Origin: Pseudomonadales bacterium
GTDB lineage: Bacteria > Pseudomonadota > Gammaproteobacteria > Pseudomonadales > UBA7434
Direction of reading: 5' to 3'
Length of the DNA: 51,119 nt
NCBI GenBank assembly: GCA_013043705.1
Contig: JABDNS010000063.1
Span: 1-51,119 of the forward strand
The notes under the pieces were generated by a model. The model did not search any database, was not told where the DNA came from, and worked only from the letters and a program-made list of their open reading frames with translations. Shown here in pieces: positions 1-51,119 of this stretch (its first letter is position 1; each line of letters starts with the position of its first letter). The translations under genes and the position numbers were made by a program.

Positions 1-788
1 CCCCAGCTTTGTACAAACGGCTCATCGTCAAACACCGCGTCGGCGCCAACGCCCTGCGTACCACCATCGATCAACGCCTGCGCGTCGGGCCTTTGGTTGC
101 CGCGCGACAAACCTTCGTTATCGTTGCTATCCAATGACAAGTTAAGGAAACCAACTTCACCAAGCGCAACACCTGTATTAGCCGCTATTTTCCAGCTCAT
201 TTCACCCTCAAAGTGTTGGCCATAAGTTGCCTCCACTATGCCGCCTTCTGACGCGTCTTTTAGTGCGAAGTTAATAACGCCGGCAATAGCATCAGAGCCA
301 TATTGCGCCGCTGCTCCGTCTCTTAGGATCTCAACATTTTTAAGCGCGATGCTGGGAATTTGCCCTACGTCTGGCGCATGCGAACCATTGTTAGCGGCCG
401 GCGCAAACAACTGCACCACTGCGGAGCGATGCCTGCGCTTGCCATTAACCAGCACCAGTGTCTGGTCTGCCGCCATGCCGCGCAGCGATGTGGGTCTCAC
501 CATCGCACTGTCATCTCCAGTCGCAGGCGTTGCCGTATACGATGGCACGAGAGTATTCAGGTTGTCTGTGATATCGGCCGCACCACCGATCGCAAGGAAA
601 TCGTCAGCGCCTATTACGTCAACCGGCACCGGTGAGTCGGTAACAGAACGGGGCTTGTCACCCCTTGTGCCAAGCGTGACAATCTCTTCCATCATGCCCT
701 GCTCTGCATAACTCAAACTGCTTGGTAGCAGCAGACTCAGGGCAGGTAGTAACGCGATGCTCGCAAACCTGTTTGTTATCGCTTTCAT
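1..788 (-). CDS. TonB-dependent receptor, N-terminal part (runs off window)
   Basis: Outer-membrane active transporter for a large or scarce substrate, energised by TonB/ExbBD. The frame is open from an ATG at 788 to the left edge, giving 262 codons with no stop. A GGAG ribosome site lies 6-7 bases before the ATG. A signal peptide covers about residues 1-28 and ends in a SYA site. The plug domain covers about residues 45-180 and carries LVLVNGKRRH and, around 145-175, the conserved QIPSIALKNVEILRDGAAA segment followed by YGSDAIAGVINF. The segment MEEIVTLGTR near residue 33 resembles the start of the mature region in this family. The beta barrel lies outside the window, so the substrate cannot be judged. 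Family assignment is firm. Confidence 0.93.
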   Translation of the reverse strand, partial: MKAITNRFASIALLPALSLLLPSSLSYAEQGMMEEIVTLGTRGDKPRSVTDSPVPVDVIGADDFLAIGGAADITDNLNTLVPSYTATPATGDDSAMVRPTSLRGMAADQTLVLVNGKRRHRSAVVQLFAPAANNGSHAPDVGQIPSIALKNVEILRDGAAAQYGSDAIAGVINFALKDASEGGIVEATYGQHFEGEMSWKIAANTGVALGEVGFLNLSLDSNDNEGLSRGNQRPDAQALIDGGTQGVGADAVFDDEPFVQSW

Positions 789-1244
789 TGGGTTCTCCAC
801 GACGCTTTAATCCACGAGTGCGTTGCTATGGGCAGCGTACGACACCATAAAGGCGCAGCATCACTCTTGGTTTTTGTTGGTAAATGTTGGTTTATAGATT
901 TACTTAGCCCGCTGTTCTCTGCAGCAGGATGAAAGCACGTTAACGCGTTTCACCGCGAGCGGCAAGTTAAGGCAAAGCGGAAAGCTGAGTTGTTATCGAG
1001 CAAACCAGCAAAAGCGATCAAAGTTGCAGCAATCAATGCGAAATAAATGAACAATTCCGGCTCTAATTCTTGACCGCGAGCCTTAATGCTATAGAAAGGA
1101 CTATATAAGTTGAGGGGACATTTTCATTACAAATACTTTATTATCTAACTTTCTCAAGTGTTCAACTCTATATCGCTCGCCAACAAAAGACCCAATCTCC
1201 GATTAAAATCTTCCAGCAATTTAATCTGCTTCGACACTTCACTA
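789..1244. other. intergenic region upstream of the TonB receptor
   Basis: About 455 bases between the receptor start and the end of the phosphorylase gene. No convincing gene is seen on either strand. It must hold the receptor's promoter and the end of the glucosylglycerate operon transcript, but I see no clear -35/-10 pair, Fur-like box or strong terminator hairpin. The phosphorylase frame ends in three consecutive stops (TAG TAG TGA). Confidence 0.5.
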
Positions 1245-2993
1245 CTAATACCTACAGTTCGTTAGCCAGGCAGATTGATACGGCTCCAGGATAATTTCGT
1301 TTGAACCATTCCCGTAACTATTTTCTCCTATAAGATCAAACCAGCTTTCGTTGTCGATCAAGTTTAAATCCGACATCAATAACTGCTGCGGGCGGTTGGT
1401 CACATTGTTCAGGCAAAAAATACTTTGGTCACGCTTTAGGCTCTGGCGCCAGAACGAAAATATCGAGTCGCCAAGTTGTAGCGTGTATTGCGTTACATTC
1501 GGGTGAAAGGCTGGTTGTAAGCTGCGAATTGATATCAAGCGTTTTAGGCTATCGAGCACTTTGCGATGATGCAGCGCGCTATCCTCAAGCGCGGCTTGCA
1601 GGCCCGACCTTTCCCACTTATGCCGATTGATAGCACGTTTATGCCCGGTATTTTCAAAGCTCTTGTGGTCGTTGGGTGTGCCGAGCAGGCTGTGAATATA
1701 GAGCGCGGGAATGCCCTCCAGCGCCAACATGATGGCGTGTGCACAAAAAAAGCGCTGGAATTGCCAACTATCTTCGCCCTCCTGCAACGTACCCTTCATA
1801 GCGTCCCAAAGACTAATATTTATCTCATAGGGTTTTTCAAAACCACCCGGGCCCTTACGAAACGAAACGAGGCCACCGAAAGACTGCATCGCTTCAATTA
1901 GCTGTGTAATTTCCTGCTCCTGCAGCAAACCCTCCGCTGGCCTAAGACCAATACCATCATGGGAAGCAATAAAATTCAGGTACGCCGTGCCGTTTTGTGC
2001 TGGTGGCATACTCATCATCCATGATTTCAAATGCTGGCAATTTCCGGAAATCATTGTATTCACAAGCAGCGGTGGCAGGGAGAAGTTGTATACAGCATGG
2101 GCCTCGTTGGCATTGCCGAAATAGGTTATGTTTTCGCGATTCGGAACGTTAGTTTCTGTAATAACAATTGCACGGGGATTCTTGTGCTCTATAAGCAGCC
2201 TCAGCACCTTGATCAATTCATGCGTTTGCGGCAAGTGCAAAGATGAAGTACCTGGTTTTTTCCACAAAAACCCAACAGCGTCCAATCTGAAAATTTCCAC
2301 ACCCCACTCCATGTAGTGGGAAATGATATTGACAAATTCGAGCAGCACTTTTGGGTTCGAAAAGTCCAGATCAACCTGGTCCTTACCAAAGGTGCACCAA
2401 ACTAATTTTTCACCCTCGGCAGTTTGCACCGCGTTCAACAGCGGCGTGTTTCTAGGTCGGACCACCTTGGAGATATCAGTATTTTTATCGGCGGTAAAAA
2501 AGTAGTCTTTGCCGGGATCAATGCACTTGCGAAAATTTTCAAACCAGCGACTTCTTGCCGATGCGTGGTTGATTACAAGATCAGCCATTAGACGAAAGTC
2601 TTTGGATAGCGCTGTGACATCTGGCCAATCGCCGAGTGACGGGTTGACGCTGGTATAATCCATTACCGCAAAACCGTCGTCGGAACTGTAAGGAAAAAAT
2701 GGCAGGATATGCAGAATATTGATGCTTTCTTGTAGCTCGTTCCGTAAAAACTGGTGTAGCGTAACTAGCGGTTTTTCATTTTTAGAAACTATTGAGTCAC
2801 CGTAAGTAATTAATGCAATGTCTGATTGGTCCCAGTGGTTTTGGTGAGCAGCAACATTTGGGAGATCATTTGAGTAGCGCATACAGCTAACAATTTTTTC
2901 AGCCCAATATTCGTAATCAATATCCGGGTAAACCGTTGCTAGATGAGGACACAACTTTTGCTGGAGCTCTGGTCGTCCGGTCGATTGGCTCAT
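1245..2993 (-). CDS. GH13_18 sugar phosphorylase, probably glucosylglycerate phosphorylase
   Basis: Cytosolic 582-residue glycoside hydrolase family 13 enzyme of the sucrose-phosphorylase subfamily, without signal peptide. The GH13 conserved regions are visible: ADLVINH (D138, H143), FRLDAV with nucleophile D238, ITETN with acid/base E280, and ASHDGIGL (H345, D346). Members of this subfamily phosphorolyse alpha-glucosides such as sucrose, sucrose 6-phosphate or glucosylglycerate, releasing glucose 1-phosphate. The gene overlaps the glucosyl-3-phosphoglycerate synthase gene by 4 bases (ATGA), and a glycerate kinase lies in the same operon. The likely reaction is therefore glucosylglycerate plus phosphate giving glucose 1-phosphate plus D-glycerate. 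That substrate is inferred from context; sucrose phosphorylase is the main alternative. Confidence 0.88.
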   Translation of the reverse strand: MSQSTGRPELQQKLCPHLATVYPDIDYEYWAEKIVSCMRYSNDLPNVAAHQNHWDQSDIALITYGDSIVSKNEKPLVTLHQFLRNELQESINILHILPFFPYSSDDGFAVMDYTSVNPSLGDWPDVTALSKDFRLMADLVINHASARSRWFENFRKCIDPGKDYFFTADKNTDISKVVRPRNTPLLNAVQTAEGEKLVWCTFGKDQVDLDFSNPKVLLEFVNIISHYMEWGVEIFRLDAVGFLWKKPGTSSLHLPQTHELIKVLRLLIEHKNPRAIVITETNVPNRENITYFGNANEAHAVYNFSLPPLLVNTMISGNCQHLKSWMMSMPPAQNGTAYLNFIASHDGIGLRPAEGLLQEQEITQLIEAMQSFGGLVSFRKGPGGFEKPYEINISLWDAMKGTLQEGEDSWQFQRFFCAHAIMLALEGIPALYIHSLLGTPNDHKSFENTGHKRAINRHKWERSGLQAALEDSALHHRKVLDSLKRLISIRSLQPAFHPNVTQYTLQLGDSIFSFWRQSLKRDQSIFCLNNVTNRPQQLLMSDLNLIDNESWFDLIGENSYGNGSNEIILEPYQSAWLTNCRY

Positions 2994-4222
2994 GAAATTT
3001 GACTTGTGTAGTGCTGGCGATCCTCTTCTACGGCTTGCATCAGTATGTCCTGAATACCAGGGATCGCACTGATCACGCGGTTCCAGCTGGGAACAAAAGG
3101 TGTATCCATGGGGTTGTGCAGGAAAAATGCACCCGCATCTACAACATTCTGTGCGAAAACTTCTACTGCCATTTCTTCAGAGTGACGGTCGAAATCCAGG
3201 CCGTTAATTTCTGCATCGTTCGCATAAGTTTCGATAAAATCCAGCGCGATGCGGTAGTAGGCAGCTTTTAGCGTACGGAATTTTTCAGTCGAGAATATCT
3301 CGCCATTTGTAGCCAGCTTTCTGAACAGTGTCTTTGCGATATCCAGGCTCATTTTAGACAGTCCACGGTTGGCATCTTCTGCTGAAACATCCTGGTGCTT
3401 ATGGTCGTAGACATCTGCGATGTCGACCTGGCAAAGTCGATTAGTCGAGTAATTTCGATACATCTCGGATAAAACGCCAATCTCCAAGCCCCAATCGCTG
3501 GGTATTCTTATATCGCGCAACACGTCTTTGCGTAGGGAAAATTCTCCTGAGAGCGGGTAGCGAAAGCTGTCCATATAATCCAGGTAGTGGCCAGGGCCGC
3601 AGACCTGCCTTAGGGCTCGAATCAATGGTGTTACCAATAGCCTGCTCACTCGCCCGTGCATTTTTCTATTTGCAATGCGGGTATAGTAGCCCTTACAAAA
3701 TTCGTAGTTAAAGTTTGGATGCGCTACCGGGTACACCAAGCGCGCAAGCAACTCCCTGTCGTAGGTAAGAATATCGCAGTCGTGTAGGGCAACCGACTCC
3801 ACCGCATTGCAAGCGAGTGTGTAACCAAAACAGAACCAAACATTCCTGCCCTTGCCCATTTCAGTAGGAGAAAGGCCGTGCTCAAAAAGTACTTGATCGA
3901 CTTTTTTAAGCCTTGGACCATCGTTCCACAGCACCACTGTGTCCTGGGGCAACTTCGCAAAGTACGACAGCGCCTCAATGAACTGTGCTTCGCTTGCACT
4001 GTCGAGACCAATAACAATCTTATTAAGGTACTTTACGCGAGACAGCTCTTCAACAATATGGCCTAGCGCAGGCCCCTGCAGCTCTGAGTAAAGACAGGGT
4101 AAAACGAGACCGATGGGTCGTTGACGACTAAATCCGAGTAGCTCGGATTCCAACTCGTCTAGTGGCCTGCTTGTCAGGTTGTGTAGCGTGGTTACGATGC
4201 CATTTTGGTAAAAGTCTCCCAT
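2990..4222 (-). CDS. gpgS: glucosyl-3-phosphoglycerate synthase
   Basis: A GT81-type retaining glycosyltransferase of 410 residues. The family transfers glucose from an NDP-glucose donor to 3-phosphoglycerate, giving glucosyl-3-phosphoglycerate. The GT-A fold is seen in the N-terminal half: LVLPCLYSEL (about 39-48), the IVIGLDSA strand (about 69-76), and the metal-binding DxD as D148-C-D150 in ALHDCDI. The C-terminal part is helical, as usual for this family. The gene starts 16 bases after the phosphatase gene ends and its stop overlaps the phosphorylase start by 4 bases, so translation is probably coupled. Neighbours support glucosylglycerate as the end product. A mannosyl-transferring homologue cannot be excluded from sequence alone. 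Confidence 0.88.
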   Translation of the reverse strand: MGDFYQNGIVTTLHNLTSRPLDELESELLGFSRQRPIGLVLPCLYSELQGPALGHIVEELSRVKYLNKIVIGLDSASEAQFIEALSYFAKLPQDTVVLWNDGPRLKKVDQVLFEHGLSPTEMGKGRNVWFCFGYTLACNAVESVALHDCDILTYDRELLARLVYPVAHPNFNYEFCKGYYTRIANRKMHGRVSRLLVTPLIRALRQVCGPGHYLDYMDSFRYPLSGEFSLRKDVLRDIRIPSDWGLEIGVLSEMYRNYSTNRLCQVDIADVYDHKHQDVSAEDANRGLSKMSLDIAKTLFRKLATNGEIFSTEKFRTLKAAYYRIALDFIETYANDAEINGLDFDRHSEEMAVEVFAQNVVDAGAFFLHNPMDTPFVPSWNRVISAIPGIQDILMQAVEEDRQHYTSQIS

Positions 4223-4238
4223 GGTTAATTCTCTCTCG

Positions 4239-5093
4239 CTAAGTGTTATTCAATATCTGCAGTATCGCCTTGTTCCAGCCAGCGGGGCCCGGCTGTTCTG
4301 TTCGAATGACCTTGTGTGCACCGGATGCTGCGATTTCCTTAGATCTAGCGGAACGGATTATCACGGCGATGTCCGCCTCGTTTAGCATTGAAGCATCGTT
4401 TGGGCTGTCACCTAGCGCAATGATTTGCGGGTCGCCAACATTAGGAGCGTGAAGCAGCGAACGAAGCTTTCTAACCGCCGCCCCCTTGCTGCAACCTGCC
4501 GCTATATTGATAAAGCGCCCGCCCTGTTCGGCGGTAAGCCCCTCCTGTTTAAGACATTCAAGAAAGTTTTGATACTCCTTATCATCGCTTTGCCAGAGCA
4601 AGGGCTCAGAGAACTCGCGCTGCCTAGCCAACCGGGCCTGTTCGATGCGGAGCCCGGTTAGTGTAGCTACACCTGCATCGCTTAGGTCGTGAAAACCCGA
4701 AAATTGAAAAGCGTAGCGTTTGCGCAGCTTTTCCAACTTGCCCAGTATCCAGTCCCTCGGCCTTCCTAATACCAGCATGTCATCCGTTTGTTGGCGCCAG
4801 ATTGCATCATGCTGGTGCAATAAGCCGCCAATAGCCGCACCATTTTCCAGCACGTAGGGTGCGGTGTTGTGCATCTCCTCACGAAGTTTCAGTAACTCCG
4901 GACGGGTTTTGCTAGAGCAAAACACAACGGGTATGCCCCTGGAAGACAGCGCCTCCAGTGCTACAGTAGCCGCACTGTAATCGTAGCTATCATGGTCGAG
5001 TAGTGACCCGTCAAGGTCTGTGATGACTAATTTCAATATTCTGGTTTCGCCTGTTTCAATTAGTAATTCAAGATTCAGGCCAACTTTTATCAA
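4239..5093 (-). CDS. HAD phosphatase, mannosyl/glucosyl-3-phosphoglycerate phosphatase family
   Basis: HAD-superfamily Cof/MPGP-type phosphatase, expected to remove the phosphate from glucosyl-3-phosphoglycerate and give glucosylglycerate (GpgP role). Motif I is VITDLDGSLLD with D26 and D28, motif II is the CSSKTR segment, and motifs III/IV lie near the C-terminus with GDSPNDASML. At this start the first codon is TTG at 5093, overlapping the kinase stop by 4 bases (TTGA). The first 19 residues are not typical of the family. A second TTG at 5036 would start the protein at LKLVITDLDG, closer to the usual N-terminus, and neither start has a clear ribosome site. Position between kinase and synthase genes supports the role; the sugar is inferred. 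Confidence 0.87.
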   Translation of the reverse strand: MIKVGLNLELLIETGETRILKLVITDLDGSLLDHDSYDYSAATVALEALSSRGIPVVFCSSKTRPELLKLREEMHNTAPYVLENGAAIGGLLHQHDAIWRQQTDDMLVLGRPRDWILGKLEKLRKRYAFQFSGFHDLSDAGVATLTGLRIEQARLARQREFSEPLLWQSDDKEYQNFLECLKQEGLTAEQGGRFINIAAGCSKGAAVRKLRSLLHAPNVGDPQIIALGDSPNDASMLNEADIAVIIRSARSKEIAASGAHKVIRTEQPGPAGWNKAILQILNNT

Positions 5094-5998
5094 CGCAATT
5101 TTTGTTTTAGCGAGATAAGGGAGTGATCGGGTTTCATCTCTAGTAGATAATCAGTCTTGTCCGGTAAAACTTTGAGGTTGTGTCGTGTAATGCGTTCGTA
5201 ATGCTGGATGAAACGAGCAATTTGCCTCTCACTCATGAGTTGTGAGGTGTCACGCTGCTCGCTTTCAAGCCGTTGCTTCAGCTTTTTTTCTTGTAACAGC
5301 CGCCAGTCATAGATGCAGGACCAGCCCGGCGCACGTATGAAGACCAGTAAATCAATGATGTTAAATAAATCTTTATAGGCAGTAGCAAGTTGCTCATTAA
5401 CATAACTTCGCCATACGCCATTCGCATCCTCAATCCGCTCAAGATCATTTAAAGGCGCGGCGAGGTCTATTGCAGGCTGGGCGACGGAACCTACACACCA
5501 GCCTTCAAAAATTATTACATCCGGCTTGCCTCGAAACTCATGGCTACCAGACTCAGGCAGCCGTTCATCAGTAGCCTTGTCAAAAGCCGGAATTACAGTT
5601 CTAGTTCCTTCACCGGCGCTACACAAACTCTCAAATAGCATATGACCGAGGTTCAAATCGTGCGTGCCGGGTACACCCCGAGTAGCGAGCAATGGATGAA
5701 TTTCCTTGGCCAAACGCAGTCTTTGCGGCTTTCGCAGATACAGATCGTCAAGCGAAAATTGTACGACCGACAAGTTTTGCATATCTTCAAGGAGCGCTGC
5801 CAGGAATAACGCCAGGGTAGACTTGCCGGTACCCTGGGCACCGTTGACTCCAATAACAAGTGGATTAGTGCTCGCCAAACACCGTTGGCTGATACTGTGG
5901 ACGAGCGGAATGTAGTAGTTTTCTACCGTAGAGATAAAATCATTGGGCAGCCCCTCAGATTTTATTAAATGGTTAACTGCAGCCGGAGTATTTTGCAT
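5090..5998 (-). CDS. D-glycerate kinase (P-loop, GLYK type)
   Basis: P-loop kinase of the plant/fungal-type D-glycerate 3-kinase family, related to uridine kinase and phosphoribulokinase. The Walker A sequence GAQGTGKST is at about residues 53-61 counted from the ATG at 5998, followed by FSLDDLYL and the TRGVPGTHD segment that is characteristic of this group. It would phosphorylate D-glycerate released by the phosphorylase and return it to glycolysis. It is the first gene of the four-gene operon and overlaps the phosphatase gene by 4 bases. The start is uncertain: a GTG at 6028 would add ten residues, and neither start has a Shine-Dalgarno sequence. The ATG is preferred because it is the stronger start codon. 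Confidence 0.85.
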   Translation of the reverse strand: MQNTPAAVNHLIKSEGLPNDFISTVENYYIPLVHSISQRCLASTNPLVIGVNGAQGTGKSTLALFLAALLEDMQNLSVVQFSLDDLYLRKPQRLRLAKEIHPLLATRGVPGTHDLNLGHMLFESLCSAGEGTRTVIPAFDKATDERLPESGSHEFRGKPDVIIFEGWCVGSVAQPAIDLAAPLNDLERIEDANGVWRSYVNEQLATAYKDLFNIIDLLVFIRAPGWSCIYDWRLLQEKKLKQRLESEQRDTSQLMSERQIARFIQHYERITRHNLKVLPDKTDYLLEMKPDHSLISLKQKLR

Positions 5999-6148
5999 GT
6001 GAAACGAGGAGTAACAGGTTTTAAGCACACTAGTATTTTTAACCGAATAATAAGTTAACTATGTCAGTCGCATAAAATCTACCCTTAATTTATTAAGCTA
6101 CCACACTCGTGGGAGTAGGCGCCACTAACAAGTAGTGCAAAAATATAT

Positions 6149-6168
6149 TCGGCGAACAAGCTTGCCGA
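6149..6168 (-). terminator. probable intrinsic terminator of the DUF819/PLP/NTF2 operon
   Basis: A TCGGC...GCCGA stem of 5 perfect pairs (7 with one mismatch) lies about 50 bases beyond the stop of the NTF2-like gene. On the minus strand it is followed by ATATATTTTTG, a U-rich run in the transcript. It sits before the start of the glycerate kinase operon. The stem is short, so strength is uncertain. Confidence 0.45.
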
Positions 6169-6217
6169 CCGTAAAATGCAGGCATGGCCATATAAATTTT
6201 GCACGCATTGTTGGCCG

Positions 6218-6970
6218 TTAATCTGTAGAGGCCTCTCCGATTACAGTGCGCGTACCCAGCAATACGCCAGAATTTCGATCGAAATTACCCAGCACAACAG
6301 CAGCCACCCTTGCGCCTGCCTGCTCAAATTCAATTGAGGCACTACTGACGAAACCGGCCGATAACTGCTTGGTAATATGCGCGCTCGACGGAACACCTTC
6401 AACCATACCGCTAGCGATATATTGTTTAAGAATTTCTTTACCTGCCTCGCCAATACTTTGCCGGGCCTGCATGAACCCGAGCATGCCACCAATGCCAAGA
6501 TGCCTGAGCATTTTTATCGCGTTTTTTATACTGGCCCCGAGTGAGGCCAGGCCAAAACGCATAAGCTGCCTGGACATGGGCACAAGCTCCCAATGGGCTG
6601 CCAGGCGCTGTATCTTTAGCTCTCCATCTTGCTCTGTTAACTCATACAGCAGGTGCATAGGTACTACTACTTGCACTTTTTTTGACATAACAATCGTCAT
6701 GCTTAAATCACGTAGCACCATGCCGTCTTGAACAAAATCACGCTCAACGTTAAAAATAATTTTGTTGCCGTGTATGAAGGTATCGTAAAAGCGCGCTAAC
6801 GGGCCTTGCGGATTGCCCTTATCATGAGTGTGTGGCCGCGAACCCACCGGGTCTTCCACTATTGCGCGCCTGGCAAATAAATTGAGCCACGCCTTTTTAT
6901 CCTGGCTTGTTACCGCAGCTGGAGACAAGTTAACGAGGTTCAGGCACGCGTGTGCGTTAAAAGATGGCAT
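6218..6970 (-). CDS. NTF2-like (SnoaL/ketosteroid isomerase-like) protein
   Basis: A 250-residue protein whose first 130 residues look like an NTF2-like cone fold. There is a helical segment with LSPAAVTSQD near residue 20, then FARRAIVEDPVGSRPH (about 32-47), which is the usual first-strand pattern of SnoaL/ketosteroid isomerase-like domains, and a later strand HWELVP. The fold binds small hydrophobic molecules or acts as isomerase or cyclase. The second half (about 150-250) is longer than in simple NTF2 proteins and looks like a further alpha/beta segment of unknown role. There is no signal peptide. It starts 18 bases after the PLP enzyme gene and is last in the operon. A catalytic function cannot be assigned. 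Confidence 0.7.
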   Translation of the reverse strand: MPSFNAHACLNLVNLSPAAVTSQDKKAWLNLFARRAIVEDPVGSRPHTHDKGNPQGPLARFYDTFIHGNKIIFNVERDFVQDGMVLRDLSMTIVMSKKVQVVVPMHLLYELTEQDGELKIQRLAAHWELVPMSRQLMRFGLASLGASIKNAIKMLRHLGIGGMLGFMQARQSIGEAGKEILKQYIASGMVEGVPSSAHITKQLSAGFVSSASIEFEQAGARVAAVVLGNFDRNSGVLLGTRTVIGEASTD

Positions 6971-6988
6971 TAGCGAATTCAGTTTTTC

Positions 6989-8416
6989 TCAGCCGCGCGA
7001 TTTACGCTGCACATAGCGCGCTACTAGTTTGTCGAGCAGGCCTTCACCGCCCGCGCCAGGCCCGGCTGCCGCAATGTCCATTTCTCCACCACCCGCACGG
7101 TACTGCTCAGAGTACATCTCAAGTACTTTTTTCTTCACCATACCGCGCAACGGAACGTGCGCCATCATCCCGTAGGTAGCTGCGCCACCACTATTGGCCA
7201 GTTCAGGATTTTGTTTCACGGTGGCAACAGCCGCTCGAAGGTCATGCAAATAATTATCCACCACCTGTAAATGCTGCGCCGTTACCATGGCGTGTAACCC
7301 GGGCGGGTGCTGGTTGCGATTGACTTGCCAACCGCTGGCATCCATTTGATCGCCCACTGCGTAGATGTTTACATCGGGATCGATAGAACGATAAGAAAAC
7401 AGTGGTCCTTGCGGTGCGCCGATAATCTGTAACTCTGGAATGCTTCCTATTCCAGCCTTTAACTGATTAACCGCATCGAGGGTCTTCACTGCTAAGCTGC
7501 GGTAGCCTTGCTTGCCAAAATACCGGGTGATCCCCCAGGCCGCAGCATAGGCGCCACCGGGGCGGGTTCCCAACAATGCCGATGATGCAAAAATACCGCC
7601 AGGCCAGTCTTCATATACGAACATCTGGTAGCGCAGGTAATCGAGATTGCGGTAAGTAATAGTTGACGCACCCTTGGCCGCGTAGCCGTACTTGTGAATA
7701 TCAGCGGATATTGAGGTAACACCGGGAACGCGGTAGTCCCAACGCGGTAAAGACTCGCCGTTCATTTCCATAAAAGGAAGAATGAAGCCGCCCACGCAAG
7801 CATCCACGTGCAGGGGAATTTTTTTCTGTTGTGCGATGGCACCCATTTCTTCGATTGGGTCAATAATGCCGTGCGGATATTCTGGGGCACTGCCAAGAAT
7901 CATCACGGTATTGCGGTTAACCATTTTTTTTAGTTTTTTTAAGTCTGGCTTGAAATCTTTGTTTAATGGAACCAGTCGAATCCGCACATTAAAATATTCC
8001 GCGGCTTTAAACCAGGCCACATGCGCGGTGGTTGGGATAACCATTTCGGGCTTCTTAACCCGTCGTTCAGCTTTTGCCATGTCGCGATATGTCTTCACTG
8101 CCATCAGGCAGCTTTCAGTACCGCCTGACGTTATGACACCGCAGACCTCATCTGTGCCATTGAGAATATCGGCCGTAGCACTGATGACTTCGGTTTCCAT
8201 TTTCTTCAGGCTTTTAAACGCACCGGGGTTTAGACCGTTTTCACAAGCATATCGATGATAGGCTTCTTTGATAAACGCCGAGTGCTCTTCATCCAGATAG
8301 TAGACAAGGCTCCAGACACGCCCCTCTTTATACTGCGGATCGCAGGTCTTAAATGCTTCCAGTTGGGCGAAAATCTCACTACTTTCGCAGCCTTTTTCTG
8401 GCATGGGTTTGTGCAT
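6989..8416 (-). CDS. PLP-dependent lyase/decarboxylase resembling sphingosine-1-phosphate lyase
   Basis: Fold-type I PLP enzyme of the group II decarboxylase/S1P-lyase family, 475 residues. Numbering here is from the ATG at 8416. GGTES (about 98-102) should hold the phosphate, HVDACVGGF carries the cofactor-binding Asp (about 205), and SADIHKYGYAAKG contains the Schiff-base lysine at about 242. The ADIHKYGYAxKG pattern is closer to S1P lyases than to glutamate decarboxylase. The N-terminus has no membrane anchor, unlike eukaryotic S1P lyases. A TTG at 8440 overlapping the upstream stop would add eight residues, but GGGAGAG lies 6 bases before the ATG. The substrate (phosphorylated sphingoid base or an amino acid) is unknown. 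The gene sits between a DUF819 gene and an NTF2-like gene. Confidence 0.85.
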   Translation of the reverse strand: MHKPMPEKGCESSEIFAQLEAFKTCDPQYKEGRVWSLVYYLDEEHSAFIKEAYHRYACENGLNPGAFKSLKKMETEVISATADILNGTDEVCGVITSGGTESCLMAVKTYRDMAKAERRVKKPEMVIPTTAHVAWFKAAEYFNVRIRLVPLNKDFKPDLKKLKKMVNRNTVMILGSAPEYPHGIIDPIEEMGAIAQQKKIPLHVDACVGGFILPFMEMNGESLPRWDYRVPGVTSISADIHKYGYAAKGASTITYRNLDYLRYQMFVYEDWPGGIFASSALLGTRPGGAYAAAWGITRYFGKQGYRSLAVKTLDAVNQLKAGIGSIPELQIIGAPQGPLFSYRSIDPDVNIYAVGDQMDASGWQVNRNQHPPGLHAMVTAQHLQVVDNYLHDLRAAVATVKQNPELANSGGAATYGMMAHVPLRGMVKKKVLEMYSEQYRAGGGEMDIAAAGPGAGGEGLLDKLVARYVQRKSRG

Positions 8417-8436
8417 GGTTGGCTCTCCCGGAAACC

Positions 8437-9609
8437 TCAAAGACTTTGCAAAAACAGGCCCAGGCTAATGCCTAAATAATTGCCCAGCGCGTAGCCAATA
8501 ATACCCGTTGTCATTCCCGACAGTATCGTAGTCGGGTTGCCCAATGCGCGGGCCATCATGGGAACGAACGGCGGGCTACACACAGCCGCTACCGAGGTCA
8601 CCATGAATGTGTCACTATCTATTCCAAAAATCCGGCACAGCAGGCCATGTAGAAAAAGGCTGCCTGCCACGGTACCAAATAGAAAAATCGCAACGTCGAT
8701 ATCCACAGCTGCCAGCTTTTCAAAACTCGCCATTGAAGCTACAACAAAGCAGAATACATAAATAAGGTACATGCCGAGCTTGTACGAAAACATCAGGCGC
8801 CTCACGCCAGGCAACAACGACAAGCCAATGCCCAGCGTGGTCAGTGCCACTATCATTACTGCTGCGCTCGCGCCTGTAGCAAAAAAATGTGTATAGCCCT
8901 GCGATACAGCCCAGGCCAATGCGACAACGACAATTGCAAGCGCAATTGGTTTGCACAGCTGCGGCAGGTTTTGCCGCCGAAGCAATGAAGAGTAATCGTC
9001 ACTTTCAAACCTCTCTGCAGCGGCGTTAATATCTTGCGCAGCGTTCGGGACAGAATTCGAGGCAGGCAATACGGCACGAAAAAATGATACGCCCAGCGTT
9101 AGCATCAGCAGGATATAGGCGGATCCGATCAGTGTATCGAGCGAGTGAAATACAATGTATTCACTGTGCGGAATATTCAGGCCAGCCTTGATGGCCGCAA
9201 GATTGGGCGTGCCGCCAGTGTACACGCCAACCGACATGGCCGCGTAGTGGCTGGCCGCCGCGTCTCCGGGCTCCCTTATTATGAAGAACAAGCAGCTCGC
9301 CAGGCTTACAACTGACGTTGTGGCAAGCACCATCGATAGCAGGGCTTTGCCGGCAACGCTACGCCACAGCCGAACATCGAGGGTGAACAGCAGCAGGGGC
9401 ATAGCCAACGCAATAGAGAGATCGGAAACCCGGGATTGTATGCTCAACAGATTCGGCGGTATCAAGCCCATATTGCCCGCCAACAAGCCCATCGTGTAAC
9501 ACAGCACAATAACGCCCAGCTTATTTGCCCACGCCTGCTGGCCAGCCAGCCACAGAATGCCAGCGGGGACCAATAGCGCTACCAGTACAAAAACAAGCTG
9601 TTGCATCAT
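8437..9609 (-). CDS. DUF819 family integral membrane protein (putative transporter)
   Basis: A 390-residue polytopic inner-membrane protein with about ten or more hydrophobic helices spread over its whole length and one polar cytoplasmic loop near residues 185-215. The signature VGVYTGGTPNLAAI lies at about residues 127-140; a small-residue-rich GGTPN element is characteristic of DUF819 (YjcL-like) proteins. The family is related to secondary transporters, but no substrate has been established. It is the first gene of a minus-strand operon with the PLP lyase, whose start region overlaps or closely follows its stop. This suggests that it imports or exports the lyase's substrate or product. Two ATG codons in tandem occupy the start, at 9609 and 9606. 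Confidence 0.85.
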   Translation of the reverse strand: MMQQLVFVLVALLVPAGILWLAGQQAWANKLGVIVLCYTMGLLAGNMGLIPPNLLSIQSRVSDLSIALAMPLLLFTLDVRLWRSVAGKALLSMVLATTSVVSLASCLFFIIREPGDAAASHYAAMSVGVYTGGTPNLAAIKAGLNIPHSEYIVFHSLDTLIGSAYILLMLTLGVSFFRAVLPASNSVPNAAQDINAAAERFESDDYSSLLRRQNLPQLCKPIALAIVVVALAWAVSQGYTHFFATGASAAVMIVALTTLGIGLSLLPGVRRLMFSYKLGMYLIYVFCFVVASMASFEKLAAVDIDVAIFLFGTVAGSLFLHGLLCRIFGIDSDTFMVTSVAAVCSPPFVPMMARALGNPTTILSGMTTGIIGYALGNYLGISLGLFLQSL

Positions 9610-9852
9610 TATGTTTTATACAGCACTGTAATGTCATCCTGAAGCTTTGCCGATGGATAATATTGGCGCTTATACGCATTCATGCACCAATTCTAACAAG
9701 ATTACAGCGTGTATTTGTTGATGTTGCCATTTCAGTTGCGAACACAGATCTGCAGCTGCATCAGCCCTTAGAATCAACTTGTATGCATTCCGGCAAAACC
9801 GATAGACTGGCAATTTAGCTGGCTCTAAATGGTGGGGAGAATCACAAAAACA

Positions 9853-10701
9853 ATGAAAGCATTTGCAAACAAGACGGCGGTAGTCACAGGCGCTGCAAGT
9901 GGCATCGGCCTGGAGCTGGCCAAAGTTTTTGCCGAGCAAGGTATGAACGTTGTGCTGGCAGACATAGAGCAAAACAAGCTAAGCGAAGCGGTAGAGGAAG
10001 TAGCGAAGCTGGGCGCAGAGGCGTTTGGGGTGCTAACTGATGTGGGTTCTGGTGAATCTGTAAAAGCGCTTTGCGAAAAAAGCGTCGATCGTTTTGGCAG
10101 CGTTCAGGTGTTGTGTAACAATGCAGGCGTTTACACTGGTGGCCAGCTTTGGGAACAGACCGAAGATGATTACGAGTGGCTCATAAAGGTAAACCAGTGG
10201 GGGATTATTCATGGCCTGCGACACTTCGTGCCACAGATGATCTCGCAGGGTGACGAGTGCCATATTGTAAATACCGCTTCAATGGCCGCTATGTGCACAC
10301 TGCCGTTTGCCGGTATCTATCACATGACAAAACATGCCGCGCTGGCGCTGAGTGAATGCTTGTTCCATGAGTTAGCTATATCCGCACCACAAATTAATGT
10401 GTCGTGCCTTTGCCCGGAACTGGCGAACACGGCTATTGCTAACGCGTCGCGAAACCGCCCTTCCGAATTGAATGAAGAAAACATAACCGAGATGCATAAT
10501 ATGTCGATGACGGCAATTGCCGACGCAACGGCAGGCTCACTACCACCACGGGTGCTAGCTGATCGCGTATTAGAGGCAATAAAAGACAATATTTTTTATA
10601 TCTTGCCACCTGAAGAAGATCCGTGGCGGGCTACAGCCAATGCAAGGTTGGAAGACCTGCGCCTTGTGCGCAACCCAACATTGGCCCCGCCTGCAATTTA
10701 A
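9853..10701 (+). CDS. short-chain dehydrogenase/reductase
   Basis: Classical SDR of 282 residues, an NAD(P)-dependent alcohol/ketone oxidoreductase. The cofactor motif TGAASGIG is at residues 12-19, followed by NNAG near 89, catalytic S143 in NTAS, and Y156-x3-K160. An acidic residue at the end of beta strand 2 (LADIE) favours NAD(H). The start at 9853 has GGGGAGA 12 bases upstream; another ATG at 9829 would add eight residues that do not look conserved. It opens the plus-strand lipid-type operon, 36 bases before the Baeyer-Villiger-type monooxygenase. It could oxidise a secondary alcohol to the ketone which the monooxygenase then converts to an ester. That link is an inference. Confidence 0.9.
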   Translation: MKAFANKTAVVTGAASGIGLELAKVFAEQGMNVVLADIEQNKLSEAVEEVAKLGAEAFGVLTDVGSGESVKALCEKSVDRFGSVQVLCNNAGVYTGGQLWEQTEDDYEWLIKVNQWGIIHGLRHFVPQMISQGDECHIVNTASMAAMCTLPFAGIYHMTKHAALALSECLFHELAISAPQINVSCLCPELANTAIANASRNRPSELNEENITEMHNMSMTAIADATAGSLPPRVLADRVLEAIKDNIFYILPPEEDPWRATANARLEDLRLVRNPTLAPPAI

Positions 10702-10737
10702 ATAGTAAAAAACGATTTCACTCTTAGGGATGGCACT

Positions 10738-12195
10738 ATGGCAGCTACAAGTACATTTCGTATAGCCATTATTGGCGCCGGCCCCGCGGGAATCGCGGCG
10801 GGTCGTGAACTTCTTCAAAAAGGCTTTAACGAATTTACCATTTTCGATGCGCTGGATGCGCCGGGCGGCACCTGGCGCCTGCACAGCTATCCTGGCCTGG
10901 CTTGCGATGTTTGGGCACATTCCTACACTTTTTCCTACGCGCCCAATCCTGACTGGACCGCGAGCTTCGTCGACCAACCCGAAATCCAGGCCTACCTGGC
11001 GCGCTGCGCCACGGAATTCGGGCTGGACCCGCATATCAAATTAAATACCCGGATTACCAGCGCGCGCTACCAACCGGGCGGGGCATGGCGTTTACAAACC
11101 AGTAGCGGCGACGATTACGAGTTTGATGTAGTGATCAACGCGATGGGTAACCAGCACACACCGCTATATCCCGATGTACCAGGCATGGATTCGTTCGAGG
11201 GACACAGCTGGCATGGCACCCGCTGGAATCATGATATTGACCTTGCTGGGAAACGCGTAGTTATTGTCGGCTCCGCGGCAAGTGCCGTACAAATTGTTCC
11301 AGAGGTGGCCAAGGTTGCCGGGCATCTTACCGTGCTACAGCGCTCCGCCAACTGGATTATGCCCCGCGGCAGAAAATTCTACTCGCCAAAACAAAGAGCG
11401 CGCGCGCGACGCTTTCCCTTCCTGATTGCCTTGACCCGTAAATGGCAGCAAACGGTAATGGGCCAGGTTGAGCACGCTGTGACATTAGGCCATAAGCGTA
11501 TGGACCAATTTGAAAACATGGTGCGTAAATTTATCAAACGCACCATCAGTGACCCGGCAATGCAAGAGACACTCATTCCGGATACACCTTACGGTTGTAA
11601 GCGCGGGCTGGTGTCCGATGATTTCTACCCGGCGTTAACACGAGACAATGTTGAACTGGTCGCTTCCGGCCTGCAGCGGGTTACACCGACTGGCGTGATA
11701 ACTGCAGACGGGCGCAGCATCGACGCTGACGTTATTGTTTACTGTACCGGTTATCGCATTCTGGATTTTGATCGCATTGATGTTGTTGGTGCTACGGGAA
11801 AGTCTTTAGCCGAAGTTATGGACGATGACCCAAGAGCGCACAAGGGAATCGCATTGCCTGATTTCCCCAATTACTTTTTTGCGGTTGGCCCGAATGGCCT
11901 GGTGCTCAATGTATCGTATTTTATTACCGCAGAAAAAAACGTCGAAACTATTGTGCGCTTATTGAAAGAGATGCGGGACTCAGGGAAGCGGCAAGCAAAC
12001 GTCAAGCGAGAGGTCTTCGAGCAATACAATAGTTGGATGGATGAACGCTTTGGCCGTTTTTCGTGGGGCTCGAGCGATTGCCACAGCTACTACCGAAACG
12101 CGGCTGGCCACGCGCCCTTTCTTTTCCCCGGCAATTTTAAGGAATACCGGCGCCTGCATGATGAAAGCGGCCTATTCGAGTATGAACTGGGTTAA
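10738..12195 (+). CDS. flavin-containing monooxygenase, Baeyer-Villiger type
   Basis: A 485-residue class B flavoprotein monooxygenase. It shows the FAD-binding GAGPAG at 13-18, GGTWR at about 43-47, and the Baeyer-Villiger fingerprint FxGxxxHxxxW realised as F153, G155, H159 and W163. The NADPH-binding stretch VVIVGSAASA is near 174-183. Enzymes with this fingerprint insert oxygen next to a ketone or oxidise heteroatoms, using NADPH and O2. No membrane anchor or signal is visible. A Shine-Dalgarno AGGGA precedes the ATG. It is the second gene of an operon with two SDRs, a MAPEG protein and an enoyl reductase-like protein, so a lipid, terpenoid or steroid ketone is a plausible substrate. The actual substrate is unknown. 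Confidence 0.9.
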   Translation: MAATSTFRIAIIGAGPAGIAAGRELLQKGFNEFTIFDALDAPGGTWRLHSYPGLACDVWAHSYTFSYAPNPDWTASFVDQPEIQAYLARCATEFGLDPHIKLNTRITSARYQPGGAWRLQTSSGDDYEFDVVINAMGNQHTPLYPDVPGMDSFEGHSWHGTRWNHDIDLAGKRVVIVGSAASAVQIVPEVAKVAGHLTVLQRSANWIMPRGRKFYSPKQRARARRFPFLIALTRKWQQTVMGQVEHAVTLGHKRMDQFENMVRKFIKRTISDPAMQETLIPDTPYGCKRGLVSDDFYPALTRDNVELVASGLQRVTPTGVITADGRSIDADVIVYCTGYRILDFDRIDVVGATGKSLAEVMDDDPRAHKGIALPDFPNYFFAVGPNGLVLNVSYFITAEKNVETIVRLLKEMRDSGKRQANVKREVFEQYNSWMDERFGRFSWGSSDCHSYYRNAAGHAPFLFPGNFKEYRRLHDESGLFEYELG

Positions 12196-12255
12196 ACCAC
12201 TTTATATTGAGCGCTGCATTTACAAATTAATTTAAACTTCTATCGAGGCGTTGTT

Positions 12256-12636
12256 ATGCAAATCACATTACTTTACGCAGGATTGTTATCTATTGTTTTG
12301 TTCGTGCTTAGCTATCGAATTGTGCAAATTCGGCAGCAAGGTGTGAGTTTAGGCGACGGTGGAGACCCTGCCATGCAAAGAAGAATTCGCGCGCAAGGTA
12401 ACTTCACAGAATACGTGCCGATAATACTGATAATGATTGCGTTGCTAGAGCTGAATCAACTACCAGGCTATGTTTTGCACGCACTTGGCTTAGCCCTGCT
12501 CGTGGCCCGCTGTCTACATGGTTACGCAATGTCGTTTTCTGAATCATTCTTCATTGGCAGGTTCTGGGGCACCGCAATAACTTTCTTATTGCTGGTAGTT
12601 TGTGGCATACTCTGTGTCTATACCTCAATCGTATAG
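12256..12636 (+). CDS. MAPEG family membrane protein
   Basis: A 126-residue protein with four predicted transmembrane helices (about 2-22, 54-72, 74-94 and 103-124) and the family motif RAQGNFTEYVPI at about 45-56. MAPEG proteins (membrane-associated proteins in eicosanoid and glutathione metabolism) are small trimeric enzymes, many of them glutathione transferases or peroxidases acting on lipophilic compounds at the membrane. Length is normal for the bacterial branch. It lies 60 bases after the monooxygenase gene and just before the M24 homologue, all on the plus strand. It may detoxify or conjugate a reactive lipid made in the pathway, but its activity is not shown by the sequence. Confidence 0.88.
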   Translation: MQITLLYAGLLSIVLFVLSYRIVQIRQQGVSLGDGGDPAMQRRIRAQGNFTEYVPIILIMIALLELNQLPGYVLHALGLALLVARCLHGYAMSFSESFFIGRFWGTAITFLLLVVCGILCVYTSIV

Positions 12637-12684
12637 TTAGTGCGTGTGGGTGCACCAGCTTGCATTGACTCGCCGCCAGCCACT

Positions 12685-13560
12685 ATGTTTGTCAAATCCT
12701 CTAACTTTAATGCCAAGGCACTTGCCCGTTTCAGGGATTTGCAGCGTACATCTTTTGCAATTCTGGAGGATACGGCAGCGAGCCTATCCGGCGGCGAATC
12801 GGAAATAGACGTCGCGCATGAACTGGTGAAAAAGTATCGTGCGGCCGGCGCCGGTTCGTTTTTTCACTTGCCCGTGGCACTTTTTGGTGAGCGTACCGCA
12901 CTGCCTGGCAATTGGCCTTTGCGAAAGTTTTTCCCTCGCGCCAAAAAATTGCTAAGCGGCGATAGTGTCATTCTCGACGCGGCGCCAATCTTTGATGGAT
13001 TTCTAGTAGACACGTCATACAGTTTCTGTTTTGGCGAAGACGAAGTACACCGACGTATGATGGAACACTTGTCCCAGTATCGCGCCAGTGTGCCCGCTGC
13101 CATCAATCGCGGTGATACATTTAAACAAATTGCACAGCAGGTGGAGCGGGAAATGCTGGCAGCCGGATATGAACCGGTACACCAAAAGCATCCAGGCAAC
13201 GTGCTTGGGCACCGTGCAGTTAAAACACCTAAGCTGCCCTTTCAAATGCGCCTAAAAGGCTTTGATGCAATGTCGCTAAGCTGGTTCAAGATTAAAGATC
13301 AATTAGCAACTACAGGCGTAGGCAATAGCAGCCCGCTCTGGAATACGTCGAAGTCATCGGATCATAAAGCCCATGATGGACTCTGGCTTGTTGAGCCGCA
13401 TGCAGGTTTTAAAAATGTTGGCGCGAAATGGGAAGAGATACTGGTTATTGAATGCGGCACAGCACAATGGCTAGATGATAAACCGCCACACGTTTGCCAG
13501 TGGGCGCATATCGCAGAGGGTGCCAACTACTTGCCCTGCGCAAGCGCCCACGCAATTTAA
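12685..13560 (+). CDS. M24 (Xaa-Pro peptidase/creatinase-fold) metallopeptidase homologue
   Basis: A pita-bread-fold M24 protein of about 291 residues, counted from the ATG at 12685. It lacks the N-terminal creatinase-type domain of aminopeptidase P. Metal ligands can be traced: D98 and D109 in DAAPIFDGFLVD (the canonical 11-residue spacing), H176 in LGHRAV, E237 in VEPHAG, and E256 in VIECGTA. A full dinuclear site therefore seems preserved. A GTG at 12640, 3 bases after the MAPEG stop, could add 15 residues; neither start has a good ribosome site. A peptidase homologue inside a lipid-oxidation operon is unexpected. It may act as an amidohydrolase or on a peptide-conjugated substrate, but the function is not known. 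Confidence 0.8.
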   Translation: MFVKSSNFNAKALARFRDLQRTSFAILEDTAASLSGGESEIDVAHELVKKYRAAGAGSFFHLPVALFGERTALPGNWPLRKFFPRAKKLLSGDSVILDAAPIFDGFLVDTSYSFCFGEDEVHRRMMEHLSQYRASVPAAINRGDTFKQIAQQVEREMLAAGYEPVHQKHPGNVLGHRAVKTPKLPFQMRLKGFDAMSLSWFKIKDQLATTGVGNSSPLWNTSKSSDHKAHDGLWLVEPHAGFKNVGAKWEEILVIECGTAQWLDDKPPHVCQWAHIAEGANYLPCASAHAI

Positions 13561-13635
13561 GTTTATTAACTTATTACCTGGCTAGAAAGATACAGCGGCC
13601 AATCACCTCAATCGAAATCAATTCAGGAAAATATT

Positions 13636-14811
13636 ATGCCTAGTACATCTCGCGAATTTGACGTAATTGTATATGGCGCCACTGGATTCACTGGTCGCCT
13701 GGTTGCTGAATACATCAGCCAGAAACACCCGGGTATCAAATGGGCCATGGCTGGTCGCAGCGCCGAGAAACTTGCTGAAGTGCGCGACCTCATAGCTGCA
13801 CCTGCAGATGTACCGCTAGTCGTGTCCAACAGCGCTGAAGAAGGGTCGCTTGAAGCGATGGCTGCGCGCTGCGCTTGTGTTATTACCACTGTTGGCCCCT
13901 ACCAGTTATATGGCGAAGCCCTGGTCGCTGCCTGTGCCGAGCAAGGCACCGACTATGTTGACCTATGCGGCGAGCCCGCCTGGATGCACGATATTGTTCG
14001 TAAATATAACGAACCCGCCAAGGCGTCCGGTGCACGCATCGTATTATCTTGCGGGTTTGATTCCATCCCCTTTGACCTGGGTGTTTACTTTTTACAGCAG
14101 CATGCAATTAAATCAAGCGGCGCGCCGCTAAATCGCGTGAAGGGCCGCGTTCGAAAAATGCAAGGCACCTTCTCTGGCGGTACTGCTGCGAGCTTTATGG
14201 AAACCATGAAGCGCGCCAAGGTCCAGCCCGAGGTAATGCAGTGGCTAGCCGACCCGTTTACCTTGTGCCCGGATTTTAAGGGCGCTGACCAGCCGCATGG
14301 TGCAAAGCCGCTGTATGAAGAAGATCTGGGCAGCTGGTCTGCGCCGTTTATTATGGCCACTATTAATACCAAAAACATTCACCGTTCTAATTTACTGCTG
14401 GGGCACCAATACGGTAAAGATTTTGTTTATGACGAAATGTTGCTCACCGGCCCTGGCGAGGAAGGCGAAAAAATAGCGCTTGCGGTTGCCAGCGATAAAT
14501 CGATGGCCACCAACCCGCCCAAGCCTGGTGAAGGCCCATCTAAAGAAGAACGCGAAAATGGTTTTTTCGATGTCATGTTTACCGGTGTCGATAGCAGTGG
14601 CACTCGCCTCACAGTGAGCGTTACTGGCGACAAGGATCCCGGTTACGGCTCCACATCAAAAATGATTACCGAAGCCGGTCTTTGCCTGGCCCATGACATA
14701 AGTCGTGATCAAACTGCGGGCGGTGTTTACACCAGTGCGCCGGCAATGGGTGACGCACTGATTGCAAGATTGCAGAAAAATGCGGGCTTAACATTCGAAA
14801 TAGAAGGCTGA
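13636..14811 (+). CDS. trans-acting enoyl reductase-like / saccharopine dehydrogenase-fold protein
   Basis: A 391-residue NAD(P)-binding protein. An N-terminal Rossmann motif GATGFTGRL is at 14-22, and there are conserved segments TTVGPYQLYG (near 85) and VDLCGEPAW (about 110-118). SCGFDSIPFDLGV follows near 140. This pattern matches the saccharopine-dehydrogenase-like family that includes mycobacterial trans-acting enoyl reductases, which reduce double bonds in long-chain lipid intermediates. Length is typical. It follows the M24 homologue by 75 bases and precedes an SDR by 48 bases. In this operon it is likely to reduce an unsaturated lipid, polyketide or isoprenoid-type substrate. The specific reaction is an inference from family and neighbours. 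Confidence 0.87.
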   Translation: MPSTSREFDVIVYGATGFTGRLVAEYISQKHPGIKWAMAGRSAEKLAEVRDLIAAPADVPLVVSNSAEEGSLEAMAARCACVITTVGPYQLYGEALVAACAEQGTDYVDLCGEPAWMHDIVRKYNEPAKASGARIVLSCGFDSIPFDLGVYFLQQHAIKSSGAPLNRVKGRVRKMQGTFSGGTAASFMETMKRAKVQPEVMQWLADPFTLCPDFKGADQPHGAKPLYEEDLGSWSAPFIMATINTKNIHRSNLLLGHQYGKDFVYDEMLLTGPGEEGEKIALAVASDKSMATNPPKPGEGPSKEERENGFFDVMFTGVDSSGTRLTVSVTGDKDPGYGSTSKMITEAGLCLAHDISRDQTAGGVYTSAPAMGDALIARLQKNAGLTFEIEG

Positions 14812-14859
14812 TTTTTTGCAATTAAAAATTTAATAGATGAAATATTTTGGCAGTTTTAC

Positions 14860-15744
14860 ATGAGTAGATATACCGGCAAAACAGTAGTGGTGAGTGGCGG
14901 CGCCGAGGGTATTGGTTTTTCAATCGCCAGGGCGCTGGGGCAGCAGGGCATGAACGTTGTGCTTGGCGATATTGATAGAAGCACGCTCGCGAAAGCCGAA
15001 GCGCAATTGCAGCAAGAGGGAATCGCGGTGCTCGCGTTACCGCTTGATGTAGTAGATACCAAGCAATGGCATGCGCTTGCCGAGCAGGCTATCGCCCGCT
15101 TTGGCGCAATTCATATGCTGGTAAATAACGCGGGTATTGGCTCGGGTGTCGGCAAGCTGGAAGACGCCAGCATAGACGATTGGCGCTGGGCTATTGATGT
15201 AAACATGGTTGGCGTATTAAATGGCGCGCAATGCATCGTCCCGCACATCAAGGCGCATGGCGAAGGCGGCTGGCTGCTCAACGTTGCCTCGATGGCGGGT
15301 ATGTCCGGCGTGCCTTTCGCAGGCGCTTATACTGCCACCAAAGTTGCGGTGGTGGGTATGTCTGAGGCCTGGGCGGGTGAGCTGGCCGCGGATAATATTA
15401 GGGTTTCGGTGTTGTGCCCGGCCTTCGTTAAAACCCGGATTCATCTTTCCGAAAGAAATCGTCAGCAAGCCTATAAATCGAATAACAATCGGTTCGAAAA
15501 CACCACGGCAGCTGCAAATGCGAGCGGCCCGGCTCAATTAGTTGAAGCTGGTATTCCTGCAGAGTTGGTTGGCTTGCGCGTTGTAGAGGCACTTGATGCC
15601 GGAGAATTTTATATTTTTACACACCCGAGTCATCGCAAACACATGAAGAAGCGCTTTGAAGCAATAGATAAAGCCTTCGTAAAGGCCGCATCCAGCCCAA
15701 TATTACAAGGTATAGATGACCCTGAGATTACTAATTTTGTATAA
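14860..15744 (+). CDS. short-chain dehydrogenase/reductase
   Basis: Classical SDR of 294 residues. The cofactor loop is SGGAEGIG (12-19), slightly unusual because Ser replaces the first Thr. An acidic residue follows strand 2 (LGDID), which favours NAD(H). VNNAG is near 88-92, catalytic S144 is in NVAS, and Y157-x3-K161 completes the active site. It is close in layout to the SDR at 9853 but clearly divergent in sequence, so the operon holds two separate dehydrogenase steps. It is the last enzyme gene of the lipid-type cluster. An 8-base inverted repeat lies between it and the DUF2254 gene, which may end or regulate the transcript. Confidence 0.9.
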   Translation: MSRYTGKTVVVSGGAEGIGFSIARALGQQGMNVVLGDIDRSTLAKAEAQLQQEGIAVLALPLDVVDTKQWHALAEQAIARFGAIHMLVNNAGIGSGVGKLEDASIDDWRWAIDVNMVGVLNGAQCIVPHIKAHGEGGWLLNVASMAGMSGVPFAGAYTATKVAVVGMSEAWAGELAADNIRVSVLCPAFVKTRIHLSERNRQQAYKSNNNRFENTTAAANASGPAQLVEAGIPAELVGLRVVEALDAGEFYIFTHPSHRKHMKKRFEAIDKAFVKAASSPILQGIDDPEITNFV

Positions 15745-15775
15745 TAAAAATTACCTACAAATCGCATAATACTTA

Positions 15776-15797
15776 TTCCACTATTTTTGTAGTGGAA
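15776..15797. repeat. perfect 8-6-8 inverted repeat between SDR and DUF2254 genes
   Basis: TTCCACTA, a six-base spacer of mostly T, then TAGTGGAA. It lies 31 bases after the SDR stop and 13 bases before the DUF2254 start. No T-run follows it, so it could be a weak terminator, an mRNA hairpin at the DUF2254 ribosome site, or a regulator's operator. Confidence 0.5.
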
Positions 15798-15810
15798 CAG
15801 TAAAGGGCTT

Positions 15811-17073
15811 ATGTGGAATCGATTTATATTTTTTCTCAACCGCGTAGGCGAGCGGCTTTGGGTGCGCCCACTCATTGCATGCATTCTGTCGGTTGCCGCG
15901 GCTTTCGTTGCCAAGGGCGCCGATAGCTTATCCGCCTTTAAGTATATTCCCGCTATCAACTCCGAATCGATTGAAACTTTGCTATCGATAACCGCTTCGA
16001 GCATGCTGGTAATTGCAACGTTAGCTGTTGCTTCAATGGTTTCAGCGTATGCTTCTGCAAGCAGTGGTGCAACACCCCGCTCGTTCACAGTGTTAGTCTC
16101 GGATAATATTTCCCAGAACGCTTTATCCACATTCCTGGGAACCTTTATATTTACGTTTGTTGCATTGATTGCATTAAAAAATGGATTCTATGGCAAGAAT
16201 GGTCTGTTAGCGCTGGCATCAATGACCGCTGTCATTCTCGCCTTGGTAATCATTACCTTTTTACGCTGGGTAGACTGGATCGCTAGATTGGGACGAATAG
16301 GCACGACGATAAAACAAGTTGAAGCGGTTGGTATGGATACATTTTTAAAGCGACGCCGATGCCCGCGATTGGGCGGCGCGCTTACAGAGTCTGCGTCTGG
16401 CCCTGGACAAGCAGTCTATGCCGATACGATCGGCTATGTTCAGCACATCAATGTCGAAACGTTACAGTCCCTGGCCGAAGAACATATGTTACAGATTAGT
16501 ATTTGCGCAATACCGGGTGTATTCGCGACGACAGATCGACCTATTGCGCAAGTGTGGCCAGACGATTCGAGCAAATCTCTACCCGAGTTATCTTGCGTTG
16601 CCGAAGCTTACGAGATTGGCAGCGATCGAACCTATGATGATGATCCCCGCTTTGCTTTAATAGCGCTATCAGAAATAGCCAGTAAAGCATTGTCTCCCGC
16701 AGTGAATGATCCGGGCACAGCTATTGGTATTTTTGGCTCGTTTATTAGATTGTTTTCTGCGTGGTCGAAACCATTACAGGAAGATGAGAAAGTTGAAGTG
16801 CAGTTCGACCGCGTGCATGTCCCGGCACTTTGTGCGGAAGATATGCTTGACGACGCGTTTAGCGCTACCGCCCGTGATGGTGCGAGCATTGTTGAGGTTC
16901 AAATTCGACTGCAGAAAGCCCTGAAGTCTATTGCTGCAATGCCGGATCGCGAACTAACAGAAGCCGCCAAAGAGCAATCGCGGCTCGCAGTAAAGCGCGC
17001 AAAAATGGCAATCAACTTCGAGGAAGATTTGGCATTGGTTACCGCTGCAGCAGAATGGTCTCTACAAAACTGA
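15811..17073 (+). CDS. DUF2254 family membrane protein
   Basis: A 420-residue inner-membrane protein. Four hydrophobic helices occupy about residues 18-38, 58-88, 105-125 and 135-155, and the region from about 160 onward is soluble. This is the usual layout of DUF2254 (predicted membrane protein) family members, and the length is normal. The sequence SDNISQNALSTFLGTFIF between helices 2 and 3, and the later stretch LSPAVNDPGTAIGI, are family-like. Function is unknown; the fold suggests a channel-like membrane part with a cytoplasmic domain. It follows the SDR with a palindrome in between, so it may be the last gene of the operon or separately expressed. It converges with the minus-strand SDR gene. 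Confidence 0.83.
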   Translation: MWNRFIFFLNRVGERLWVRPLIACILSVAAAFVAKGADSLSAFKYIPAINSESIETLLSITASSMLVIATLAVASMVSAYASASSGATPRSFTVLVSDNISQNALSTFLGTFIFTFVALIALKNGFYGKNGLLALASMTAVILALVIITFLRWVDWIARLGRIGTTIKQVEAVGMDTFLKRRRCPRLGGALTESASGPGQAVYADTIGYVQHINVETLQSLAEEHMLQISICAIPGVFATTDRPIAQVWPDDSSKSLPELSCVAEAYEIGSDRTYDDDPRFALIALSEIASKALSPAVNDPGTAIGIFGSFIRLFSAWSKPLQEDEKVEVQFDRVHVPALCAEDMLDDAFSATARDGASIVEVQIRLQKALKSIAAMPDRELTEAAKEQSRLAVKRAKMAINFEEDLALVTAAAEWSLQN

Positions 17074-17108
17074 CCAAGACTAATCATTGCCAGCACCGAT
17101 GGTATAGA

Positions 17109-17966
17109 TCAATCTAAATTAACAGCGCTATCCATATCTATTGACGGCTTCGCCAATGAAGACAGGTTGGCAGCACGCTGCTTGGCCATCATCGCCGTCA
17201 TTTCCGGGTGAGTTGACACCCAAAATTGGCCGCTAGCCAATTGCTCGAAGATAGTTCTCGCCGCTGCTTGGGGAGTTATGCCATTCGATTCCAATAACTC
17301 CACCATCGCCTGGTGATGCCCCGCCACTATTGGGTCGTCGTATTGTTTTAGCGTTGCAAAAATATTTGTTTTTACTGGCCCTGGCAGCACTGCCGACACC
17401 TGGACCGCCGCCGATTTCATTGCCATTTCCAAGTACAGGCACTCGGTGAAGGCAAGTACCGCGTGCTTGCTCATTACATATGACGCCTGGATCGGCGCAA
17501 TACTAATGCCCGCAATGGAAGACATATTTGCAATTACACAGCGTTTGCCGGTGTCGACCATAGCGCCCGCAAAAGCTTTAACGCCATTAACTACGCCGTG
17601 TATATTAACGCTTAAAATTTTATCCCACTGTGCGGCGGGGATTTCCCAGCTAAAGCCCAATACTTCGATGCCTGCATTGTTAACCAGCAACGTCACATCG
17701 CCAAAGTGACTGCGAGTTGTTTCAGCGAGGGCAGTCATCGATGCTGCATTAGCTACATCTGTAGGCACCGCCAGTACCTCGCAGCCCTGCTTGCCAAGCG
17801 CCGCTGCCAATTTCTGCAGCGGCTGCTCGGCAATATCTGCCAGCACCACTTTCATTCCTAGTTCGCAGGCAGCGTGGCGAGCCAGGGCCTCACCTATACC
17901 CGAGGCTGCGCCAGTGATAACAGCTACACCGTCTTGCCAACTTAAATTGCTTGCAGATACAGACAT
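17109..17966 (-). CDS. short-chain dehydrogenase/reductase
   Basis: Classical SDR of 285 residues with TGAASGIG at 18-25, LVNNAG near 94-99, catalytic S150 in NMSS, and Y163-x3-K167. The acidic VLADIA end of strand 2 favours NAD(H). It lies 57 bases downstream of a TetR-type regulator on the same strand, so the two are likely co-transcribed, with the regulator controlling itself and the SDR. The gap holds an AT-rich inverted repeat (TATAAA, two bases, TTTATA, around 17973-17986). It converges on the DUF2254 gene and is probably part of the same metabolic region. Substrate unknown. Confidence 0.9.
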   Translation of the reverse strand: MSVSASNLSWQDGVAVITGAASGIGEALARHAACELGMKVVLADIAEQPLQKLAAALGKQGCEVLAVPTDVANAASMTALAETTRSHFGDVTLLVNNAGIEVLGFSWEIPAAQWDKILSVNIHGVVNGVKAFAGAMVDTGKRCVIANMSSIAGISIAPIQASYVMSKHAVLAFTECLYLEMAMKSAAVQVSAVLPGPVKTNIFATLKQYDDPIVAGHHQAMVELLESNGITPQAAARTIFEQLASGQFWVSTHPEMTAMMAKQRAANLSSLAKPSIDMDSAVNLD

Positions 17967-18023
17967 AAAGCACCTATAAATTTTTATAAGCGAGAAAATG
18001 TAAATCGGAATAGCCCGCTAGCA

Positions 18024-18620
18024 TTAGGAAGAGTCCTTTATTAGGGAGCTAACTAAAAACACCCGCAGAAATTTTCGCAGGGCATCTTCATCAGTAAGAA
18101 ATCCTTCAGGATAAGTAATTAGCGACAAAATAACTCGCGTCACCCATTGGCTGGCAAGCTCCTGTGTAACGCCGTCACGAATTTCACCTTTCGCGATTGC
18201 CTGCTCAAACTGTGGCGCGATTATCTGCTCTGCCATGCTGTAAAAATTTGCTGGCGAAAGATTGATTCGATCGATTACTGCATCATCACTACCGCCAAAC
18301 AACAGTGCATTAATTGGCCTATTCCTGCGCCCGCGCATGATATGAAGAATACTGTCGACCAGGATATCGCCCAAATTGTCGTGGTAACGCGTTACAACTC
18401 TCATCTCCTCTTGCTGTTGCTGCGCGTCACGCAGCACAACCTTGCTGAGCAAGTCATCCCGATTGCTAACGTATCGGTACAACGTGGTACGGCCTATACC
18501 TGCAAGCTTGGCCACCTCCTCGAGGGTAGTTTTACCAATACCTTTGTCGGTATAGCAGGCAACGGCCGCATCCAGAATGCGATCGTAGGTCAGTTGCGTT
18601 TTAGTTTGCGAAGCCGGCAT
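18024..18620 (-). CDS. TetR/AcrR family transcriptional regulator
   Basis: A one-component repressor-type protein of 198 residues, counted from the ATG at 18620. An upstream in-frame codon at 18683 would add 21 residues that do not look conserved. The N-terminal helix-turn-helix is clear: TTLEEVAKLAGIGRTTLYRY at about 31-50, followed by VSNRDDLL. The C-terminal ligand-binding region is divergent, so the inducer is unknown. It is the first gene of a TetR-SDR pair adjacent to the monooxygenase operon, and may respond to a lipid or ketone used there. A CAGCGC/GCGCTG inverted pair at 18686-18707, upstream of the gene, is a possible but weak operator candidate. Confidence 0.88.
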   Translation of the reverse strand: MPASQTKTQLTYDRILDAAVACYTDKGIGKTTLEEVAKLAGIGRTTLYRYVSNRDDLLSKVVLRDAQQQQEEMRVVTRYHDNLGDILVDSILHIMRGRRNRPINALLFGGSDDAVIDRINLSPANFYSMAEQIIAPQFEQAIAKGEIRDGVTQELASQWVTRVILSLITYPEGFLTDEDALRKFLRVFLVSSLIKDSS

Positions 18621-18854
18621 ACGGCGCACTCTTCTATTAATGACTAGAAATGGCAAGCAATAGCGGGTCGCGTAAAAAGCCAAGTCAGCGCTCAGTTCCC
18701 GGCGCTGGGCAGTCGAAACCCCGACTATTTTAGCTCATTATATGATTTATGTGTTATTTTTTAAGATAAAATGCACTTATATTATAATATGTTCTTTTTT
18801 ATATTTATAGTGGGACATATTAATTTTTTTGTTTCAATATAGTGAAGTAAAACC

Positions 18855-19933
18855 ATGCACAGTCACAAATTCTTCCATTACCCAATCCTGCTGTGCTGTA
18901 TGGCAATCAGCAGCAGCGCAATTGCAACCAAGAATGAAGTCAAACTGGATACTAGCGATGTCCGCGCTGGCGGCACGCCAGTGGGAGACTTGATAAGGGT
19001 CCCCATCGAACGGCAGGAATATGCCGCGCTCTACAGCTGGCCTGACGACCTACTGAAATTGCAGAAAGAACCAAAGAAAAAAGGCCGGCGCTCTGCCTAT
19101 CAACCCATCACGCCAGATATCCTGGTGGAAGATAAAATTGGCTACAAATTCTAATTAGGCGGTACCAAGTTCGAGATAATCGCCCTGCCTGGTGCGGAGG
19201 GAATTAACTCTGCCAGCTTGTAGATGCCCAAAGAAAAAATCCTGTTTGCCGGCGGCGGATCAGTGGGCCCCGAAATTCCAATGTGGCCTAATCTGGGCAC
19301 TGTACGCGCAGACCGTAACAGGATTCTTACCGAGTACATCGATACGATTAATACAATGATCGAGCTCGAACCGCAATTTTTGTTACCTGGCCAGGATGAG
19401 CCAATAACTGATAAAGACCAGATCATGAAAAACCTGGTTTTATTGCGCGATGCCCCACAGTACGTGCATGACGAAATATGGAAAGGCTTGAGTGCTGGTA
19501 AAGATGTTTACGAGCTAATGCGTGAAATAAAATTACCGAAGCATTTATCGTATTTAAGTCAACAACACGGACGCGTGGAGTGGACAGTGCGTGAAACCGT
19601 GAGCCAGGCTGGCGCTTGGTCCGCCTATCGCTATATTAGAGCGAACTCTATCCTTATCGACCACATGAAATTTATCCTGGGCTGGTAAAGCTGGCAGGCG
19701 AAAAAAAGTGCTCTCGGCATTCAGAAAGCTGCTTAAAGCTGGCGAGCTGGAACAGGCTATGATGATGGCCGAAGTGGCCGTTGAAGCAAACCCTAGCAGC
19801 AAGAAAGCGCTGACGGCACAACTAGATGTGTTAAATGCGCTGCTGGCTAGGGCCAACCACCCACCATACTTTTAGCGAAATTGCCTGGCTGCAACTTCAG
19901 GTGAAAACAGTCGGTAAAAAGCTTAACGAGTAA
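18855..19933 (+). pseudogene. decayed alkyl-sulfatase-like metallo-beta-lactamase-fold gene
   Basis: Remnant of an exported SdsA1/BDS1-like alkyl sulfatase. The N-terminus at 18855 has a signal-peptide-like start (about 25 residues). In the same frame a TAA at 19152 and a TAG at 19221 interrupt the protein. The following part (19224-19680) keeps MPKEKILFAGGG, LLPGQDEPITD, QYVHDEIWKGLSAGKD and LMREIKLPKHL, which match the C-terminal half of these enzymes. Near 19680 the frame shifts to one that encodes the dimerisation-type segment LLKAGELEQAMMMAEV, and near 19866 it shifts again, ending at 19933. The HxHxDH metal-binding region is missing, and the expected GD after LF is GG. The gene is almost certainly inactive. 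Confidence 0.78.
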
Positions 19934-19957
19934 GAGATGCCAGGAGCAAGCCATTGA

Positions 19958-19982
19958 GTGGGCGCCGCTACGCAGCGCCCAC
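19958..19982 (+). terminator. GC-rich hairpin after the pseudogene
   Basis: A perfect 8-base stem, GTGGGCGC / GCGCCCAC, with a 9-base loop lies 25 bases beyond the last pseudogene stop. Only a weak T-containing stretch (CCAACTTTC) follows, so it is a terminator candidate at best. Confidence 0.35.
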
Positions 19983-20095
19983 CCAACTTTCGCTTAAATA
20001 GCAACCAATAAAAAAGTTCCCTTCCAAGACAATCCAATTTTCCCGAAGCTGCGTATAGTTCACTGTAATACAAGCACTCAGGGGTCTTACAGCGC

Positions 20096-20194
20096 ATGAA
20101 AGCGAAACTGTTAACCGTGTTTTTAACGGTCTATACCGTGATTGTGCTAGCTAGCACAACGCTCTTGAGCACCCAAGTCCTAACTGTTTTTTAA
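20096..20194 (+). CDS. possible 32-residue hydrophobic peptide
   Basis: ATG at 20096 to TAA at 20192-20194. The product begins MKAKLL and is one hydrophobic stretch with no charge after residue 4, so it would be a single-span membrane peptide. AGGGGT lies about 11 bases upstream, a poor spacing. It precedes three or four other small genes on the same strand. No homologue is recognised and such short frames arise by chance, so confidence is low. Confidence 0.25.
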   Translation: MKAKLLTVFLTVYTVIVLASTTLLSTQVLTVF

Positions 20195-20230
20195 TGAAGC
20201 CGCATGTCACACGATTTTTGGAGGGTACTT

Positions 20231-20407
20231 ATGTTCCGAAATTTTTTTAACAAAAGAAGCCTAGCAAAGTTGCAAAAAAAGTATAACAAATTACTGTTCG
20301 AAGCCATGCAAGCACAGCGTAACGGCAATATAAAGGAATATTCATTTATAACTGCGGAAGCCGAGACCATTGCAAAGCAAATCGAGCAAGACAGGAGTCG
20401 CTTGTAG
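20231..20407 (+). CDS. DUF6435 family small protein
   Basis: A 58-residue soluble, highly charged helical protein. A strong GGAGGG at 20220-20225, 5 bases before the ATG at 20231, fixes the start; an in-frame ATG at 20204 has no such site. The pattern is a short N-terminal MFRNFFNK, then LQKKYNKLLFEAMQAQRNG, then a second helix with SFITAEAETIAKQIE. This matches the DUF6435 family of small proteins common in marine gammaproteobacteria, whose function is unknown. The two-helix, lysine-rich layout suggests a helical hairpin that may bind a partner. It leads a row of small genes. Confidence 0.8.
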   Translation: MFRNFFNKRSLAKLQKKYNKLLFEAMQAQRNGNIKEYSFITAEAETIAKQIEQDRSRL

Positions 20408-20456
20408 TGGCTTGGCCTGGAAAGCATTACCAATTTAGTAATAGCTGGATTGTTCC

Positions 20457-20645
20457 TTGTTAAAATACGCGTTGCGCTACACAGGCATATTGCTAGCAGC
20501 ACCTTTTTTCATGTGGTTGCCGATTGGCTTGCTTGAAGCCGTGCCTTCTATTATCGATGTTTTCGGTGTGCACAATTTGCGTATTCCCTCGGGGATAGCG
20601 ATAGCGGGCTTACTTATGTCTGCAGTAGGCTTTGAAATGCGCTGA
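20457..20645 (+). CDS. small membrane protein (62 residues)
   Basis: Frame from a TTG at 20457 (no in-frame ATG upstream) to a TGA at 20643-20645. Two hydrophobic segments are visible: about 8-27 (TGILLAAPFFMWLPIGLLEA) and about 44-58, separated by an IIDVFGVHN loop. The N-terminus has KYALR, which predicts a cytoplasmic N-terminus. No ribosome site is obvious. It follows the DUF6435 gene by 49 bases and precedes two more small membrane-protein genes. It looks like a real small two-span protein, but I recognise no characterised family. Confidence 0.5.
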   Translation: MLKYALRYTGILLAAPFFMWLPIGLLEAVPSIIDVFGVHNLRIPSGIAIAGLLMSAVGFEMR

Positions 20646-20691
20646 AAAAACGCATTACTTTTTATTCATAGCAGCAGCTGGGGTTCACTCA

Positions 20692-20871
20692 ATGTTTAAA
20701 ACTTCCGATTTATTTATTTTACTGGCCGTCGCCGTTTCATTCATGGTGTCTGGCTTTTCGTATTTTAATGGGCTTGAAATGCAGGCTCTTTTCACGGCCA
20801 TTTGGGTTCCATCTATTTTAGCATTTGGCATTTACTTCAAACTCTCGGCGCTTGCTGCAGGAAAGGGGTAG
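20692..20871 (+). CDS. small membrane protein (59 residues)
   Basis: ATG at 20692, with GGGG about 9 bases before it, to a TAG at 20869-20871. Two hydrophobic helices, about 6-24 and 32-50, contain FILLAVAVSFMVSG and the motif WVPSILAFGIYFKL. Similar small proteins with a WVPSILGFGxYFKL end occur widely in marine gammaproteobacteria as conserved hypothetical proteins, from memory. A longer frame starting at 20632 is less likely because it overlaps the previous gene. It lies 5 bases before the next small gene, so the two are co-transcribed. Confidence 0.65.
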   Translation: MFKTSDLFILLAVAVSFMVSGFSYFNGLEMQALFTAIWVPSILAFGIYFKLSALAAGKG

Positions 20872-20876
20872 TAGAA

Positions 20877-21020
20877 ATGGAGATTAATATTTTTTACATA
20901 GCAGTGGGTGTCTTTGTCTTAATGGTAATTGGCCTTGCATTAACCGTGCTGGAATTCCGACATGGTGCACCGAGCCAGCAAGTGAAGCATGGCCTGGAGC
21001 CGAAGCATCCCGGACGCTAG
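20877..21020 (+). CDS. small single-span membrane protein (47 residues)
   Basis: ATG at 20877, five bases after the preceding stop, with AAGGGG about 10 bases upstream. The product begins MEINIFYIAVGVF, has one transmembrane helix (about 5-25), and ends in a basic cytoplasmic tail containing LEFRHGAPSQQVKHGLEPK. The distance to the 59-residue gene suggests translational coupling and a possible two-component membrane assembly. Function unknown. Confidence 0.55.
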   Translation: MEINIFYIAVGVFVLMVIGLALTVLEFRHGAPSQQVKHGLEPKHPGR

Positions 21021-21036
21021 GTCCTGCTTGTGAGGA

Positions 21037-21291
21037 TTATGACTTGGTAATGGATAAAAGTTTCTCCAGGAACATCGTTAGTTCCTTCATATTGGCGTAG
21101 TCGACATCGAATTTATTATGAAAATAAATGGTTAAGGTTACATAATCGGCTTTTAGATAAATAGTATAACCATCAAAGTCCGTGTCCGCGGTAATACCTT
21201 TATAAACGTACCCTGTACTTGTTTTTTCACCTTTTTCCCGAATAACGTGAAAGGCATTGAGTGCGGTTTTTATATTTACAACGTCTATCAT
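21037..21291 (-). CDS. DUF3081 family protein
   Basis: An 84-residue soluble protein with a helical start (NIKTALNAFHVIREKGEK), then TDFDGYTIYL and a VTLTIYFHNKFDVDY strand pair, ending in a helix. This layout, especially GYTIYL followed by LTIYFHNK, matches DUF3081, a small family of gammaproteobacteria (Vibrio, Shewanella, Pseudomonas relatives) without known function. Length is normal. It lies 29 bases after the CBS-domain gene on the same strand and is likely co-transcribed with it. It converges with the small membrane-protein genes. Confidence 0.8.
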   Translation of the reverse strand: MIDVVNIKTALNAFHVIREKGEKTSTGYVYKGITADTDFDGYTIYLKADYVTLTIYFHNKFDVDYANMKELTMFLEKLLSITKS

Positions 21292-21320
21292 AGTTTGTCA
21301 TTGACGGCTTGCTGCAAATG

Positions 21321-21956
21321 TTAGCACCAGAGTGATAAAGGCGGATCAGCTACAAGGCATTTCAACAAATCGGTGCGCGAGACGATGCCGGTTAGCTTAC
21401 CACCTTCAGCAGTTATTGGTACGGCATCAAGGCGGTTTTCAACTAAAACGGAAGCAATACGCCTTACATCGGTAACGGGTTCCGCCGAGAACACGAACGA
21501 TTGAGGAGTCAGGAACATGTCGGCAATACCGCCTTGCGCTTCCGAAGCATCGCTGCCGAGCTCAATCCGGTACTCGTAGATCTCTCGCCTTGATAGGCTC
21601 CCCATCAATATCCCGGCATGAGATACAATCGGTAATAACTGGTATGGATAGCGCTGAAATGTTGCGAAAGCCTGGGTAAATGAACAGTCTGAAAGTAACA
21701 CACTAACGTTTTTGCTCATTATTTGATAAGCGTGATATGCGGGCTCTCTTTCGCCCGTTTTTTCAAGCAAACTTTTGTATTCGTTTATAGCCCGCTGGGG
21801 TATCTCAAAATCTTGCTGGTCCCTAGCTTCGATACGATCATTTTTTTTATCCACATCTGCCGATATCTTTTGATATGCCGGTGATTTTCTTACACGTCGA
21901 AGCTCTTCTAGCGATCCAAGAAAAGCCCGTCCGCTTGGTGTATAAATTGAAAACAT
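21321..21956 (-). CDS. CBS-domain pair protein
   Basis: A 211-residue cytosolic protein. The first 75 residues are charged and variable (TPSGRAFLGSLEEL, then a Lys/Asp-rich region). A CBS pair follows: the first repeat at about 76-135 (QIMSKNVSVLLSD to LMGSLSRREI), the second at about 145-205 (MFLTPQSFVFS to GKLTGIVSRTDLLK). CBS pairs bind adenosine nucleotides and sense energy or ionic state. No catalytic domain is attached, so it is probably a stand-alone sensor or a partner of another protein. It is divergent from a CNNM-type transporter gene that also has a CBS pair. Both could share the 92-base control region between them. Confidence 0.85.
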   Translation of the reverse strand: MFSIYTPSGRAFLGSLEELRRVRKSPAYQKISADVDKKNDRIEARDQQDFEIPQRAINEYKSLLEKTGEREPAYHAYQIMSKNVSVLLSDCSFTQAFATFQRYPYQLLPIVSHAGILMGSLSRREIYEYRIELGSDASEAQGGIADMFLTPQSFVFSAEPVTDVRRIASVLVENRLDAVPITAEGGKLTGIVSRTDLLKCLVADPPLSLWC

Positions 21957-22048
21957 TTCTACGATATCCGCTCTAGTTTTTACTGCTATTAAATAACCAA
22001 ACGCTGCCAGAGTCTGAAATCTTTGTACAACTTATCCGGAATCTATCT

Positions 22049-23101
22049 ATGACTGCCTTGGTAATTTATCTTACCCTCGCCCTCGGTGTCTCGTTTATTT
22101 GCTCTATAGCAGAGGCCGTTTTGCTCAGCGTCAGCCAACCATATGTGGCAATGCTCGAACAGAGAAAGACTCGCGGCGGTAAATTACTCGCTGAACTGAA
22201 AGCTGATATTGAGTCGCCACTATCTGCCATTCTGTCGCTAAACACTATTGCGCATACAGTAGGCGCAGTTGGCGTGGGCGCCCAGGCGGCAAAGCTGTTT
22301 GGTGACCAATATGTCGCATTGATATCGGCCGTACTAACACTTTTAGTTTTGATTTTATCTGAAATCATACCAAAGACTGTGGGCACTTATTATTGGAAGC
22401 ATCTCGCCGTCTATGTTGCTTTTTTTGTTAAATACCTTGTGATTACACTCTCGCCTTTGGTCTGGTTTTCAAAAAAATTAACTCAAGCTATCGCTAATAA
22501 GCCGGAAGCTGACAATTTCAGCAGGGAAGAACTCTCTGCCATGGCCAATATTGGTGAACAAGAAGGTCATCTTTCAGAAAAAGAATCAAAAATACTAACC
22601 AATCTATTTAAGCTTAAAGATACCCAGGTAATAGATGCCATGACGCCTCATAGTGTTGTTTTCTCTGTACCGGAATCTATGACTGTGGATGAATATTTCT
22701 CGCTTTATCGTGATAAGCGATTTTCTCGCATACCTGTGTATGCTGACAATGCTGATAACATATCCGGCTTTGTGCTCCGAAGCGACGTACTTATGGCGAA
22801 GGCCGGCGGCAATGGCGACCAAGCTCTCGCTAACTACAAGCGAAAGATTTATGCGTTATTGGATAAAACATCGTTACTCTCGGCTTTTGAACTGTTCCTT
22901 GAAAAGCATGCAAATATTACTTACGTCGTAAACGAATACGGGACTATTAGAGGCGTAATTACAATAGAGGATATTCTGGAGACCTTAACCGGACTAGAAA
23001 TTGTTGATGAAGGTGATTTTGCTGAAGATATGCAAAAAGTGGCTCGCCAGCTTTGGCGTGATCGCGCGGCCGCTATGGGTATCGACATCACAGATTTTTA
23101 G
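22049..23101 (+). CDS. CNNM/HlyC-CorC family membrane protein
   Basis: A 350-residue protein with an N-terminal DUF21/CNNM transmembrane domain (about 1-145, with helices at 3-23, 55-75, 85-108 and 120-140). It contains a conserved SLNTIAHTVGAVGVG segment and LSEIIPKT near 108-115. A cytoplasmic CBS pair follows at about 195-320 (DAMTPHSVVFSVP, then VNEYGTIRGVITIEDILE). The C-terminal CorC_HlyC domain of full-length (about 430-residue) members is absent, as in the short branch of this family. Family members are linked to Mg2+/Co2+ efflux or sodium exchange. The gene is divergent from the stand-alone CBS protein and convergent with the glutathione peroxidase gene. Confidence 0.87.
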   Translation: MTALVIYLTLALGVSFICSIAEAVLLSVSQPYVAMLEQRKTRGGKLLAELKADIESPLSAILSLNTIAHTVGAVGVGAQAAKLFGDQYVALISAVLTLLVLILSEIIPKTVGTYYWKHLAVYVAFFVKYLVITLSPLVWFSKKLTQAIANKPEADNFSREELSAMANIGEQEGHLSEKESKILTNLFKLKDTQVIDAMTPHSVVFSVPESMTVDEYFSLYRDKRFSRIPVYADNADNISGFVLRSDVLMAKAGGNGDQALANYKRKIYALLDKTSLLSAFELFLEKHANITYVVNEYGTIRGVITIEDILETLTGLEIVDEGDFAEDMQKVARQLWRDRAAAMGIDITDF

Positions 23102-23132
23102 TTGTTAGCTGCGTACTCCCGCAGGCCGGATT

Positions 23133-23705
23133 TTAAAGCAAAGACTCTATTGCCTTAATCAGCTCGGCATCATTCGGCGCCACGCGGCTCTCATAATGCT
23201 CTATTTTCTTACCCTCCCTGCCCACTAAATATTTATTAAAATTCCACCCCGGCTCCTGGCTCGCTGCGCGAAGCGATACGAATACAGGATTAGCCGACGG
23301 GCCTTTTACGTGGGAGGGCGCTAGCATGGTAAACGTTACGCCGTAGTTAACGTAGCATACTGTTGCTGCTTTAGCCTCTTTACTGGCTTCCTGGTTAAAA
23401 TCGTTGCTTGAGAAACCAATTACCACCAAACCCCGGTCCTTATATCGCAAGTGCAATTTTTCTAGCCCGCGAAATTGCGGGGTAAATCCGCAATGGCTGG
23501 CTGTGTTTACGATTAAAACCGGCTTTTTTTGCGTTAGATCGCACAGGTCTATCTGCCGCTGGGAATGCAATTTACGCATACTTACTTCAAACATTTCAGC
23601 GCAAGCGGCATGGCTACTTGCAGCCCAGAAAATGGAGAAATTCAGTAAGCACAGCGCGCTTGCAATTCCTGGCAGGTATCGCAACTTGATTTGATTCAGA
23701 GCCAA
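23133..23705 (-). CDS. glutathione peroxidase family protein, exported
   Basis: A 190-residue thioredoxin-fold peroxidase. The peroxidatic Cys is C72 in NTASHCGFTPQ. W154 and N155 in GWNFNK complete the usual active-site set, with Q105 in a shortened NDFNQE loop where most family members have NQFGxQE. A second Cys, C117 in VCYVNYGVTF, corresponds to the resolving Cys of thioredoxin-dependent members. Unlike most bacterial homologues, it has an N-terminal signal-peptide-like stretch (about 10-33, ending SSHA), so it is likely periplasmic. It would remove hydroperoxides. It stands between the CNNM gene and the cryptochrome operon. Confidence 0.88.
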   Translation of the reverse strand: MALNQIKLRYLPGIASALCLLNFSIFWAASSHAACAEMFEVSMRKLHSQRQIDLCDLTQKKPVLIVNTASHCGFTPQFRGLEKLHLRYKDRGLVVIGFSSNDFNQEASKEAKAATVCYVNYGVTFTMLAPSHVKGPSANPVFVSLRAASQEPGWNFNKYLVGREGKKIEHYESRVAPNDAELIKAIESLL

Positions 23706-23817
23706 TATAATCTATTCCTGTAATCTTCTTCAGTTAGACTTCATACGTTGCAAATAACCCAAAGGGATCATTAGTTTGTTGCAATTTGAGCATCTTTGGT
23801 TGCCAGCTAAATAGCGT

Positions 23818-23901
23818 AAAAACCGGCTAGATGGTAAACAAGTTCATGGAAATATTGAACTAACTGGTCGTGTGCATCGTAACAAAAGGCAAAAACCGGC
23901 T
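23818..23901. repeat. 11-base direct repeat upstream of the cryptochrome operon
   Basis: AAAAACCGGCT occurs at 23818-23828 and again at 23891-23901. The copies are 73 bases apart, and the second ends 15 bases before the ATG of the small membrane-protein gene. CCGG is palindromic within each copy. It could be a repeated regulator site or chance. Confidence 0.4.
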
Positions 23902-23915
23902 CAATGAGGTTCGCC

Positions 23916-24224
23916 ATGCGCAATTATTTGATCAGCAGCTACCGCTCGGTAATGGATCACCGATTCAATCCATTCCAATACCTTGATACCGCATCCCAGT
24001 TCTATTTTATGACTTTGCTCGCGTGGATGTGGAGCATGGTCTTTTCGCTAGCATTTCTCTCCATATTTTATTTCCATTGGATGTGGCTGGGCCATCTGCT
24101 AGTTCTTGGCGCCACGTTTGCGACCATAGAAGTATTCAAGCGAGCGGAGGCGTCCAGCAAACCAGCGCCTTTACCTGCTGATGCAAAACGCCGCTGCGTA
24201 TGGCAGCTTGAGAGCGAGGCGTGA
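23916..24224 (+). CDS. small membrane protein preceding cryptochrome
   Basis: A 102-residue protein. GAGG at 23906-23909 lies 6 bases before the ATG at 23916 and fixes this start over the in-frame ATG at 23904. The N-terminal segment is polar and aromatic (SSYRSVMDHRFNPFQYL). Two adjacent transmembrane helices follow at about 30-50 and 54-72, then a basic tail. The gene ends 10 bases before the cryptochrome start, so the two are very likely one transcript. I recognise it only as a conserved hypothetical type. The DHRFNP element near residue 15 is the best handle for finding relatives. Confidence 0.7.
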   Translation: MRNYLISSYRSVMDHRFNPFQYLDTASQFYFMTLLAWMWSMVFSLAFLSIFYFHWMWLGHLLVLGATFATIEVFKRAEASSKPAPLPADAKRRCVWQLESEA

Positions 24225-24234
24225 TTGCGTAGGC

Positions 24235-25584
24235 ATGTCACTTGCGCTATATCTGTTAGGCAATGACCTGCGGTTACACGACAATCGAGCGCTTGCCCAC
24301 GCGTCGAAATACGATAGCCTGCTTATCGTTTATTGTGTAGACCCCCGATGGTTTGTTCCCAATCGTTTCGGACTTCCCTCAATAGGACCCCATCGCTGGC
24401 GTTTTATTAAAGAATCTCTCGCAGACCTGGCGAGCAGCTTGCAGAAGAAGAGCCAGCATTTATTTGTCGAGTACGGCACAGTTGCGGGGGTCGCGGAAAC
24501 CCTTATCCCTGATCTGCTGCCCGATGTACTGCTCACCAGTGACACGCACGGTTGGTACGAACGCAAAGGCCTCGAAGAAATTCAACAGCGCTTCCCAACG
24601 CTGCCCCTGATCTTTTCGAGCAATGCCACGCTATTTTCCTGTGATGGAACATCGTGGCTATCTAACGACCTACCAAACCAGTTTACGCCGTTTCGAAAAC
24701 GCGCAGAAACACAAGATGTACCGCATCCGCTGTCAGGGTCTAATAGCTTGCCACCGATGCCAAGCAAAAATCTGCGATCCAACCGTTGGAGCATTCCAGA
24801 TGCCAACGTACTACCACACTGGGCTGCCACATCCGGAGAATTCCAGACCCCTTTCACCGGTGGTGAAACATCAGCTGAAAACTACTTGAGAAGCTATTTT
24901 TCGAGTGAGCTTCCTCACTCATACAAAAGCACGCGTAACAAGCTAGATGGCTGGCATAACTCTAGCAAATGGTCGAGTTGGTTAGCGCAAGGCTGCCTCT
25001 CTCCGAGGCGAGTACACGGTGCGATACAGAACTACGAACATAAGCATGGCCCCAGCGACTCAACATATTGGTTGAAGTTCGAGTTGCTTTGGCGCGAATA
25101 TTTTCACTGGCTAGCCATAAAACTAGGCAAGGCACTTTTCAGTTTTCAGGGCACTGCCAAACACGCACCATTAACCAGCTTTTATCCGGAGCGTTATAAG
25201 CGCTGGTGCGTTGGTAATACGCCCTCGCCTTTGGTAAACGCGTGTATGCGTGAACTTTCCACGACAGGCTATATCAGCAACCGTGGCCGTCAGATCACCG
25301 CAAGTTACCTGGTTAATGAACTTGAAGTTGATTGGCGCTATGGCGCAGCCTGGTTTGAACATCAATTGATCGACTATGATGTGGGTTCAAACTGGGGTAA
25401 CTGGCAGTATATTGCCGGTGTCGGCGCGGACCCGCGCGGCGGTCGACACTTTAATCCAGACAAACAGCAGCGACAATTCGATCCCGATTATCGCTATGTA
25501 AAGCGTTGGCTTATACACGACTATGAATCGACTACACCAGCCCGTATCGATAGTATCGATGCTGCGGGCTGGCCGATCGACTGA
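24235..25584 (+). CDS. cryptochrome DASH / photolyase family flavoprotein
   Basis: A 449-residue protein of the photolyase/cryptochrome superfamily. The N-terminal antenna domain (about 1-130) starts LYLLGNDLRLHDNRAL, the hallmark of the family. The C-terminal FAD-binding domain contains WREYFHWLA, GYISNRGRQITASYL, DWRYGAAWFEHQLIDYD, and SNWGNWQYIAGVGADPRGGR, which is typical of the DASH class. DASH proteins repair cyclobutane dimers mainly in single-stranded DNA and may sense blue light. The ATG at 24235 is chosen because the longer frame from 24181 overlaps the preceding gene and adds no conserved residues. It is transcribed with the small membrane protein. Confidence 0.93.
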   Translation: MSLALYLLGNDLRLHDNRALAHASKYDSLLIVYCVDPRWFVPNRFGLPSIGPHRWRFIKESLADLASSLQKKSQHLFVEYGTVAGVAETLIPDLLPDVLLTSDTHGWYERKGLEEIQQRFPTLPLIFSSNATLFSCDGTSWLSNDLPNQFTPFRKRAETQDVPHPLSGSNSLPPMPSKNLRSNRWSIPDANVLPHWAATSGEFQTPFTGGETSAENYLRSYFSSELPHSYKSTRNKLDGWHNSSKWSSWLAQGCLSPRRVHGAIQNYEHKHGPSDSTYWLKFELLWREYFHWLAIKLGKALFSFQGTAKHAPLTSFYPERYKRWCVGNTPSPLVNACMRELSTTGYISNRGRQITASYLVNELEVDWRYGAAWFEHQLIDYDVGSNWGNWQYIAGVGADPRGGRHFNPDKQQRQFDPDYRYVKRWLIHDYESTTPARIDSIDAAGWPID

Positions 25585-25647
25585 AGCCCTCGCACAATCG
25601 CCAAACCTTTACGCTTATATTTTTGAGCCGCCGCTGTTCTAAACTAA

Positions 25648-26187
25648 TTAGACCGTTAGCAATAAAATCATTAAGGAGTAAAGCGCAAACAAAGAGGACC
25701 ATAGCTTGAAGCGCGCCGGAAAACTAATCACTAAAAGCATTAGCACAATGCCTACAGAGGGTACTAAGATTGAAGGGATTATTGGATTTTTATACATGAA
25801 TATATTGACATAGGGGCCTACTAAAAAATACAAAAGCATTGATAACGCCGACAATCGACCGAGACTCTGGCTTTCCTCCAACATGTCGAGGTTATTCTCT
25901 TCGGGTGACGGCAACGCCATCTCCGCAGCACCATAGACAAACGACGACCCGAAAACTAAAACAATAAAATCCAGAAACCGCCAATCATTTATTTCGCGCA
26001 AGCCCCATCCAACCCACCACAGTTGTAGTATGTATAGCAGTATACTGAATGCCCATATCGCCGAAGACCAGTGAAACACGACACGATCATGGGCGCGCGT
26101 TAGCATCGCAACTGCATGCAAAAGACGCGTTATCGCCAAGCCCAGAATTATTGACACTGCTATGAAAATATATTCATGTTGGGTCAT
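25648..26187 (-). CDS. hypothetical integral membrane protein
   Basis: A 179-residue protein with about five transmembrane helices, roughly 5-28, 42-64, 70-90, 115-135 and 140-175. The second helix region contains LQLWWVGWGL, and an acidic loop EENNLDMLEES lies near 95-105. The start MTQHEYIFIAVSIILGLAITRLL resembles the N-terminus of a widespread but uncharacterised small membrane family. No catalytic motif is visible. It converges on the cryptochrome gene and is divergent from ybiT. Confidence 0.65.
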   Translation of the reverse strand: MTQHEYIFIAVSIILGLAITRLLHAVAMLTRAHDRVVFHWSSAIWAFSILLYILQLWWVGWGLREINDWRFLDFIVLVFGSSFVYGAAEMALPSPEENNLDMLEESQSLGRLSALSMLLYFLVGPYVNIFMYKNPIIPSILVPSVGIVLMLLVISFPARFKLWSSLFALYSLMILLLTV

Positions 26188-26543
26188 TTTTTACTCCTGG
26201 CAAAGCCAGTGCGGTACGCACTACTATGTGAAACTTATATACCAGCACCACGTAAGTAAAAGCGTCTGCGGTTCTTATCCAGAGACCAGCTACTCCAAGG
26301 GCTATATCAACCGGGAATCACTCAATTTGTAACTGTTTTACTTGCCAGCCCAGCTTAGACTGTTTAGATTGCCGGCTTCTCACGGCCAGTGCTGGAAGAG
26401 TGGCTGAATTGGGAGATGCATCAGCTTCACTGGCAAACAGCGAGCGCCAACAAGCGGCACTCCAGGTATTCTACCCTCCTTTCAAACGGGCGCCACTAAT
26501 TTCAATGGCGCCACTTGTTTAAGCAATTTAACAGAGACAAACA
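26188..26543. other. intergenic region upstream of ybiT
   Basis: 356 bases between two divergent genes, containing no convincing protein gene. The last 60 bases carry a GGCGCCA/TGGCGCC hairpin. A stretch near 26391-26420 superficially resembles the start of a tRNA but does not fold into one. Promoters of both flanking genes must lie here; I do not see a clear consensus. Confidence 0.5.
26489..26512 (+). promoter_or_regulatory. leader hairpin before ybiT
   Basis: A perfect 7-base stem, GGCGCCA / TGGCGCC, with a 10-base loop ends 31 bases before the TTG start of ybiT and is followed by ACTTGTTT. It could be an attenuator or terminator-like leader, or simply an operator palindrome. The position in the probable 5' leader is seen; the function is inferred. 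Confidence 0.4.
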
Positions 26544-28151
26544 TTGATAACTTCTGCAAACATTACGATGCAATTTGGCGCCAAACCATTATTTGAGAAC
26601 ATTTCCGTCAAATTTGGAAACGGCAATCGCTATGGATTAATCGGCGCCAATGGCTGTGGAAAATCGACATTCCTGAAAATTCTGGATGGCAGCCTGAAAC
26701 CTTCATCCGGCAACATTTCGATTACACCGAATGAACGCATCGGTAAATTGAGCCAGGATCAATATGCCTTCGAGTCAATGACCGTTGTCGATACGGTAAT
26801 TAACGGGCACGAAGCATTATGGAGTATCAAGCAGGAGCGAGACCGGATATATAGTCTGCCTGAAATGTCCGAAGCCGAGGGCATGAAAGTCGCTGAACTG
26901 GAAATCCAGTTTGCTGAATTGGATGGCTATAGCGCAGAAAGCCGCGCGGAAGAAATACTATTGGGCGCCGGCATTGAACAGGGATTGCATTACCGGCCGA
27001 TGAGTGAGGTGGCTCCCGGACGAAAGCTTCGCGTGTTGCTGGCGCAAGCTCTGTTCTCCGACCCGGATATCTTGCTGCTAGACGAACCCACGAATAACCT
27101 GGATATCGATACCATTCGATGGTTGGAAGACACGCTCAACCAACGCAGCAGTACTATGATAATCGTGTCGCATGATCGCCATTTTTTGAATGCTGTGTGC
27201 ACCCATATGGCAGATATCGATTACGGAGATATACGCATTTATCCGGGCAACTACGATGACTTTATGTTGGCATCTACCGCGGTTCAGGAGCGTTTGCAAT
27301 CCGAAAATTCGAAAAAGAAAACCCAAATTGCAGAGCTACAGCAATTCGTAAGCCGATTCTCTGCAAATGCGTCCAAAGCCAAACAAGCTACGTCTCGCGC
27401 GAGGAAAATCGAAAAAATACAACTCGATGATATAAAGCCCTCTAGCCGCAAAACACCTTTCATCCGCTTCCAGCAAGGTAGCAAATTGCATCGCCAGGCC
27501 ATCACTGTGGAAAAGCTAGGCCATGCATTTGATGGCGATGAATTGTTTAGCGGTGGTAACTTTATATTGGAAGCCGGCACACGATTGGCTATTATTGGTG
27601 ACAACGGCGTAGGAAAAACTACCCTGCTGCGCTGTTTGGTTGGCGAAATTGAGCCTACCCAAGGTAAATTTCAATGGGCAGAAAATGCCAGCTTGGCTTA
27701 TTGCCCGCAGGATAGCGCGCATGAATTTGCCAGCGACTTGAATCTATTCGACTGGATGAGCCAATGGCGAAAACCCAAGCACGACGATCAAATTGTTAGA
27801 GCGACACTGGGCCGATTATTATTTTCCTCCGAAGATTTTTCGAAGAAAGTAAATGTTTGTTCCGGCGGTGAGAAGAATCGGCTGCTTTTTGGCAAGATTA
27901 TGATGAGCGATGCCAACGTAATTATTCTTGACGAACCTACTAATCATTTAGACATGGAATGTATTGAAGCGCTCAATTTGGCGCTGGAACATTTCCCAGG
28001 CACGCTAATATTTGTTAGTCACGACCGTGAATTTGTTTCTTCGCTAGCAACACGAATAGTAGAAATAAAAAACCATCGGCTTATTGACTTTCAAGGCAAC
28101 TACGATGAGTTTCTGGCTCAACAGTTGCTGGAAGAAAAACAACGCGCATAA
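26544..28151 (+). CDS. ybiT: ABC-F family ATPase YbiT
   Basis: A 535-residue protein with two ABC ATPase domains and no membrane part. Walker A motifs are GANGCGKST (about 34-42) and GDNGVGKTT (about 352-360); Walker B motifs are [11 protein letters not shown] (near 178) and [11 protein letters not shown] (near 461). The second signature is CSGGEKNR. The linker (about 242-315) includes [21 protein letters not shown], cut here to its core [12 protein letters not shown], as in E. coli YbiT. ABC-F proteins of this type bind the ribosomal E site and modulate stalled or idle translation. The start is TTG, preceded by a weak AGAGA, and homology supports it. The gene abuts the oxidase gene with no gap. 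Confidence 0.95.
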
Positions 28152-29447
28152 ATGCCAGCCACCCGGAAAAAAATCGGATGGGCTAACTGGTCTGGCAACG
28201 AATCGGCACCCAGCGCTCGCGTTCTGCAGCCTCAAAACGAAGATGAACTGAGGCTAGCTCTGTTAACTGCCGTCCAACCAATCCGCGTTGTGGGCTCGGG
28301 CCATTCTTTCACGCCCATTGTTTCAACTTCGGGTACCATCATTAACCTCGACCAAATGGGCGGTGTCGTCTCAACAAACCCCGCCGCCAATGCTGCGACG
28401 CTACGCGCAGGCGGGCGACTGAAAGACCTCTCTGTTGAGCTTGATTCAATCAATCTGGCGTTTCGAAACCTGGGTGATATCAATGTCCAGTCCTTTGCGG
28501 GTGCAGCCGCAACAGCCACCCACGGTACGGGGCAATCATTGGGCTGCCTTGCGAGTGAAATCACTGCGGTTCGGCTCATGCTAGCCAACGGTAACATTGT
28601 AGAGGGCACACTAGAAGACAACCCCGATTTGGTAAAGGCCGCGCAGGTCTCACTGGGCGCGCTGGGCGTTATGCTGGAGGCAACCGTTCGCGTATGCCCT
28701 GCGTTCAATCTTCATCGCCGTACCTGGGCAGAACCGATCGATGCGATTCTTGACGCGGCACTTGTGAGGTGGAATACACACAGAAATTTTGAGTTTTTCT
28801 ATATCCCTTTTTCAGGCTACGGCATCAACATTGCACACGACCAGACCGATGCATCAGCCACCGAGCGACCACCGAGCGAAGACGAGGCTGGTCTTGCAAT
28901 GATCCGCTCAGTACGCAACAAGTTTAAGTGGAGTACATTATTACGGCGCAAGTTGCTCGCCACCGGCCTGAAGCGCATGACGGCAGAAAATGTTGTAGGC
29001 CCAAGTGCCAAGCTGCTGGCTTCAACGCGCAGCACTCGCTTCAACGAAATGGAATACCATTTGCCAGTAGAGTCTGGACTAGACGTTTTTCGCGAGGTCG
29101 TGTCTTATATTGAAGCTAAACGTCGCGATGTCTTTTTCCCTATTGAAGTACGCAAGACAGCAGCTGACGAAGGCTGGCTAAGTCCGTTCCAAAACGCACC
29201 ACGCATTTCGATTGCCGTGCATACCGCCGCGGAAGATTCTTACGACTGGCTCTTTGACGGTATTGAGCCCATTTTCAAAGCGGCTGGCGGACGCCCGCAC
29301 TGGGGCAAGCTACATTCACTGGGGCATAACGATTTTCTGGCGCTTTATCCTGATTTTCAAAAGTTTATTGGCCTGCGCAAGCAGCTTGACCCGGATGGCG
29401 TGTTCATGACGCCCGCGATCGCGCGTTACTGGGAAGAAGGCCAATGA
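28152..29447 (+). CDS. FAD-linked lactone/alditol oxidase-like protein (ALO family)
   Basis: A 431-residue flavoprotein of the vanillyl-alcohol-oxidase fold, in the D-arabinono-1,4-lactone oxidase group. The N-terminal FAD domain has VVGSGHSFTP with H51 as the likely covalent flavin site, and GAAATATHGTG near 116-126. The C-terminal part ends with GGRPHWGKLHS, a signature of the ALO family. Relatives oxidise sugar lactones (L-gulono-, D-arabinono-) or alditols with O2. The ATG follows the ybiT stop directly (TAA ATG) and the end overlaps the PLP enzyme gene by 4 bases, so the three genes appear co-transcribed. The substrate cannot be read from sequence. Confidence 0.88.
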   Translation: MPATRKKIGWANWSGNESAPSARVLQPQNEDELRLALLTAVQPIRVVGSGHSFTPIVSTSGTIINLDQMGGVVSTNPAANAATLRAGGRLKDLSVELDSINLAFRNLGDINVQSFAGAAATATHGTGQSLGCLASEITAVRLMLANGNIVEGTLEDNPDLVKAAQVSLGALGVMLEATVRVCPAFNLHRRTWAEPIDAILDAALVRWNTHRNFEFFYIPFSGYGINIAHDQTDASATERPPSEDEAGLAMIRSVRNKFKWSTLLRRKLLATGLKRMTAENVVGPSAKLLASTRSTRFNEMEYHLPVESGLDVFREVVSYIEAKRRDVFFPIEVRKTAADEGWLSPFQNAPRISIAVHTAAEDSYDWLFDGIEPIFKAAGGRPHWGKLHSLGHNDFLALYPDFQKFIGLRKQLDPDGVFMTPAIARYWEEGQ

Positions 29448-30628
29448 CATCGCAGGCAGCTTACTTCGAAGGACTGGATAGCGCATTGAAATCTGCCGGT
29501 ATTTATCAGCCCGTATTGCTGCTTGATGTCGACCGGCTCAACCAAAACATTCAAACACTGCTCAGCCACCTGCCCACCGGCATGGCTTATCGCATCGTAA
29601 CCAAGTCACTGCCCGTTCCAAATCTACTTGCACATATTCGCAAAAAAACAGGCACCGAACGGCTAATGACTTTCAATTTGCCCATGCTGCTGGGCCTTGC
29701 GCAGGAAATGCCTGGCGCCAAGCAATTACTTGGCAAACCGCTGCCAGCCAAGGCCTGCCATGATTTTCTTAAGCAAGCACCTGTTGATGCAGCCAAAAAC
29801 GTGTCTTGGCTTATCGACACGCCAGAACGACTGCATGCCTACGACAACGTCGCGAAAGACGCGGGAGTACCGGTTAATATTGTAATAGAGCTCGATGTGG
29901 GCCTGCACCGCGGTGGCTTTGCGCCTGGTAGCGAATTACATAACGCGTTTAGCCAGCTTCGCGAAAACAATAGGCTAACTTTCCAGGGCTTTATGGGCTA
30001 TGAGCCGCACCTGGCTTCCGTTCCAAAAGCGCTCGGATGGAGGGCCCGTGCCACAAAAAGGGCCTGGGGGACTTACCAGCAAGCGATTGCATTGGCGCAC
30101 AATTTTTTTAGCGAATCGCATATGGCATCAATAATTCGCAATACGGCGGGCAGCCCGACTTATCGCTTATACAAAAACACGGACATTGCTAATGAAGTAT
30201 CGGTAGGGTCAGCCTTGGTTAAACCCACCGGCTTTGACACCGAGCTGCTCAAGCCCTACGTGCCAGCGAGCTTTATAGCCACACCAGTTTTGAAATCGGT
30301 TGGCGCAATGAGACTGCCCGAATTAACAATGGCCAGCTGTGCAGGCCGGCTACTCTCGCCGGGCTCCGCACAATCATTTTTTATTCATGGTGGAAAGTGG
30401 ATGGCAGATCCGGTGCATCCGCCGGGTCTTCGCTACAACAAAATTGTTGGGCGCTCGTCGAACCAGGAAATGCTAAACGGCCCAAAATGCGTTAATTTAG
30501 TTCCAGACGATTTCGTATTCCTGCGGCCACAACAAAGCGAAGCGGTATTCCTGCAATTCGGTGACCTTGCTGTTATACAGCACGGCGAAGTCATTGGCCG
30601 CTGGCCAACTTTCCCCGTGAGTACCTGA
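29444..30628 (+). CDS. fold-type III PLP enzyme (D-serine dehydratase/D-threonine aldolase-like)
   Basis: A 394-residue protein with an N-terminal alanine-racemase-like barrel. PVLLLDVDRLNQNI opens the barrel, and K54 in RIVTKSLPVPN is the probable PLP lysine. The segment IELDVGLHRGGF (near 148) and NTAGSPTY (near 235) agree with the group that includes DSD1-type D-serine dehydratases and low-specificity D-threonine aldolases. The C-terminal beta domain has IQHGEVIGRWP. The HxC zinc pair of DSD1 is not obvious. The start overlaps the oxidase stop (ATGA), so translation is coupled and a joint pathway is likely. Substrate unknown; a D-amino acid or hydroxy amino acid is the first guess. Confidence 0.82.
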   Translation: MTSQAAYFEGLDSALKSAGIYQPVLLLDVDRLNQNIQTLLSHLPTGMAYRIVTKSLPVPNLLAHIRKKTGTERLMTFNLPMLLGLAQEMPGAKQLLGKPLPAKACHDFLKQAPVDAAKNVSWLIDTPERLHAYDNVAKDAGVPVNIVIELDVGLHRGGFAPGSELHNAFSQLRENNRLTFQGFMGYEPHLASVPKALGWRARATKRAWGTYQQAIALAHNFFSESHMASIIRNTAGSPTYRLYKNTDIANEVSVGSALVKPTGFDTELLKPYVPASFIATPVLKSVGAMRLPELTMASCAGRLLSPGSAQSFFIHGGKWMADPVHPPGLRYNKIVGRSSNQEMLNGPKCVNLVPDDFVFLRPQQSEAVFLQFGDLAVIQHGEVIGRWPTFPVST

Positions 30629-30651
30629 ATAGCCACGACGCCATGTTCGAA

Positions 30652-30672
30652 TTTATGCGCACCACGCGTAAA
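30652..30672. terminator. bidirectional terminator between convergent genes
   Basis: TTTATGCG, five-base loop, CGCGTAAA: an 8-pair stem with one G-T pair, lying 24 bases after the PLP enzyme stop and 18 bases after the opposing epimerase gene's stop. AT-rich stretches flank both sides (AATTTA and TAAAATAAA), which suits termination in both directions. Confidence 0.45.
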
Positions 30673-30690
30673 ATAAACCATCCACGAGTG

Positions 30691-31578
30691 CTATAAAATA
30701 CTTAAAAGCGCCTTATCGAGTGACTTGTATTGAAACTGGTACCCCGCACCAACAACTTTTTCAGGCAACACTCTCTTACCCGACAACAGCAACTCTTCAC
30801 CCATTTGGCCCATCAATAATTTAATGATAAAACCTGGCATAGGTAATAACGTTGGTCTATTTAAAACAGCTCCCAACGTTTTGGTAAATTCTTTATTTTT
30901 AACCGGGTTTGGCGCGGTGCCATTAACAGGCCCTTTCAGTTGTTTATTCTCTATGCAGTAAACAATAATATTTATCAAATCTGCTAGATGTATCCACGGC
31001 ATCCATTGCTCGCCATTGCCAATCTTTCCACCTAATCCAAACCGAAAGGGAAGCAGCATTCTCTGTAACGCGCCTCCGCTCTTGCCTAGAACAATGCCGG
31101 TGCGCAATAAACAGGTTCTAATCCCCATCGACTCAGCCTGCAACGCCTGCTCTTCCCACTGTTTGCAAAGTCGACTAGAAAAACTATCATCACCTGCCGC
31201 GCCTTCACTTATCGGCTCATCGCTGGCAGCCACTCCGTAGTAGCCAATCGCTGAACCACTTATCAGTAGCTCGGGCTTTGTCTCAGCCCTTCCGATATGC
31301 TCAAGCAGTGACTTAGTAATTTCAACCCTACTGTTTATGATGCGTTCTTTTTGACGTTGCGTCCAACGCTTGTTCGCAATTGGCTCACCCGCAAGATTAA
31401 CAACGACATCGTAGTAAGCATTTTGCCCCGGCTGCTCCAGCCTTGTAATGGTTTTAACCCGTCCATTGCCAGGATCTTCAAACCTGCTAAGCACTACAAC
31501 ATCGTGCTCAAGATCTAACAAATAAGAGCACAGCGCAGAGCCAATGAACCCGGTACCTCCAGTAATAAGTATATTCAT
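30691..31578 (-). CDS. TIGR01777 family epimerase (YfcH-like, SDR fold)
   Basis: A 295-residue extended-SDR-type protein. GGTGFIGS is at residues 7-14, the NLAGEPIANKRW segment near 66-77 and SGSAIGYYG near 106-114 are typical of TIGR01777, and the C-terminal DUF1731-like tail ends GYQFQYKSLDKAL. E. coli YfcH belongs to the same family; its in vivo substrate is not established, though the related cell-division inhibitor SulA/epimerase annotation is common. The gene starts 3 bases after the NAD-glutamate dehydrogenase stop (TAA AGA ATG), so it is co-transcribed with it. Confidence 0.9.
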   Translation of the reverse strand: MNILITGGTGFIGSALCSYLLDLEHDVVVLSRFEDPGNGRVKTITRLEQPGQNAYYDVVVNLAGEPIANKRWTQRQKERIINSRVEITKSLLEHIGRAETKPELLISGSAIGYYGVAASDEPISEGAAGDDSFSSRLCKQWEEQALQAESMGIRTCLLRTGIVLGKSGGALQRMLLPFRFGLGGKIGNGEQWMPWIHLADLINIIVYCIENKQLKGPVNGTAPNPVKNKEFTKTLGAVLNRPTLLPMPGFIIKLLMGQMGEELLLSGKRVLPEKVVGAGYQFQYKSLDKALLSIL

Positions 31579-31581
31579 TCT

Positions 31582-34500
31582 TTAACCCATATTCGCTTGC
31601 GCCAATGCTGCCAGCTCACGTATCGCCACAGCATACAGGGCGAGGTCCTGCTCACCACCACGTTGCAATTCTTTTTGCAGTGAGCGCCAGCGGCGTAATG
31701 CAACCTCGTTGCTTACCAGCCACTGATCCATAGCCGACTCTATATTGCTCGTTTTATTAGCCTTGCTCTCAACCAAACACCGACACAAAGATCGTGTTTG
31801 AGCGTCAAGCTCATCGAGGAAAGACTCACGCGCCATTTGGTGCCACTGGCTATGCGCATCAATAAGACTTATCTGCTCGCGAAAGGCACCCAGATCAAGC
31901 GCTTCGGCAAAAAGGATAAATGCATGAAACGCTTTTTCGAAAGTGACTTTTGCAGCGTGGGTAATTTCTACAAGATCCAGCGCAAAGTAGCTGATGCCTA
32001 GCGTAGTAGTGCGCTTGACTAACTTTTCTGGCACAGTATGTTCAGATAATTCGCTCTCTATTGATTGCATTCCACTAGGCACGCCATCGGGAAAATACTT
32101 TGGTAGTAATTTCTCGAGATTACCTATTCCCTTTTTATAGCGAGCTATACTTGCATCAAAGTCCTGCTTTTTAATTTGAAGCTTAAGCAGCCAGCGTACA
32201 GCGTGCTGCGCCAGACGTATAAGTTCCTGAAGCATAGTAAGTTGTAGCGCAGTAGGCGCTGTGTTGTCTAGCTGTTCAATTGCCTGCCATACCTGGCGTA
32301 GCTCGAAAATATCTCGCGCCATTACAAAAGCTGCAATAACCTCTTCCATACTCGCGCCAGTAAAATCCTGGGTGCGCCACACAAAGGTAATGCCTAAAGT
32401 ATTCACAACTTCGTTCGCAAGTTGGGTTGCTATTATTTCGCGGCGCAGTTGGTGCCCATAAATTTCTTTACCAAACCGCTTGTGCAAATAAGGCGGGAAC
32501 GCCGTCTCTATAATCTGCACCATAAACGGATCGCTAGTAACCCAGGTATCTACGAGCCGCTCTTTCAGGTCTGCCTTGGCGTAGGACATTAGCACCGACA
32601 ACTCGGGACGCGTTAAGCCAAGACCTTTTTTGCTGCGCTTGCTTAGCGCTTCCTCACTCGGCAAAAATTCAAGCTTCCGATTCAGTTTTCCCTGCTTTAC
32701 ATAGTCATTTATTAATCGCCGATACTCGCCCATAGTTTTGACAGAAGAGGCTTCAGCAATACTTATAGCCTGGGTTTGTCGGTAGCTGTTGGTAAGCACC
32801 AGTTCCGCGACCTCCTCTGTCATAGAAGACATAATGCGGTTACGCTGTTTAACAGTTAGCCGCTCCTCAGCTACCAAGCTGTTCAACAGTATTTTGATAT
32901 TCACTTCATGGTCTGAGCAGTCAACGCCGGCGGCATTGTCGATAAAATCGGTATTAATCGCACCGCCATTGTTCGCAAACTCAATACGTCCGAGCTGTGT
33001 CACGCCAAGATTGCCGCCCTCACCAACTACCTTCGCGCGGACTTCTTTACCGTTCACCCTTACCGAATCATTGGCGCGGTCGCCTACATCCTCGTCAGAC
33101 TCAGAAGTTGCTTTGATGTAAGTGCCAATACCACCATTCCAGATAAGGTCAACAGGAGCTTTTAATATCGCCTGCAATAATTCGTTGGGCGTTAAGCGAC
33201 CAGCATCGATGTCGAAGACTTTTTTCATCTCAGCAGTTATTGTGATTGACTTGGCCGTACGCAGAAACACACCTCCACCCCTGGATATAAGACGCTTATC
33301 GTATTCCGACCAACCCGAATCAGGAGCCAGAAATAGTCTTTGGCGCTCTTTAAAACTAACTTCGGGATTGGGGTTCGGATCAATGAAAATATGCATGTGA
33401 TTAAAAGCAGCTAATAATTTGATATGCTCCGAAAGTAACATGCCATTGCCGAACACATCGCCGCCCATATCCCCAATACCAGCGACGGTAAAATCTTCTT
33501 GCTGTATGTTAAGGCTGCGCTCGCGAAAGTGGCGTTGCACGGAAACCCAGGCGCCACGTGCCGTTATTCCCATACCTTTATGGTCATAACCCTGGCTGCC
33601 CCCGGAAGCAAAAGCGTCTCCCAGCCAAAAACCATAATCTGCAGCAAGGCCATTCGATATATCAGAGAATGTCGCAGTGCCCTTGTCAGCAGCCACCACC
33701 AGGTAGACATCATCGTCATCATGCCTTACCAATTGCTTGGGAGAGACCACCTTTTCAGATTGTAGATTGTCAGTGATGTCTAGCAGCCCGCGGATAAATA
33801 CCTTATAGCTACTAATTCCTTCTTTGATAAATGCGCTGCGATCGGCAATTGCGCTAGCGCGCCGCGATATAAACCCGCCTTTCGCACCTACCGGTACGAT
33901 TACCGCATTTTTTACCTGCTGCGCCTTAACCAGGCCAAGAATTTCGGTGCGGTAATCTTCAACCCGGTCTGACCATCGCAAGCCTCCGCGCGCCACTTTA
34001 CCACCACGCAAGTGCACGCCTTCTACTTGCTCGGAGTAAACAAATATTTCGAACATTGGAACCGGTAGTGGAACCGCCGGAATAAGCCCAGGCCTAAACT
34101 TGAAAGACATATACGGCTTGGTCTCACCCTGCGAGCTAATTTGGAAATAGTTGGTTCGTAACATCGCTTTGCACAACTCCAGATAACGCCTTAAAACCAG
34201 GTCTTCAGAAAGGCTTTCAACTTGTTCGAGCAGACTCATGCATTGCTTTTCTATTTTTTCAAGTTGGATCTCTCGCTGGGTAATAGAAATTTTTAGATCA
34301 GGGTTAAACTTGATGCTGAAATATTCAAGAATGAGCAACAAATAAGGAATGTTGTTAAGGAAAGTATCGGTAATAAAATCACGACTTAGTAAAAGCCTGA
34401 GCTGCTTCAAATAGCGTGCGCAAGCGCGAACCAGCATAACTTGTCGCCAGTCCATAGCAGCAGCCAAAACAAGGCGATTAAAACAATCATTGCCGGCGGT

Positions 34501-36456
34501 GCCGTTCCATACCTGGTCAAACGCCGCGGTAAAACGCTCGTTGGCGTCGATTGCCTTTAAGGTATTCTTCTGGTGGTATGTCAGGAAAAAGTCATGCTTC
34601 CAGAAAACAACATCATCACGGCTAGTAATCTTGTATGGATGCTCTCCAATAACCTCAAGACCCATGTTCTCGAGGATCGGAATCACATCAGATAGCGGAA
34701 GCGGCGCCCCGGGATGGTAAAGCGATAGATGCGCAACGTCATTTTCTTCTCCCGCAGTTTGATAGAGCTGCATAGACAGCCGCTTTGCATCACCTATCGA
34801 AAGAACGTGTGCAATATCTTCTGTTGCAGTGGCCGCAGAAAAGTTATCGCGATAACTTGATGGAAATGCATCGCGAAACGTACTTGCTAGTGCCAAACCT
34901 TTCTGCTCACCATGCGTTTCAATTAGCGCGTCAACCAGGCCATCTTGCCAGGAGCGAGTAACCTGGGAAATCTCACGCTCAAGCAACTCCAGGTTATAGT
35001 CAAGGTCTTCGTCGGATTCAGTACGCAAAGTAAACTGCGTACGTACAAGAACAGATTCGCCGAAATAGGTATTAAACTTTGCGTTAAGGGCATTAAACTC
35101 CCGACACAGTATGCGCTGGATCTTTTTACGCAATTCGGTGTTATAGGATTCTCGCGGCATGTAAACGATGCAGGTTACGAACTTCCCATAATGGTCACGG
35201 CGGACAAACAACTTGGTTTGATGGCGCTCCTTAATCTGCGAAATGCGTATCGCCGTGGCATACAAGTCGTTGGTATCAGTTTGGAATAGCTCATCGCGAG
35301 GATACGTTTCCAATACTCGTGCCAACTCCTTGCCTTCATGCGAATAGGGATGTAAGCCCGACTTGCGCATAACCGCTTCAACCTTCAAGCGCAGCACGGG
35401 TATATCGCGCGTGCGCTCGGTATATACCGGTAGCGTATACAGACCGAGGAACCCGCGCTCGCCAATCACTTCACCTTTTTTATTAAAACGGCGAAATGCC
35501 ACATAGTCGGGATACACCGGACGGTGGACCTTGGATAGGGTTCCGGATTTAGCAAAGCTGATTAATCGTGGCTCACTAACAAACTCCTGCGCTTGTGGAG
35601 ATAATTGATCGAGATACCTGCGCTGCTCGCCTTCGTGCCTGCGTTTGACAATTCCCAGCGCACGATCCGGTAACGCATCGATACAAGGCCTTTTGCGCTT
35701 TCTAAGCAGGTCGTATTCTTTATAGCCAATGAATGTGAAGTTGTGGTTCAGCAACCACTGCAAAAAAACTTTCCCCTCTTCAATTTCTTTGGCCGGCAAT
35801 GGTGGTGGAGTGAGCTCAAGCTCCTGGATGATTTCCATAGCCCTGGCTTTCATACTCACAAAATCATCGACCACCAGATGCAAATCCTGGAGTGCATCGA
35901 CCAAGCCCTGCTCCAATGGGTGCTGGTCATCTGTGCCCAATGCTTGTCGATCAATTTCAAAGTACAGGACAGCCTCTAGATTTTGCCTATCCTCTACTTC
36001 AGTGCCGCTATCATCAAGGTTGCGATTGCTTCGATTCTTTAATTTGCCCTTGGCGGTTCGATTTGCTACCTGGACGATGTTCTGGACTGCGTGCACGCCA
36101 ATCTCATTACGACTAAATTCCATTCGTACGGAATCGGACAGAAACGGCATATCGTTTTGCAACACCATCACCACGGTATGCCCTGATTGCCAATGATCAG
36201 CATCGGGATCGGGATTAACAATGGCTATTTTGGGCGCGGCGTAATCAAAGCTTTGAATAAAATTCCAGGCGAGCAAGGTCTGGGTAGCAAGCTCGTCTAA
36301 AGAGCGCTGCCGGAGATCGTCGACCGGGACATTAAGGAAAAAATTATCAACGAAATCCTTAAGCGCACCCTGCTTGCTTTTTGCAACCTTACGTAGCACC
36401 TGGCCTGACAATTTTCCTAGGATTTCAGCCTTGTCGCCTGGGCCATTCACGCTCAT
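31582..36456 (-). CDS. NAD-specific glutamate dehydrogenase, 180-kDa class
   Basis: A very large (1624 residues) NAD-dependent glutamate dehydrogenase of the L-180 class, converting glutamate to 2-oxoglutarate and ammonia. The N-terminal 700 residues are the regulatory ACT-like and helical region. The catalytic core is around 820-1250, with GKVARGGLRWSDRVEDYR, VKNAVIVPVGAKGGF (active-site region, Lys near 859) and the dinucleotide segment GGNLGVTQLGRIEF. The C-terminal helical region completes the expected length. GGAG 8 bases before the ATG supports the start. It serves amino-acid catabolism in many gammaproteobacteria (gdhB in Pseudomonas). It is followed directly by the TIGR01777 gene. Confidence 0.95.
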   Translation of the reverse strand: MSVNGPGDKAEILGKLSGQVLRKVAKSKQGALKDFVDNFFLNVPVDDLRQRSLDELATQTLLAWNFIQSFDYAAPKIAIVNPDPDADHWQSGHTVVMVLQNDMPFLSDSVRMEFSRNEIGVHAVQNIVQVANRTAKGKLKNRSNRNLDDSGTEVEDRQNLEAVLYFEIDRQALGTDDQHPLEQGLVDALQDLHLVVDDFVSMKARAMEIIQELELTPPPLPAKEIEEGKVFLQWLLNHNFTFIGYKEYDLLRKRKRPCIDALPDRALGIVKRRHEGEQRRYLDQLSPQAQEFVSEPRLISFAKSGTLSKVHRPVYPDYVAFRRFNKKGEVIGERGFLGLYTLPVYTERTRDIPVLRLKVEAVMRKSGLHPYSHEGKELARVLETYPRDELFQTDTNDLYATAIRISQIKERHQTKLFVRRDHYGKFVTCIVYMPRESYNTELRKKIQRILCREFNALNAKFNTYFGESVLVRTQFTLRTESDEDLDYNLELLEREISQVTRSWQDGLVDALIETHGEQKGLALASTFRDAFPSSYRDNFSAATATEDIAHVLSIGDAKRLSMQLYQTAGEENDVAHLSLYHPGAPLPLSDVIPILENMGLEVIGEHPYKITSRDDVVFWKHDFFLTYHQKNTLKAIDANERFTAAFDQVWNGTAGNDCFNRLVLAAAMDWRQVMLVRACARYLKQLRLLLSRDFITDTFLNNIPYLLLILEYFSIKFNPDLKISITQREIQLEKIEKQCMSLLEQVESLSEDLVLRRYLELCKAMLRTNYFQISSQGETKPYMSFKFRPGLIPAVPLPVPMFEIFVYSEQVEGVHLRGGKVARGGLRWSDRVEDYRTEILGLVKAQQVKNAVIVPVGAKGGFISRRASAIADRSAFIKEGISSYKVFIRGLLDITDNLQSEKVVSPKQLVRHDDDDVYLVVAADKGTATFSDISNGLAADYGFWLGDAFASGGSQGYDHKGMGITARGAWVSVQRHFRERSLNIQQEDFTVAGIGDMGGDVFGNGMLLSEHIKLLAAFNHMHIFIDPNPNPEVSFKERQRLFLAPDSGWSEYDKRLISRGGGVFLRTAKSITITAEMKKVFDIDAGRLTPNELLQAILKAPVDLIWNGGIGTYIKATSESDEDVGDRANDSVRVNGKEVRAKVVGEGGNLGVTQLGRIEFANNGGAINTDFIDNAAGVDCSDHEVNIKILLNSLVAEERLTVKQRNRIMSSMTEEVAELVLTNSYRQTQAISIAEASSVKTMGEYRRLINDYVKQGKLNRKLEFLPSEEALSKRSKKGLGLTRPELSVLMSYAKADLKERLVDTWVTSDPFMVQIIETAFPPYLHKRFGKEIYGHQLRREIIATQLANEVVNTLGITFVWRTQDFTGASMEEVIAAFVMARDIFELRQVWQAIEQLDNTAPTALQLTMLQELIRLAQHAVRWLLKLQIKKQDFDASIARYKKGIGNLEKLLPKYFPDGVPSGMQSIESELSEHTVPEKLVKRTTTLGISYFALDLVEITHAAKVTFEKAFHAFILFAEALDLGAFREQISLIDAHSQWHQMARESFLDELDAQTRSLCRCLVESKANKTSNIESAMDQWLVSNEVALRRWRSLQKELQRGGEQDLALYAVAIRELAALAQANMG

Positions 36457-36768
36457 AATCTACTCCACAATTTTTTTGCGATGTAAAAGGGCTTAATTAA
36501 CAGGCAGTCGACCGGCTATGCGCCCCGGAGCGCGCCGGGCTGTTGTGTTTTGTCGTTTATCTTCGTCCTTGTCGCCAGCGTACAATGCCCGTTTTCTATT
36601 CACAACATTTATGGGTGTAGCTATCAGTACCAACAGCGCCAAAAATTTTTGATTCAAGGTGTATCGGTGCCTGCAGTGATCGAGGTATACTGGCGCAACG
36701 AAAGGTGCATGCTGCGGTGCCTTGTGGCGGCGCACCGTATCGATTTCCGGCTTTATTAAAACCCACGC
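36457..36768. other. intergenic region between glutamate dehydrogenase and the metal-binding gene pair
   Basis: 312 bases between divergent genes. Short frames exist on both strands but none has coding character or a ribosome site. A CCCGG/CCGGG pair with a six-base loop lies near 36525-36540 and could be a small hairpin. Promoters for both directions are expected here, but no consensus is clear. Confidence 0.45.
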
Positions 36769-37287
36769 TTGCGATCAGATAAATCTTTTCTTGTTTTGCG
36801 CAAAAAATATAAATTTCATCGCTTAAAAGTCGCAGTATCCCTGTGTGCTTTTTTGTTGCAGATTTTAGTTCCGGTGGGTTTCATGCCTGCCGCATTCGCT
36901 AGTGGCGCCCCGCTACAGTTATGCCATAGCGTATTCCCAATTAGCTTTTTGCAGTCGCTGGCCGAGTTAAACAGCGTTGGTAGCGCCAGCGCTACGATGG
37001 ACCATTCGATGCATCATATGCACCACGCCCACCATGCAGCGGCCGCAATTAACGAGGGATCCGATGGCGCCAACGCGCCGGTGCAGGAGTTACCCACATC
37101 CAAAATGCAGCCTTTTTGTTCTTTCAGCGCATTGAGCATGGATGATACCCTAATCTCACAGCCGTCAAATAGTGCTGCGGGGCAGGCAAACTATATTCAA
37201 TTTGTCCGCCTGGAAGGCCAGATACAACGTCAACGATTGAGGCTGTTCCAGTCTCGCGCTCCTCCGCTAAGCTCCCTCTCCCCTTAA
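36769..37287 (+). CDS. DUF2946-like exported/membrane protein, His-rich
   Basis: A 172-residue protein from a TTG at 36769; the frame is closed by a TAA 12 bases upstream, so no ATG start is available. A hydrophobic stretch at about 20-45 (VSLCAFLLQILVPVGFMPAAF) serves as signal or anchor; its core is LLQILVPVGF. A cysteine-His pair LCHS follows near 52, then a metal-binding-type run MDHSMHHMHHAHH near 77-89, and FCSFSAL near 113. This layout agrees with DUF2946-type proteins that often sit next to copper-handling genes. It lies 64 bases before the Met-rich barrel gene. A role in copper or other metal binding in the periplasm is inferred. Confidence 0.7.
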   Translation: MRSDKSFLVLRKKYKFHRLKVAVSLCAFLLQILVPVGFMPAAFASGAPLQLCHSVFPISFLQSLAELNSVGSASATMDHSMHHMHHAHHAAAAINEGSDGANAPVQELPTSKMQPFCSFSALSMDDTLISQPSNSAAGQANYIQFVRLEGQIQRQRLRLFQSRAPPLSSLSP

Positions 37288-37351
37288 AACCGAGACCTAA
37301 GCTAATGCGGCGCCACTCCTGTGGGCGCCCTGAATTTGCGTGGAGCAAACA

Positions 37352-38305
37352 ATGCGAAAACCTTTCACTAAGGCGTGGATTGCGAGGCTGGTATCGAGTC
37401 TTTATCTGTTAGCGCCATTTACCGTAACTGCACACTCCGACAATCACTATGGACATCGATCTGATGGCCACGCGCCAATAGGTGTAATGGCTGACCATTT
37501 TCACAATCAGGGAGAATGGATGCTTACGTTGCGTACCATGAATATGTCGATGAAAAACGAAAAAACCGATTTTACTGTTCCTGTTACAGCGAGCACTCCA
37601 TTGGAAATGGAAACGCAGATGACAATGCTGGGCGGTATGTATGGCTTGAGCGACAGCATCACATTAATGATGAACCTGCCCTATCTGGACAGGGAAATGG
37701 AGATGCTTATGCCGGGCATGATGGGGGGCGCAGCAAGCAAAGTTACAACGGAAGCCAGCGGTTTTGGCGACTTGAAGCTGGGCGGCGCGGTCCGCCTGCG
37801 CGAAACCGAAACGGATCGCCTGCACACAACCCTGATGCTGTCGGTACCAACGGGTAGCATCGACGAAACGGCAAACATGGCAATGCCCGGTGCAATGCAG
37901 AACGAAATGCTGCTGGCACCAATGATGCAGTTGGGCTCGGGCACTTATGATTTGATCAGCGCATTAACCTACGTAGCATTTCAGCTAAAAACCAGCGTTG
38001 GGGCGCAATGGAAAAACGTGGTTCGCCTGGACGAAAACGATCGGGACTATTCCTTACCCAACCAGAACCAGGCAACAGCATGGTTGGCCTACAACGTTGA
38101 CGACAGTTTCAGCACCTCAATCAGGGGTCAGTACTTTACCCGTGCCGGTGTAGATAAGCGCTGGGACGTTGGAATTGGCGCAAACTACATTAGCGATGGC
38201 GGGCATCGTATCGCCGCTGAATACCTGGTGCCAGTGGATCACGACACCGATAGCGTAATGGAAGCACAGGATTATTGGGCTATTGGCTACCAGTATTCCT
38301 GGTAG
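37352..38305 (+). CDS. Met-rich outer-membrane barrel protein (phenol MetA-degradation-like family)
   Basis: A 317-residue exported protein. The start at 37352 gives a normal signal peptide (MRKPFTK, then a hydrophobic core, ending VTAHS); an in-frame ATG at 37340 adds four residues. The mature part begins His-rich (DNHYGHRSDGH) and contains Met clusters: MNMSMKN, METQMTMLGGMYG, MEMLMPGMMGG and MAMPGAMQNEM. Alternating polar/hydrophobic strands and a terminal YQYSW, ending in an aromatic residue, indicate an outer-membrane beta barrel, resembling the PF13557 MetA-pathway/transporter family. Met- and His-rich motifs suggest copper or silver binding. It forms a pair with the DUF2946-like gene. 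Confidence 0.78.
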   Translation: MRKPFTKAWIARLVSSLYLLAPFTVTAHSDNHYGHRSDGHAPIGVMADHFHNQGEWMLTLRTMNMSMKNEKTDFTVPVTASTPLEMETQMTMLGGMYGLSDSITLMMNLPYLDREMEMLMPGMMGGAASKVTTEASGFGDLKLGGAVRLRETETDRLHTTLMLSVPTGSIDETANMAMPGAMQNEMLLAPMMQLGSGTYDLISALTYVAFQLKTSVGAQWKNVVRLDENDRDYSLPNQNQATAWLAYNVDDSFSTSIRGQYFTRAGVDKRWDVGIGANYISDGGHRIAAEYLVPVDHDTDSVMEAQDYWAIGYQYSW

Positions 38306-38336
38306 GGATATCGATGGGCATGCTAATTGGGTCAAT

Positions 38337-39221
38337 CTATTTTGATTGATCTACATTAGCTTGTGTTTGGAATATGCCATCTTTACCGGCAATCATTTTA
38401 GCGATCCAGACAAAGAAATTATTGTAGTGGTTGGGGAAAAAGCGCTGTATTCGGTCCATTAATTTTGCGTCCACCCCTATAAGCAAGCGCCGCTTGTTTT
38501 TTTCCACCGCCGTCAGGATTTGCCTGGCCGCTGATTCGGCCGTAGTTTTAGCAACCTTCTCGAAATCATCTCCGCGCGTCTCGATCGCTGCCTTTGCCGC
38601 GTCGTCAAGTAACTCACCCGGGCGCGTATTGCGGGCAATATTTGTTTTAACGCCCCCCGGATGCACACTGGTTGCACTAACAGTACTGTTAATAAGTTCA
38701 AATTCGTTGCGCAACGCTTCGGTTAATCCCCGAACTGCGAACTTACTACTATTGTAGGCGGATTGCTCCGCAACACCGATCAATCCAAACAAGCTGGAAA
38801 GATTGACGATATGCCCCCAGCTGGATTTTTCAAGCAGCGGCAGGAATGCTTTGCAGCCGTATAACACGCCGGAAAAGTTAACACTCATCAGCCACTCGAA
38901 CTCGTCGAGTGTGGTGTCCCGGAAAAGCCCTGAGGCGAGACCAGCACCCGCATTATTGATAACAAGATTGATTTCATCGAAATGCTTTGCAACCGATTCG
39001 GCATAAGCGAACATTGCCTCGCGGTTCGAAACATCCAGCACCCGCGTATGCAAGTTAATGCCGCTCTGGGACAATTGTTTGGCCGTTCTTTCCAGCGCAT
39101 CGGGATTAATGTCAGAAATAGCCAAGCCTGCATTGCGCTCGGCAAGCGCATACGCGAGCGCTTGTCCAATACCGCTTCCCGCACCGGTGATTACCGCGAC
39201 ACAATTTGAGAGATCCCGCAT
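38337..39221 (-). CDS. short-chain dehydrogenase/reductase
   Basis: Classical SDR of 294 residues: TGAGSGIG at 12-19, an acidic ISDIN end of strand 2 that favours NAD(H), INNAG near 88-92, catalytic S143 in NLSS, and Y156-x3-K160. The C-terminal region with RIQRFFPNHYNNFF suggests a membrane-associating tail, as seen in lipid- or sterol-acting SDRs. It lies 48 bases downstream of the TetR regulator on the same strand and is probably co-transcribed. It shares the region with a monooxygenase operon, repeating the TetR/SDR/monooxygenase pattern of the locus near 10-18 kb. Confidence 0.9.
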   Translation of the reverse strand: MRDLSNCVAVITGAGSGIGQALAYALAERNAGLAISDINPDALERTAKQLSQSGINLHTRVLDVSNREAMFAYAESVAKHFDEINLVINNAGAGLASGLFRDTTLDEFEWLMSVNFSGVLYGCKAFLPLLEKSSWGHIVNLSSLFGLIGVAEQSAYNSSKFAVRGLTEALRNEFELINSTVSATSVHPGGVKTNIARNTRPGELLDDAAKAAIETRGDDFEKVAKTTAESAARQILTAVEKNKRRLLIGVDAKLMDRIQRFFPNHYNNFFVWIAKMIAGKDGIFQTQANVDQSK

Positions 39222-39269
39222 TATCTTACCTGCTTATTGTAAATAAATTTAAATACTGCTTACGATTGA

Positions 39270-39923
39270 TCAATCATCGTCGCTTTTGCTTTGACTGGGC
39301 ACGACGGTCATGGCGTTCAACACATCATCGCTTAAACCCATTACGATACTGGCCAACCATGCCCTGAAACTGTTGTGATCCTTGTTTTCACTGTCGTTGA
39401 AACCCAATGCATCGGTAATGCCGCTACCATAGACAACCTCACCCACCAGCGCCAGCGTTATCAGTACAACCAGGCGGTTGGTATTGATTGGATCCGCATT
39501 CGCATCCACTGTGCGTCGCAGCTCTTGCGCCATTGCCAGAATGCGCTGCATGTTCGCATCCATAGAATTCTCGACACCACTCATATGCAGCCAGGCGACT
39601 AGCCTGCCTTCATCGCCAAGAAAGGCCGTATCCAGCACCGCGGTCAAGGCCAGGTGTTTTTTATCGGCGCTCGCTTCAGCCGCTGTTTTGATAGCGGCGG
39701 TGATACGTTCAGTTGCGCGCAAGCCAACCCGCTCGGCCACCGCTGCAATCAAGCCCTCGCGCGAGCCAAAATGGTGAAGGACATTGGGGTGCGCCATACC
39801 GGCCTCTTTGGCAACCGCACTAATCCTGAGACCGGCGGGGCCAACACCGGTAATCACCTTTTCTGCCGCATCCAGAATTGCCGTTCGGGCAGCCTGTTGC
39901 GATTTGTGGGTCTTCCTGGCCAT
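39270..39923 (-). CDS. TetR/AcrR family transcriptional regulator
   Basis: A 217-residue regulator with an N-terminal helix-turn-helix (RISAVAKEAGMAHPNVLHHF, about 33-52, then GSREGL). The C-terminal domain is divergent and ligand-specific. It is divergently transcribed from the PF10118/monooxygenase operon. A perfect 20-base palindrome (39980-39999) stands in the shared control region, a typical TetR operator. Autoregulation and repression of the flanking operon are likely, relieved by a pathway compound. That is an inference from arrangement. Confidence 0.9.
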   Translation of the reverse strand: MARKTHKSQQAARTAILDAAEKVITGVGPAGLRISAVAKEAGMAHPNVLHHFGSREGLIAAVAERVGLRATERITAAIKTAAEASADKKHLALTAVLDTAFLGDEGRLVAWLHMSGVENSMDANMQRILAMAQELRRTVDANADPINTNRLVVLITLALVGEVVYGSGITDALGFNDSENKDHNSFRAWLASIVMGLSDDVLNAMTVVPSQSKSDDD

Positions 39924-39941
39924 AGAAAAATGGGTCCGGAG

Positions 39942-39970
39942 TTGACAGTGTTGTTCACAGGGTATAGATT
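39942..39970 (+). promoter_or_regulatory. sigma-70-type promoter for the PF10118/monooxygenase operon
   Basis: TTGACA at 39942-39947, a 17-base spacer, and TAGATT at 39965-39970. The predicted start of transcription is near 39977, just before the palindrome, so a repressor bound there would block elongation or initiation. The -35 is consensus, the -10 is imperfect. Confidence 0.5.
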
Positions 39971-39979
39971 ATGACTTGT

Positions 39980-39999
39980 TGTTTACAGTTTTGTAAACA
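39980..39999. promoter_or_regulatory. probable TetR operator, perfect 8-4-8 palindrome
   Basis: TGTTTACA, four-base spacer GTTT, TGTAAACA. It lies between the divergent TetR and PF10118 genes, directly after the promoter. A related single half site, TGTTCACA, is at 39952-39959. The symmetry and placement are seen; binding by the adjacent TetR protein is inferred. Confidence 0.65.
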
Positions 40000-40067
40000 T
40001 AAATTTGAACAACATCGGCAACCATATAGAAATAGAACGCCTGGGCAGCCAGGCTGGAACCGCAATC

Positions 40068-40925
40068 ATGAATCGCAACAACATCGCAGAAAATCCTATT
40101 AGCCAATCAAAACTGCCTATCGAGCGTCGTCGCGTAGAGTTCACGCTGGATGATGTCACCGAAAAGTACTACTACCGCGGCAACCCGCAGGTAAGCGCCT
40201 TTTTTGCTTCGCTGTCGGTTGGTTTTCCGCCAGGTGAGGCCGAGTTTATTAAATCGGTTAAGTTGTTTGAAGATCAAATCACCGACCCCAAGCTGCGCGA
40301 GGAAGTAAAAAACTTTGCCCATCAGGAAGCTCACCATTCTTTCCAGCACAAGCTTCTAAACCAGAAGTTGAACGAACTGGGTTATCAAACAGGCGGCATC
40401 GACAATGTATTCAAGGAAAAATTAGCCAGACGCGAAAAACAATGGTCGCCACAACGCCGCCTGGCGCGGACCGTATCAGCTGAGCATATCACTGCCACAT
40501 GGGCACACTGGGCGCTGGGCAGTGAAGAAAAAATGCAGCATTTTCCAACCTCTATGCGCCACTTGTTGCAATGGCACGCTATTGAGGAAATTGAGCACAA
40601 GTCTGTAGCCTTCGACGTTTACCAGCAATGCGTTGGCGATCGTCGCCTTTTAAACTGGGTGTACAGGCACTTTCTGTACTTCGAATTTCCGCTTAGCCTG
40701 ACCCTTACCACCCGCGCGTTGCTAAAACAGGACAATTACAAACCTACGGCTGAAGATCGCCGCGTATTCAAAGATTTCCTGTTTGCGAAAAAAGACGGCA
40801 TGGTTTCCAGTTTATGGCCTCATTACCGGGCCTTTACCAAACAAGGATTCCACCCCTGGGCGCTGGATGACTCGGGCTTGGTGGATGACTGGAAAGGCAC
40901 ACTATCTCCCTACTTTGCCCACTAA
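40068..40925 (+). CDS. PF10118 'metal-dependent hydrolase' with two ExxH motifs
   Basis: A 285-residue all-helical protein of the PF10118 family (annotated as predicted metal-dependent hydrolase). Two ExxH motifs are visible: E87-A-H-H90 in AHQEAHHSFQHK and E174-I-E-H177 in AIEEIEHKSVAFDVY, with extra acids at E57 and E60. Two ExxH motifs on separate helices are the hallmark of ferritin-like di-iron carboxylate proteins, so an oxidase, oxygenase or desaturase role is possible. The ATG at 40068 matches the usual family N-terminus; a TTG at 40005 would add 21 residues and overlap the control region closely. It is followed 40 bases later by a monooxygenase gene. Confidence 0.82.
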   Translation: MNRNNIAENPISQSKLPIERRRVEFTLDDVTEKYYYRGNPQVSAFFASLSVGFPPGEAEFIKSVKLFEDQITDPKLREEVKNFAHQEAHHSFQHKLLNQKLNELGYQTGGIDNVFKEKLARREKQWSPQRRLARTVSAEHITATWAHWALGSEEKMQHFPTSMRHLLQWHAIEEIEHKSVAFDVYQQCVGDRRLLNWVYRHFLYFEFPLSLTLTTRALLKQDNYKPTAEDRRVFKDFLFAKKDGMVSSLWPHYRAFTKQGFHPWALDDSGLVDDWKGTLSPYFAH

Positions 40926-40965
40926 TAAAGCGTCGTGTAGCCATACGATTTAAGGTTTTTGCTCA

Positions 40966-42384
40966 ATGTCTATTGTTCATCACGACGCATTAATCATTGG
41001 CGCGGGTATCTCCGGCATTAGCGCGGCCTACCACTTGCAGCGCTATGCAAAAAATAAAACTTACAAAATTCTGGAGCGCAGGCAGAATCTTGGCGGAACC
41101 TGGGACCTGTTTAATTATCCGGGCATTCGCTCGGATTCAGACATGTATACCTTTGGTTTTAATTTTCGCCATTGGGATGATGACTGTGCGATTGCCGAAA
41201 AATCGAAAATCCTGGAATACTTGAACAGTACCGTTCAGGAATTCGGCATCGACAAAAATATTGAATACGGCCAGCACATTACCAGCGCCGACTGGAACAG
41301 CGCTACATCTCGCTGGACCTTGCGTAACGCCGAGGGCGAGCATTTTACTTGCCAGTTCCTGTTTTTCTGTTCCGGCTACTACGACTACGATAAAGCGCAT
41401 GATCCTATCTTCGAAGGTATCGAAAATTTTCAAGGCGACGTTGTACACCCCCAGTTCTGGCCAGAAAAAATTGATTACAGTGGTAAAAAGGTTGTCATCA
41501 TTGGTAGTGGCGCAACTGCGGTAACGCTGCTGCCCGCAATGGCGCCAAACGCCGAACACATTACGATGCTGCAGCGCTCGCCCACTTACATGGGCTCGAA
41601 GCCGGCTGTAAGCCCCATTGCCAACAAGCTGGCTTCAATGTTTGGCCGCTGGGCCGCGCGCTGGTGGTTTATCCTTACGAGTATGCTGCTGTACGCTTTT
41701 TGCAGGGTTTTTCCGGCGCGGGCCAAGCAGCGCCTAGTCAATGGCGTTGAAGAGGAGCTTGGTGACAAGTTCTCTGCGAAACACTTCACACCAACTTATA
41801 AACCCTGGGACCAGCGCGTTTGCCTGTGCCCGGACGGCGACTTCTTCCAGGCAATCAAGTCGGGTAAAGCCAGCGTTGTAACTGACCACATCGAGTCTTT
41901 CACCGAAAATGGCATACAGTTGAAGTCGGGCGAAAAGCTGGATGCGGATTTGGTTGTTACCGCAACCGGCTTGAGAGTCTCGCTAATGGGCGGCATGACT
42001 TTAACCGTAGACGGCGAAGTGGTTCGCACCGGCGAGCGCTATGTTTACAAGGGCATGATGCTGAGCGGCGTGCCGAATGCCTTCGTGGCGGTTGGCTATA
42101 CCAACGCGTCCTGGACATTGAAAGTTGACTTAACCCATCGCTATGCCATGCGCCTTATCAATGATTTGGACAAACACGGCTACACAAAAGCCGTGGCCAA
42201 GCCGCGCGGAAAACTCGATGAAGTACCTTTTTTAAATCTCACATCGGGTTACATCAATCGCGCCGTGGATACCCTGCCAAAGCAGGCAAAGACAAAACCG
42301 TGGAAGTTGAACCAGAATTTTATACTAGACAATCTTATGTTGCGGCTAACCCGGCTTAACGACGAAGAGATGCGATTAAGTTAG
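40966..42384 (+). CDS. flavin-containing monooxygenase, Baeyer-Villiger type (EtaA-like)
   Basis: A 472-residue class B flavoprotein monooxygenase. GAGISG is at 12-17, GGTWD near 43-47, and the fingerprint FxGxxxHxxxW is realised as F155, G157, H161 and W165. The NADPH-binding IIGSGATA lies near 178-185. Two hydrophobic stretches near 225-250 (FILTSMLLYAFC) suggest membrane association, as in EtaA/MymA-type enzymes. It oxidises ketones or heteroatoms using NADPH and O2. It shares the operon with the PF10118 protein and differs clearly from the monooxygenase at 10738, so the two are not recent duplicates. Substrate unknown. Confidence 0.92.
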   Translation: MSIVHHDALIIGAGISGISAAYHLQRYAKNKTYKILERRQNLGGTWDLFNYPGIRSDSDMYTFGFNFRHWDDDCAIAEKSKILEYLNSTVQEFGIDKNIEYGQHITSADWNSATSRWTLRNAEGEHFTCQFLFFCSGYYDYDKAHDPIFEGIENFQGDVVHPQFWPEKIDYSGKKVVIIGSGATAVTLLPAMAPNAEHITMLQRSPTYMGSKPAVSPIANKLASMFGRWAARWWFILTSMLLYAFCRVFPARAKQRLVNGVEEELGDKFSAKHFTPTYKPWDQRVCLCPDGDFFQAIKSGKASVVTDHIESFTENGIQLKSGEKLDADLVVTATGLRVSLMGGMTLTVDGEVVRTGERYVYKGMMLSGVPNAFVAVGYTNASWTLKVDLTHRYAMRLINDLDKHGYTKAVAKPRGKLDEVPFLNLTSGYINRAVDTLPKQAKTKPWKLNQNFILDNLMLRLTRLNDEEMRLS

Positions 42385-42488
42385 AGCACCTAAAATTAAA
42401 CAACCTTAGCTGGGTGCATGTTTACATTGACCTACTGCCAAGCCGCTTTTCGCGATTGCGTCACCGCTATTTTCATAAACTGTGTATT

Positions 42489-43175
42489 TTAAGTGCGTTT
42501 TTGGCGAACAATCTGGTAGTTACGCCCCAGGTACCATACTGGCGCACTGATCATGTGAACCAGGCGGGTAAAAGGAAACACCAGAATAATACTTATGCCA
42601 AAGAACACATGTAGCTTGTAAAGAATATGCACATTAGCAATGGAAGCGGCGGCCTGCATAGGCTGGAAAGTCACGATGCTTTGCGCCCAGTTTGCCAATA
42701 ACAGCATTACCGATCCATCAAGGTGCTCGGCCGATATAAATATCGTCATCAGTCCAAGAAGCAGCTGGATTAATAAAAGTACGAGCACAGCTATATCACT
42801 AAAACTGCTCGAAGCCCTGACCCGTGGGTCGGTCAAGCGCCGATGCAGCAGCATGATCAAACCCACAAGACACAGCAGCCCAAAAAAGCCGCCGGAAATC
42901 ATCGCCAGCAATTGTTTGTTTGGCGTGCTAATCACATAGTGATAAAGCGATTCTGGCGTAAGCAAGCCAACGATGTGGCCAAACAAGATAAAAATAATCC
43001 CGATATGAAATAGATTGCTCGCAAGCACCATATTTTTGGTTCTTAACAATTGTGAGGAGCCTGCTTTCCAGGTGTACTGCTCCCTGTCGAATCGAATAAA
43101 GCAAGCCACTACGCATACTACAAGCGCGATATAAGGGTACAGCCCGAACAAAAATGTGTTCAATGAAAAATTCAT
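42489..43175 (-). CDS. narI: respiratory nitrate reductase gamma subunit
   Basis: A 228-residue, five-helix cytochrome b subunit that oxidises quinol at the membrane and passes electrons to NarH. The heme ligands align with E. coli NarI: H57 and H67 in the second helix region, H189 and H207 in the fifth. The start overlaps the narJ stop by 4 bases (ATGA), with GGGAGAG about 8 bases upstream. It is the last gene of the minus-strand nar operon and converges with the monooxygenase gene. Confidence 0.97.
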   Translation of the reverse strand: MNFSLNTFLFGLYPYIALVVCVVACFIRFDREQYTWKAGSSQLLRTKNMVLASNLFHIGIIFILFGHIVGLLTPESLYHYVISTPNKQLLAMISGGFFGLLCLVGLIMLLHRRLTDPRVRASSSFSDIAVLVLLLIQLLLGLMTIFISAEHLDGSVMLLLANWAQSIVTFQPMQAAASIANVHILYKLHVFFGISIILVFPFTRLVHMISAPVWYLGRNYQIVRQKRT

Positions 43176-43894
43176 GGTCGTTGCTCTCCCGTGATGCTGG
43201 CTTTATTGCTGGCCGGCTCCGCCCAGCGCAGCGGCTGCGCCTCGTTTGGATTAGCCGGTGGCGGCGTAGCGCAGGACTGATCCTCTGTACCAAAAGTCAC
43301 TGCTACTTCTTCCCACTCCTTGTCTAACGCTTCGGGTGTATTGTCGGGCTCTTCGCTGGCTACCTGCTCGCGCTTTTGCTCTAGCTCCTCGCTACGACCT
43401 GCAATTAACAATAGCGATTCAAACAAGTGTGCGTAAGGGCTTTCGCGCTCCACTAATCGCGCACCTAGCACGGCCAGGATATGACTTACATCGGCTAGCC
43501 ATTCGCGCGCTTCAAGATCAGGACGATAAGAAAGATATTCCAGGAAAAGCGGCAGGTAATCGGGCAGCTCTGGTGAATCAATTTCAAAGCCATTGCCGGA
43601 ATATTCAGCCATTAAATCAACCATGGCTTGCCCCCTATCCCTGGATTCACCATGCACGTGCTCAAAAAGGTGCAAAGATAGCGATCGACCCTGGTCGAAC
43701 AGGCCGGTGTAGGCCTCCTCTGCTTCCATTAGTTCGCCGTCATAAATAGCCTGCAGAGTTTGCTTCAGTCGGGCGCGATGCGCCGGAGAAATATGCCTGG
43801 ATTGAGCAATCGCTTCCGCGATTTCAGATTTGGATTCCGCCACTTCCGCTTTGGGGTAGTCCATTAGCCGGGCAATTACTTTTAGAATTTGCAC
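43172..43894 (-). CDS. narJ: nitrate reductase assembly chaperone
   Basis: Dedicated chaperone that inserts the molybdenum cofactor into NarG and helps NarGH dock to NarI. The N-terminus LKVIARLMDYPKAEV, the GESRDRGQAMVDL segment and the LPDYLPLFLEYLS motif are characteristic. The start is uncertain: the GTG at 43894 begins the usual MxxLKVIARLLDYP-type N-terminus and has GGAAG upstream. A TTG at 43900 overlaps the narH stop, and a further TTG lies at 43909. The acidic, Glu-rich C-terminal tail (about 180-240) is longer than in E. coli. It overlaps narI by 4 bases. Confidence 0.93.
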   Translation of the reverse strand: MQILKVIARLMDYPKAEVAESKSEIAEAIAQSRHISPAHRARLKQTLQAIYDGELMEAEEAYTGLFDQGRSLSLHLFEHVHGESRDRGQAMVDLMAEYSGNGFEIDSPELPDYLPLFLEYLSYRPDLEAREWLADVSHILAVLGARLVERESPYAHLFESLLLIAGRSEELEQKREQVASEEPDNTPEALDKEWEEVAVTFGTEDQSCATPPPANPNEAQPLRWAEPASNKASITGEQRP

Positions 43895-43896
43895 AA

Positions 43897-45450
43897 TCAA
43901 TCTTCCCAAATTTGTACGCTGGAAATAACATCTTTGCGGTTAGCCTTTTTGCCGCCAAACATATTGACATCACTGTTGCCGTCGCTGCAGCCGTTGCCAA
44001 AGGTGAAACCACAACCATTTGCCTCGTCTTGTGCATATTTCAGCGCTTGTTCGCGGTGCGCAGTTGGAATGACAAAGCGATCTTCGTAGTTGGCAATGGC
44101 CAGGTAGCGATACATTTCTTCCACTTGTTCCCTTGAAAGGCCAACCTCTTCCAACACCGCATATTCATCAACACCTTCGACAAGCTCCGATCTTTTATAT
44201 GCGCGCATCGCTAGCAGTCGCTTCAACGCCAGGCGAACAGGTACTTCATCACCAGCGGTTAGCATATTGGCCAGGTATTGAATCGGTATGCGCAGCGAAT
44301 CCACATCGGGAATCACGCCGCTCATGCCAATGGCACCAGAATCTGCCGCACCCTGGATCGGCGACAGCGGCGGCACGTACCAGACCATAGGCAGCGTGCG
44401 GTACTCAGGGTGCAATGGCAACGCAAGCTTCCAATCTACCGCCAGCTTATAAACCGGTGATTGTTGCGCAGACTCGATCACCGAATCCGGAACGCCGTCT
44501 TTGCGCGCCTGGGCAATCACTTTAGGGTCGTTCGGATCCAGGAAAACCGACAACTGGTTTTCGTATAGATCGGTTTCCTTCGGGCTAGACGCTACTTCTT
44601 CAATGCGATCGGCATCATAGAGCAACACGCCCAGGTAGCGGATACGACCGACGCAAGTCTCTGAACAAACTGTCGGTTGGCCGGCTTCAATGCGCGGGTA
44701 GCAGAATATACACTTCTCGGACTTGCCGCTCTTCCAGTTGAAATAGATTTTCTTGTAAGGGCAGCCGCTAACACACATGCGCCAGCCACGACACTTGTCC
44801 TGGTCTATTAGAACAATGCCATCTTCTTCGCGTTTGTAAATAGCACCGCTTGGACAGGAGGCGACACAGGTCGGATTAAGACAGTGCTCACACAGACGAG
44901 GCAAATACATCATAAAGGTATTTTCGTACTCGCCGTACATCTGTTTTTCTACTGCTTCGAACTTGTTCTGCAGGTTTTTGTCTGCACTGCGCTTTTCATA
45001 CTCCCCGCCAAGAATTTCTTCCCAGTTGGGGCCAGTTTCGATTTTCTTCATGCGCTTGCCGCTTACCAGCGAGCGGGGGCGTGCGGTTGGCTGGTGCTTA
45101 CCTTCAGGCGCTGTGTGCAGGTGCTGGTAATCGAAATCGAAGGGTTCGTAGTAATCGTCGATTTGCGGCATATCCGGATTCGCAAAAATCTTGGATAGCA
45201 CTTTTAGTTTGCCGCCTATTTTCGGCTTGATCGAACCGTTTTTCTTAAGCTCCCAGCCACCTTTCCATTTATCCTGGTCTTCCCAGTTATTCGGGTAGCC
45301 AACGCCCGGCTTTGATTCAACGTTGTTGAACCATGCGTACTCCATACCTTCACGAGAACTCCAAACGTTCTTGCAGGTTATCGAGCACGTGTGACAGCCA
45401 ATGCACTTGTCGAGATTGAGCACCATGCCAACTTGAGATCTTATCTTCAT
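43897..45450 (-). CDS. narH: respiratory nitrate reductase beta subunit
   Basis: A 517-residue iron-sulfur electron-transfer subunit. Cysteines C16, C19, C22 and C26 form the first group, C187, C190, C195 and C199 the second, C220, C226 and C230 the third with W223 in place of a fourth Cys (the [3Fe-4S] centre), and C247, C250, C262 and C266 the fourth. The sequence is very close to E. coli NarH over its whole length. The start has AAGGA 9 bases upstream. It lies 12 bases after narG. Confidence 0.98.
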   Translation of the reverse strand: MKIRSQVGMVLNLDKCIGCHTCSITCKNVWSSREGMEYAWFNNVESKPGVGYPNNWEDQDKWKGGWELKKNGSIKPKIGGKLKVLSKIFANPDMPQIDDYYEPFDFDYQHLHTAPEGKHQPTARPRSLVSGKRMKKIETGPNWEEILGGEYEKRSADKNLQNKFEAVEKQMYGEYENTFMMYLPRLCEHCLNPTCVASCPSGAIYKREEDGIVLIDQDKCRGWRMCVSGCPYKKIYFNWKSGKSEKCIFCYPRIEAGQPTVCSETCVGRIRYLGVLLYDADRIEEVASSPKETDLYENQLSVFLDPNDPKVIAQARKDGVPDSVIESAQQSPVYKLAVDWKLALPLHPEYRTLPMVWYVPPLSPIQGAADSGAIGMSGVIPDVDSLRIPIQYLANMLTAGDEVPVRLALKRLLAMRAYKRSELVEGVDEYAVLEEVGLSREQVEEMYRYLAIANYEDRFVIPTAHREQALKYAQDEANGCGFTFGNGCSDGNSDVNMFGGKKANRKDVISSVQIWED

Positions 45451-45462
45451 TGATACTGTTCC

Positions 45463-48400
45463 TTAAACGTCTTCAGGCAAGGGTTGCGGCAAATCATCAG
45501 AGTCGGAGCCATCGAGCCACTCAACATCAGCCATTTTTCGAATCACTACCATTTCATCACGATTACAACCAACCGTACCGTAGTAATTAAACCCCCAGGA
45601 CTGTTGCGCGTAACCGCCAATCATATGCGTAGGTTTCATTACCACCCGTGTAACAGAGTTGTGGTGTCCGCCACGGGTTCCCGTTAACGCAGACCCCGGC
45701 GTGTTGATAATTCTTTCCTGCGCGTGATACATCATTACCATGCCGGGCTTGACCCTTTGGCTAACAACCGCACGGCAGGCAATAGCACCATTGGCATTGA
45801 ATACATCGATCCAGTCGTTATCAATAATGCCGGCATCGCTGGCATCTTCCTGGCTAATCCAGACGATCGGCCCGCCGCGAGACAGGGTTAACATCAGCAA
45901 GTTGTCGGAGTAGGTGCTATGTATGCCCCACTTCTGGTGCGGCGTAAGGAAGTTGAGCGTAATTTCCTTGTTGCCATTGGGCCGGTGATCTTTCATCGCC
46001 TTGATGGCACCGGTTTTTATGGGCGGACGATAGCCGATAAGCTGCTCGCCGAAAGCCTGCATCCACTGGTGGTCCTGGTAAAACTGCTGGCGGCCGGTAA
46101 TGGTTCGCCAGGGAATGTACTCGTGCACATTGGTGTAGCCCGCGTTATAGCTAACGTGCTCATCTTCCAGGCCCGACCAGGTTGGCGATGAAATGATCTT
46201 TCGTGGCTGTGCCTGGATATCGCGGAAGCGAATCTTTTCTTCCTGCTTGGGCTTGGCCAAGTGGGTGTGATCGCGACCCGTCAATTTACCCAGTGCATCC
46301 CAGGCCTTCACCGCAACATTGCCGTTGGTCTCCGGCGCGAGGGTAAGAATAACTTCAGCCGCGTCGATCGCCGACTCGATCTTCGGCCGGTTTTTGCTGA
46401 TACCCTCTTCGGTAACGGTGTAATTTAGCTTACCAAGAAAGCCAACTTCTTCATCGGTATTCCAGCTAATGCCCTTGCCGCCGTTACCGAGTTTTTCAAG
46501 GGCCGGACCCAGTGACGTAAACTTTTTGTAGGTTGCCGGGTAGTCGCGCTCCACCACCGCAATGTTTGGCGCGGTTTTGCCTGGCACCAAGTCACACTCG
46601 CCCTTGCGCCAATCTTTCACGTCGAAGGGCTGGGCCATTTCGGCCGGCGTGTCGTGCAAGATAGGCACCGTCACTACATCTTTTTCAACACCCAGGTGGC
46701 CTTCGGTAAGCTCGGAGAATTTTTTCGCAATACCTTTATAGATATCCCAGTCTGAACGCGCTTCCCAGGCCGGGTCGGTCGCCTTGGATAAGGGATGGAT
46801 GAACGGGTGCATATCCGAGGTATTAAGATCGTCTTTCTCGTACCAGCAAGCGGTGGGCAGCACGATGTCGGAATACAGGCAAGTGGACGACATCCTGAAG
46901 TCCAGCGTCGTAACCAGGTCGAGTTTTCCTTCTGGCCCCTGCTCAACCCAATCGGCTTCCTTGGGAATTAAACCATCCCGCGCGCCATTATCATCGTTCA
47001 TTACACCGTTGCGGGTACCGAGCAGGTACTTGAGCATATACTCGTGGCCTTTACCGGAAGACCCGAGCAGGTTCGAGCGCCAAATAAAAAGGTTGCGCGG
47101 AAAATTAACCGGGTCATCCGGTGATTCGCAGGCAAAGCGCAGACCTCCTTTCTTCAACTGGTCGACCACGTAATCTTTCGGGTCAACGCCTGCCGCTTCC
47201 GCATCGCGGGCAATTTGCAGTGGATTGCGATTCAACTGGGGCGCACTAGGTAACCAGCCCATGCGCTCTGCCTTAATGTTGTAATCCAGCATGTGCTCTG
47301 GATAACTCTCTTTATCTGCCAATGGAGACAACACGTCGTGTACATTTACTTTTTCGTGGCGCCACTGCGAACTGTGATTATAGAAAAACGACGTTGAGTT
47401 CATTTGTCGCGGCGGGCGACTCCAGTCAAGGCCAAAGGCCAACGGCAACCAACCGGTTTGTGGTCGAAGTTTTTCCTGGCCAACATAGTGAGCCCAGCCA
47501 CCACCTGTTTGGCCAATACAGCCGCACATCATCAGCATATTGATCAAGCCGCGGTAATTCATATCCATGTGATACCAGTGGTTCATTGCCGCGCCAACAA
47601 TGATCATGGATTTACCGCGGGTTTTATCGGCGGTGTCGGCAAATTCACGCGCAATCTTGATAACCTGGTCGCGCGATACGCCGGTAATTTTTTCCTGCCA
47701 GGCCGGGGTGTTGGGCACGCTTTCATCATCGTAGCTGCTAGCGACGTTGTCGCCGCCGAGGCCGCGATCGATGCCGTAACTGGCCATCATTAAATCGTAG
47801 ACTGTGGCGACTTTGGCTTCGCTGCCATCGGCCATTTTTACTGCGCGGCTGGGCACATGGCGGAACTGCACGCTTTCGCCTTCCTGGTGCTGCCAGTGCT
47901 CGTGCTCTTCGTTGGCAAAGTTGGGAAACGCTACCGGCTCAGCATTTTGCTCGCCATCGATTAACGACAGTTGCAGCCGGGTTTCGCGCCCATCGCCGCC
48001 TTCACGATTCTCGATATTCCATTTGCCACTGCCACCCCAGCGATAGCCAATAGAACCCTGCGGAGAAACCAGCCCATTCGAAAGCTCGTCGTAGGCGATG
48101 GTTTTCCACTCGGCGTTATCATCCTGACCAAGGTTATTGTCGAGGTCGCTGGCGCGCAGGAATCGCGTGGGTCGGTAACCATCCTGGAAAGCTTCCAGCC
48201 TAACCAACATCGGCATGTCGGAATACTGGCGCACGTAGTCGGTAAAGTATTCGCTGGGCTTTTCCAGGTGAAATTCTTTCAGGATAACGTGGCCAAATGC
48301 CATGGCCAGTGCCGCATCGGTACCCTGCTTGGGATTGAGCCAGAGGTCGGTGAGCTTCGCGACTTCGGAATAGTCGGGCGTAATGGCAACCGTCTTGGCG

Positions 48401-49224
48401 CCCTTGTAGCGCACCTCGGTAAGAAAGTGTGCGTCGGGCGTACGCGTTTGCGGCACGTTAGAACCCCAGGCAATGATGTAGTGCGAGTTGTACCAGTCGG
48501 CCGATTCCGGCACGTCGGTCTGTTCGCCCCATACCATGGGTGACGCAGGTGGCAAATCACAATACCAGTCGTAAAAACTCATGCTCACGCCGCCAATCAA
48601 CGACAGGTAGCGCGAACCGGCGGCGTAAGAGACCATCGACATGGCGGGAATTGGCGAGAAGCCAAGAATACGATCCGGGCCGTGTTTTTTAGCGGTGTAC
48701 ACATTGGCAGCAGCGATGATTTCATGCACCTCATCCCAGCCGGAGCGAATAAAACCGCCCATGCCGCGAGCCGATTTATAAGTCTGAGTGTGGCTGGCAT
48801 CTTCAACAATAGCCGCCCAGGCATCTACCGGGTCTGCATGTGTTTTGCGCATATCGCGCCACAGCTTCAGCAGCGGCTTGCGTACCTTGGGGTACTTGAG
48901 CCGGTTGGCGCTGTATAGGTACCAGGAGTAACTGGCGCCGCGCGGGCAGCCACGCGGCTCGTGGTTGGGCAGGTCGGGGCGGGTGCGCGGGTAATCGGTT
49001 TGCTGCGTTTCCCAGGTAACCAGGCCGTTCTTTACATAGATCTTCCAGCTACAAGAGCCGGTGCAGTTTACGCCATGGGTGGATCTAACGATTTTGTCGT
49101 GCTGCCAACGCTGGCGGTAGCTGTCTTCCCAAGCGCGAGACTCATTAACTACTTCGCCGTGGCCGTTAGCAAATTCGCCCGTTTTCTTTTTGAAAAACTG
49201 CAAGCGATCTAGGAAGTGACTCAT
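45463..49224 (-). CDS. narG: respiratory nitrate reductase alpha subunit
   Basis: The 1253-residue molybdopterin catalytic subunit that reduces nitrate to nitrite on the cytoplasmic side. The FS0 cluster ligands H50, C54, C58 and C93 and the molybdenum ligand D223 in YCDLPP align, one residue shifted, with E. coli NarG (H49, C53, C57, C92, D222). No Tat leader is present apart from the vestigial N-terminal segment usual for NarG. Length is normal. It follows narK with a 96-base gap, in which I see no clear FNR box. Confidence 0.98.
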   Translation of the reverse strand: MSHFLDRLQFFKKKTGEFANGHGEVVNESRAWEDSYRQRWQHDKIVRSTHGVNCTGSCSWKIYVKNGLVTWETQQTDYPRTRPDLPNHEPRGCPRGASYSWYLYSANRLKYPKVRKPLLKLWRDMRKTHADPVDAWAAIVEDASHTQTYKSARGMGGFIRSGWDEVHEIIAAANVYTAKKHGPDRILGFSPIPAMSMVSYAAGSRYLSLIGGVSMSFYDWYCDLPPASPMVWGEQTDVPESADWYNSHYIIAWGSNVPQTRTPDAHFLTEVRYKGAKTVAITPDYSEVAKLTDLWLNPKQGTDAALAMAFGHVILKEFHLEKPSEYFTDYVRQYSDMPMLVRLEAFQDGYRPTRFLRASDLDNNLGQDDNAEWKTIAYDELSNGLVSPQGSIGYRWGGSGKWNIENREGGDGRETRLQLSLIDGEQNAEPVAFPNFANEEHEHWQHQEGESVQFRHVPSRAVKMADGSEAKVATVYDLMMASYGIDRGLGGDNVASSYDDESVPNTPAWQEKITGVSRDQVIKIAREFADTADKTRGKSMIIVGAAMNHWYHMDMNYRGLINMLMMCGCIGQTGGGWAHYVGQEKLRPQTGWLPLAFGLDWSRPPRQMNSTSFFYNHSSQWRHEKVNVHDVLSPLADKESYPEHMLDYNIKAERMGWLPSAPQLNRNPLQIARDAEAAGVDPKDYVVDQLKKGGLRFACESPDDPVNFPRNLFIWRSNLLGSSGKGHEYMLKYLLGTRNGVMNDDNGARDGLIPKEADWVEQGPEGKLDLVTTLDFRMSSTCLYSDIVLPTACWYEKDDLNTSDMHPFIHPLSKATDPAWEARSDWDIYKGIAKKFSELTEGHLGVEKDVVTVPILHDTPAEMAQPFDVKDWRKGECDLVPGKTAPNIAVVERDYPATYKKFTSLGPALEKLGNGGKGISWNTDEEVGFLGKLNYTVTEEGISKNRPKIESAIDAAEVILTLAPETNGNVAVKAWDALGKLTGRDHTHLAKPKQEEKIRFRDIQAQPRKIISSPTWSGLEDEHVSYNAGYTNVHEYIPWRTITGRQQFYQDHQWMQAFGEQLIGYRPPIKTGAIKAMKDHRPNGNKEITLNFLTPHQKWGIHSTYSDNLLMLTLSRGGPIVWISQEDASDAGIIDNDWIDVFNANGAIACRAVVSQRVKPGMVMMYHAQERIINTPGSALTGTRGGHHNSVTRVVMKPTHMIGGYAQQSWGFNYYGTVGCNRDEMVVIRKMADVEWLDGSDSDDLPQPLPEDV

Positions 49225-49320
49225 GGTCTTTTCTCTTTAATCTGGGATAAAAAAATTATACACGGCGTCGTTAAAAAACCGCTACAAATTATTGGCTGCT
49301 TATTGCAGCTCACGCGTCCA

Positions 49321-50994
49321 TCAAGGGTTATAGAAAACTTTCTCATCTTCAAGCTCGAATTCTTCGCCGCATTTAGGACAGGTAACTTCCTGGGTTTTTC
49401 CTTTGCGCAGGTAGAACCACCAGTTAAGGCCAATACAAACGGCATAGAAGGCAGCAAAGCCATACAGCGCCACTTCGGGTGTGGTTGCCTTAATCTGTTC
49501 GCCAATAACTTGCGGTATATAAAAGGCGCCATAGGCCGCTACCGCTGATGTCCAGCCCAGCACTGGCCCCGCCTGTTCTTTATTAAAAATCTGCGAAATA
49601 GTCCGAAACGTAGAGCCGTTACCTATTCCCGTCGCAGCAAACAAAACCAGGAATAACAGAAAAAACGGCATGAAAAACTCTTCCGGTGTCGCCGACTGGT
49701 ACGCAGCTTTCATGTAGTGCGCAACGCCGATAGCGCTGAGCATCATAACCACTGAACAGACCTGGGTTACCAGCGCGCCGCCGAGTTTATCGGCCAACCA
49801 GCCACCAACGGGGCGAATCAGGGCGCCAATAAATGCGCCCATCCATGCATACATCAGCGCGCTGGGGCCGTTAGGATTAATGGTATCGTGGGTCATAACA
49901 CCATCAGCGCCCATTATGTGTGAGTAACCAAAAATGACCTTGATTGCTAACGGAAAGGCCGCAGAAAACCCTATAAAAGAGCCGAAGGTCATGGTGTAAA
50001 TTGCGCTCATCACCCAGGTGTGATGATTGTTAAATATCTTGTACTGCCGCGTAAGGCTAGTGCCGATGGCACCGGGCAGCATTTTTAAACAAAGCACCGT
50101 AGCGCCAATAACCATCACGATAATGATTTCTTTGGAGATGCCCAAGCCAGAGCCATTCGCGCTTTCAGGCAGCATCAACCACAAGCCTAATGCTGCAGCA
50201 ACGAGGCCAACCAGCAGCATGCCCGAAATAATGGCGAAACTGGCAATGGGGTTGGGTATATCGGGCGAAACATCCGGCGTGCGAATATTGTTAAGGCCAA
50301 ACCAGCCAGCAAACGCCAGTGGAATAAGCAGCAACAACCATACAAAACCCGCATTCTGTATCCAGGTTTCACTACCGGCAGGAATTTTTCCGATCAGGGT
50401 GCCAGAAGTGTTCTGCAGCACCATCGAGTCACCGCCCATGGCACCAAACATGCCGAAGGTCATTACCAGTGGCACCAAAATCTGCATCGTGGTAACACCG
50501 AAATTTCCCAGGCCAGCATTTAGACCCAGCGCTAAACCCTGCATTTTTTTGGGGAAGAAAAAGTTTATGTTCGACATGGAAGAAGCGAAATTACCGCCAC
50601 CAAATCCGCTCAGCAAGGCCAGCATCTGGAAAACCCACAGCGGTGTATCCTTATCGCTTAACGCCATTCCGGTACCCAGCGCAGGAATCATTAGCAAGGC
50701 GGTGGTAAAAAACAGCGTGTTGCGGCCGCCACACAAACGGATAAAGAAGCTGCTGGGAATACGTAGCGTCGCGCCAGTTAATCCCGCAATGGCGGTAAGC
50801 GTAAACAGCTCGGATTTATCGAAGTCATAGCCGAGGTTGAGCATCTGTACGGTAATGATTCCCCAGTAGAGCCATACCGCAAAACCACATAGCAGGCTGG
50901 GAATAGAAATCCACAGGTTGCGATTCGCAATCTTCTTGCCGGTTTCATTCCAGAAGACCTCGTCTTCTACGTCCCAATGCTTGATGTCCGACAT
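49321..50994 (-). CDS. narK: nitrate/nitrite transporter with C-terminal CxxC tail
   Basis: A 557-residue MFS transporter of the NarK family with twelve predicted helices. The N-terminus with VFWNETGKKIANRNLWIS, the GFGGGNFASSMSNINFFFP segment and the FGSFIGFSAAFPLAIK segment carry the family's nitrate signature patterns. It exchanges or imports nitrate and exports nitrite for NarGHI. The C-terminus has a short extra tail, TCPKCGEEFELEDEKV, with a single CxxC. The start is uncertain: ATG at 50994, or TTG at 51000 with better-spaced GAGG. It is the first visible gene of the nar operon. Confidence 0.93.
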   Translation of the reverse strand: MSDIKHWDVEDEVFWNETGKKIANRNLWISIPSLLCGFAVWLYWGIITVQMLNLGYDFDKSELFTLTAIAGLTGATLRIPSSFFIRLCGGRNTLFFTTALLMIPALGTGMALSDKDTPLWVFQMLALLSGFGGGNFASSMSNINFFFPKKMQGLALGLNAGLGNFGVTTMQILVPLVMTFGMFGAMGGDSMVLQNTSGTLIGKIPAGSETWIQNAGFVWLLLLIPLAFAGWFGLNNIRTPDVSPDIPNPIASFAIISGMLLVGLVAAALGLWLMLPESANGSGLGISKEIIIVMVIGATVLCLKMLPGAIGTSLTRQYKIFNNHHTWVMSAIYTMTFGSFIGFSAAFPLAIKVIFGYSHIMGADGVMTHDTINPNGPSALMYAWMGAFIGALIRPVGGWLADKLGGALVTQVCSVVMMLSAIGVAHYMKAAYQSATPEEFFMPFFLLFLVLFAATGIGNGSTFRTISQIFNKEQAGPVLGWTSAVAAYGAFYIPQVIGEQIKATTPEVALYGFAAFYAVCIGLNWWFYLRKGKTQEVTCPKCGEEFELEDEKVFYNP

Positions 50995-51059
50995 ACCCAA
51001 TTTTTCCTCGAATGTTTAAATAACCATGCTTGGATGCGCGGTAAATAGCGCACCCAGTG

Positions 51060-51119
51060 CTAGGCGATATTGCCTTTCAGCTCCAGGCCCTCTGCGCGAC
51101 GCAGGTTCCTGATCGAAAT
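51060..51119 (-). CDS. possible C-terminal end of another gene (window edge)
   Basis: An open frame enters from the right edge and ends with TAG at 51060-51062. The 19 visible residues end with RRAEGLELKGNIA and have codon use like the neighbours. It would stop 65 bases before narK on the same strand, as expected for another nar-operon or regulatory gene. Too little is visible to name it. Confidence 0.35.
   Translation of the reverse strand: MSIRNLRRAEGLELKGNIA

Follow-up and report, generated by a model that had tools for sequence, protein, structure and literature searches.

Gene content and layout of the locus

The window (the whole stretch of DNA analysed, 51,119 nucleotides) is contig JABDNS010000063.1 of a Pseudomonadales bacterium (GCA_013043705.1). 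The locus under study comprises nine genes, labelled A to I:

9853..10701, plus strand: A, SDR-1, a classical short-chain dehydrogenase (SDR; Pfam adh_short, 3e-44)
10738..12195, plus strand: B, a class B flavin monooxygenase resembling Baeyer-Villiger monooxygenases (BVMO-like; Pfam FMO-like PF00743, E 3e-21)
12256..12636, plus strand: C, a MAPEG membrane protein (PF01124, 5e-22)
12640..13560, plus strand: D, an M24-fold protein (PF00557, 3e-13)
13636..14811, plus strand: E, a saccharopine-dehydrogenase-like NADP-binding protein (Sacchrp_dh_NADP PF03435, 9e-12)
14860..15744, plus strand: F, SDR-2 (Pfam adh_short)
15811..17073, plus strand: G, a DUF2254 membrane protein (PF10011, 9e-89)
17109..17966, minus strand: H, SDR-3 (Pfam adh_short), convergent with the A-G run
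18024..18620, minus strand: I, a TetR-family regulator (Pfam TetR_N 1.5e-11), upstream of SDR-3

All nine genes are open frames, each with an assigned Pfam family, and the folds of the encoded proteins are clear from sequence. Consecutive plus-strand genes from A, which starts at ATG 9853, to G are separated by 36, 60, 3, 75, 48 and 66 bp; SDR-3 and the TetR gene, whose minus-strand ATG lies at 18620, converge on the DUF2254 gene. This confirms, with exact coordinates, the layout given in the earlier note, namely seven co-directional, closely spaced genes facing a TetR-SDR pair. Scans of the stretch returned 9 terminator-like matches against 10.7 in shuffled sequence and 13 promoter-like matches against 11.8, which we do not count as an excess in either case, so transcription of A-G as one unit is possible. 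Thiolase, CoA ligase and serine hydrolase were not found among the nine genes, in agreement with what had been claimed for this locus, but the loci where SDR-1 stands beside the monooxygenase do carry a hydrolase.

The three SDRs match adh_short at 3e-44 to 2e-49 and have the YxxxK signature of classical SDRs (YHMTK in A; YTATK in F; YVMSK in H). The cofactor motif of SDR-1 is TGAASGIG, and the Asp after beta-2 suggests NAD(H) as its cofactor; its closest solved relatives are 5ig2 and the LigD/LigL-type C-alpha-dehydrogenases. SDR-2 has SGGAEGIG as its first cofactor motif, with 3ioy and C-alpha-dehydrogenases as PDB relatives.

Binning contamination of the contig was considered and is not indicated: in tetranucleotide profile, the contig outside the stretch agrees with two further contigs of the genome at 0.77-0.79, and the 0.65 obtained for the stretch falls inside the span of 0.57-0.75 seen along the contig. 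Elsewhere in the window, an MfnA/glutamate-decarboxylase-like PLP decarboxylase gene upstream of the run (6989-8440) was matched in none of 11 same-genus genomes (E<=1e-60), and the gene downstream of the run is only 37-53% similar in the genus, so the flanking genes gave no anchor for an insertion comparison. Positions 18855-19900 hold a gene remnant interrupted by stop codons; by eye, its fragments look like an MBL-fold alkyl sulfatase, and the fragment tested had no Pfam match. A second, smaller set lies at 38337-42384, with an SDR and a TetR gene on the minus strand; its plus-strand genes encode a metal-dependent hydrolase (PF10118) and a BVMO of the EthA/AlmA-like kind. This second BVMO carries BVMO1 as GGTWDLFNYPGIRSD and BVMO2 as FQGDVVHPQFWP, both strict, and is adjoined by the PF10118 gene (40005-40925). 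A complete respiratory nitrate reductase set (NarI, NarJ, NarH and NarG) occupies 42489-49224 on the minus strand.

The gene order as a whole is not conserved

Gene B was used to fetch 57 named loci, and a search for it across 390 genomes of the order gave 19 positives at E<=1e-120. The 57 other B loci come from Halieaceae, Myxococcota, Actinomycetota and further groups; none of them has C, D, E or G. When the neighbours at these loci were clustered, no gene was common to more than six loci, and several of the shared-neighbour clusters are runs common to close Haliea/Halioglobus relatives. Across 77 neighbour loci (1.26 Mb in total), C, D and G were absent. Separate searches with E, D, F, A and H covered 194 genomes of the order, with 20 neighbourhoods read: SDR-1 had no match at E<=1e-90 in the seven same-genus relatives of this search and D none at E<=1e-60 in the other 193 genomes, while orthologues of E are 55-64% identical in many genomes of the order.

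Among the loci and genomes compared, the seven-gene order A-G was found nowhere else. The earlier note had proposed a single dedicated seven-gene pathway and had named, as the observation that would speak against it, a gene order not conserved past near relatives. This is what we found, even within the genus, and the single pathway is therefore not supported. Smaller gene partnerships do recur, and the run as a whole is a one-off patchwork of these, not a conserved new pathway.

A monooxygenase that recurs with SDR and esterase genes

B has an FMO-like fold with a two-domain match to solved BVMOs; its best matches among solved structures are OTEMO (2.5e-59), CHMO and PAMO, with steroid monooxygenase also matched. 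We applied the BVMO fingerprints of PMC9044951 to B and to 70 orthologue rows. BVMO1, [GA]GxWx4[FY]P[GM]x3D, is present in B as GGTWRLHSYPGLACD and kept in 70/70 rows, and B retains both its catalytic Asp and the KR arginine. BVMO2, FxGx3Hx3W[PD], is missed at its end, where B reads FEGHSWHGTRW-N, the final position being N in 57 and D in 8 of the 70 rows. At the second Rossmann motif, GxGxx[GA], B has GSAASA instead, as do 49/70 rows, the remaining 21 being unmatched by the search pattern used. Most orthologues of B likewise depart from both of these strict type I fingerprints, and the BVMO2 motif can be degenerate (PMC9044951). Because two strict fingerprints are lacking in B, ketone oxygenation is not assured; we regard B as a class B flavin monooxygenase that probably acts in the manner of a BVMO, without naming it an established type I BVMO.

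The nearest relatives of B are from Halieaceae (82-83% identity; 83% to Litorirhabdus singularis), whereas full-length same-genus copies are about 60-67% identical and lie in a separate part of the tree; one same-genus fragment of 234 residues reaches 71%. Recent transfer of B from Halieaceae is plausible, with tree support from SH-aLRT only and with loss in relatives as an alternative.

At three loci (L027, L028 and L062), SDR-1 copies 78-79% identical to A lie 0.05-3.5 kb from the orthologous monooxygenase, and the same loci carry esterases belonging to a single family (Abhydrolase_3, 3e-57), which share 64-100% identity with the copy at L028. In L027 and L028, a Halieaceae-type operon brings SDR-1 and the esterase together with two monooxygenase genes, one for a second BVMO and one for the B orthologue, and with a gene for a PEP-synthase-like protein (~790 residues). 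In the window's own genome, the best match to the esterase is only 32% identical. At only 3/57 loci does an SDR-1 copy (78-79%) lie within 5 kb of the B orthologue, and 14/57 have any SDR match within that distance, so B appears usually to work without the neighbours seen in the window. SDR genes also stand directly 5' of the B orthologue in the SDR-SDR-monooxygenase runs of three Actinomycetota loci (L046, L049 and L053), and Burkholderia glumae plasmids encode a monooxygenase ~38% identical to B that is fused to an alpha/beta-hydrolase. Hence the part of the earlier note that proposed alcohol-to-ketone conversion followed by oxygen insertion retains a basis in a recurring SDR/BVMO-like unit with an Abhydrolase_3 esterase, although not as one pathway of seven genes.

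An M24 protein whose relatives accompany hydrolase-SDR fusions

The partnership of an M24 protein with a hydrolase-SDR fusion and a PF10118 protein is, in our view, the most interesting finding here, and we found no description of M24 genes clustered with SDR or PF10118 genes in the limited collection of literature searched. D shows the M24 metallohydrolase fold by its Pfam match and its five putative metal ligands. In our alignment to the M24 pattern, these ligands (D, D, H, E, E) are all retained in D, in columns (ILD, VDT, GHR, VEP and WEE) that are conserved between D and its relatives. D is rare in its own order and phylum: a phylum search of 349 genomes returned five relatives at 34-39% identity. 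Dietzia, Embleya and Burkholderia carry relatives on plasmids or second replicons; these and those from three further genomes all keep the five ligands, and SPLW and GLWAVEPH are common to the relatives. The motifs defining this small M24-fold subfamily are FHxPFAWFGDRTAF, LDxAP, SPLW, GLWAVEPH, GAKFEELLV and WLDD.

In 6/6 contexts (L178, L179, L180, L182, L183 and L184, from Actinomycetota and Pseudomonadota), the next same-strand gene 3' of the M24 gene encodes a fused alpha/beta-hydrolase-SDR of ~590 residues; the M24 proteins upstream of the fusion are 33-39% identical to D. A PF10118 gene belongs to the same run as M24 in Dietzia, Embleya and G419. The resulting M24, alpha/beta-hydrolase-SDR and PF10118 cluster (L179, L180 and L182) is on plasmids in Dietzia and Embleya, and the Dietzia cluster is also annotated with a PDR/VanB oxidoreductase and a TetR gene.

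EphD, an alpha/beta-hydrolase-SDR fusion, acts in mycolic-acid metabolism in mycobacteria (PMC7998700). D is homologous to the M24 proteins encoded next to EphD-type fusions in Burkholderia, Dietzia, Embleya and the three further genomes, but the window encodes no fusion protein, and D sits with E and F instead. It is conceivable, though we consider it doubtful, that this M24 subfamily is a metal-dependent lipid or ketone enzyme, not a peptidase, which in two phyla would have alpha/beta-hydrolase-SDR fusions and PF10118 proteins as partners and which here stands beside a BVMO-SDR set.

Remaining genes of the run

SDR-2 and E are adjacent in four other genomes (G012, G054, G167 and G114), with F transcribed ahead of E each time, opposite to the order in the window, and some genomes with the pair have B at another place or lack it. 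For E, the earlier label 'trans-acting enoyl reductase-like' stems from naming by similarity: a saccharopine-dehydrogenase NADP-binding domain is all that Pfam sees, and no solved structure matched. In G185 and G086, orthologues of SDR-3 lie ~2 kb or less from other BVMO-type genes. The MAPEG gene was never near monooxygenase, SDR-2/saccharopine-dehydrogenase-like or SDR-3 loci, and a role for it in the cluster is unsupported beyond its name; DUF2254 is probably incidental, given its absence from all 77 neighbour loci. The 'double-bond reduction' and 'membrane detoxification' proposed earlier go back to family names.

A candidate route and its alternatives

From the observed gene content, recurring sub-associations and motifs, we infer a set of locally assembled, possibly co-transcribed oxidoreductase genes around an SDR-monooxygenase core, which would take a hydrophobic alcohol to a ketone and on to an ester, with the esterase encoded elsewhere in the genome or missing. 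We give this reading, including its reactions, substrate and co-transcription, about an even chance. SDR-1, with SDR-2 and/or SDR-3, would use NAD+ to oxidise a secondary hydroxyl group on a hydrophobic substrate, giving a ketone, and B would insert oxygen to yield an ester or lactone. In relatives, the Abhydrolase_3 esterase may hydrolyse the ester; here, another genome-encoded enzyme might do so, or the ester could be the end product. D would be a metal-dependent hydrolase-like protein recruited from a module in which an alpha/beta-hydrolase-SDR fusion is its partner, E and F may act as a second redox pair, and MAPEG and DUF2254 are probably passengers. This route draws on the recurrence of SDR-1, B and esterase, the Actinomycetota runs, the B. 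glumae fusion, and the BVMO1 Asp and KR arginine; assembly from modules is further suggested by the F-E adjacency in four genomes and the fusion in all six D contexts.

The known route of SDR/ADH, type I BVMO and esterase, used in subterminal alkane, cyclic ketone and progesterone degradation, shares an SDR and a class B monooxygenase with the locus, and relatives of A and B also have an esterase gene beside them. It differs in that the locus itself has no esterase and has unrelated extra genes, and in that B is off the strict fingerprints. In Thalassolituus, an alcohol-ketone-ester-hydrolysis route for long-chain alkanes is supported by proteomics (PMC6304351), and in Caenibius the ketone-to-ester step has been shown for progesterone (PMC12239570); in neither is the esterase beside the BVMO.

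Alternatively, chance might have placed unrelated genes for oxidoreductases and membrane proteins together on one strand; A-B and E-F would then each be a two-gene unit of its own, and the run would have no pathway in common. The uniqueness of the full order to this genome, the absence of C, D and G near the others in 77 loci and the occurrence of the F-E pair away from B all point that way, but seven short-gap genes share a single strand, and the families of A, D, F and H have relatives that recur with monooxygenases or hydrolases, so we regard this as rather unlikely. It is far less probable that the locus serves envelope-lipid modification, in which E would be the trans-acting enoyl reductase while a membrane lipid is tailored by the SDRs and B, as with mycobacterial mymA/ephD. 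EphD-like architecture does accompany D relatives, yet acyltransferase, polyketide synthase, acyl carrier protein and CoA ligase are all missing from the locus, and E has a Rossmann-domain match only. The mymA locus of Mycobacterium tuberculosis contains dehydrogenase genes too, together with lipR, adhD, fadD13 and an AraC regulator; the families of these four are absent among the nine genes, and the locus is not a mymA-type operon. What it shares with mymA, an operon required for normal envelope structure, is a BVMO-like gene within a run (PMC9044951).

Xenobiotic detoxification, with S- or N-oxidation by an EthA-/FMO-like B and MAPEG as a glutathione transferase, seems similarly improbable. 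It would accommodate the departure of B from the strict BVMO fingerprint and the position of MAPEG next to B; however, solved structures place B nearer to ketone-oxidising BVMOs than to FMOs, B keeps the BVMO1 Asp and KR arginine, and MAPEG is not a conserved neighbour of B.

Overall, one new seven-gene pathway gives way to smaller, testable units: the SDR-1/monooxygenase/esterase set seen in Halieaceae and Spongiibacteraceae, and the SDR-2/saccharopine-dehydrogenase-like pair. The partnership of M24 with hydrolase-SDR fusions and PF10118 could, in addition, point to a function other than peptide cleavage for an M24 subfamily that is labelled peptidase in automatic annotation.
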